From the NCBI GenBank assembly GCA_944380675.1, contig CALWIH010000011.1, positions 1 to 36,348 on the forward strand: a DNA stretch of 36,348 nt, in the 5' to 3' direction. The translations under genes were made by a program, and so were the position numbers. The notes beneath the pieces were generated by a model. The model saw only the letters and a program-made list of their open reading frames with translations. It was not told the origin of the DNA and did not search any database. How positions within the stretch are numbered: position 1 is the stretch's first letter; each line of letters starts with the position of its first letter. Source of the DNA: an uncultured Clostridia bacterium (GTDB taxonomy: Bacteria; Bacillota; Clostridia; Oscillospirales; Acutalibacteraceae). Shown one piece after another: positions 1 through 36,348 of the stretch.

Positions 1-1040
1 ATGCAGCCGCGCAGCTGACCGCCGAGGTGCAGCGAGACGAACGTGCCGGACGGTTTTCCCGTCAGCGGGGCGGGAAGCCCCTCGGGAAGCGGGTCGAGAT
101 GCCTGCCGGCGAGCACGAACGTCTCGAGGGAGAGGCGCGCGAGGCGCACCCAGGCGTCCTCGTGCTCCCGGCGCTTCGCGAGGCGCTCGCGGAAGATCTC
201 CTCGCAGGCGGCGGCATAGCGGCGCTTCTCGTCCCGACCGGTAACGGCGAACAGCGCGACGGCGTACCCGACGCCGAAGGTGCCCTCATGGCTCAGGAGG
301 CTCGGCTCGACGGTCAGTCCGTCGAGCGCGCCGGCCATGATGCGGAACGAGCCCATGCCGCACTCCGCCGCCCTGTCGCACAGGGACTGCTCCATCGTGA
401 GGAAGCGCAGGAAGTCGCCCGTGCGCATCGCCTCCGTCACGGCCTCGTCGAACACAGGCCCCTCCGGCGCGAAGCCGTACGGCCCGTCCTTCCTGAGCTT
501 GTGCGAGAGATCGCCGCTCGCGACGAACACGGCGCGCCGCCCGAGCGTCTCGACGGCCTCCTTGACGCACCGGCCGAGCCGGTAATGGGCGAGCGGCGGG
601 AAGCCGGAGAGGCCCATGCGCACGATAGGGCAGTCCACACCAGCGCTGCGCAGATAGCGCAGCGGTATCAGGACGCCGTGGTCGAGCGCCGGATCGCGCT
701 CGCCGAGCGTGCCCGCGTCGAGCCCTGCCTCCGCTGCGCGGCGGATAATCTCGTCGCGGAGCTGGACGTCGTATCGCGCCTCCACGCGGACCTCCGGCGC
801 ACCGAAGGCAGCCATATCGCCCGCGGCCCTGTTTCCGGGGGAGATGTGGAAATAGTCGCCGTACAAAATCGTGTGCGGCGACGCGACGATGAGCACGTCG
901 GGCTTCCAGGCGGCCACCGCGCGGGCAGCCTCGCACATGGCGCGCTCCGTAGCGGAAATCTTCTTCTCCTCGCCCTTTCCCACCTCCGGCAGCAGCACGG
1001 GGGGATGCGGGGTCAGGACAGCGCCGAGCATAGGCATCAT
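1..1040 (-). CDS. AmmeMemoRadiSam system protein B/A fusion (LigB-like domain plus AMMECR1 domain), cut by the window edge
   Basis: The reading frame stays open from the ATG at 1040 to the window edge (346 codons), so the C-terminus is missing. Residues about 1-265 look like the class III extradiol dioxygenase (LigB/MEMO-like) fold, with LTPHPPVLLPEVG near the start, a SPHT motif and ASGDLSH. The last visible residues, GTFVSLHLGGQLRGCI, are the opening motif of an AMMECR1 domain. B and A modules fused in one chain are common in Clostridia, usually with a radical SAM partner nearby; that partner is not visible here. The biochemical role of the system is not settled. Two adjacent ATGs (1040, 1037) follow AAAGGAG at 6-7 bases spacing, so I chose 1040. 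A TATACT box at 1073-1078 could be its own -10 element. The identity is fairly secure, the function is not. Confidence 0.85.
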   Translation of the reverse strand, partial: MMPMLGAVLTPHPPVLLPEVGKGEEKKISATERAMCEAARAVAAWKPDVLIVASPHTILYGDYFHISPGNRAAGDMAAFGAPEVRVEARYDVQLRDEIIRRAAEAGLDAGTLGERDPALDHGVLIPLRYLRSAGVDCPIVRMGLSGFPPLAHYRLGRCVKEAVETLGRRAVFVASGDLSHKLRKDGPYGFAPEGPVFDEAVTEAMRTGDFLRFLTMEQSLCDRAAECGMGSFRIMAGALDGLTVEPSLLSHEGTFGVGYAVALFAVTGRDEKRRYAAACEEIFRERLAKRREHEDAWVRLARLSLETFVLAGRHLDPLPEGLPAPLTGKPSGTFVSLHLGGQLRGC

Positions 1041-1135
1041 GCAGCACTCCTTTCAGACAAGCTTTTTCTTATAGTATAGCACGGAACTGGTCATGGGAAC
1101 AGCGTGGGCGGCAGCTTTCGCTCCTCCGGAAGCAG

Positions 1136-1978
1136 TCAGCCGCTGCCGCGGTATCGGGCGGGGGTGAGGCCCGTCTCGCGGCGGAAGGCGTGGCAGAACG
1201 ACGAGGCGTCCGCAAATCCGGCGCGCTCCGCCGCCTCGGCGACGTCAAAGCCCATGCGCAGATAGCCCTTCGCCTCCGCGATCCGCATCTGCGCGATGTA
1301 TTTCGCGGGCGGCACGCCGAAGCGGCTCCGGAAAAAGTCGTAGACGCCCCGCTCCGAGAGGGAGAGCAGCCGCGCCAGCTCCGGCACGGCGATATGCTCC
1401 CGCAGATGCGCGGCAATGTAGTCGATCGCAAGCCGCTCCTGCGTCCGCTCTCCGGCGGAGCCGACGAGCGCGCCGAGGCACTCGAGCAGCAGCGCCGTCT
1501 CCATGGCGCGGAAGGCGGGCGCGTGCGTCCCCCCGCGGGCTGCGCGGAACCAGTCGGAGAAAAAGAGGGCGCCCGGCCCGCCCTTCGCCAGAATGGGGCA
1601 GCCCTCCTCCAGAAAGCGGCGCAGCAGCTCGCCCTCGGCGCTGCCGTCGCCTCTCCCCTCCCGCTCCGGGCGGAAGACGAAGAAGAACAGCTCCGTCTCC
1701 TCCGCGCCCTCCTTCGTGATTTGATGCGGCAGGCCGGGGCTCCCGAGAAAAATATCGCCCGGCCCGAACGCGGCCGTCTCGCTTCCGCACAGGAAGCTGC
1801 CGCGTCCCCGCAGGCAGAGACAAGCCTCGTACACGGAATGGACGTGCCAGCCGTTGGACGGGGCCTTCTCGTCGAACACCACCCAGCGCGGCTGCTGGGC
1901 GAAAATCCGGCAGCCGCCCGTCTCCAGCACGAGGCTTTCGGCGTTCAGCTCGTTTTCGATGCGGCGGGGATTCTCCAT
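1136..1978 (-). CDS. AraC-family transcriptional regulator (cupin sensor plus C-terminal HTH)
   Basis: This is a 280-residue protein with the usual two-part AraC layout. Residues about 15-115 form a cupin-like ligand-binding region (HVHSVYEACLCLRGRGSF, then FGPGDIFLGSPGLPHQI), and residues about 180-280 carry two helix-turn-helix motifs (IAVPELARLLSLSERGVYDF and VAEAAERAGFADASSFCHAF). The ATG at 1978 is preceded by AAGGAGG at about 8 bases. It is divergent from the UroD-like/GH42 gene pair across a 136-base gap, the usual arrangement for an activator of a carbohydrate operon, so it probably controls that operon. The inducer is unknown but may be a galactoside. The family call is secure; the target is inferred. 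Confidence 0.92.
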   Translation of the reverse strand: MENPRRIENELNAESLVLETGGCRIFAQQPRWVVFDEKAPSNGWHVHSVYEACLCLRGRGSFLCGSETAAFGPGDIFLGSPGLPHQITKEGAEETELFFFVFRPEREGRGDGSAEGELLRRFLEEGCPILAKGGPGALFFSDWFRAARGGTHAPAFRAMETALLLECLGALVGSAGERTQERLAIDYIAAHLREHIAVPELARLLSLSERGVYDFFRSRFGVPPAKYIAQMRIAEAKGYLRMGFDVAEAAERAGFADASSFCHAFRRETGLTPARYRGSG

Positions 1979-2114
1979 CCGGAGCGCCTCCTTTTTGCAG
2001 AATGGAACAATTCGTTTGCAGGCTCAGCCATCCACAGGAGGAGCCTTATATGCTATAGTGACAGTAAAACGGAATACGGCGCGGGACGCACCGCGCGGAA
2101 AGAGGGAATACAGG
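1979..2114. promoter_or_regulatory. Divergent control region between the AraC gene and the UroD/GH42 operon
   Basis: This 136-base gap holds both ribosome sites and the likely start region of the plus-strand operon. A TATAGT at 2054-2059 resembles a -10 box, but 17 bases upstream there is no good -35 hexamer. That fits a promoter needing an activator such as the AraC protein next door. No clear operator repeat was found by eye. Confidence 0.45.
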
Positions 2115-3254
2115 ATGAAGGAAACCATGACGGGACGACAGCGCATTCTCCGCACGCTCGAGGGCAAGCCGGTCGACCGCGTCCCCATCGATCTGGGCTG
2201 CCACTTCTCGACGGGCATCTCCGGCTTTGCCTATCACAATCTGCGCAAATACCTCGGCCTTAACACGGATCACATTGAGATGATCGACATGACGCAGCTG
2301 CTCGCGCGCGTGGACGCGGACGTCTGCCGGCGCTTCCACGTCGACACCGTCCTGCTCAATCCGCCGTGGCAGTCCCCGCAGCGGTGGAATCCGCGCGGGG
2401 AGTATGTGTTTGACATTCCCGACACGATCGAGCCCGTCCTTCATCCGGACGGAAAGTGGACAATCGACGGGGACGGCCCGCGCATGACGCTCCTGCCGGG
2501 CGGCTTCTTCTTCGAGGGAGGCTGGGCGAACTTCTACGGCCTGCCGCCCGAGGAGCGGCTCTCCCTCTTTGCCCGGCGCGCGCGCCGGCTGCGCGAGGAG
2601 GCCGATCTCTTTACCATGTACATGGGCTACAGCGCGTTCTTTGACGGCCTCGACTTCGCGTGCGACATGATCACCGATCCGGAGGACTGCATGGAGCTGA
2701 ACCGCCGGCGGCTCGAGCGCCAGATCGCCGACTTTGACCGGATGAACCGCGCGATGGGCCGCGACGTCGACTGCATCGAGGTGAACGCCGACCTCGGCTC
2801 GCAGAACGACCTGCTCTGCCGCCCCGACGACTTCCTCGAGATCTGCGCGCCCTTCCTGCGCGGCTTCTGCCGCCACGTCCACGAGACGAGCGACATCAAG
2901 ATCTTCATGCACAGCTGCGGCGCTATCTCCCGCGCGCTGCCGATGATCGTGGACTGCGGCGTGGACATCATCAATCCCGTGCAGATCTCCGCGCGCGGCA
3001 TGGAGCCGGAAAAGCTCAAGCGAGAATTTGGCGGGAAAATCACCTTCTGGGGCGGCGGCTGCGAGACGCAGCACATCCTCTGCCGCGGCACGCCCGACGA
3101 GGTACGCCGGAACGTCGCGGAGCTCATGCGCGTCTTCAAGCCCGGCGGACGCTTCGTCTTCAACCAGGTGCACAACATCATGGGGGACGTCCCGCCGGAG
3201 AACATCGCCGCGATGCTCGACGCCGCCTACGAAAACGCGTTCTATGAGGACTGA
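2115..3254 (+). CDS. Uroporphyrinogen decarboxylase-superfamily protein (MtaA/CmuA-like, likely corrinoid-dependent methyltransferase type)
   Basis: This is a 379-residue TIM-barrel protein of the URO-D superfamily; RQRILRTLEGKPVDRVPI is the usual opening of this group. It keeps a set of potential zinc ligands, H266 and C268 in MHSCGAI and C316 in GGGCETQ. These match the H-x-C...C zinc site known from MtaA-type methylcobamide:thiol methyltransferases rather than true heme-pathway UroD. No other heme or corrinoid genes are nearby. I start at the ATG at 2115 after AGAGGG; a second ATG at 2127, close after AAGGA, is also possible. The frame is open further upstream, but that part overlaps the AraC gene and control region. 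It precedes the GH42 gene by 58 bases and probably shares its transcript. The methyl donor or sugar-related role is unknown. Confidence 0.85.
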   Translation: MKETMTGRQRILRTLEGKPVDRVPIDLGCHFSTGISGFAYHNLRKYLGLNTDHIEMIDMTQLLARVDADVCRRFHVDTVLLNPPWQSPQRWNPRGEYVFDIPDTIEPVLHPDGKWTIDGDGPRMTLLPGGFFFEGGWANFYGLPPEERLSLFARRARRLREEADLFTMYMGYSAFFDGLDFACDMITDPEDCMELNRRRLERQIADFDRMNRAMGRDVDCIEVNADLGSQNDLLCRPDDFLEICAPFLRGFCRHVHETSDIKIFMHSCGAISRALPMIVDCGVDIINPVQISARGMEPEKLKREFGGKITFWGGGCETQHILCRGTPDEVRRNVAELMRVFKPGGRFVFNQVHNIMGDVPPENIAAMLDAAYENAFYED

Positions 3255-3312
3255 CGCCCTGTCTTCACTGTACCGCCGCGCGGGAGGCTTGTCAAGAGAG
3301 GAGAGAAAGCCG

Positions 3313-5442
3313 ATGAAGGATTTCCGCCTGCCGTTTCTGCCCTGCGGGGCGCAATACTACCGCGCCCCAACGCCGCCGCCGTCCGAATGGGAGAAGGATC
3401 TCCGCAGCATGGCGGCGAACGGCTTCAACACCGTCAAATATTGGGTCTGCTGGCGCTCCAACGAGCCGCGGGAAAACGAATACGACTTTTCCGACATCGA
3501 CCGTCTGATGGATCTCGCGCACGAAAACGGCCTTTCCGTCATCCTGAACGTGATCTTCGACACCGCGCCTGCCTGGTTTTTTGAGAAATACCCGGAGAGC
3601 GTGATGATCGCGAACGACGGCAGGCTCGTGTTCCCCACGGCGACAGCCTGCCGCCAAATGGGCGGCGCGCCGGGGCTCTGCCTGCACCACGAGGAGGGGA
3701 TCCGCGCGCGGCTGCGCTTTCTGCGCGCGTGCGTCGGGCGCTACCGCAGCCACCCGGCTCTGCTCTTCTGGGATCTCTGGAACGAGCCGGAGCTCACCTG
3801 CGCCATCCGCCGCGAGCCGCGCCTGGAAAATCTGACGTGCTGCTGTGAAGCGTCCGTCGCCGCGTTCCGCGCCTGGCTGCGGGAAAAATACAAAACCATC
3901 GGCGAGCTCAACCGCGTCTGGGGACGCAATTACGAGCACTTCGGGCAGGCTGAGCTGCCCCGCCTCGCGCAGACGTTTCAGGACATGATCGACTGGCGGC
4001 TGTTCATGACGGAAACCGTCTCGCGGGAATGCGCGCTGCGCGTACGGACAGCAAAGGAGCTCGACGGCGCGCACCCCGTCATGGTGCACGCCGTCACCCT
4101 GCCCTTCTTCCCGCTCGCGACGTGCGGCTCTGACGAGTACGCGCTTGCCGAGCCGTGCGATCTGTTCGGCAACAGCGTCGGAAGCGAGCCTGTCTCGGCG
4201 GCGATTACGCTGTCCGCCGCCCCGGACAAGCCCGTCATCAACGCGGAGATCCACGCGATCGCGGGCAGCACCTACGCGCGGCCGCGGCGCTGCTCTCTGC
4301 GGGACATGAAGCGCCATTTCTTCCTCCCGCTCTCCCTCGGCATCCAGGGCTTTCTGTTCTGGCAGTACCGCCCGGAGCGCCTCGGGCTGGAGGCTCCCGC
4401 CTGGGGGCTGACGGATCTGCACGGCGAACCGACGCCGTGGCTCGCGGACGCCGCGCGCATCAGCCGCGCCCTGCAGCGCCACGCGGACGTCATCCTCCGC
4501 GCGAAGCGGCCGCAGACGAGGGCGGCCGTCTGGAACAGCCAGCGCGGCCAGCTCTTCGATTTCTGCGCGGACCCGCAGGCCGCGCTGTATTCGCGCTCCG
4601 TCAGGGGCACGTTTGAGATGCTGCGCGCCGCCGGGTATCTGGCCGACGTCATCGGCGACCGGCAGATCGACGCGGAATTTCTCGAACGCTATCAGGTCAT
4701 CTACGCGCCGTTTCCTTATTATATGGAGGAACAGGACGCCCGGCTGCTGCGCGGCTGGGTGGAGGCGGGCGGCGTCCTGATCGCGGAGGCGTGCTTCGGC
4801 GGCTACAGCGGCAGCGACGGCCCGCACACCCTCGCGCAGCCCGGTTTCGGCTTCGACGAGGTCTTCGGCGCGCGGGAACTTAGGATGGAGACGACCGCCG
4901 CGCTGGCCGACGCGTACGGCGAGCAGTGGGCCGGGGCCGGCGGGAAAGCCCTCGCGCGGCTTGATTTTGGCGGGGAGACGCTCGCGGGCGTGCGCTTCTG
5001 CGAGACGATGGAGCTCCTCGGCGGCGAGGCGCTCGCTTTCCTGCCCGACGGCGGCGTCGCGGCGGCGGGCCGCGCCTTCGGCAGGGGGCGGGCCGTGTGG
5101 CTCGGCACCTTAGCGGCGTGCGCGTATGAGGGCGGCTGCCGCGAAAACGCCAAAACCCTCCGCTGCCTGATTGAGAAGACATCCACGCTGCGCCCGGCGC
5201 TGCGCGCGGACGAGGAGGGCGCGCTGTGCAGCCTCCTTGAGGCGGAGGCTGGCTGCCTTATCGTGGCGGAGAACGGGTCGGACTCCCCCGCGGTGACGCT
5301 GCGCTCCTGCGCCTCCGCTCTGCCGGGAAGCCGGTTCGTCAACATTCTCACCGGGGAAACGGCGGCCGCGCAGGCCGGGGAGTCGGGCGGCTGGGTGCGC
5401 CTCCCCGTCGCGCCCGGGGAGATCGAGGTCTTCCGCGTCTGA
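3313..5442 (+). CDS. GH42 beta-galactosidase
   Basis: This is a 709-residue intracellular glycoside hydrolase with no signal peptide. The TIM barrel occupies roughly residues 1-400, with the acid/base Glu158 in DLWNEPE and the nucleophile Glu312 in VINAEIHA. The following region (FWQYRPERLGLEAPAWGLTD) is typical of GH42 and leads into a trimerisation-like domain (about 400-600) and a small beta domain at the end. The ATG at 3313 follows AGAGGAGAG; the open frame upstream lies over the end of the UroD-like gene and is not coding. It should release terminal beta-galactose from imported oligosaccharides. It is the last gene of the unit and ends at a very strong terminator. The family is secure; the natural substrate is not known. 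Confidence 0.93.
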   Translation: MKDFRLPFLPCGAQYYRAPTPPPSEWEKDLRSMAANGFNTVKYWVCWRSNEPRENEYDFSDIDRLMDLAHENGLSVILNVIFDTAPAWFFEKYPESVMIANDGRLVFPTATACRQMGGAPGLCLHHEEGIRARLRFLRACVGRYRSHPALLFWDLWNEPELTCAIRREPRLENLTCCCEASVAAFRAWLREKYKTIGELNRVWGRNYEHFGQAELPRLAQTFQDMIDWRLFMTETVSRECALRVRTAKELDGAHPVMVHAVTLPFFPLATCGSDEYALAEPCDLFGNSVGSEPVSAAITLSAAPDKPVINAEIHAIAGSTYARPRRCSLRDMKRHFFLPLSLGIQGFLFWQYRPERLGLEAPAWGLTDLHGEPTPWLADAARISRALQRHADVILRAKRPQTRAAVWNSQRGQLFDFCADPQAALYSRSVRGTFEMLRAAGYLADVIGDRQIDAEFLERYQVIYAPFPYYMEEQDARLLRGWVEAGGVLIAEACFGGYSGSDGPHTLAQPGFGFDEVFGARELRMETTAALADAYGEQWAGAGGKALARLDFGGETLAGVRFCETMELLGGEALAFLPDGGVAAAGRAFGRGRAVWLGTLAACAYEGGCRENAKTLRCLIEKTSTLRPALRADEEGALCSLLEAEAGCLIVAENGSDSPAVTLRSCASALPGSRFVNILTGETAAAQAGESGGWVRLPVAPGEIEVFRV

Positions 5443-5445
5443 AAG

Positions 5446-5509
5446 GCGGCATGAAAAAGCTCCCGGCGCAGGGCCCGAAAACCCTGTGCCGGGAGCTTTT
5501 TCATGCCGC
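5446..5509. terminator. Bidirectional terminator with a 22-bp perfect stem
   Basis: Arms 5446-5467 and 5488-5509 are exact reverse complements over 22 bases, each containing an A5/T5 run beside a GC-rich core. An inner CAGGG/CCCTG stem lengthens the hairpin. It lies between the end of the GH42 gene and the end of the convergent kinase gene, so it can serve both. Confidence 0.93.
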
Positions 5510-5533
5510 GCGGGAGCGTCCGCTCCGCGCCGT

Positions 5534-6646
5534 TTACGCTCTGTATGTTTCGACAACCGCGCGCATATCGTCCCACTGCTTTTCATAGTCGGAGACGAGC
5601 TTGAACTGCGTGCGGCAGCGGTCGAGGTTCTGGCCCTCGCGGCGGATGCGGAAATAGCGGTCGCCCTCGAGGTAGTCTGTCAGAAAGCGGATGCCGCACT
5701 CGAGCGTCATGAGCTTCGCGCCCCAGGGCAGATAGTCGAGCTCCGCGTCCGTCAGCGCGCCGGCCGCGCCCTCGAGGAAGCCTCTGGTGTAGACGTCAAA
5801 AAGCGCAATATCGAAGCTGACCTTCGAGAGATCGGGCTCATCCTCCGCGCTGTGGTTCGCGCCGAAGCGGATCGAATCGCCGAAATCGTTGATCGAAAGC
5901 CCGGGCATGACGGTATCGAGATCGATGACGCAGACGCCCTCGCCGCTCTCCCGGTCGATGAGGACGTTGTTGAGCTTCGTGTCGTTGTGCGTGACGCGAA
6001 GCGGGAGCCTGCCCCGGCGCAGCGCGTCCAGCGCTGCGGAGCAGTCCGCCGCGCGCGCCGCGGCGAAATCAAGCTCGGCCTGCACGTCCTTAACGCGGCC
6101 CAGCGGGTCGGCGGCGACGGCGGCTCTGAGCTTTCTGAGCCGATCCTCCGTGTCGTGGAAACAAGGGATCGTCTCGTACAGTGTTTCCGCCGGATAGTCC
6201 TTGAGCATCCGCTGGAATTTGCCGAAGGCGCGCGCGGACGCCTCAAAGAGCGCCGGCGTCTCGGCCTTCTGCAGGCAGACGGTGTTTTCGATGAACGGAT
6301 AGACGCGCCACGAGCCGCCCGCCGTGTCCGAATAAAAGCTTTTCCCGTCTCTCGTGAACAGGACGCGCATGGTCTCGCGCTCCGGATCGCCGCCCGCCGC
6401 CGCAATCTCTCTGCTCAGATACGAGGTGACGCCCACGATGTTCTCCATGAGCTGATCGGGATGCTGAAACGCCGCAGCGCTGATCCGCTGCAGGATGAAG
6501 CGGCGGCAGGGATCGCCGCCGGGCTGCGTGTGAACGCAGAAGGTGTCGTTGATATGGCCCTCGCCGTAGCGGACGGCCCCGACGACCTCGCCGCCGAAGT
6601 CAAACGCCGCCAGCGCCTCCCGCAATTGGTTTTCCGCGCGCTCCAT
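5534..6646 (-). CDS. NahK-like sugar 1-kinase (aminoglycoside phosphotransferase-fold family)
   Basis: This is a 370-residue protein with the APH/choline-kinase fold. The nucleotide-binding lobe is N-terminal (YGEGHINDTFCV, then RRFILQRIS near residue 50). The catalytic loop VTHNDTKLNNVLID places the likely base at D222, and VIDLDTVMPG supplies metal ligands D242/D244. This pattern and length match N-acetylhexosamine 1-kinase (NahK) relatives, which make GlcNAc-1-P or GalNAc-1-P in the lacto-N-biose/galacto-N-biose pathway. It starts 4 bases after the stop of a sugar nucleotidyltransferase gene, with GGAGG upstream, so the two are cotranscribed and could act in sequence (sugar to sugar-1-P to NDP-sugar). 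No phosphorylase gene (GH112) is present. The family is secure; the sugar specificity is inferred. Confidence 0.85.
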   Translation of the reverse strand: MERAENQLREALAAFDFGGEVVGAVRYGEGHINDTFCVHTQPGGDPCRRFILQRISAAAFQHPDQLMENIVGVTSYLSREIAAAGGDPERETMRVLFTRDGKSFYSDTAGGSWRVYPFIENTVCLQKAETPALFEASARAFGKFQRMLKDYPAETLYETIPCFHDTEDRLRKLRAAVAADPLGRVKDVQAELDFAAARAADCSAALDALRRGRLPLRVTHNDTKLNNVLIDRESGEGVCVIDLDTVMPGLSINDFGDSIRFGANHSAEDEPDLSKVSFDIALFDVYTRGFLEGAAGALTDAELDYLPWGAKLMTLECGIRFLTDYLEGDRYFRIRREGQNLDRCRTQFKLVSDYEKQWDDMRAVVETYRA

Positions 6647-6650
6647 GGAT

Positions 6651-7577
6651 TCAGTCCTCCCACAGCCTGTCGGGATAAAGCCCGCTCGCCGTCATGGCGG
6701 CGATGGCATTGACGACAACCGGCTTATCTTCGCGGTAGGTGACGCCGTACCACTTATCCGCGCTGCGCAGCACCTTGACGCGCGCCTTGTTCTCCTCGAG
6801 CAGCTCGGTCACGACGCTTGGCAGGAAATACTCGCCTTTGAGCGGGTTTTCGGCGATCGCCTTGTCGAGGAACGCGGGGAAGCGGCGCTCGGCCTCGTCG
6901 ATGAAGCTGCGGGTGAAGCCCCACAGGTTCATCGAGACGATCGTGCCGCCGGGAAGCTTCGTCCAAGTCTTGCCGTCGTCCTCGGTGCAGCGGGCGTCCT
7001 CGCCGTCCTTCTCGATGCGGGTGCGCTCCGTGACGCGCACGAGGCAGCCGTTCTCGTCCTCCTCGCAGACGCCGCGCGAGACGTGGCCGTGCTCGGTGAC
7101 GGTGTTGCCGAGGCGGTAGCCGACCATCGCGAACTCATAGCAGTCCGGCTGATCGGGATGCTCCTCGAGGTACTGGTAAATCGCGCGGAAGGCCTCGGGG
7201 CCGTAGTAGTCGTCGGAGTTGATGACGGCGAACGGGCCGCCGACCACCTTGCGGGCGGCCAAAATAGCGTGCGCCGTGCCCCAGGGCTTCACGCGGCCCT
7301 CCGGGACGGCGTAGCCCGCGGGCAAATCTCCGAGCTCCTGATAGGCGTATTCGACATGGATGATCTTCGAGAGGCGATCGCCGATGGCGGACTTGAAGGT
7401 CTCCTCGATCTCGTGCTTGATGACGAACACGACCGTCTCAAAGCCCGCGCGCCGCGCGTCGTAGATCGAGTAATCAATGATGAGCTGATTGTGATTTCCG
7501 ACGGGATCGACCTGCTTGAGCCCGCCGTAGCGGCTTCCCATTCCCGCTGCCATCACGACAAGTACCGGTTTGTTCAT
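6651..7577 (-). CDS. Sugar-phosphate nucleotidyltransferase (NTP_transferase family)
   Basis: This is a 308-residue cytoplasmic enzyme. The N-terminal signature VMAAGMGSRYGGLKQ is the nucleotide-binding loop of NDP-sugar pyrophosphorylases, with VKPWGTAHAI and NSDDYYG as the following substrate and metal motifs. It should transfer a nucleotide onto a sugar 1-phosphate, most simply the product of the kinase encoded directly downstream. I start at the ATG at 7577, which has GGGGAGG at 9 bases. An in-frame ATG at 7586 directly abuts that ribosome site and is unlikely. It has its own TATAAT box and follows the AraC gene on the same strand by 110 bases. The exact nucleotide and sugar are not readable from the sequence. 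Confidence 0.87.
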   Translation of the reverse strand: MNKPVLVVMAAGMGSRYGGLKQVDPVGNHNQLIIDYSIYDARRAGFETVVFVIKHEIEETFKSAIGDRLSKIIHVEYAYQELGDLPAGYAVPEGRVKPWGTAHAILAARKVVGGPFAVINSDDYYGPEAFRAIYQYLEEHPDQPDCYEFAMVGYRLGNTVTEHGHVSRGVCEEDENGCLVRVTERTRIEKDGEDARCTEDDGKTWTKLPGGTIVSMNLWGFTRSFIDEAERRFPAFLDKAIAENPLKGEYFLPSVVTELLEENKARVKVLRSADKWYGVTYREDKPVVVNAIAAMTASGLYPDRLWED

Positions 7578-7614
7578 GAAAACCATCCTCCCCTGTATCG
7601 TCTCGCGTTGCCTC

Positions 7615-7655
7615 GGCGCTTTGAGCGCCTGTTTTCTGTCTGTGTTCCTATTATA
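7615..7655 (-). promoter_or_regulatory. Promoter -10 box and small leader hairpin of the nucleotidyltransferase/kinase unit
   Basis: On the minus strand a perfect TATAAT lies at 7655-7650; the -35 position is T-rich but poor (TTTCTT). Between it and the gene, 7615-7629 forms a perfect 6-bp hairpin, GGCGCT-CAA-AGCGCC. The weak -35 suggests activator control, perhaps by the upstream AraC protein. Confidence 0.55.
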
Positions 7656-7687
7656 CTGCGGATTCCCGAAAAAAGAAATAGATGATC

Positions 7688-8605
7688 TTATCCATTGTGT
7701 GTATTATCGTCCGCCGCCGTGTCCGACGGCGCGCCGGGCAGCTCCGCGAGCATCTTGACGCTGCGCGCGTACTCGCTCGGCGTCATCCCGGTGGCGAGGT
7801 GAAAGCGGCGCGAAAAATAGTGGACGGACTGGTAACCGAGGCGCGCCGCGATCTGCGTAAAGTTCAGCCTCCCCTCGCGGATCATGCGGCGGGCCGCCCG
7901 GATTTTCAGACTGCTGAAATATTCCATCACGCCGCCGCCCGTCTCGGCGTGAAAGATCTTCTGCAGCCGGCTTCTGCCGACAAGCACGCCGCGGCAGACG
8001 TCCTCGAGCGTGAGCGGACTGTCGATGTGCTGCTCGAGATAGGCGGAGACGCGCGCAGCCGTCTCGTCGCGGAAGCCGGCGGACATCCGCGACGGATCGT
8101 GCCGCTCCCGCCGCCGGAGCAGCCGCAGGAGAAATTCCTCGAGCGCCGCGCAGATGAGCTGCTCCGCGCCGAGGGGCGCGTCCTCCCGCCGCTCGAGCGC
8201 GGTGGTCTGCGGCAGGTTCAGCGGCGTCGAGAACGCGGCGGCGCTCTCCTCGACGATGCGCGCGAGCAGCGCGCGCTCCTCCACGCCGACAGTGGTGACA
8301 AGTCCGCGGAACGCGTCCATGCTCGCGTCCCGGCAGGCAAAGCTGACGACGACAAGATCGGGCGGCACGCCCACGGCGGACAGCGCGTGAAACTCCCCGG
8401 GCTCATGGAAGACAATCTGCCCGCGCGAAAGATCGCAGCTGTGATCCCCCGCGAGGACGCGCAGGATGCCCTTGTCCACATAGAGGAATTCCCAGAAATC
8501 GTGCGACTCGCCCGGAAAGACGTAGCTGCCCGAGTATTCAAAGTAGTGGACGGTATAGAGCGCCGTGACGGTCAGCGGCCTTTGCGGCACAAGGGGCGAA
8601 TACAT
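7688..8605 (-). CDS. AraC-family transcriptional regulator
   Basis: This is a 305-residue regulator. The N-terminal cupin region (HYFEYSGSYVFPGESHDFWEF, then SRGQIVFHEPGEFHAL) is followed from about residue 195 by the double HTH (LTLEDVCRGVLVGRSRLQKIF, then FTQIAARLGYQSVHYFSRRF). I start at the ATG at 8605, which has AAGGAGGG at 7 bases; the frame is open further upstream, but that stretch contains the promoter at 8643-8671. It lies upstream of the nucleotidyltransferase/kinase pair in the same direction and may control it. The ligand is unknown. The family call is secure. Confidence 0.92.
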   Translation of the reverse strand: MYSPLVPQRPLTVTALYTVHYFEYSGSYVFPGESHDFWEFLYVDKGILRVLAGDHSCDLSRGQIVFHEPGEFHALSAVGVPPDLVVVSFACRDASMDAFRGLVTTVGVEERALLARIVEESAAAFSTPLNLPQTTALERREDAPLGAEQLICAALEEFLLRLLRRRERHDPSRMSAGFRDETAARVSAYLEQHIDSPLTLEDVCRGVLVGRSRLQKIFHAETGGGVMEYFSSLKIRAARRMIREGRLNFTQIAARLGYQSVHYFSRRFHLATGMTPSEYARSVKMLAELPGAPSDTAADDNTHNG

Positions 8606-8642
8606 TTCCGAGCCCTCCTTTTCACATTTCCTGTTATCAAAC

Positions 8643-8671
8643 ATTATACCGCCGCCCGGGAATTTGCGCAA
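8643..8671 (-). promoter_or_regulatory. Sigma-70-type promoter of the second AraC gene
   Basis: On the minus strand TTGCGC (8671-8666), a 17-base spacer and a perfect TATAAT (8648-8643) lie about 40 bases upstream of the ATG at 8605. This also argues against the longer in-frame start. Confidence 0.75.
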
Positions 8672-8932
8672 CATTATCGCATTGATTGAGACAAAACAGC
8701 CATAGAAGCACTGCAGAATGAGAACTGCGGCGCTCTTTTTCATTTCAGTGCCGGTCTGAGCTCGGGAAAGCGGAGAAAACCGCGGAGTTATCCGCAAAAA
8801 GGGCGTAAATCAACGGATTCCGTGGCAATCCCGGCGCCAAATCATGATTTCTGAATTCAGTGTGACACCGGCTGACCGTTCCGATCAAATACGGTAAACC
8901 GGTTTTGCTTCTTCTTTGTCTTCACAAACGAA
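8672..8932. other. Intergenic stretch without a recognised gene
   Basis: Together with its flanking promoter and terminator this makes a gene-free gap of about 416 bases (8606-9021). I see no convincing ORF with a ribosome site, no tRNA and no riboswitch-like structure in it. It is less GC-rich than the coding regions. Confidence 0.6.
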
Positions 8933-8985
8933 GGAAAAAGCAGCGAGCGAGGTTCGGAACCCCTTTCGGCTCCAAACCCCGCTCG
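8933..8985 (-). terminator. Rho-independent terminator of the feo operon
   Basis: On the minus strand the arms at 8985-8971 and 8958-8944 pair over 15 bases, counting two G-U wobbles, and are followed by a CTGCTTTTTCC tract. It lies about 40 bases after the stop of the FeoB-associated protein gene. Confidence 0.82.
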
Positions 8986-9021
8986 TTTTTCGGCTTATTT
9001 TGCAACAAGCCCGCGACGCTC

Positions 9022-9207
9022 TCAGTTTTCCGGTTTGTTCGGCTTGCAGGCGCACGCGCCGCAGCAGCCGGAGCAGCCGCAGCCGCACCCGCCGCCCTGC
9101 CTCCGCTTCCGCACGCCGCGCACAATCACGGCGAAAAAGGCGGCCAGAATCAGGAGGGCGATCAGAATGGTGGGAAGATTCACAGCGGAGAGCAGCAAAA
9201 AGGGCAT
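9022..9207 (-). CDS. FeoB-associated Cys-rich membrane protein
   Basis: This is a 61-residue protein. Residues about 8-30 form one hydrophobic helix (LPTILIALLILAAFFAVIV), followed by a basic stop-transfer segment (RGVRKRRQ). A tail then carries seven cysteines packed within 14 residues, in Gly-Cys repeats. This is the layout of the small FeoB-associated family found after feoB in Firmicutes. It starts at an ATG with AAAGGAG at about 8 bases, 27 bases after the feoB stop, and is the last gene of the operon. A role in ferrous iron handling or in stabilising FeoB is generally assumed but not demonstrated. The identification is good. Confidence 0.88.
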   Translation of the reverse strand: MPFLLLSAVNLPTILIALLILAAFFAVIVRGVRKRRQGGGCGCGCSGCCGACACKPNKPEN

Positions 9208-9234
9208 CAGGCATTCTCCTTTCGGCGATTCCCG

Positions 9235-11412
9235 TCAGCTGTCCGCTCTGCGGCGCAGCCCGACGGAAACGGAAGCGTTTCTCGAATAATCCGCATGATA
9301 GCGGTTTGGACGGAAGACAAGGAAGAGCAGGACGGCGAGCAGAATCAGAGCCGCGGCCGTGCCGACGCCGAACGCGCCGCCCATCACGAGGCTGCCGAGC
9401 TGGTACACGATGAGGGAGATCGCGTAGGCGAAGACGCACATATAGCCGATGGCGGCCGCCGTCCACTTCGCGTTGTTCATCTCGCGCTTGATGGCGCCCA
9501 TCGCGGCAAAGCACGGCGCGCAGAGAAGGTTGAAGATCATGAAGCTGTAGGCGGTGAGCTGCGTGAAGTCCGCGGCGATGTTCGCCCAGATCTCCTCGCC
9601 CTCCTCGGAAACCTCCGCGAAGCCGTACAGGACGCCGAAGGTGCCGACGACGTTCTCCTTCGCGATGAGGCCGGTGAAGCTCGCGACGGCGGGCTTCCAG
9701 CTGCCGAAGCCGAGCGGCGCGAAGATCGGCGCGACCGCCTGGCCGATCGAGGCGAGAAGGCTCGTGTTGTTGTCCTCCACCATGCCGAACGCGCCGTCGG
9801 TGAAGCCGAAGCCCTGCAGGAACCACAGCACGATGGAGGAGGCGAGAATCACGGTGCCGGCGCGCTTGATAAAGCTCCAGCCGCGTTCCCAGGCAGCGCG
9901 CAGGATGTTGACCGGGCGGGGCAGATGATAGGCCGGAAGCTCCATGACGAACGGAGCGGGCTCCCCGGCGAAGGCTTTCATCTTCTTGAGCAGAATGCCG
10001 CTGAGAATGACGGCGGCGACGCCGATGAAATACGCGCTCGTCGCGACGAGGCCGCTGCCGCCGAACAGCGCGCCCGCGAACAGGCCGATGATCGGCATCT
10101 TCGCGCCGCACGGGATGAAGCACGTCGTCATGACGGTCATTTTGCGGTCGCGGTCGTTCTCAATCGTGCGCGAAGCCATGACGCCCGGCACACCGCAGCC
10201 GGAACCAACGAGCATCGGAATGAAGCTCTTGCCGGAAAGGCCGAATTTGCGGAAAATACGGTCCATGATGAACGCGATGCGCGCCATATAGCCGATGTCC
10301 TCGAGGAGGGAGAGCAGCAGGAAGAGGACGAGCATCTGCGGGACGAAGCCGAGCACCGCGCCGACGCCGCCGACAATGCCGTCGACCGTCAGGCCGACGA
10401 GCCACGGCGCGACCTCCATCCCCTCCATCCAGGCGCGGAGATTGCCGCAGATCAGCTCGCTGAACAGCGTGTCGTTCGTCCAGTTCGTCAGGAAATCGCC
10501 GACCGTCCCGATCGAGATATAGTAGACGGCGAACATCACGAGGGCGAAAATCGGAAGCGCGAGGATGCGGTTCGTGACGACGCGGTCGATTTTGTCCGAG
10601 GCGGAAAGGCTGTGGGCGGCGCGCGCCTTTTTCAGGCATTTGTCCGTCACCTTGCTGATGTATGCGTAGCGCTGGTTCGTGATGATGCTCTCGGCGTCGT
10701 CGTCGAGCTCCTTCTCGCAGTCCTGAATGTGCAGCTCGATGTGGTCGAGCAGGCTCTTATCCAGCCCAAGCTCCCCGGCCGCCTTCTCGTCGCGCTCAAA
10801 GAGCTTGATCGCGTACCAGCGCAGAACGCCCGGCTCCACCTTCGCGGAGACAGACTCCTCAATGTGGGCGATGGCGTGCTCGACGCTGCCGGTGAAAACG
10901 TGGGGGTGCTCCCCCTGCCGCTTCGTGTTCGCAAGCTCGACGGCCTTTTCCGCCGCCGCCATGCCGCCCTCGCCTTTGAGGGCGCTCGTCGCGATCACCG
11001 CGCAGCCGAGCTCCTTGCCGAGCTTTTCGAGGTCGATCCGATCGCCGTTTTTCCGCACGACGTCCATCATGTTGACCGCCACGACGACGGGAATGCCGAG
11101 CTCGATGAGCTGCGTCGTCAGATACAGATTGCGCTCGATGTTGGTGCCGTCGACGATGTTCAGGATAACGTCGGGCCGCTCCCCGACGAGATAGCTGCGG
11201 GCGACGACCTCCTCGAGCGTGTAGGGGCTCAGCGAATAGATGCCGGGCAGATCCTGAATCGTGACGTCCCTGTGTCCCCGGAGCCGCCCTTCCTTCTTCT
11301 CGACCGTGACGCCCGGCCAGTTGCCGACATACTGGTTGCTGCCCGTCAGGGCGTTGAACATGGTCGTCTTGCCGCTGTTCGGGTTTCCCGCAAGCGCGAT
11401 GGTAATACTCAC
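9235..11412 (-). CDS. feoB: Ferrous iron transporter FeoB
   Basis: This is a 725-residue inner-membrane Fe(II) transporter with an N-terminal G domain. G1 is GNPNSGKT (residues 9-16), G2 is WPGVTVEKKEG, G3 is DLPG (54-57) and G4 is NMMD (114-117). A helical spacer and then a polytopic membrane region from about residue 280 follow, with the Gate-type segments expected of FeoB (for example MLVGSGCGVPGVMASRT and MTTCFIPCGAKMPI). The start is GTG at 11412 with AAGGAG upstream. Two FeoA genes precede it and a Cys-rich partner follows. A metal-regulator-like palindrome lies in the gap just upstream, so it may have a promoter separate from that of feoA. The length is typical and the identification secure. 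Confidence 0.97.
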   Translation of the reverse strand: MSITIALAGNPNSGKTTMFNALTGSNQYVGNWPGVTVEKKEGRLRGHRDVTIQDLPGIYSLSPYTLEEVVARSYLVGERPDVILNIVDGTNIERNLYLTTQLIELGIPVVVAVNMMDVVRKNGDRIDLEKLGKELGCAVIATSALKGEGGMAAAEKAVELANTKRQGEHPHVFTGSVEHAIAHIEESVSAKVEPGVLRWYAIKLFERDEKAAGELGLDKSLLDHIELHIQDCEKELDDDAESIITNQRYAYISKVTDKCLKKARAAHSLSASDKIDRVVTNRILALPIFALVMFAVYYISIGTVGDFLTNWTNDTLFSELICGNLRAWMEGMEVAPWLVGLTVDGIVGGVGAVLGFVPQMLVLFLLLSLLEDIGYMARIAFIMDRIFRKFGLSGKSFIPMLVGSGCGVPGVMASRTIENDRDRKMTVMTTCFIPCGAKMPIIGLFAGALFGGSGLVATSAYFIGVAAVILSGILLKKMKAFAGEPAPFVMELPAYHLPRPVNILRAAWERGWSFIKRAGTVILASSIVLWFLQGFGFTDGAFGMVEDNNTSLLASIGQAVAPIFAPLGFGSWKPAVASFTGLIAKENVVGTFGVLYGFAEVSEEGEEIWANIAADFTQLTAYSFMIFNLLCAPCFAAMGAIKREMNNAKWTAAAIGYMCVFAYAISLIVYQLGSLVMGGAFGVGTAAALILLAVLLFLVFRPNRYHADYSRNASVSVGLRRRADS

Positions 11413-11444
11413 CTTTGTTCACTCCTTCTCATGGTACGCAAATT

Positions 11445-11462
11445 AGTTAGGAATAGCTAACT
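11445..11462. promoter_or_regulatory. Metalloregulator-like palindrome upstream of feoB
   Basis: AGTTAG-N6-CTAACT, an exact 6+6 inverted repeat with a 6-base spacer, sits 32 bases upstream of the feoB GTG. The same architecture occurs twice before the first feoA gene. The half-site resembles those of DtxR-family iron repressors (GGTTAG/CTAACC), though the spacing differs from the classical DtxR box, so the regulator is inferred. Confidence 0.65.
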
Positions 11463-11477
11463 TTTGGGCAAAAAGCA

Positions 11478-11699
11478 TCACTCGAGCTCGATCATCGCGG
11501 CGTCCGCTTTGCGGACGCTGAGCTCGTAGCCGCGCACGCTGAGCTCCATCGGGTCGCCGAGCGGGGCGACCTTGCGCACCTTGAGCTCCGTCCCCTTCGT
11601 GATGCCCATGTCCATGATACGGCGCTTGACGGGCCCTTCCCCGTGCAGCTTTTTCACCAGGACGACGTCTCCGACCTTCGCGTCCTTCAGCGTTCTCAT
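11478..11699 (-). CDS. feoA: FeoA family protein (second of two)
   Basis: This is a 73-residue soluble SH3-like protein. The pattern GDVVLVKKLHGEGPVKRRIMDMGITKGTELKV, then APLGDPMELSVRGYELSVRKADA, is the standard FeoA fold and length. FeoA is thought to bind FeoB and modulate iron uptake. It starts at an ATG with AAGGAGG upstream, 13 bases after the stop of the other FeoA gene, and precedes feoB. The two FeoA proteins differ strongly in sequence, so this is not a recent duplication. Confidence 0.93.
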   Translation of the reverse strand: MRTLKDAKVGDVVLVKKLHGEGPVKRRIMDMGITKGTELKVRKVAPLGDPMELSVRGYELSVRKADAAMIELE

Positions 11700-11712
11700 G
11701 TGCAGTCCTCCT

Positions 11713-11925
11713 TCAATACAGTACCCGGTTTGCGAGCGTGCGGTCGAGAGCCACGCGGCTCTCCTTCACCTGCAGGATCAGATTTCCGCCGATCCCGCTC
11801 ACGACGGTCACGCGCTCCCCGACCACGAAGCCGAGCTCGGCGAGATGCTGGCGCACCTCGTCCTTTCCGGTAATTTTGCGGATGATCACGGCCTCGCCGG
11901 GCCGTGCCGCCGACAGCGGAAGCAT
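11713..11925 (-). CDS. feoA: FeoA family protein (first of two)
   Basis: This is a 70-residue FeoA/SH3-like protein (PGEAVIIRKITGKDEVRQHLAELGFVVGERVTVV, then NLILQVKESRVALDRTLANRVLY). The start chosen is the ATG at 11925, preceded by GAGGAGAGGG at about 8 bases. The frame continues upstream, but that part covers the GTTAG/CTAAC operator region and is not FeoA-like. It is the first gene of the feo operon, so its transcript should be under direct metal control. It may pair with the second FeoA or act on FeoB alone; the sequence does not decide. Confidence 0.92.
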   Translation of the reverse strand: MLPLSAARPGEAVIIRKITGKDEVRQHLAELGFVVGERVTVVSGIGGNLILQVKESRVALDRTLANRVLY

Positions 11926-11960
11926 CAGCAGATCCCTCTCCTCTCTCGGTTTTGAATGTC

Positions 11961-12010
11961 GGTTAGAATAAACTAACCATCGGAACAAGGTTGGTTTACT
12001 GTAACTAACC
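11961..12010. promoter_or_regulatory. Tandem metalloregulator-like boxes upstream of the feo operon
   Basis: Box 1 (11961-11978) is GGTTAG-AATAAA-CTAACC, a perfect 6+6 palindrome. Box 2 (11993-12010) is GGTTTA-CTGTAA-CTAACC, with a degenerate left half. Both keep the 6-base spacer seen in the box before feoB. They lie 35-85 bases upstream of the first feoA start, where an iron repressor of the DtxR type would block transcription. The regulator gene is not in the window. Confidence 0.7.
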
Positions 12011-12123
12011 ACTATTGTCAAGCGTATTTTTCCATTTTCTTCGGAGATTGTCCAACTTGCTCAAAATCATACGATAACTTTTGCGTTAACAAGGAAATTT
12101 ATGGAACAAATCAAAAATAAGAG

Positions 12124-12152
12124 TTTCCAAACACATGGTTTCATACTATAAT
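12124..12152 (+). promoter_or_regulatory. Sigma-70-type promoter of the cysteine synthase operon
   Basis: TTTCCA (12124-12129), a 17-base spacer and a perfect TATAAT (12147-12152) lie 33 bases upstream of the ATG at 12186. The surrounding stretch (12011-12160) is clearly AT-richer than the rest of the window. Confidence 0.82.
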
Positions 12153-12185
12153 AGAGAAAGAGATTGCATGGGGGAGACTACAGAC

Positions 12186-13118
12186 ATGATACATCAAACG
12201 ATTCTGGACGCCATCGGCCACACGCCGATCATTCGCCTGCAGCATCTGCCGGATCCGCAGGGCGCGCAGGTGCTTGTCAAATTTGAGGGGCTGAACGTCG
12301 GCGGTTCGATCAAGACGCGCACGGCGCTGCAGATGATCGAAAACGCGGAGCGGGACGGGAAAATCGGCCCGGACACCGTGATCGTCGAGCCGACGAGCGG
12401 CAATCAGGGCATCGGGCTCGCGCTCATCGGCGCGGTCAAGGGATACCGCACGATCATCATCATGCCCGACTCGGTGAGCGAGGAGCGCCGCAAGCTCGTG
12501 CGCCACTACGGAGCCGAGGTCATTCTGGTGCATGACGCCGGAAACATCGGCGCGTGCATCGAGGAATGTCTGGAGACGGCGCTCAGAATGCAGCGGGAGG
12601 ATCCGAACGTATTCGTCCCGCAGCAGTTTTCCAATCCGGGCAATCTCGAGGCGCATCACTACCACACGGCGGTAGAGATCCTCGAGCAGGTCGCGGGGCC
12701 GATCCACGGCTTCTGCTCCGGCGTCGGCACGGGCGGCACGATCAGCGGCATCGGCGAGGTGCTGCGCTCGCAGAATCCTGGCATGGCCATCTGGGCGGTG
12801 GAGCCGGAGAACGCGGCGATTCTCTCGGGCGGAAGCGTCGGGACGCATCTGCAGATGGGCATCGGCGACGGCGTCATCCCGGACAATCTGAATCAGGAAA
12901 TCTACGATGAGATCTGCATCGTCACCGACGAGGAGGCAATCCGCACCGCGAAGGAGCTTGCCCGGCGCGAGGGCCTGATGTGCGGCATCTCGAGCGGTAC
13001 GAACGTGGCCGCGGCACTCAAGCTGGCCAGGCGGCTCGGCCGCGGCAAGACGGTGCTGACCATTCTCCCCGACACGGCAGAGCGGTATTTCAGCACGCCG
13101 CTGTTCGGCGACGAATAA
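12186..13118 (+). CDS. cysK: Cysteine synthase family protein (O-acetylserine sulfhydrylase type, PLP-dependent)
   Basis: This is a 310-residue cytoplasmic beta-family PLP enzyme that should make cysteine from O-acetylserine and sulfide. The PLP lysine is K43 in NVGGSIKTRTALQM, the substrate loop is PTSGNQG (68-74), and the phosphate cup is SGVGTGGT (177-184). The Lys-Thr-Arg after the lysine replaces the K-D-R of the classical CysK, which occurs in a clostridial subgroup, so a related activity such as cystathionine beta-synthase is not excluded. I chose the ATG at 12186 because GGGGGAG lies 9 bases before it; in-frame ATGs at 12135 and 12168 overlap the promoter and the ribosome site. A gene for an XRE-like protein follows after 24 bases. 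Confidence 0.9.
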   Translation: MIHQTILDAIGHTPIIRLQHLPDPQGAQVLVKFEGLNVGGSIKTRTALQMIENAERDGKIGPDTVIVEPTSGNQGIGLALIGAVKGYRTIIIMPDSVSEERRKLVRHYGAEVILVHDAGNIGACIEECLETALRMQREDPNVFVPQQFSNPGNLEAHHYHTAVEILEQVAGPIHGFCSGVGTGGTISGIGEVLRSQNPGMAIWAVEPENAAILSGGSVGTHLQMGIGDGVIPDNLNQEIYDEICIVTDEEAIRTAKELARREGLMCGISSGTNVAAALKLARRLGRGKTVLTILPDTAERYFSTPLFGDE

Positions 13119-13142
13119 GTGCATGGGAAGGAGAGACGCGCG

Positions 13143-13577
13143 ATGAGCGAAGCTGTCATCATCAGAATCTATCGCTGGGGCGAGGACGAGGAGGAGCCCG
13201 TCTTCTCGTTTTTCCCCGAGGAAAACGGGGACGACGACGGAGGCCGCGACTACGTCCTGCCCGCCGGCTATCTCGTCGATTCGGAGGAGGGCACGCCGTA
13301 CATCCGCGGCGAGGAGTCCTCGTGCATCCTGCACAGCCACAACGGGCTGCCCGTCCTCGTCGATGAGAAGAAAAAACGCGCCTTCCTGCTCGCCCGCGAC
13401 AGAAAGATTGAACGCTTCCGAGAGAAGGCCGGCCTGACGCGCGGCGATCTCGCCGTCGCTCTCGGCACCTCGCAGCTCGAGGTATACCGCTGGGAGACGT
13501 ACGAGGAGGAGCCGGGCACCGCGCTGCTCGGGCGTATCGCGCGGATCCTCGGCTGCAGGACGGAGGATCTCACCTGA
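13143..13577 (+). CDS. XRE-type helix-turn-helix protein with an acidic N-terminal region
   Basis: This is a 144-residue protein. The N-terminal 80 residues are rich in Asp and Glu (WGEDEEEPVF, then EENGDDDGG) and match no domain I recognise. Residues about 90-144 form an HTH of the Cro/C1 kind (IERFREKAGLTRGDLAVALG, then LEVYRWETYEEEP, ending ARILGCRTEDLT). The ATG at 13143 is preceded by AAGGAG. It is cotranscribed with the cysteine synthase gene and ends just before a strong terminator. It could regulate that gene or sense a sulfur metabolite, but nothing in the sequence proves this. The DNA-binding domain is fairly certain; the rest is hypothetical. Confidence 0.8.
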   Translation: MSEAVIIRIYRWGEDEEEPVFSFFPEENGDDDGGRDYVLPAGYLVDSEEGTPYIRGEESSCILHSHNGLPVLVDEKKKRAFLLARDRKIERFREKAGLTRGDLAVALGTSQLEVYRWETYEEEPGTALLGRIARILGCRTEDLT

Positions 13578-13604
13578 GTTGCTCTCGGCGGAAAACCGAC
13601 GAAT

Positions 13605-13650
13605 AAAGGAGGCTCACCACGCCAAAAAAGCGCGGTGAGCCTCCTTTTTA
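13605..13650. terminator. Bidirectional terminator
   Basis: Arms 13605-13618 (AAAGGAGGCTCACC) and 13634-13647 (its exact reverse complement) are followed by TTTTT on the plus strand. It serves the cysteine synthase operon and overlaps the stop codon of the convergent GT8 gene. Confidence 0.9.
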
Positions 13651-14478
13651 TGTTTCCGCCGTCTCCCTGCGGGAAAGCTGCATATAGTGCTGGTACAGGA
13701 TACCGAACCGGTGGATATATTTCGGCTTCCACGGCTTTTCCTTGCCGCAGAAGTGCAGGATGGCCGTGTGCTCCATCACCCAGCGCAGGTCGCACACGCC
13801 GCCGCTGCGGATGAGATAATTGCTGTAGTTGCGGGCGTCGTAGTTCCAGAGCACATCCTCCAGCGGGAGAATCCGGTCGCCGTACAGGGCGTTGAGGACA
13901 TCCTGATCAGGCAGAATCAGCTCCAGGCGGTGCTGCTCCACATAGCGGAAAAGCGCCGCGGGCTCGATCTCCCGCCGCGCCCGCTCGAGATCCATGAGCA
14001 GGACGCCGGAATTGTAGTAGTCGTGCTCCGTGCCGAGGCGCAGCTGGTTGACGCTGTTGGCCAGCTCCGTCTTCCCCGTGTGGGCCGCGGCGGCAAACAG
14101 ATTTCCGCCGAGGCCGGTCTCCCAGAGCGGGCGGATGGGGTTGATGACGAGGATATCCGGGTCGAGATAGAGGATGCGCTTCACCGACTCCGGGAGAAAG
14201 CGCGCCGCGAGGAGGCGGTAGTACATCTCCTTCGGGTACTGGCGGGTGACGGGCGCGTCCTGAAACAGCGCATCCTCCACGCGGATCGCCTCAAAGCCGT
14301 ATCCGCGCGTCAGACACTGCCATGTTACGGAAGCCAGCGCGTCCGACGGAATGCCGCTGTGAAGCAGGTACAGGGAAAACCGCTCCCCCGGATTGCTGAC
14401 GGACAGCGAGGTCAGCAGAACCTGCAGCTGGGGAAGGTAGCGCTCATCCAGCGTAGTGAGCAGAGCGATCGGTTCCAA
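13648..14478 (-). CDS. GT8-family glycosyltransferase
   Basis: This is a 276-residue GT-A-fold retaining glycosyltransferase of family 8 (LgtC/GspA-like). The N-terminus PIALLTTLDERYLPQLQVLL starts the nucleotide-binding fold, YLDPDILV holds the metal-binding DxD (D106, D108), and HFCGKEKPW near the C-terminus is the characteristic GT8 closing motif. It transfers a sugar, typically galactose or glucose from a UDP donor, onto an unknown acceptor. The start is TTG at 14478, with AAAGGAGG about 10 bases upstream. It follows an HdeD-like gene by 21 bases and is probably cotranscribed with it. The acceptor cannot be inferred. Confidence 0.9.
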   Translation of the reverse strand: MEPIALLTTLDERYLPQLQVLLTSLSVSNPGERFSLYLLHSGIPSDALASVTWQCLTRGYGFEAIRVEDALFQDAPVTRQYPKEMYYRLLAARFLPESVKRILYLDPDILVINPIRPLWETGLGGNLFAAAAHTGKTELANSVNQLRLGTEHDYYNSGVLLMDLERARREIEPAALFRYVEQHRLELILPDQDVLNALYGDRILPLEDVLWNYDARNYSNYLIRSGGVCDLRWVMEHTAILHFCGKEKPWKPKYIHRFGILYQHYMQLSRRETAET

Positions 14479-14499
14479 GGGGGAAGCTCCTCCTTTCTC

Positions 14500-15017
14500 T
14501 CAGTACCGCGTGCCCATCCGGCTGACGGCGAACACAATCGCGTCGACGCCGAGCAAGATCAGGTAGACGCCGGCAAAGGCGCGGATCGTGGACAGGGCGA
14601 ACAGCGGGCTGAGCAGCATCATAAAGCCGAGAATCAGGCCGAGAATGTTGACGATAAGCGAAAAGCAGTACATTCCCCTGCCCGCGACAAAGCGGACGCG
14701 GTTGAGGTTTGCGAGGCGGGAAATGCAGTGCGCGATGAACCAGATCGGGAGCAGAATCGTCATGATGAGGGCGCCCGTCCCGGGATAGGCAATCAGCATG
14801 ATGCCGGACATCACGCTCAGAATGCCCGAAACGAGGGAGACGATCGGGCCAAAGCCCGTATACCGCTCCAAACGAATATAGAGGATAATGTCCGCAACGC
14901 CCATCACAATGGCGGCGATCCCGTAGGCGTACGCCATACCGGTCAGGACAAGCTCCGGGCGGCTGAACACCAGAACGCCCAGCACAGGGTCAATCCCAAA
15001 TTCTGTGTAAACTCCAT
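14500..15017 (-). CDS. HdeD/DUF308-family membrane protein, 5' end probably frameshifted
   Basis: The frame from about 15000 down to 14500 encodes a small polytopic protein with about five hydrophobic helices (YGIAAIVMGVADIILYI, IVSLVSGILSVMSGIMLI, MTILLPIWFIAHCI, FSLIVNILGLILGFMMLLS, FAGVYLILLGVDAIVF), typical of HdeD-like proteins. There is no credible start in this frame: upstream it reads only through a leader hairpin and the -35 box at 15114. The only nearby ATG (15017, MEFTQNLGLTL) is in another frame, and a single-base insertion near ACCCTG-TGCTGG (about 14988) would join the two into a plausible first helix. It is therefore either a damaged gene or a sequence error. The function of this family is poorly defined (acid or envelope stress in enterobacteria). 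Confidence 0.65.
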
Positions 15018-15047
15018 TTAGGGTGCGAATAGAGCAAAGTTTATTCG

Positions 15048-15078
15048 AGGCGGCAGCAGGCTTGTCCGGCTGCCGCCT
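15048..15078 (-). other. Leader hairpin upstream of the HdeD-like gene
   Basis: AGGCGGCAGC (15048-15057) and its exact reverse complement GCTGCCGCCT (15069-15078) form a 10-bp stem with an 11-base loop. It begins about 8 bases after the -10 box, so it would sit at the very 5' end of the mRNA. No T tract follows, so it is not an ordinary terminator; it may stabilise the transcript. Confidence 0.6.
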
Positions 15079-15085
15079 TGCTGGC

Positions 15086-15114
15086 ATCATAACGCCGGAG
15101 GGGTTGGATGTCAA
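15086..15114 (-). promoter_or_regulatory. Consensus promoter of the HdeD-like/GT8 unit
   Basis: On the minus strand TTGACA (15114-15109), a 17-base spacer and TATGAT (15091-15086) form a near-ideal housekeeping promoter. It shows that the HdeD-like and GT8 genes form a unit separate from the glycosidase operon upstream. It also rules out translation from a TTG within the -35 hexamer. Confidence 0.85.
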
Positions 15115-15237
15115 GGGCGGCGAAGCCGTTCATTTCACCCTTGATTTCCGGCCCCGACGGTGTTACCGCGCCGCGGCGGGGAAGGCAATCACCCGCGGGT
15201 CGGTTTTCTGAGAAACGCATCGGGAAGCGGGGCGGCG

Positions 15238-15918
15238 TCACGGAGCCTTGGGGTACTCGTTGCAGAGGAGGCGGTAGGGCGGCTCGTCCTCCTCGATGGT
15301 CGGGAAGCGACCCACAGCCGGGACAAAGTGGTTGTCGGAGACATCGTCGTTGCACATCGAGACCTCGCCGATGAGGACGCTGCCCGTGCCGGGCTCCACG
15401 TCGAAATCGTGGAACTGATGCGTCGGCAGGGTGAGACTCTCACCCGGACGCAGGACAATGCCTGTCCCGGCGGGGACGGTGTACCGGCGTCCGTCGGAAT
15501 AGACAAGCACGTCGGTATCCGCGGGCTCCTCCTTCTCATCGTCGTTGCGGACGTGGATGATGAGCGTGCCGCCGCAGCGGTTGATGATGTCCTCCCACTT
15601 GTACCAGTGGAAGTGCATCGGCGCGTGCTGGCCCTCGCGCAGCATCAGGAGCTTTTCGGCGTACGGCTTCGGATAGCGCTCGTCGCCCGCGACGCCGTTG
15701 CGGAGCGTCACGAGGGCGAAGCCGATCTTCTCCCAGTTGCCCATGCCGAAATCGGTGATGTCCCAGCCGAGCATGGCGTCGCGGATCTCGTCGTACTCAT
15801 GACCCTTTTCCTTCCACTCCTCCGGCGTCCAATGGCAGAACGGCGGCAGGTGGAAGCCGTTTTTCCGAATCAGTTCCTCCATCTCGCGGATGCAGCGGTT
15901 GATTTCCGAACGCTTCAT
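15238..15918 (-). CDS. D-lyxose/D-mannose isomerase (cupin type)
   Basis: This is a 226-residue cupin sugar isomerase of the D-lyxose ketol-isomerase family (EcSI-like). The N-terminus MKRSEINRCIREMEELIRKN and TPEEWKEKGHEYDEIRDAML are hallmarks of this family. The metal ligands are H102 and H104 in MHFHWYKWED, E109, and H170 in THQFHDF. These enzymes interconvert mannose with fructose and lyxose with xylulose. As the last of nine genes, after two alpha-mannosidases and a beta-mannosidase, it most likely turns released mannose into fructose, which can then be phosphorylated, avoiding ManA. It starts at an ATG with GGGGAG upstream, 19 bases after the GH2 gene. No clear terminator was seen in 15115-15237. 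The family is secure; the in vivo substrate is strongly suggested by context. Confidence 0.92.
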   Translation of the reverse strand: MKRSEINRCIREMEELIRKNGFHLPPFCHWTPEEWKEKGHEYDEIRDAMLGWDITDFGMGNWEKIGFALVTLRNGVAGDERYPKPYAEKLLMLREGQHAPMHFHWYKWEDIINRCGGTLIIHVRNDDEKEEPADTDVLVYSDGRRYTVPAGTGIVLRPGESLTLPTHQFHDFDVEPGTGSVLIGEVSMCNDDVSDNHFVPAVGRFPTIEEDEPPYRLLCNEYPKAP

Positions 15919-15937
15919 TGCAAATTTCTCCCCTTTC

Positions 15938-18451
15938 TCAAAGGCCGAAACCGGTCAGGCGCAGCGCGGGCGCGGCGTCGCCGAACGCCGTCACGGTCAC
16001 GCGCTTCTCCTCGCCCGGCAGCAGATAGAAATAGTTCTCGTCGAAGATCAGGAAGCTCCTGTTGTCCGGCTCGCGGGCGTCCTCGAGCTTGACGCCCGCG
16101 GCGACGGACGCTCCCTCGTTTTTGAGGACAGCCGTCCACGCGCCGGGGCGCGCGCCGCTCTCCACGGAGAGGGAAAGACGGGGCTTTTCAAGGTCGAGCA
16201 GCGGGGCGAGCGTCGTCTTCGTGAACAGGTAGCGGTTCTCCGGGAGCGGCGCGCCGTCCGCCTCGCCGGAGAGAATCAGGAAGAACAGCGGCGTGCCGAT
16301 TTTTTCGGCGCTGCACGAGAATTCACCCGCGAGAGCGGCCTTCTCCCCGCCCGCGGCGGCCTCGAACGAAGCCTCGGCGAGCACCGCGCCGCGCGCGTCC
16401 GCCAGACGGGCGGTGATGCGCGCCTGCGCCGCCGGGGCGCTGGTCTGGAACCAGATCTTCGCAGCGAAGGCGTCCTTCCCGGCGATCGTCTGGCTGTCGA
16501 AGGAGGCCGTCGCCGTCGAGAAGCCGTACGCCCTCGCGACGCCGTAGTAAGCGGGCTTCGGCAGGCCGTAGTAGTCAACGCTGCAGGTGCAGGTGTTGTT
16601 CGGATAGGGCTCGTTGAACTGCCACGGGAACGTCCCGCTGGCGTGCAGCGCGCGGCGGCGGTTCGCCTCCACGGCGTATTTGAGGCCCTCGTACTGCATG
16701 AGCTGGCTGGCCGGGACGGCCTCCTCCACGCAGGTCAGGCGATCCTCAAACATTTCCTGCATAAGCGGGAAGTTGTTCCACCACGAACCGCGGTGGAAGT
16801 AGAGGAAATTGTCGCGGCTCGGCGGCCACAGATGGCTCTTGTCCATACCGCGCAGAAGGGTGGCGAGGTTTGTCATGCCCTCGACGCCGAACTCGCTCGA
16901 GAACAGGGACGCGCCGCTGTTGTAGAGCGTGTACTGCTCCGTCAGACCCTGATGCTCCCACGGGCCGTGGACGTCGTGCATCCCGTCGGGGTGCTCGGCG
17001 ATGTCGCGCAGGGTGTTGTTGAAGACCCGGCCCGTCGGGGAGGACTCGAGGAAATACCGGCCCGGGTCAAGCTCCTCGACCGCCCTGCGCAGGACGCGGA
17101 TAACCGGCTCGTCGGGGGAGATCATCGATCCGCCCTCGCTCTGCAGCTCGTTTCCGCCGCCCCAGACCGCGAGGGACGGGTGACGCGTCTTCTCCGGGAT
17201 GATCTGCCGCGCCTCCCTGTCCATCAGTTCGAGGAAGGCAGGCTCCTCGGAGGGCTTGTTCTCAATGCCGGAGCTCGACTGGATAAACTCCTGCCACACG
17301 AAAATGCCGAGCTCGTCGCAAAGGTCATAAAATTCCTCGCGCTCGATCAGGCCGCCGCCCCAGACGCGCAGGCAGTTGCAGTGCGCCTTTTTCACGAGGG
17401 TCAACAGGTACGTCAGGCGATCGCGGTTGAGATCGCCGTAGAGGACGTCGTACGGCACCCAGTTCCAGCCCTTGAGATAGATCGTCCTGTTGTTGACGCG
17501 CACGGTGTACGGGCGGGCGTCGGCGGACGCGCCCTCGTTCGCGATCCATTCGAGGCGGCGCAGGCCGGTGCGCGCCTCGCGGGAGCAGACGCACTCCTCC
17601 CCCTTCCAGAGGCTGAGCTTCACGAGGTAGAGCGGCTGGTCTCCGTACTCCGACGGCCACCACAGTTCCGGCTTGTCGATCGGAAGCACAACGGAGACCT
17701 TACCGGCCTTCGCGGGCTCCGCATGGGAGGCGGCGAGCGTATCGCCCAACCAGGCCTCGGCGCGCAGCTCGAGAGGCTCGTCCGCGTACAGCTTTGTCTC
17801 GGCGAGAACCTCAAGCTCTCCCTTATCGAGCGACGCCGAGACTGTGCTGCGCAGCTGCAGGCCGCGCAGATCGCCCTCGCTCACCGCCTCGAGCCACATG
17901 TCCTTCCAGATGCCGAGATGCACCATGCGCGGGCAGAAGTCCCACCAGTACGTCATGCGGCTCTTGTGCGTCTTAACATACCGCGTCTTGCTCACCTGCG
18001 GCTCCTCGTCCGGCGCGCGCTGGATGACGACGGCCACAAGATTCTCCCCTTCGGGGTCGATCAGGTCGGTCACGTCGCAGGAGAAGGAGGGGAACATCCC
18101 CTCGTGCTCCGCCGCGAGGACGTCGTTGACGTAGACGAGGCAGGCGTAATCGACGCCGCCGAAGACGAGACGCAGCCGCTGCCCGCGCATGGACTCGGGC
18201 AGGCGGAAGGTCTTGCGGTAGACCCAAGTCCGCTGGGAAATCCATTCGAGCTGCAGGCTGTTCGCCTCAAAGAACGGGTCGGGGATCGCGCCGCAGCGCA
18301 GCAGATCGCCCGTCACGCTCGAGGGCACGGAGCCGGGCTTCCACCAGCGCACGTCGCGCGTCTCACGCCGGTGCGCGTTGCGCCAGACCCAGTCCTCGCC
18401 CAGAAATTCCTTCATCGTCCAATCGGTTCCGCTGAGCAGAAATCGTTCCAT
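15938..18451 (-). CDS. GH2 beta-mannosidase
   Basis: This is an 837-residue cytoplasmic exo-beta-mannosidase. An N-terminal sugar-binding jelly roll (about 1-190, WVYRKTFRLPESMRG, then FGGVDYACLVYVNDV) is followed by an immunoglobulin-like domain, the TIM barrel from about 300, and C-terminal beta domains. Within the barrel YLKGWNWVPYD and LRVWGGGLIEREEFYD are typical of beta-mannosidases. The acid/base is E435 in WGGGNELQ and the nucleophile is E520 in SSEFGVEG. In this operon the expected substrate is the Man-beta-1,4-GlcNAc link at the base of the N-glycan core, exposed once the alpha-mannosidases have acted. The ATG at 18451 follows GGAGGAG, 4 bases after the GH38 stop. The identification is strong. 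Confidence 0.94.
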   Translation of the reverse strand: MERFLLSGTDWTMKEFLGEDWVWRNAHRRETRDVRWWKPGSVPSSVTGDLLRCGAIPDPFFEANSLQLEWISQRTWVYRKTFRLPESMRGQRLRLVFGGVDYACLVYVNDVLAAEHEGMFPSFSCDVTDLIDPEGENLVAVVIQRAPDEEPQVSKTRYVKTHKSRMTYWWDFCPRMVHLGIWKDMWLEAVSEGDLRGLQLRSTVSASLDKGELEVLAETKLYADEPLELRAEAWLGDTLAASHAEPAKAGKVSVVLPIDKPELWWPSEYGDQPLYLVKLSLWKGEECVCSREARTGLRRLEWIANEGASADARPYTVRVNNRTIYLKGWNWVPYDVLYGDLNRDRLTYLLTLVKKAHCNCLRVWGGGLIEREEFYDLCDELGIFVWQEFIQSSSGIENKPSEEPAFLELMDREARQIIPEKTRHPSLAVWGGGNELQSEGGSMISPDEPVIRVLRRAVEELDPGRYFLESSPTGRVFNNTLRDIAEHPDGMHDVHGPWEHQGLTEQYTLYNSGASLFSSEFGVEGMTNLATLLRGMDKSHLWPPSRDNFLYFHRGSWWNNFPLMQEMFEDRLTCVEEAVPASQLMQYEGLKYAVEANRRRALHASGTFPWQFNEPYPNNTCTCSVDYYGLPKPAYYGVARAYGFSTATASFDSQTIAGKDAFAAKIWFQTSAPAAQARITARLADARGAVLAEASFEAAAGGEKAALAGEFSCSAEKIGTPLFFLILSGEADGAPLPENRYLFTKTTLAPLLDLEKPRLSLSVESGARPGAWTAVLKNEGASVAAGVKLEDAREPDNRSFLIFDENYFYLLPGEEKRVTVTAFGDAAPALRLTGFGL

Positions 18452-18455
18452 CTTC

Positions 18456-20876
18456 TCACTCCTCCAAAGGTCTTTCCAGCAGATCGCACGGCACGAAGCC
18501 GTCCTGCGTCAGGCGAAGCGCCGCAAGCTCCCACGGGGAAAGCTCGCGGCGGACGGAGAAGCCGCGGGCGGAAAGCTCCGCCCAGCCGCCCTTGCCCTCC
18601 GTCTCAAAGAGACGGAAGACGAGATCGCCGCTGCCGTCGTGCGCGGGCTTGACGGCGGAAACGTACGCGTTCTCCGTGTTCATCTGCACGAGAGAACCCG
18701 TGCGTAAAAAGCGCTTGCCGGTGTGGTTGCTGTCGCCGAGGTATTCGAGCGGCAGGTGGAGGCGGTCCGCCTCCTCAAACAGGCGGCGGGCAGGAATCGC
18801 GGCCGTGTGCGGCAGAAGCCGCAGCTCCCAGAACAGCTGCTCCTGATTCATGAAGCGGCCGTCGATCGTCTCCGGCAGCGGCCCTTCCCCGCCTCTCGCG
18901 TAGACAGCGCTGCGGGCGAGGATCAGCTGATAGCGGTTCCCCTCCTGACGGAAGCCGTACAGACCGTCGTTCAAGACGGCGAGGCCGCGTCCGTTCTCAT
19001 CGGAGAGATCGGCGAAGCGGTGCTGGTAGTATTCGTGGTTCTCATCGTCAAGGTTAACCTTTCGCTCCGCGAGGAAGGCCGTCTCATCGAGGACGCAGGG
19101 CGCGTCACAGGCCGACGGAACGTCGAACGTCACCTGACGGTGCTTCTCAGTGCAGCGGAAGCGGACGCGCAGCTTCAGCACGGGGTTCTCCCGCTCGAGA
19201 ATGTAGTCGATCGCCATCTCGGACTTCTCCCACGCGAGGTTCGCGCGGACGATCGCCCGCATACAGTTCGACTCGATGACGCGCAGGCTCTCCGCGCGGA
19301 ACGCGCCGCGCCGTTCCCCATGAAAAACAGTCTCGCCCCACGCGCCGCGGTCGTCGTAGGAGACGGAGACGCAGCAGGGGCCGCCGAGCAGCTCCGCGCC
19401 GTCCATCACGATCGAGGACGGGCAGCCCGTCTCGCGGTCGAGCGTGACGCGCACGAGGCCGTTGTCGAGGAAGGTCTCCCCCGCCTCCACCGGCGGCAGC
19501 TGCGGCGGGGCCTCCGGCCCCTCGGAGACAATGCGGTAGACGGCATAGCCGTATGCCGGAACGTCCGCCTCAAAGACGAGGCCTTTGCGGCTCTCCGGGG
19601 CGCTGTTGCCGTACAGCGTTTCACAGCAGGGAAGCTCCTGCGCCATCGTGCCCTTGAGGCGCAGCGGCTTCTTCTGGGCGCGCGGGACGTACACGCACGC
19701 GGAGAACACGCCGTGGTACGGAACGCCGGACGGGTTGAACAGGATGAGCGGGAAGCCCTCGCCGCGCGTGTCGAGCTCGTTCGCGATCGCCTGCGCGGCA
19801 TTGCGGATCACCTTGCGGCCCTTTGCCGTCGCGCCGAGCACTTCCTCACACGCGTGGTTCCGCGCGGATTCGATGCTGGTGCCCGCGAGAACGTCGTGGA
19901 ACTGGTTGAACAGCGTCTCCTTCCACGCCTCGGCAAGCTCGCCGAGCGGAGGCGCGTACGTCTCCCGGCCAAGCTCCCCGGCCATCGCGGCCATCGTCTC
20001 CGCCTTCTGGAGCGTCCACTCGGCCCGGCGGTTGTTCTTCTTGATCGTCGAGTCGGAGCTGTAGCAGCCGTAGAAGACGCGGCCCATCTCGTGCGCGCGT
20101 ACGGGAAGCTTCTCCGGCTCGAGCTTCGAGAAGAAGCCCTCGAGCGTCGAGAAGTCAAGGTCGAGATCCTGCCGCTCCTGCCGCATTTCATAAATCACGC
20201 GGATGTTCTCGATGGTCGGCCCGCCGCCGTGGTTGCCGACGCCGTAAAAGACGGCCATGCGGTCGCCGTCGTACCGCTCCATCGCCTCAAGGCTCTCGGC
20301 GAGGTTGCGCTCGAGGGCGGGGCGCGTCCAGGCCATGTACTCGCCGCCGGTACGCTCCGCGAGGACGCTCGCGCCGGATGGCGACTGCCAGACAAAGACG
20401 GGCGGAACGTCGAGATTCGACTTGCCCGGGCGGGACATCAGGTAATAGCGGATGCCGCAGCCCGCGCACACGGCGGGCAGGTTCGCGCCGTGGCCGAAGC
20501 TGTCGACGTTGTAGGCGGCGACAACCTCCTTGCCGAACTCCCGCTCCACAAACTCCTTGCCGTAGAGAAAATGGCGAATGAGACTCTCGCCGGACGGGAT
20601 GTTGCAGTCGGGCTCGACCCACATACCGCCGACAATCTCCCAGCGGCCCTCGGCGACTCTCTGCCGGATGCGTTCAAATGCCTCGGGGCAGTTTTCCTTC
20701 ATCCACTCGAGGTAGGAAATGCTCGAATGCGTAAAAATAAAATCCGGGAACTCGTCCATGCGGTCGAGGGCGGAGAGGAAGGAGGACTTGACCTCCTGCA
20801 TTCCCTCCTCGCGCTCCCAGAGCCACACGGGATCGATGTGCGTGTTTCCAATCATGTGAATCTTCTTCTTTTCCAT
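18456..20876 (-). CDS. GH38 alpha-mannosidase (copy A)
   Basis: This is an 806-residue retaining alpha-mannosidase with no signal peptide. The zinc-site start GNTHIDPVWLW (residues 10-20) and the nucleophile D125 in AYNVDSFGHG, followed by GVGNHGGGPT, define GH38. A helical middle domain and beta domains with LILFNPSGVPYHGVF and later motifs make up the remainder, at the normal length. It should trim alpha-linked mannose from N-glycan-derived mannosides. It lies between a second, diverged GH38 gene (21 bases upstream) and the GH2 beta-mannosidase gene (4 bases downstream). Two copies probably split linkages such as alpha-1,3, alpha-1,6 or alpha-1,2; which does which cannot be read. The ATG is well placed after GGGAGG. 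Confidence 0.95.
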   Translation of the reverse strand: MEKKKIHMIGNTHIDPVWLWEREEGMQEVKSSFLSALDRMDEFPDFIFTHSSISYLEWMKENCPEAFERIRQRVAEGRWEIVGGMWVEPDCNIPSGESLIRHFLYGKEFVEREFGKEVVAAYNVDSFGHGANLPAVCAGCGIRYYLMSRPGKSNLDVPPVFVWQSPSGASVLAERTGGEYMAWTRPALERNLAESLEAMERYDGDRMAVFYGVGNHGGGPTIENIRVIYEMRQERQDLDLDFSTLEGFFSKLEPEKLPVRAHEMGRVFYGCYSSDSTIKKNNRRAEWTLQKAETMAAMAGELGRETYAPPLGELAEAWKETLFNQFHDVLAGTSIESARNHACEEVLGATAKGRKVIRNAAQAIANELDTRGEGFPLILFNPSGVPYHGVFSACVYVPRAQKKPLRLKGTMAQELPCCETLYGNSAPESRKGLVFEADVPAYGYAVYRIVSEGPEAPPQLPPVEAGETFLDNGLVRVTLDRETGCPSSIVMDGAELLGGPCCVSVSYDDRGAWGETVFHGERRGAFRAESLRVIESNCMRAIVRANLAWEKSEMAIDYILERENPVLKLRVRFRCTEKHRQVTFDVPSACDAPCVLDETAFLAERKVNLDDENHEYYQHRFADLSDENGRGLAVLNDGLYGFRQEGNRYQLILARSAVYARGGEGPLPETIDGRFMNQEQLFWELRLLPHTAAIPARRLFEEADRLHLPLEYLGDSNHTGKRFLRTGSLVQMNTENAYVSAVKPAHDGSGDLVFRLFETEGKGGWAELSARGFSVRRELSPWELAALRLTQDGFVPCDLLERPLEE

Positions 20877-20897
20877 GATCCTTTTCCTCCCACGGCG

Positions 20898-23372
20898 TTA
20901 CGCCTTGCCGGATTCCTCCGGGAATTCAAGCAGGTTCGTCTTCTGCCAGCCGGTTTCCGTCCGGCGGAACGTGAGCAGCTCCCACGCCCCGGCGGCGAAG
21001 GAAAGCTCGCCCTCCGGCGTGCGCAGGACGCCGGAGCCGGCACGGCCCGCGATCTCCTGCACGCGGTACACGACGCCGCCCTCCTCGCCGGGCTTGACGG
21101 CGGCGAGAGCAAAATGGCCTCCCTCCACCGACGCGGCGCTGAACGAGGAAACCGCGCCCTTTCTTCCGCCGTGGCGGCAGTCGGCGAGCGCGAACGGGCG
21201 GCGGTCGGCCTGCGCGGCCTCGCGGAAGCGCTCCTCCTGGGAAAGCGGCTCCCCGTGCGGACGCAGCCGGAGGGTAAAGCTGTGCACGCCCTGATCGGCG
21301 TACTCGTAGCCCTCGACCGGATTGTACCAGCCCACGCCGTTGCCCTGTGCGAAGATGGCGCTGCGGGCAAGCGGCAGCTCGAGCGCGCCGTCCTGCAGGA
21401 CGTAGGCATATTTGCCGTCGTTGACAGTCAGCAGACCGCGCCCGCTTTCGTCGGACGCGTCGGCAAAGCGGTGCATACTGTATTCGACGCCGTTCTCCGG
21501 CTCATGGAAGAACGTCCCGTAAGCGCATTCCGCGGCGACGGTCTTCGCCCCGCGCAGCGGCAGGGAGGCGCGAAGCATCTGCCACTCGCCGTCCCAGAGC
21601 AGACGGCTTCTGATCTCGAGGGCGTCCGAACCGGCGCTCAGGACAAAGCGCTGCTCGAGGCGGCTTCCGCCGAGACGGTACACGGCGCGCACGACCTTGC
21701 GGACGCAGCCGGACTCGATCGTCTCGAGGAGCTCCGGGGTCAGGCTTTCGCCGGAATCCTCGTACCGGCGGTCCTGACAATGGCCCCAGGCGTCGCGCTC
21801 GTCCGTCCAGACGGCGTATCGCACGGGCGCGGAGAGAGCGTCGTAGCCGGTGCGCTTGTCGACGAGGGAGCACAGCGCGCCGTCCTCCGTAAAGCGGACG
21901 AGCAGGCGGTCGTTTTCCATCACATGGGGATCATCGTCCGGGGTAAAGCCGTTGTTCACGGCAAGCGGGAACTCCGGCGCGCGGCGGATGTCGCACGCGA
22001 GCGCCGGCTCGCCGACAGCGGTGCGGTACATGGCGAAGCCGTACGCGGGAAGCACGGCGTGGAACACGATGCGGCGGCGGCCTCCGAGATTATAATTGCG
22101 CACCTTGGCGTCCGTGTAGGAGCGCTGGTAGGGGATCTCCTTCCCCGACGCGTCGAGAAGGACGAGCCCGTCCTTGCAGAACCAGTTGAGCTCGACCTCG
22201 ACCTCCCCATCATACGGCTCGCCGGACGGGTTGAACAGAAAGAGCGGGAAGCCCTCACCCTGCGTATCGGCGGCGTTGACAATATTCTGCACCGACAGCA
22301 CCCGCAGCTTCCGGGCGCGCGACGAAACCTCGTCGAGCTGGCGGACGGCCTCGTCTCGCGCGGGGGACGTCGCGGTGCCGCCGAGGGTATCGTGGAACTG
22401 GTTGAACAGCAGCGTTTTCCACAGCTCGCGCAGCTCCGCGCTGCCGGCGTGCGCGCTGCCGGTAAAGGCGCGCTCGAGCACGAGCATCGCCTCGGTGGTC
22501 AGCAGATCACGCTCCGCGCGGCGGTTCTTCCACTTGAGCTGGCCGTCCATCGAATAGCAGCCGGTGTTGACGCCGTTGAAAAAGTCGCGCAGCACCGGAA
22601 ACGCGGCCCGTTCCTCCTCGGTCAGGCCGTCGAAAAACTCGTCGTACCCGCCGAAGGGAAGCCCCGTTTCCGGCAGCTCCCCGCGCAGGCGGCGGACGCT
22701 CTCGAGATTCTTCTTCGTCGGCCCGCCGCCGTGGTTGCCGACGCCGAAGCAGCAGATCATCGCGTGGAGGCCGGCGCGCTCCGCGGCGGCGGAGGCGAGC
22801 TCCACGGCCTCGCGCGTCGACTCATAAAACCAGGTCGTGTACTCACTCGGAAGGCTGACCGCCGCCACACGGCTGCCGTCGGGGCCTTCCCAGAGGAAAG
22901 CGGGCGTGTCGAGGCGCGGCCGCATGAAGACATACTCGTCCATACCGGACTTTTTGAGAATCTGCGGCAGGGAGACGGCATGGCCGAAGCTGTCCACGTT
23001 TGATCCCGTGCGGCACAGCTTTCCGAAGGTTTTGAGGAAGTACCGCTGGCCGTACAGTCCCTGGCGGACGAACGCCTCGCCGCACGGCAGAATGCAGTCC
23101 GGCTCAATGAACCAGCCGCCCGCAAGGCGAAAGCGCCCCTCCTCCACGCGGCGGCGGATGCGGGAGAACAGCTCGGGGCTTGTGCGCTCGAGCCACTCGA
23201 AGAACGCGGAGGACGTCGCGGTGAAGGTCATCTCCGGGTCCTCGTCCATGCGGTCAAGAGCGGAGCCGAACGTCGCCTTGACCTCCTGCATTCCCTCCTC
23301 CCAGTCCCAGAACCAGACCGGGTCGATGTGGGAATTGCCCGTCATATAGAGCGTTACTTTTTTCTGTTCCAC
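20898..23372 (-). CDS. GH38 alpha-mannosidase (copy B)
   Basis: This is an 824-residue GH38 enzyme. GNSHIDPVWFWDWEEGMQEV (residues 12-31) carries the zinc-binding His-Asp, D127 in GSNVDSFGHA is the predicted nucleophile, and CFGVGNHGGGPTKKN follows. It resembles copy A throughout but is clearly diverged, with different residues around the nucleophile (GSNVDSFGHAVSLP here, AYNVDSFGHGANLP in copy A), so the specificities probably differ. The start is GTG at 23372 with GGAGGG 6 bases upstream. It follows the GH20 gene by 12 bases within the operon. No signal peptide was seen, so it acts on imported oligosaccharides. The family is certain, the linkage preference unknown. Confidence 0.95.
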   Translation of the reverse strand: MEQKKVTLYMTGNSHIDPVWFWDWEEGMQEVKATFGSALDRMDEDPEMTFTATSSAFFEWLERTSPELFSRIRRRVEEGRFRLAGGWFIEPDCILPCGEAFVRQGLYGQRYFLKTFGKLCRTGSNVDSFGHAVSLPQILKKSGMDEYVFMRPRLDTPAFLWEGPDGSRVAAVSLPSEYTTWFYESTREAVELASAAAERAGLHAMICCFGVGNHGGGPTKKNLESVRRLRGELPETGLPFGGYDEFFDGLTEEERAAFPVLRDFFNGVNTGCYSMDGQLKWKNRRAERDLLTTEAMLVLERAFTGSAHAGSAELRELWKTLLFNQFHDTLGGTATSPARDEAVRQLDEVSSRARKLRVLSVQNIVNAADTQGEGFPLFLFNPSGEPYDGEVEVELNWFCKDGLVLLDASGKEIPYQRSYTDAKVRNYNLGGRRRIVFHAVLPAYGFAMYRTAVGEPALACDIRRAPEFPLAVNNGFTPDDDPHVMENDRLLVRFTEDGALCSLVDKRTGYDALSAPVRYAVWTDERDAWGHCQDRRYEDSGESLTPELLETIESGCVRKVVRAVYRLGGSRLEQRFVLSAGSDALEIRSRLLWDGEWQMLRASLPLRGAKTVAAECAYGTFFHEPENGVEYSMHRFADASDESGRGLLTVNDGKYAYVLQDGALELPLARSAIFAQGNGVGWYNPVEGYEYADQGVHSFTLRLRPHGEPLSQEERFREAAQADRRPFALADCRHGGRKGAVSSFSAASVEGGHFALAAVKPGEEGGVVYRVQEIAGRAGSGVLRTPEGELSFAAGAWELLTFRRTETGWQKTNLLEFPEESGKA

Positions 23373-23384
23373 AGCTCGCCCTCC

Positions 23385-25259
23385 TCACAGCGTATTGGCG
23401 GTCGCGATTTTGCTCCACTCGTTGTCCCAAAGCGGGATGGTGGAAAAGCCGGGGTTCTTGCGGTTGTCGAGCAGGAGGCGCTCCGGCTCAAGCTCCTCGA
23501 TGACCGGCGCTTCGCCGGAGAGGAAGCCGTCCACGGTCTCCGCCGCGCGGCGCAGACGATCCGATACGCCCGCAAGGCGCAGATCGAGCACCTCAAGGCC
23601 AAACGCCTTGTTCTCCCGCTTCCACTGCGCCCGAACGAGGGTGTGGAAGCGCTCCGTCTTTTCCGCCGCGAGACGGCAGCGGCCGGAGAGCGCGGCGAGC
23701 GCTTCCCTGTCGCGGCTGTCGTACGCCTGCTTGAGGCGGATGCCGAGATCGCACTTGACGGAGAGCACATCGGCGAGCGCGGCGAGCGCCGCGAACAGAT
23801 AAGCGTATTCCCCGCCCTTATCGGCGATGGCCGCGAGCCGTTCACGGCAGGCCGCGAAATGCGGCGGGTAGGTCTCCGGATCGACGTGGCGGTCGAAGAT
23901 GCCGAGCAGCGCGTCCTGATAGAGCAGGTACTTCGCAGGGCCGACGCTCACGCGGCCGGGCGCGGGGTTGTCCGGCGTGAGGTTCAGTGAATCGAGCTCG
24001 AGGAAATCCGCGAGGACGGCGCCCGTGCACGCGAAGAGACGCGGCGCGACCCACTCGTCGTCCGTCCGCCCGGCCCAGCACGCTTCCGCGTACAGGGACA
24101 GCACGGGCAGGACGCACGACTGCGCAGCCTCGCCGCCGTTGTCGCCCCAGCCGGTGACAATCACGTTCTGCACGCCGTTCGCGGCGCAGCTCTCGAGCGC
24201 GAGGCGAGAGGCCGCCATGCTGTGGCGCAGCAGCGGCGCGAAGCCGTTCCACTTCCACGCGCCGCCCGCGAAGGCGACCTTATCGGTCATCCGGTGATGG
24301 CGGCGGATCATGGAGTCGTATTTCGCGCGATCTCTCGTGTAGTAATCCCAGTAGACAAGCTCCACGTCTTGCGGGATGCGGGCGCGGATTTCGGGCGTGA
24401 TTTCCGGGCCATCCCCGTGATAGGAATCGCCGTTGACCATCTTGAAGAACATATCGCTCCACATCATGGCGGTGAAGCCGTATTTCTCGCAGATGGCAAG
24501 CACACGGCGCAGGTGCCGCTCCATGACGTCGAAGCGGTGCTCGTAGCCGTATTTTTTCAGATGCGCGCCGCGCCCGATCATCTCGGCCTCGTCCATGCCG
24601 ATGTTGATGACGCGGCTGCGGAACGTCTCGGCGCAGGAGCGCACCATGGCCTCGATGAGGTCGTACGTCTCGTCGAGATCGCAGCAGAGGATGTCCCCCG
24701 TATCGCGGACATTGCCGAACGAACGCCAGTGGAAGATCCCGTTGAGGTGGGCGAGCGTCTGGATGCAGGGCACGAGCTCCACGCCGAACGAGGCGGCGTA
24801 CGCGTCGAGGGAGCGCAGCTCCTCCTGCGAATACCGGCCGCGCAGATAGCCGAAGAACGGGTACTCCGGGATCTCGTAGGTGTCCTCGGTGTAGAGCATC
24901 AGGCGGTCGTAGCCCATGAGGGAGAGACGGCGGATGAGGCTCTTGACGTAATCCGGGCTGCACACGGCGTTGCGCGAGCAGTCGACCATATAGGTCAGAT
25001 GGTCAAACGACCGCTGCTCCTCCGCGGAGGCGCTTGTCTTCCCCTCGCGCAGCCAGCCCAGAAGATGACCGGCGCCGCGGAACAGGGCGCCGGGCGTCCC
25101 GGCACGGAGCACCGCCTCGTCTCCCGTGCGGGAGACGGAAAGGCCCCCGCCGCCGAGCGAGACAAAGAGGCGCAGATCGGCCTCTCCCGCCTCCCGCAGA
25201 AGCTCCTTCACAGAATCGGTATAGCGTGCGGCCTCGCCGGCCGAGGTGATTTGAAGCAT
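23385..25259 (-). CDS. GH20 beta-N-acetylhexosaminidase
   Basis: This is a 624-residue protein with an N-terminal non-catalytic region (about 1-85), a GH20 TIM barrel (about 90-420, FDHLTYMVDCSRNAVCSPDY, then LMGYDRLMLYTEDTYEI) and an all-helical C-terminal region. The catalytic pair is D223-E224 in INIGMDEAEMIG, the polarising Asp and the acid/base. The layout recalls cytoplasmic hexosaminidases such as pneumococcal GH20C, which remove terminal beta-GlcNAc or GalNAc. In this operon it should remove the GlcNAc antennae that cap the mannose core. I start at the ATG at 25259 with GGGGAGG at 7 bases, not at the in-frame codon six positions earlier. No signal peptide was seen. The assignment is good. 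Confidence 0.9.
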   Translation of the reverse strand: MLQITSAGEAARYTDSVKELLREAGEADLRLFVSLGGGGLSVSRTGDEAVLRAGTPGALFRGAGHLLGWLREGKTSASAEEQRSFDHLTYMVDCSRNAVCSPDYVKSLIRRLSLMGYDRLMLYTEDTYEIPEYPFFGYLRGRYSQEELRSLDAYAASFGVELVPCIQTLAHLNGIFHWRSFGNVRDTGDILCCDLDETYDLIEAMVRSCAETFRSRVINIGMDEAEMIGRGAHLKKYGYEHRFDVMERHLRRVLAICEKYGFTAMMWSDMFFKMVNGDSYHGDGPEITPEIRARIPQDVELVYWDYYTRDRAKYDSMIRRHHRMTDKVAFAGGAWKWNGFAPLLRHSMAASRLALESCAANGVQNVIVTGWGDNGGEAAQSCVLPVLSLYAEACWAGRTDDEWVAPRLFACTGAVLADFLELDSLNLTPDNPAPGRVSVGPAKYLLYQDALLGIFDRHVDPETYPPHFAACRERLAAIADKGGEYAYLFAALAALADVLSVKCDLGIRLKQAYDSRDREALAALSGRCRLAAEKTERFHTLVRAQWKRENKAFGLEVLDLRLAGVSDRLRRAAETVDGFLSGEAPVIEELEPERLLLDNRKNPGFSTIPLWDNEWSKIATANTL

Positions 25260-25280
25260 GACATATCCTCCCCACAAGGT

Positions 25281-27041
25281 TCATTCCGTGACGGTGATCA
25301 GCATTTCCGCCTGCGTGCCGAGGCAATCCTCTCCGCAAAAGACGCGGCAGCCGAGGCGGGCGCGCAGGACGGGCGTCTCCGGCGCGCGGAGCGTGAAGGA
25401 GACCCATGCCCCGCTCTGCGCGGCGGACAGCAGCGCAAAGCCCTCCGGGACGACGGCCCCGGCGGCCAGCCCTTCCCCGTTTTTCCACAGAAGCTCCGCC
25501 TCGACGGTGAATTCCTCCCCCGGCGCGACCGTCTTCTCATAGGGCGTGAAGCGGGCGAGGAAATCGTTGAGCGGGCGGCCGTCCTCCGGCAGCAGCGCGT
25601 GATGGAGGCGGCTTGCCTCCTCCCCCTTCTCCTCCAGGCGGCGGAAGAAGTCCTCGTCGGGCTTCTGCTTCGCCCAGTGGCCGGAGAGAATCCAGTCGGG
25701 GTGAAGCGCGCGCAGAAGCTTCGCGCTCGCGATAAAGTCCTCCGGCTCCCAGAGGTTCTTGTAAACGTAGTTGAGCTGCTCCTCCGCATACTGATCGCCG
25801 GTGAAGACTATCGTCTGCCCGTCGGCCTCAAGCTCCACGGCGACCGCGAAGCGCGTGTGGCCGGGCATCGGGTGCAGGCGGATGCGGTGCTCCTCCCACT
25901 CGATCCACTCGTTCTCGGGAAGGCGCTCGTCGACCGGGATCGGGTCGTACCACAAGCACGGCAGATCGTACGCTTCCGGCTTCTCGAGCAGGTCGGCGAA
26001 GGACTGCACGCAGAGCACCCGCGCGCCGTACGCGCGGCGCAGAAGGTTGAAGCCCGCGACATGGTCGTCATGGTAGTGCGTCGGAATCACGGCGTCAATC
26101 TTTGTCACGCCGAAATCGCGCAGAAGGGCGGGAATCGTATAGAGCCACGGGCGGCGCGAGCTGCGGTCGCTGCCCGCGGCGGGGCCGGCCATGAAATCGT
26201 AGCCGAAATCGATGAACAGCGCCTTGCCGCTCTCCGAGAGGACGACGTAGCTGTTCGCCATGCTCGTGCGGTTGAACAGGACGTGCGGCGTGACGGCCTC
26301 GTACGGCGTATCGCGCAGGAGGAACAGCCGCGGGTTCTGTTCGCGGAGCGTCCGCAGCGCGGCAAGCTGCTCCACCGTGGGAGCAACGGCCGCTTCGGCG
26401 TCCATCGGCTCGCCGTGCGAGGGCAGAAAGCGCCGCACGCCGCGCCGCTCAAGCTCGAGCAGCGAGAGGATGGTATAGGGGATGCCCTCCCCGCCGTTGT
26501 AGCTCCACTGCGTCGCGGCGAGCGACCAGACCTTCCCCGGCGCGAAAATCAGGTCGCCGGTGAAGGCCGTGAGAACGCCGTCAAGCTCGCAGAGCAGCGA
26601 CACGGAGCCGACGGTGTGGCCGGGCGTCGGCAGCACAAAAAAGTCCAGGCCGCCGAGCGTCAGCGTGCCGTACTCCGGCAGAGCATTGGCCGGAACGGAC
26701 TCGAGCAGCGAGAAACGGTCCTGCCGGTTGTTATAGTTGTTGCGAATCTCGCGCCGGTGCCAAAGCTCGGACGCGCGGGCGAAAAGATCCGCTTCCGTCT
26801 CCGGGACGTAAACGGGAATTCCCGCCGCCGCGGCGCGCGGCAGCCCTTCCCCCTGATCGCGGTGGTGATGCGTCATGAGGACGGCCTCGACGGTTTTCAC
26901 GCCGATGGACGCGAGCGCATCCAAAGCCGCGCCCGTGCCGAAATCGATGAGGATGCACGTCTCGCCGCGCTTGACGGCGTACACGCGGCAGGAATCCTCG
27001 AGCACAAAGAGCTCTTCGCTGAGCTTACGAAACTGCGCCAT
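25281..27041 (-). CDS. Tandem metallo-beta-lactamase-fold hydrolase with C-terminal beta domain
   Basis: This 586-residue protein contains two complete MBL-fold units in one chain. Unit 1 (about 1-235) has H58, H60 and D62 in THHHRDQ, H142 in PTPGHTVGS, D163 in TGD and H209 in PSHGEP. The usual last His of HxHxDH is replaced by Q63. Unit 2 (about 255-470) has the full H322-x-H324-x-D326-H327, H395 in PMPGHTRF, D416 in FTGDQ and H455 in LSGHW. The tail (about 500-586) looks like an immunoglobulin-type beta domain. It has no signal peptide. The gene sits 21 bases from GH20 and 24 bases from nagA in a glycan operon, so the substrate is probably sugar-related. No function is known to me for such a double protein. 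Confidence 0.85.
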   Translation of the reverse strand: MAQFRKLSEELFVLEDSCRVYAVKRGETCILIDFGTGAALDALASIGVKTVEAVLMTHHHRDQGEGLPRAAAAGIPVYVPETEADLFARASELWHRREIRNNYNNRQDRFSLLESVPANALPEYGTLTLGGLDFFVLPTPGHTVGSVSLLCELDGVLTAFTGDLIFAPGKVWSLAATQWSYNGGEGIPYTILSLLELERRGVRRFLPSHGEPMDAEAAVAPTVEQLAALRTLREQNPRLFLLRDTPYEAVTPHVLFNRTSMANSYVVLSESGKALFIDFGYDFMAGPAAGSDRSSRRPWLYTIPALLRDFGVTKIDAVIPTHYHDDHVAGFNLLRRAYGARVLCVQSFADLLEKPEAYDLPCLWYDPIPVDERLPENEWIEWEEHRIRLHPMPGHTRFAVAVELEADGQTIVFTGDQYAEEQLNYVYKNLWEPEDFIASAKLLRALHPDWILSGHWAKQKPDEDFFRRLEEKGEEASRLHHALLPEDGRPLNDFLARFTPYEKTVAPGEEFTVEAELLWKNGEGLAAGAVVPEGFALLSAAQSGAWVSFTLRAPETPVLRARLGCRVFCGEDCLGTQAEMLITVTE

Positions 27042-27065
27042 GCGGTACTTCTCCCCCTTTTCCCG

Positions 27066-28190
27066 TTACGCGAAGCGCTTGCCGCCGACGTAGACCTGCT
27101 CGAGCTCCATCTCGGGCGTGACGACGAGCAGATCGGCCAGATTGCCTCTGCGGATGAAGCCGACCTCGTCCTCGAGTCCCATGGCGAGGGCGGGGTTCGA
27201 GCTGGCGCTCGCGATGGCCGTCTCCGGCGCGACGCCGAAGGAAATGACGTTGCGGCACTCCTCGAAGACGTTGCTCACCGAGCAGGCGAGCGTCCCGTCC
27301 GCGAGGGCAGCGCGGTTTCCCTGCACATGAACGTCGAGGCCGCCGAGGCTGTAAACACCGTCGCCGAGACCGGCGGCGCTGAGCGAGTCGGAAACGATGC
27401 AGATCCGCTCGCCGAGGGCGCGGTACGTCAGCCGCACAACGGCGGGATGGATGTGCACGCCGTCGCAGATGAGCTCCGCCCAGACGTTCTTGTCGCTCGC
27501 GACGCCGATGACGCCGGGGTCGCGGTGGTGGAGGCTGTTCATCGCATTGTACAGGTGGGTGATGTGATCCGCGCCCGCTTCGACGGCGCGGCAGGCCGTC
27601 TCATAGTCGGACGAGGTGTGAGCGATGGAGACGCGCTTGTCGCGGCTGAGGCTGCGGATCAGCTCCATGCCGCCCTCGATGCGCGGATCGACGTCCACCA
27701 GACGGATGTACCCGCCCGCGCAGCCGTCGAGCTCGCGGAAGAACGCTTCGTCGGCGTCGAGGAGGTACTGCGGGTCGTGGCAGCCCTTTTTGTCGCGGCC
27801 GAGGAAGGGGCCCTCCATGTTGACGCCCCAGATACGCGCGCCGGGAGCGGGCGTCTCGATCGCCTCGCGGATGCGGCGCATCATCGCGCGGCTGTAGTCC
27901 TTCTCCATCGTCATCGTCGTGGCGAGGAGGGACGTCACGCCGCAGCGGGCGTAGGAATCGCGGATGCGCACAAGCTCCTGCGGCGGAGCGTCGGAGAAGT
28001 CCGCGCCCGCTCTGCCGTGCGTGTGGACGTCAAAAAAGCCGGGCAGCAGCCAGCGGCCCTCGAGGTCGACGGCCTCCTCGCCGGGGGCGGAAATCGAAGG
28101 CGCGACGCGGGCGATGCGGTCGTTCACGACCTGCACCTCAAGCTTCCTGAGCTTTCCCTCAAAAAAGACGGTTCCATTCTTAAAAATCAT
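27066..28190 (-). CDS. nagA: N-acetylglucosamine-6-phosphate deacetylase
   Basis: This is a 374-residue amidohydrolase that converts GlcNAc-6-P to GlcN-6-P and acetate. H56 and H58 lie in DVHTHGRAG, the metal ligand E126 in NMEGPFLG, H191 in AHTSSD, H212 in THLYNAMN, H246 in DGVHIHP and the catalytic D268 in SDSLSAAG. The ATG at 28190 has AAAGGAGG upstream and overlaps the end of the ROK gene by 11 bases, which indicates translational coupling. It should process GlcNAc freed by the GH20 and GH2 steps after phosphorylation. The next enzyme, NagB, is not in the window. The identification is secure. Confidence 0.94.
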   Translation of the reverse strand: MIFKNGTVFFEGKLRKLEVQVVNDRIARVAPSISAPGEEAVDLEGRWLLPGFFDVHTHGRAGADFSDAPPQELVRIRDSYARCGVTSLLATTMTMEKDYSRAMMRRIREAIETPAPGARIWGVNMEGPFLGRDKKGCHDPQYLLDADEAFFRELDGCAGGYIRLVDVDPRIEGGMELIRSLSRDKRVSIAHTSSDYETACRAVEAGADHITHLYNAMNSLHHRDPGVIGVASDKNVWAELICDGVHIHPAVVRLTYRALGERICIVSDSLSAAGLGDGVYSLGGLDVHVQGNRAALADGTLACSVSNVFEECRNVISFGVAPETAIASASSNPALAMGLEDEVGFIRRGNLADLLVVTPEMELEQVYVGGKRFA

Positions 28191-29139
28191 GCTGCTTCCT
28201 CCTTTCGTATTCCGGAAGACACGCCGCTCCCAAAAAGGCGGCGTTGTAGCCAAGCTTTGTGTATAGAATCGGTACGGAGCGGGCGGGCGTTACGACCTCC
28301 TGCGCGATCACTTCCCGGATGCCGGGGAGAAGCACGTCGAGCGACTGGCCGACGCCGCCGCCGATGAAGACGGCCTCGGGGTTGAGCAGGTTCAGCGCGG
28401 CGGAGAGGCCGCGGCCGAGCCAGCGGGCGGCGTCCCCGAGGATGCGCGCGGCTCCCGCGTCGCCGTCGTCGGCGAGCATCCGGCAGCCTCTCGCGTCGAT
28501 GGGAAGCTGCAGCGCCGCGCAGCGCTGCGCCGCCTCCGGCGTCTTCTCAATATATTGGGTAAATTCGCGGGAGATGGCCGTGCCGGAGGCGTGCGCCTCG
28601 AGGCAGCCCTCCTGCCCGCAGGTGCAGGGACGGGGCGCGGCGAATTCCACCTTGACGTGGCCGATCTCCCCCGCGACCTGGGCCGCGCCGTGCACGAGCC
28701 TGCCGTTCGCCATCACGGCCCCGCCGACGCCGGTGCTCACCGTGACCCAGAGAAAGTCCTGCATCCCCTTGGCGTGGCCGAGCGTCCACTCGCCGACGGC
28801 GCAGGCGTTGACGTCGTTCTCGACGAAGACGTTCGTGTTTTTCAGCCTTCTGCGGAAAAAGTCCCGCGCGGGGACGTTCTTCCAGCCGGCGTACGGGGCG
28901 AGGAGAAGGACGCCCCGGCTCTCGTTCACCATGCCGGGGAGGCTCACGCCGATCCCGTCGAGGGAATCCGTCTGCCAGCCGGCGCGTTCACACAGCTTTT
29001 CGAGGCGCAGGCTCGCCTGTTCAAAATGCTCCTGCCAGCTCTCCGTCACGGTGGCAAAGCGCTCATGGATAACGATTCTGCCGCGATCCACGAGGCCGAC
29101 GAGCGTTTTCGTCCCGCCAATGTCAATCGAACCTATCAT
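28180..29139 (-). CDS. ROK-family sugar kinase
   Basis: This is a 319-residue protein with the ROK fold. The phosphate loop SIDIGGTKT (4-12), the predicted base D109 in VENDVNA, the ExGH motif GEIGH (H161) and the zinc motif C172-x-C174...C179 in PCTCGQEGCLE are all intact. There is no N-terminal HTH, so it is an enzyme rather than a NagC-type repressor. In this operon it could phosphorylate GlcNAc, feeding NagA directly downstream, or fructose and mannose, feeding from the isomerase; ROK kinases of each kind exist. The ATG shares one base with the stop of the SIS gene (TGATG) and has GGAGG 5 bases upstream. The family is certain; the sugar is inferred. Confidence 0.92.
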   Translation of the reverse strand: MIGSIDIGGTKTLVGLVDRGRIVIHERFATVTESWQEHFEQASLRLEKLCERAGWQTDSLDGIGVSLPGMVNESRGVLLLAPYAGWKNVPARDFFRRRLKNTNVFVENDVNACAVGEWTLGHAKGMQDFLWVTVSTGVGGAVMANGRLVHGAAQVAGEIGHVKVEFAAPRPCTCGQEGCLEAHASGTAISREFTQYIEKTPEAAQRCAALQLPIDARGCRMLADDGDAGAARILGDAARWLGRGLSAALNLLNPEAVFIGGGVGQSLDVLLPGIREVIAQEVVTPARSVPILYTKLGYNAAFLGAACLPEYERRKQHDF

Positions 29140-29729
29140 CACGCCTCCGAAGCCTGCCCGGCGGCGGCGCGCTCGTTGACGAGGCGCAGATACTGGGACA
29201 GCATATGGTCGACGGCGACGTGCAGATCCTCCACCACGCCGTAATTCTGCGAGGGAATCTCCACGACAAGCTCGGAGCACGTCTCGAGCTTCCCGTGATA
29301 CGCGCCGATCACGGCGGCGCGGAACGCGCCCACGCGCCCGGCGAGCTCGTGCGCCCTCACCAGATCGGGCGAGCTGCCGGAGACGCTCAGGGAGATCACC
29401 ATGTCCTTCGCCGTGAGGAAATTCTCGAGCTGAGAGGAAAACACCTCGTCGTAGGAGACGTCGTTCCCGAGCGCGGTGAGAATCGAGACGTTGTCAACCG
29501 GGCTGACAATCTTCATGCGCGGCTGGCCGGGCACGCTCGCGCCCTTCGCGAAGTCGCAGACCCAGTGTCCCGCCGCGGCGGCGCTTCCGCCGTTGCCGAG
29601 CACATAGACGACGCCTCCCGCACGGCGCACCGTGTCCATCCGCTCAAAAAGCGCCTCAAGCCCATCCTCCGAAAGGGCGTCGAGCGCCGCGTGCAGCTGT
29701 GCCTTGTAGTTTTTGAAAAAGTCCTTCAA
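29139..29729 (-). CDS. SIS-domain phosphosugar isomerase-like protein (GmhA-like)
   Basis: This is a 196-residue single SIS domain protein, the first gene of the glycan operon. VYVLGNGGSAAAAGHWVCDF (42-60) and SVSGSSPDLV (116-124) are the phosphosugar-binding motifs. YGVVEDLHVAVDHML (163-177) places H170 and H175 where GmhA proteins have their C-terminal metal or catalytic His. It resembles sedoheptulose-7-P isomerases, but a heptose role makes no sense here and the N-terminal catalytic part of GmhA is not obvious. It may isomerise or deaminate a hexose phosphate from the glycan. The start is TTG at 29729 with GGGGGAG 6-7 bases upstream; no ATG is available nearby in frame. The fold is secure, the reaction open. 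Confidence 0.85.
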   Translation of the reverse strand: MKDFFKNYKAQLHAALDALSEDGLEALFERMDTVRRAGGVVYVLGNGGSAAAAGHWVCDFAKGASVPGQPRMKIVSPVDNVSILTALGNDVSYDEVFSSQLENFLTAKDMVISLSVSGSSPDLVRAHELAGRVGAFRAAVIGAYHGKLETCSELVVEIPSQNYGVVEDLHVAVDHMLSQYLRLVNERAAAGQASEA

Positions 29730-29763
29730 TTTCCGCTCCCCCTTTTCAATTCTTGCCCATATA

Positions 29764-29805
29764 TTATCATCTATTTTTCAAAGAAACAAGGGAAAAACGG
29801 ATAAT
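29764..29805 (-). promoter_or_regulatory. Promoter of the nine-gene glycan operon
   Basis: On the minus strand TTGTTT, a spacer of about 17 bases and TAATAT/GATAAT lie within the AT-rich block upstream of the SIS gene. It is the only convincing promoter for the genes down to 15238, since internal gaps are at most 24 bases. No obvious operator was seen. Confidence 0.6.
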
Positions 29806-29840
29806 TCATGAACTTTTTTGAGCTAATTTTGACTTTTTCC

Positions 29841-29868
29841 TTGCATTTGCGAACGGACGCGGTATACT
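29841..29868 (+). promoter_or_regulatory. Promoter of the GH32 gene
   Basis: TTGCAT (29841-29846), a 16-base spacer and TATACT (29863-29868) lie 25 bases upstream of the ATG at 29894, back to back with the glycan operon promoter. Confidence 0.7.
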
Positions 29869-29893
29869 GAAGAAAAGGAAGGGAGGAACCTCC

Positions 29894-31303
29894 ATGCTCT
29901 CGTTTGCAGACCGTCTGACGCGGGAGGCCGTTTTGGGAAACAGGGACGAAAAATGGCGTCCCCGGTTTCACTTTTCGAGCCCCTGCGGCTTTCTGAACGA
30001 CCCGCACAACCCCGTCTGGTTCCGGGGGGAATACCACATCTTTTTTCAGTATTTTCCGCAGCAGGCGGAGGCGGTGCGCCCGAAGTGCTGGGGCCATCTC
30101 GCGACGCGGGACTTCTGCTCGTGGCGGCTGCTGCCCGCGGCCATCGCGCCGGACACGGAGCTTGACCGCGACGGCTGCGCGTCCGGCTCCGCGCTCGTCC
30201 TCGGCGGCAGGCTGTGGCTCTTTTACACGGGACGCCACTATTACCGGCACCCGCGCGAGCTCATCTGCGCGGCCTGGTCGGACGACGGCGTGCATTTCAC
30301 GAAGGCGGAGAAGCCCGTCGTCGTGCCGGACGCGCCGGACGGCAGGATGGACTTCCGCGATCCGTTTGTCTGGCGCGAGTCGGACGGGACGCTCTCGATG
30401 CTCGTCGGGACGCGCAAAAACCGGCGCGCTCTGCTGCGGCGATACACCGCAGCCGATCCGCTCTCCTGGGGAAACGGCTCCGATTTTCTGACGCCGCCCG
30501 AGGGAACCGGCTGGATCTGGGAATGCCCGTGCCTCGCGGAGGAGGACGGCGAATCGTTCCTCCTCGCCTCCCCGGAGGGTCTCGACGGCGTGCGGCAGAA
30601 GTCGGTGTACGTTTTCGGAGAGCGGCAGGCAGACGGCTCCTTTTCCTTCGCGTCACGGCAGGACGCCGATCGCGGCGGAGATTACTACGCAGGGCAGTTC
30701 TTCCGCTCACCGGACGGGGAGCTTCTGAGCCTCGGGTGGATGAGCAAATGGGGCAACCAGCTCCCCACCGCCCGCGAGGGGTGGGCGGGCATCATGACGC
30801 TGCCGCGCCGCCTGCGCCGCGACAGCGCGGGGCGGATGCGCGCGCGCTTCCTCCTGCCGGAAGGGCTGTGCCGCCCTGTCACTGGGCTGCCGGACGATCC
30901 GGCCGAAGCGCTCGCCTCCATCGAAACGCCCTCGTACCATCTTTCCCTCGAGCTTCTCGAGCAGACGGGGACGGCCTCGCTCTCCTTCTTCTGCAAAGAG
31001 CGGGAGGGGCTGACGCTCACGGTCGACTGGGATAATGGGGAAATCCGGGTCGAGAACCACACCGTGACGCATCCGGAACGGCGGCAGAGCTTCCCGATTC
31101 CCGACCGGGAGACGGGAAGGCTGCAAGTCGAGGCGGTCGCCGACGTGTGCTGCCTCGAGCTTTGCCTCAACGGGCTCGAGTTCGTCACGCACTGCGTCTA
31201 CGGCGGCGGAAACGCGGTGCGGGCAGACTGCGCGCCGGGCTGCCTGCGGCTGTTGGCGCTCGACGAAATCGACGCCGCGCCGCTGACGCTCGCGGAGCAA
31301 TAA
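29894..31303 (+). CDS. GH32 beta-fructosidase (sucrose/sucrose-6-phosphate hydrolase type)
   Basis: This is a 469-residue protein with an N-terminal five-bladed beta-propeller (about 20-330) and a C-terminal beta-sandwich. The three acidic residues of GH32 are present: nucleophile D36 in GFLNDPHNP, transition-state stabiliser D156 in DFRDPF and acid/base E210 in WECPC. NDPHNP replaces the common NDPNG, a recognised but less usual variant. There is no signal peptide, so it is an intracellular invertase-like enzyme releasing fructose from imported sucrose, its phosphate or short fructans. The ATG at 29894 has GGGAGG 7 bases upstream. It stands alone between its own promoter and a strong terminator; no PTS or ABC transporter accompanies it. 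Confidence 0.92.
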   Translation: MLSFADRLTREAVLGNRDEKWRPRFHFSSPCGFLNDPHNPVWFRGEYHIFFQYFPQQAEAVRPKCWGHLATRDFCSWRLLPAAIAPDTELDRDGCASGSALVLGGRLWLFYTGRHYYRHPRELICAAWSDDGVHFTKAEKPVVVPDAPDGRMDFRDPFVWRESDGTLSMLVGTRKNRRALLRRYTAADPLSWGNGSDFLTPPEGTGWIWECPCLAEEDGESFLLASPEGLDGVRQKSVYVFGERQADGSFSFASRQDADRGGDYYAGQFFRSPDGELLSLGWMSKWGNQLPTAREGWAGIMTLPRRLRRDSAGRMRARFLLPEGLCRPVTGLPDDPAEALASIETPSYHLSLELLEQTGTASLSFFCKEREGLTLTVDWDNGEIRVENHTVTHPERRQSFPIPDRETGRLQVEAVADVCCLELCLNGLEFVTHCVYGGGNAVRADCAPGCLRLLALDEIDAAPLTLAEQ

Positions 31304-31317
31304 ACCATACAGGAGCA

Positions 31318-31349
31318 AAAGGGGGAGATCCGCGCGGATCTCCCCCTTT
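31318..31349. terminator. Bidirectional terminator (32-base perfect palindrome)
   Basis: 31318-31333 (AAAGGGGGAGATCCGC) is immediately followed by its exact reverse complement (31334-31349), with flanking A and T runs. It separates the convergent GH32 and glycyl radical enzyme genes. Confidence 0.92.
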
Positions 31350-31351
31350 CT

Positions 31352-33556
31352 TTATGCTTCGCCGTACGCGGTGCGGCTGATGATATCAAGCTGCACGGGG
31401 CGCGGCAGGCTGATAAAGCGCCCGCTGTAGCCGCCGACGCGCACGAACAGGTTCTGGTACAGCTCGGGGCGCGCCATCGCGTCGCGCAGCTCGCGCGTCG
31501 AGACGGCGGTTACCATCAGCTGGGTGCCGCCGAGCGAGAAGTAGGCGCGGATGAGCGCTTCCGTCTTGTCACGGCAGCGGATCAGCTGATCCTTGCCGAG
31601 GCGGAGGTTCTGCACCATTCCGGCGTTCTGCTCGCCGGAGAGCGACGCCATCGAGGTGAGAAGCGACGTCAGCCCGCTGCGATCCATGCCGCCGGAGGGG
31701 CTGTTGCCGTTTGTGAGCGGCGCGCCCTTTTTGCGGCCGTCCGCCGTCGCGCCGGTGTGCTTGCCGAACTTGACGTTGTGGTCGTTGTTGATGAGTACCG
31801 GCAGATAGGTGGAAAGGCCGTTCGCCTCCGCCTGGGCGGCGACGAGGCGGCAGAGGTCGTCGTGCATCCGGGAGGCCATCTCGTCCGCCTCGCGGTTCGC
31901 GTTGCCGTACTTCGGCGCGTCGAGGCAGAGCTGCCGCAGAGCCTCGTCGGGGAAATCCCCATCGAGGGCGCGCACCAGCTCGCGGAGGGGGACGCGGCGC
32001 TCGTCATAGACAAGCTTCCGGATGGCGAGGAGGCTGTCTGACGCCGTGATGTTCCCGTAGGACTCAAGCGTCCCGCCGAGATACCGCAGGCCGCCGGAGA
32101 ACATTCCCTCCCCGCGCGCGACGCAGTCGTCATAGCAGAGGCTCAGGAGCAGGAACGGGGCCATCTTCCCCGCCGCCTCATACTCGGCGGCCTCCTGCTT
32201 CGCGAGGAAGCGGATGAAATGCTCCGCCGACGCGAGGTAGGCCGCGTAGAGCTCTTCAAAGGTCGAAAAGCTTTCCCCGCACGGCGGGGCGATCTGCCGG
32301 CCCGTGTCGGGGCTCTTGCCGCCGTGGAGCGTCAGCTCGAGGACGCGGGCGACGTTCAGCACGCCGTTCGGCGAGCCGAAGCTCCTGCCGCCGATGACGT
32401 ACTCGCCGCAGCCGAAGGGGTAATACTGCTCGGCGTCCTCCCGCGAAACGCCGAACGCCTTCCCGACGTTGGGGACGTTCGCGTCGTCGTTGTACAGAAT
32501 CGGGAAGGTCGTCCCCTCGCCGAGCAGCCGCATGGCGAGGTGCAGAAGCTCCGGATCCATGCCCTCGTACCAGCGCATGGAGAGCTGCGGCTCGTTGCGC
32601 CGGACATGGCGCGTCGCCTCAAAAGCATAGCGGATAAAGAGATCGGCGCTCTCCGGGTCGCGGCGTCCCATGCCGCCGACCATCACGCGGCCGTGCACCG
32701 TGGTGCGCTTGTCGGCGATGAGAAGCCACATGCTGTCGACGATGCGCTGCGCGAGCTCCGGCGTGACGGCGCCGGATTTGAGGTCGCGGGCGAGGTACGT
32801 CCCGAGGTAGTCGTCCATTCTGCCGTAGTCGAGCGTGTGGGCGACGATGGAGTAGAGCCAGCTCAGCTGCGCCGCCTCCCAGAAGGTCTGCGGCGCGCGC
32901 TTCGCGACGGCCTCGAGGTTCGCCGCCATCGTCCGCAGCTCCCATTGCCGCGCGTCCCCGGCCTGACAGGCCAGCTCCGCACACTGGCGGGCGTAAAAGC
33001 GGCAGCAATCGGCGAGAAGATCGAGCGCGCCGAGCAGGGCTTCATAAAAGTCCTCATGGCCGGGATTTTTCCGCGCCGCGGCGCGCACCTCCTCCCGCAG
33101 GCCGGGGATGCCCCCGTCGAGCAATCGGTGATAGTCCACGATGCAGCCCGTCATGCGGTAGAGCGGGTAGGCCGGGTAGTCGTCCTCGAGGTCGTCCGAC
33201 GGGAGGACGCGGTTCGTCTCCTCGTCCATGCACGCCCTCGTGACGGCCTTGCCGCGGCGCGAGAGGAAATAATCGCGCACCACTTCGAGCTCGGCGCGCT
33301 CCTCGCCCTCGGCTTCTGCGATCTCTTTTTCCATCATGCCGGGGCGCAGATACCAGCCGAACTCCTCGTCGTCCTTCGGCGAAAAGCCGACTGCGCGGTA
33401 CGAGGCGATGCCGGCGAGGAGGTCGCCGTCCCGGACGGACTGCAGAATCGCGGGAAACTGCACCCGGAGACAGGCAAGCTCGCGCAGGGCGGCCGACTTG
33501 CCCTCCCACGCCTCATATTCTTTCTGAAATGTCAATTCCCATCTGCGCTTCATCAT
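31352..33556 (-). CDS. Glycyl radical enzyme of the pyruvate formate-lyase family, function unknown
   Basis: This is a 734-residue protein with both halves of the glycyl radical machinery. The thiyl cysteine is C383 in YPFGCGEYVIGG and the radical glycine is G709 in VRVGGYSGRF, close to the C-terminus. Glu385 sits where dehydratase/lyase members have Glu of GCVE, but the intervening Val is Gly. PFL itself has two adjacent cysteines, so this is not a formate-lyase. It lacks features I would expect for choline lyase. The ATG at 33556 has GGAGGAGG 7 bases upstream and overlaps the activase gene by 44 bases. Two sulfatase genes lie upstream in the same unit, so the substrate may be a desulfated small molecule. 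The class is certain, the reaction unknown. Confidence 0.9.
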   Translation of the reverse strand: MMKRRWELTFQKEYEAWEGKSAALRELACLRVQFPAILQSVRDGDLLAGIASYRAVGFSPKDDEEFGWYLRPGMMEKEIAEAEGEERAELEVVRDYFLSRRGKAVTRACMDEETNRVLPSDDLEDDYPAYPLYRMTGCIVDYHRLLDGGIPGLREEVRAAARKNPGHEDFYEALLGALDLLADCCRFYARQCAELACQAGDARQWELRTMAANLEAVAKRAPQTFWEAAQLSWLYSIVAHTLDYGRMDDYLGTYLARDLKSGAVTPELAQRIVDSMWLLIADKRTTVHGRVMVGGMGRRDPESADLFIRYAFEATRHVRRNEPQLSMRWYEGMDPELLHLAMRLLGEGTTFPILYNDDANVPNVGKAFGVSREDAEQYYPFGCGEYVIGGRSFGSPNGVLNVARVLELTLHGGKSPDTGRQIAPPCGESFSTFEELYAAYLASAEHFIRFLAKQEAAEYEAAGKMAPFLLLSLCYDDCVARGEGMFSGGLRYLGGTLESYGNITASDSLLAIRKLVYDERRVPLRELVRALDGDFPDEALRQLCLDAPKYGNANREADEMASRMHDDLCRLVAAQAEANGLSTYLPVLINNDHNVKFGKHTGATADGRKKGAPLTNGNSPSGGMDRSGLTSLLTSMASLSGEQNAGMVQNLRLGKDQLIRCRDKTEALIRAYFSLGGTQLMVTAVSTRELRDAMARPELYQNLFVRVGGYSGRFISLPRPVQLDIISRTAYGEA

Positions 33557-34301
33557 CGTTCAGCCTCCTCCAAAAGGCTTCCTTTTCCTCCTCCGTAAAC
33601 GGGGTGAGGTCGGCGGTGGGGTCGCGGCGGCGCAGCTGCGCGTATTTATGGCGGCCCAGCGTGTGGAAAAACATCAGCTCCACACGCTCAATACAGGGAT
33701 ATTCGCGCTCGAGCGCGGCGATGGCGCGAAAATGCTCCGGCCTGTCCTGATAGCCGGGGACAATGGGGCAGCGCAGCCAGACCCGCTTGCCCTCCCGCCG
33801 GAGCAGCGCGAGCGTATCGAGCACCGGCGAGAGCGGCACGCCGACATCCCGCTCGTGGCGCTCCTCGCCCGTCTGCTTGTAGTCGAGGAGAAACAGATCC
33901 ACATACGGCATCACGGCGTGCACCGCCTCCTCCGAGGCGAAGCCGGACGTGTCGACGCAGACGTGCAGCCCCGCCTCATGGCAGAGGCGGCATGATTCCG
34001 CGAGAAACGCCGCCTGAGCGAGCGGTTCGCCGCCGGAGAAGGTCACGCCGCCGCCAGACAGGCGATAAAACGAGCGGTCGCGCTCCGCAATGGCAAGAAT
34101 CTCCTGCGGCGTCAGCTCCTGACCGTACACAACAGGTTTTCCGTACTTGTCGCGCGCCGATTCGCGGGAAAAACGCTGCGACTCCGGATTGTGGCACCAC
34201 GGGCAGCGCAGCGGGCAGCCCTTCAGGAAAATCGTCGTGCGCACGCCGGGACCGTCGTCCATGGCGGCGCGGGCGACGTCGAAAATCATTCCCTTCAGCA
34301 T
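33513..34301 (-). CDS. Glycyl radical enzyme activating enzyme (radical SAM)
   Basis: This is a 262-residue radical SAM protein. The CX3CX2C cluster motif is C29, C33 and C36 in LKGCPLRCPWCHNPE, and VTFSGGEPL follows as the SAM-binding GGE motif. It installs the glycyl radical on its partner using SAM and a [4Fe-4S] cluster. It is short like PFL-activase and lacks the extra ferredoxin-like Cys insert of many dehydratase activases. I choose the ATG at 34301 (AAAGG 8 bases upstream) over an in-frame GTG two codons earlier. It overlaps the sulfatase gene stop by 7 bases and the glycyl radical enzyme gene start by 44. The assignment is strong. Confidence 0.93.
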   Translation of the reverse strand: MLKGMIFDVARAAMDDGPGVRTTIFLKGCPLRCPWCHNPESQRFSRESARDKYGKPVVYGQELTPQEILAIAERDRSFYRLSGGGVTFSGGEPLAQAAFLAESCRLCHEAGLHVCVDTSGFASEEAVHAVMPYVDLFLLDYKQTGEERHERDVGVPLSPVLDTLALLRREGKRVWLRCPIVPGYQDRPEHFRAIAALEREYPCIERVELMFFHTLGRHKYAQLRRRDPTADLTPFTEEEKEAFWRRLNDDEAQMGIDISERI

Positions 34302-35758
34302 CGGCACGGCCTTTCCGCGAGCGGCAGCCGCGGCTTTGGCGGCAGCTGCGCTTGAAGCTCTCTGATAACGGAAGCGTACGCCGGATCAAAAAAGAGGTTG
34401 CGTTCCTCTTCGGGGTCCGCCGCGAGGTCGTACAGCTCGCCGAACGCTTCGCCGTCATAGACGGTCAGCTTCCAGCGCTTTGTGACGGCGCAGCGGTACC
34501 GCACGGCGTCCGGCTCCTCCATAAACTCGGCGCAGACGGCCTCGCGGCTCCACGCGGCGCCCTCGAGCAGCGGACGGAGCGACAGCCCGTCGCAGCCGGC
34601 GGGCGGCAGTCCGGCGTAGTCGAGGACGGTCGGCAGCAGGTCGGCGAGGGAAACGGGCTCGTCCACCGTCTGCGGCGCGATAAGGCCGGGCGCGGCGGCG
34701 ATCAGCGGGACGTGCAGCACCCCTTCATACGACGCCGGCCCCTTCTCCCCGATCCCGTGATCGAAGAGGAGATCGCCGTGGTCTGTTGTGACGAGGAAGA
34801 GGGTGTTTTCGAGCTGCCCGCAGCGGCGGAACGCCTCGAGCAGCGCGCCGATCTGCCGGTCGTAGAGCTCAATCATCGTATAGTAATACTGGCGGACGAG
34901 GCGCTTGTGCTCCTCGGGGTAATCGAGCCAGCGGGTGTTCTGGTTGCCCGCGATGCCGAACCGCCCGCCGAAGCGGCTCGTCTCAATCGTCCCGTTCGCG
35001 AGGGCGTCGAGGTGAAGCAGGCGCGGATCATAGCCGCCCCGCGCGGGCGGAATCGCGTCCATGGGAAGCTTTGGGAAATCGGACGGCACGGCGAGCGGAT
35101 GGTGCGGATCCTGAAAGCCGAGGTTCAGAAAGAACGGACGCCCCGGCTCGAGCGAGCGCAGAAACGCCTCCGCCCGCTCGACAATCCACCAGCCGCTGTG
35201 AAGGCGCGCCGGGAGCCCCCAATCGGCTGTCCCGTATGCATCTCCCGGAATCAGCCGTCTGACCTGCAGCTCGGGCATATGCCGCCCCTTCACGACGCCG
35301 TGGCGGCGGAGCCAGTGCTCATAGTGGCCGGTGACGCCCCAGTCGGTGTGGCCGACGGTCAGCTCCGCCGTTTCAAAACCGGCAAAATCGCGCAGCGGCT
35401 CCTCCGGGTACGACGCCCGGTTCTCCTCGGAGGGCACGTCCCACGGATAGAAATGCGCCTTGCCGATGTGGTGTGTGCGCCAACCCGCCGCGGTGAGGCG
35501 GGCGCTCAGAAAGTCCTCCGTCGTGCGCACGCGCGTCCCGATGTTGTACGAGCCGTGCCGCCCCGGCAGCTTGCCCGTCATGATGGAAACGCGCGACGGC
35601 GTGCAGACCGGGTTTGTGCAGTAGGCGCGGGAAAAGCGCGCGCCGGAGGCAGCCAGCGCGTCGAGGGACGGCGTACGCATCCAGCTGCTCCCGCAGCAGC
35701 CGAGGCTGTCATAGCGCTGTTGGTCGGTTGTAATCAGAACGATGTTTTTCGTGGACAA
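34295..35758 (-). CDS. Type I sulfatase (formylglycine-dependent, family S1)
   Basis: This is a 487-residue sulfatase. NIVLITTDQQRYDSLGC supplies the first calcium ligands (D12), C52 in PVCTPSRVS is the cysteine to be converted to formylglycine, and VTTDHGDLL provides the second metal pair. There is no signal peptide, so it acts in the cytoplasm on an imported sulfate ester. The start is TTG at 35758 with AGGAG about 8 bases upstream; the in-frame GTG at 35767 overlaps that ribosome site. The maturase (anSME or FGE) is not in the window; the radical SAM gene here belongs to the glycyl radical enzyme. Its stop overlaps the activase start, tying it to that pathway. The family is secure, the substrate unknown. 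Confidence 0.93.
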   Translation of the reverse strand: MSTKNIVLITTDQQRYDSLGCCGSSWMRTPSLDALAASGARFSRAYCTNPVCTPSRVSIMTGKLPGRHGSYNIGTRVRTTEDFLSARLTAAGWRTHHIGKAHFYPWDVPSEENRASYPEEPLRDFAGFETAELTVGHTDWGVTGHYEHWLRRHGVVKGRHMPELQVRRLIPGDAYGTADWGLPARLHSGWWIVERAEAFLRSLEPGRPFFLNLGFQDPHHPLAVPSDFPKLPMDAIPPARGGYDPRLLHLDALANGTIETSRFGGRFGIAGNQNTRWLDYPEEHKRLVRQYYYTMIELYDRQIGALLEAFRRCGQLENTLFLVTTDHGDLLFDHGIGEKGPASYEGVLHVPLIAAAPGLIAPQTVDEPVSLADLLPTVLDYAGLPPAGCDGLSLRPLLEGAAWSREAVCAEFMEEPDAVRYRCAVTKRWKLTVYDGEAFGELYDLAADPEEERNLFFDPAYASVIRELQAQLPPKPRLPLAERPCRC

Positions 35759-35769
35759 AAGGGTCACTC

Positions 35770-36348
35770 CTATGGGCGCGGCGGCATCGGAAAGCTGTCG
35801 CCTGTTTTTTCAATCCAACGGCAGAGCAGATCGTAAAGCTCGCGCCGCTTGCCGACGTAGAGCTGCTCGTGCGCGTAGTTGACAAGCTCGTACGGGTCCT
35901 CTTTCAAATGGAACAGCATCCACTCGCAGTGTTCCAGGCAGACGTACTTCCATCCGTCCTCCGTGACAACGCCGCGGAAGGGCTTGTCGACGCTGTCAAA
36001 GTGGCGCGTCGGGATCACGGACTGCAGGAAAGCGCTGGTGAGCTCCCTGTCGGGGCGTTCGGCTCCGGCGGTGCGCACCCAGGAATAGTCCGTGCCCTCC
36101 ATCCACTCCGGGACGGGAAGGCCGCACAGGCCGAGGCTTGTCGGGGCGAAATCGACGTGGTTGAAGCAGACCTTCTCGCGGTAGCCGCCCTTGAGGCCGG
36201 GCTTCAGCGCCGTGCGCCGCCCGCCGGAGAAAATCACCGGAATGCGGATCGACTCCTCATACGGGCTCATCTTGCGGAACTGGCCGTGCGAGCCCATCAT
36301 CTCGCCGTGGTCGCTGAAAAAGACGATGTGCGTGTTATCGGCAAGGCC
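35770..36348 (-). CDS. Second type I sulfatase, C-terminal part only (cut by the window edge)
   Basis: The frame is open from the right edge to the stop at 35770 (192 residues visible). The first visible residues NTHIVFFSDHGEMMGSHGQ, then YEESIRIPVIFSGG, are the C-terminal metal-binding region of S1 sulfatases, followed by the usual NHVDFAPTSLGLCGLP. The catalytic cysteine lies outside the window. An internal ATG at 36300 is not a start. It ends 11 bases before the next sulfatase gene, so the two are cotranscribed. It is clearly different in sequence from the neighbour and probably attacks another sulfate position or substrate. Confidence 0.9.
   Translation of the reverse strand, partial: GLADNTHIVFFSDHGEMMGSHGQFRKMSPYEESIRIPVIFSGGRRTALKPGLKGGYREKVCFNHVDFAPTSLGLCGLPVPEWMEGTDYSWVRTAGAERPDRELTSAFLQSVIPTRHFDSVDKPFRGVVTEDGWKYVCLEHCEWMLFHLKEDPYELVNYAHEQLYVGKRRELYDLLCRWIEKTGDSFPMPPRP

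Follow-up and report, generated by a model that had tools for sequence, protein, structure and literature searches.

A nine-gene operon in an uncultured Clostridia bacterium with a predicted role in the cytoplasmic breakdown of GlcNAc/mannose oligosaccharides of the N-glycan-core type

The stretch of DNA analysed here, the window, spans all of contig 11 (CALWIH010000011.1, 36,348 nucleotides) of an uncultured Clostridia bacterium, the draft genome of which comprises 2.70 Mb in 188 contigs and is 92.9% complete. According to the open reading frame calls, nine packed genes run uninterrupted on the minus strand from position 29729 to 15238, in the order SIS, ROK, NagA, tandem MBL, GH20C, GH38a, GH38b, GH2 and LyxI. 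With gene starts picked by eye from purine-rich upstream sites, SIS and ROK overlap by 1 base and ROK and NagA by 11 bases, while the other six gaps measure 4-24 bases; the uninterrupted nine-gene unit with two overlaps and gaps of at most 24 bases, as reported in a preliminary description of this DNA, is thereby confirmed. Pfam and NCBIfam assign the products, in gene order, to SIS_2, ROK, NagA, two metallo-beta-lactamase-superfamily stretches, GH20 with the GH20C C-terminal domain, two GH38, GH2 and Lyx_isomer. The features are as follows.

29894-31303, plus strand: divergent GH32 gene flanking the operon, adjoining its upstream end
29730..29893, no strand: intergenic gap between open reading frames that separates the operon from the divergent GH32 gene; presumed promoter region
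29139..29729, minus strand: first gene, SIS-domain sugar-phosphate isomerase-like protein of the CDFxKG subtype, 196 aa, TTG start (PF13580, 44 bits)
28180..29139, minus strand: ROK-family sugar kinase, with ROK as the only domain found (PF00480, 199.6 bits)
27066..28190, minus strand: NagA, N-acetylglucosamine-6-phosphate deacetylase (TIGR00221, 269 bits, above the cut-off of 225.65)
25281..27041, minus strand: tandem MBL-fold protein of 586 aa with two metallo-hydrolase halves (HHHRDQ in the first, HYHDDH in the second) and a C-terminal beta region
23385..25259, minus strand: GH20C-type exo-beta-N-acetylhexosaminidase (PF18088, 183 bits; 486 bits to 5a69, named GH20C, over 11-630)
20898..23372, minus strand: GH38a, 824 aa, short clade, GH38 N, middle and C domains, Asn at the acid/base position (GVGNHGGGPT)
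18456..20876, minus strand: GH38b, 806 aa, short clade, GH38 N, middle and C domains, H13, D15, D125 and H327 kept, N215 at the acid/base position
15938..18451, minus strand: GH2 beta-mannosidase-like protein with the acid/base (GGNE) and nucleophile (SEFG) Glu kept (best PDB matches are the beta-mannosidases 5n6u and 2je8)
15238..15918, minus strand: last gene, LyxI, D-lyxose/D-mannose isomerase family (PF07385, 319 bits over 1-222; 3kmh, 214 bits)

The nine genes are presumably co-transcribed as a single transcription unit, and third-position G+C lies between 0.78 and 0.89 in each of them. The promoter-like sites listed within 29730..29893 are all on the plus strand, and downstream of the operon a promoter-like site (TTGACA-17-TATGAT at 15114-15086) would serve the next gene. 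In another genome of the same genus (G005), two contigs together carry eight complete genes of the set; the ninth, the MBL gene, is interrupted by the contig break and is represented by its two ends (residues 1-198 and 427-586). Identity to the window is 89-98%, the order is the same within each contig, and the neighbours, GH32 and a glycyl-radical-enzyme gene, match as well. Because this genome keeps the set, the order and the neighbours, the operon is more than a chance assembly, and the gene-order comparison proposed earlier thus bears out the unit within the genus. None of the nine proteins showed an N-terminal hydrophobic leader by a simple hydropathy measure, which is no signal-peptide program (best 12-residue mean 1.71 vs 2.79 in one lipoprotein control), and the enzymes are likely intracellular.

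Membership of the hexosaminidase in GH20C is supported by a near full-length match that includes the GH20C C-terminal domain and by 'MDEAE' (the DE motif) in the translation; for SpGH20C, broad GlcNAc/GalNAc activity is described (PMC10154615). A second GH20C of 44% identity is present on contig C67, where it stands without other operon genes. GH20 homologues were found in 51 of 391 genomes of the class, and at ten of these loci with flanks no other operon gene was matched (E 1e-8). The ROK kinase scores below the cut-off of every kinase equivalog listed, including the GlcNAc kinase model NF009835 (94 vs 380 bits). The SIS protein was considered as GmhA and rejected, both by motif comparison and by the GmhA equivalog (74 bits vs a cut-off of 209). 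The last gene had been called a mannose isomerase; the lyxose/mannose isomerase family holds, but with 262 bits the protein stays below the cut-off of 350 of the NCBI lyxose/mannose isomerase equivalog NF051472. In the Bifidobacterium longum N-glycan operon, mannose is reportedly converted by an isomerase.

The GH2 protein aligns with 2je8 at both Glu, and we take the GGNE and SEFG residues to be the catalytic pair of GH2. A GH2 tree of 27 rows places the window and its genus mate together with a Lachnospiraceae sequence (100/100 support). A GH2 scan of named species genomes yielded 46 loci, one of them in the genus mate. Among the other 45, many of which end at contig edges so that all counts are lower bounds, at least 39 have GH38, 20 ROK, 17 a C4-like ABC transporter gene (C4 is a second GH38/GH2 contig of the window's own genome), 12 a tandem MBL, 10 the 435-aa protein also encoded at C4, 10 FGGY, five NagA, three GH20 and one SIS, with LyxI matched in none (E 1e-20). 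Two Lachnospiraceae loci (L128 and L129, the latter named Candidatus Eisenbergiella) read GH20-MBL(single)-GH38a-GH38b-MATE-GH2-NagA, their five shared glycan genes being 56-72% identical to those of the window. A third, L130 extended by L177, reads tandem MBL-GH38a-GH38b-NagA-GH3-MATE-GH2; MATE was assigned by Pfam in L128 only and by eye in L129 and L130/L177. Since the GlcNAc and mannoside branches are joined in these relatives too, one substrate containing both sugars is suggested. Most loci, however, have no GH20 or NagA, and in some the module is accompanied by the 435-aa kinase-like protein, by aldolases (a Pfam assignment in L134) and by kinases of the sugar-acid and FGGY types; therefore the ancestral substrate of the GH2/GH38 module may have been something other than an N-glycan, for example another mannoside.

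The tandem MBL protein, to which the preliminary description gave no role, recurs with this module: 33 of the 45 loci have an MBL-fold gene of one form or the other, tandem or single, close to this type of GH2, and MBL is a recurrent partner of GH2 and GH38. Both forms occur together in one genome only rarely (1/26). The tandem form was found in two of 147 relatives (the window's own genome and the genus mate; E 1e-20) and in one of 398 genomes of the phylum, again the window's own (E 1e-15). The protein shares only the fold with resistance metallo-beta-lactamases, as it stays below the cut-off of the class B model NF012229 (70 vs 100 bits); two single-form MBLs likewise fall below this cut-off (78 and 74 vs 100 bits).

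Both GH38 proteins are short, and alignments with their best solved matches extend over roughly the N-terminal 350 residues. In Schizosaccharomyces pombe Ams1, D402 is the nucleophile and D493 the general acid/base (PMC7609781), and in SpGH38 the Zn site and nucleophile are given as H13, D15, D125 and H351 (PMC2815779); equivalence to SpGH38 was set by motif, and alignment was made to the Ams1 residues. In the alignment with Ams1 (6lz1), D402 falls on D125 of GH38b, and D493, within GIGDGGGGPT, falls ungapped on N215 within GVGNHGGGPT. The canonical Zn site and nucleophile are thus present, with H13, D15 and D125 in 67 of 67 short-clade rows and H327 and D328 in 66 of 67, and the canonical acid/base Asp is absent from both window proteins, where Asn takes its place. 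The sampled loci gave 80 distinct GH38 reading frames (76 short and four long), a sample drawn with the window proteins and so biased to the short clade. Of the 76 short ones, 75 contain GVGNHGGGPT, and that of L168 is frameshifted after GNH; the long ones have GDGGGG in three of four cases, including those on C4 and C65 of the window's own genome, and one is without a motif match. The solved long bacterial GH38s 7ufr-7ufu, presumably B. longum enzymes, align with the window proteins only from about residue 290, and 7ufs has GDGGGG where these have GNHGGG.

Because the Zn ligands and the nucleophile are near-invariant across the short-clade rows, the Asn looks like a conserved change rather than decay. 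The role of the acid may fall to His216, the neighbour of the Asn in all 67 rows; alternatively, the substrate may need no acid. As both proteins lack the canonical Asp, their activity cannot be assumed, and for the short Asn-type clade 'alpha-mannosidase' is a family name only. The earlier assignment of a GlcNAc and a mannoside branch consequently stands at the level of families (GH20C, NagA, two GH38 and GH2), but not for GH38 activity. The double metal-hydrolase and the GH38 pair with its altered active site belong to uncharacterised groups, which are found together repeatedly across several lineages of bacteria.

The two genes at the head of the operon find a parallel in the 22-kb locus L134, which contains relatives of ROK (45%), SIS (44%) and the tandem MBL (51%) beside GH38 and GH2. 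There ROK and SIS are adjacent in reversed order relative to the window, and SIS lies two genes from the tandem MBL. Since no NagA or GH20 match was found in this locus, ROK and SIS need not serve GlcNAc, and this one case suggests that they serve the mannoside branch.

The absence of NagB and ManA noted earlier is true of the operon but not of the genome, which carries NagB on C4 (TIGR00502, 259.3 vs a cut-off of 236.9 bits) and ManA on C54 (TIGR00218, 159.9 vs 116.2 bits). A route of mannose through fructose only, as had been proposed, is therefore not forced, given ManA on C54. No GH85 match was obtained in the 92.9% complete genome, and the single GH18 match, considered as an endo-beta-N-acetylglucosaminidase (ENGase), was set aside for its N-terminal LysM-like repeats. 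Five GH38 genes are present, two in the operon, two at C4 and one at C65. The C4 locus runs SBP, two permeases, a 221-aa protein (weak racemase matches), FGGY kinase, class II aldolase, short GH38, the 435-aa protein (a four-carbon acid-sugar kinase by eye only), ROK, long GH38 and GH2, and is followed by proteins matching Raffinose_syn, Aldolase_II, Melibiase and Alpha-amylase; no MBL match was found within the 34 kb examined there.

Transporter proteins in four relatives' MBL-GH38-GH2 loci (L134, L139, L169 and L170) have their best match in the C4 transporter in 11 of 11 cases among the own-genome regions compared, which cover 11 of 12 SBP matches, C29 being left out. The closest solved relative of the C4 SBP is 4r9f, named 'MBP1', which we take to be a manno-oligosaccharide binder. 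The C4 ABC transporter (SBP-permease-permease beside the second GH38/GH2 locus) is thus the best import candidate, and the remote transporter suspected earlier is plausible.

Several known systems resemble the operon. In S. pneumoniae, SP_2141-2146 is described as GH20C-ROK-GH38-GH125-GH92-GH29, with EndoD and NgtS-P1-P2 unlinked (PMC5215778). The combination of GH20C, ROK and GH38 is shared with the window, which adds two short-clade GH38s, GH2, NagA, MBL, SIS and LyxI. That transporter and ENGase are missing from the operon had been pointed out; the observation is correct, and it is less strange than it may seem, since on that account the pneumococcus already has both elsewhere. The operon is not of the pneumococcal type, as none of its nine proteins matches GH125, GH92 or GH29 and no GH85 match was obtained in the 92.9% complete genome, and by analogy it would work like a cytoplasmic N-glycan locus. 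The cytoplasmic Man3GlcNAc2 locus of C. acnes (GH38-GH5_18-GH20) follows the same logic, with an alpha-mannosidase, a beta-mannosidase and a hexosaminidase without signal peptides, and a proposed conversion of the core to monosaccharides; its beta-mannosidase is GH5_18 instead of GH2, an ABC transporter is linked, and the account of the locus does not mention MBL or NagA (PMC6160142). For the GH20 beside GH38 and the beta-mannosidase, the role proposed there is cleavage of the chitobiose core (PMC6160142), so a GH20 need not remove antennae, and the 'complex or hybrid' substrate named earlier is not established. The high-mannose N-glycan operon of B. longum, given in a review as containing three GH38 and GH125 (PMC10154615), likewise has several intracellular GH38s in one operon. 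The kind of operon is already known, and the window version differs by GH2, NagA, LyxI, SIS, the MBL partner and the Asn-type GH38s.

We consider it somewhat probable (about 0.58) that the operon takes apart, step by step in the cytoplasm, an imported GlcNAc/mannose oligosaccharide of the N-glycan-core type. The gene set and the lack of visible leaders fit such a breakdown, as had been thought, and the N-glycan core would be the simplest substrate holding both sugars. The oligosaccharide would enter by a remote ABC transporter, with that on C4 as the best candidate. GH20C would free GlcNAc, antennary or from chitobiose, the two short-clade GH38s would remove alpha-linked residues, and GH2 would split the Man-beta-1,4-GlcNAc core. 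GlcNAc-6-phosphate would pass through the NagA of the operon to the NagB elsewhere in the genome, and mannose would be converted to fructose by the LyxI-family isomerase and then phosphorylated by a kinase, and/or be handled by ROK and the genomic ManA. The MBL may be an extra hydrolase that would perhaps strip off a substituent or open a cyclic product. To our knowledge, N-glycan use by gut Clostridia is far less studied than in Bacteroides, streptococci and bifidobacteria, and on this reading the operon would be a compact enzyme set for the N-glycan core. The Asn at the GH38 acid/base position, the missing ENGase, the relatives' modules mostly without GH20 or NagA and the C4 locus without MBL speak against it.

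A wider proposal can be made tentatively: MBL (tandem or single), Asn-type short GH38 and GH2 may form an uncharacterised module for a modified mannoside in Bacillota, Chloroflexota and Actinomycetota, with MBL as a recurrent step (substituent removal or product opening) and a non-canonical GH38 mechanism, the window being a gut version that gained GH20C, NagA and LyxI for a GlcNAc-bearing, perhaps decorated, N-glycan core. If so, the MBL partner would supply a biochemical step that is so far missing, and the Asn-type GH38s a catalytic variant within a textbook family.

It is rather unlikely that the operon acts on a different or modified mannoside altogether, the acid-less GH38s cleaving a good or assisted leaving group (e.g., phosphodiester- or ester-linked mannose) and MBL handling the substituent. 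The Asn found throughout the sampled short clade alongside intact Zn ligands and nucleophile would fit, as would the frequency of MBL near GH2 and its occurrence in tandem and single versions as alternative forms; however, the presence of GH20C and NagA speaks for GlcNAc, the acid could be the invariant His beside the Asn, no MBL lies near GH38 and GH2 at C4, and the substituent itself is conjecture.

SIS folds include aldose-ketose isomerases, and the SIS protein could replace NagB or ManA in the operon, which would then be self-sufficient to fructose-6-phosphate. This is compatible with the dismantling of an N-glycan core, and its position as first gene beside ROK would suit it, as would the same subtype beside ROK in L134, two genes from the tandem MBL. 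We regard it as unlikely, given that the genome has NagB and ManA at other sites and that, among 64 loci, SIS adjoins ROK and GH38 in 12, in 11 of which it is of another subtype than that of the window.

A general salvage role for beta-hexosaminides and mannosides of mixed origin, such as mannan, pieces of bacterial or fungal walls or the glycans of glycolipids, in place of N-glycans is improbable. In its favour, loci of relatives in Paenibacillus, Cohnella and Chloroflexota mostly have no GH20 or NagA matches, GH38s are described as predicted parts of xanthan loci too (PMC12827396), and the SBP of C4 has its nearest solved relative in a protein named MBP1; against it, GlcNAc and mannoside genes are combined in the genus of the window and in the three Lachnospiraceae loci.

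With respect to the isomerase, a second lyxose-isomerase gene, 52% identical, is located on C52 together with an ABC transporter and GH116.

Upstream of the nine-gene operon, the window carries a divergent GH32 gene and, in 31352-36348, a glycyl radical enzyme (GRE) with neighbouring genes.

29894-31303, + strand: GH32, sucrose-6-phosphate hydrolase-like, divergent from the operon
Within 31352-36348: glycyl radical enzyme, 734 aa
Within 31352-36348: radical-SAM activase of the GRE
Within 31352-36348: sulfatase
Within 31352-36348, at the contig end: second SGSH_C fragment

The GH32 protein scores under the cut-off as a sucrose-6-phosphate hydrolase, and a GH32 gene also lies beside the operon in a same-genus genome. 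Fructose may be a product of the window GH32 too. The GRE scores under the cut-offs of the NCBIfam models among the matches listed; in Candidatus Caccomorpha (locus L133), a GRE with 47% identity to it immediately follows the GH2 gene.

A second mannoside-type locus, larger than the operon, was found on another contig of the same genome (C4, regions L006/L007). Besides an ABC transporter of its own, it encodes two GH38 proteins (one short, one long), GH2, aldolases and additional glycosidase-like proteins, and no metallo-beta-lactamase-fold gene was found near its GH38 and GH2 genes. On contig C52, a 703-aa protein (L068, 8789-10900) with zero Pfam matches is encoded between ABC permeases and lyxose isomerase plus GH116.

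In L134, a locus of another genome, a single cluster encodes SIS proteins of two distinct subtypes, CDFxKG and GELMKG (genes at 4297-4899 and 15338-15973), and the window SIS resembles only the CDFxKG one of this pair, not GELMKG.

In Eisenbergiella-type loci, a MATE-family gene lies immediately 5' of GH2, and URO-D-type genes lie downstream of GH2.

L128, 7.6-9.0 and 16.6-20.2 kb: MATE/URO-D-type regions
L129: MATE/URO-D-type region
L130, 8.6-13.6 kb: MATE/URO-D-type region

A RACo-like activator accompanies the URO-D-type genes in L128, and in L130 the GH2 and URO-D ORFs overlap at the end of GH2.
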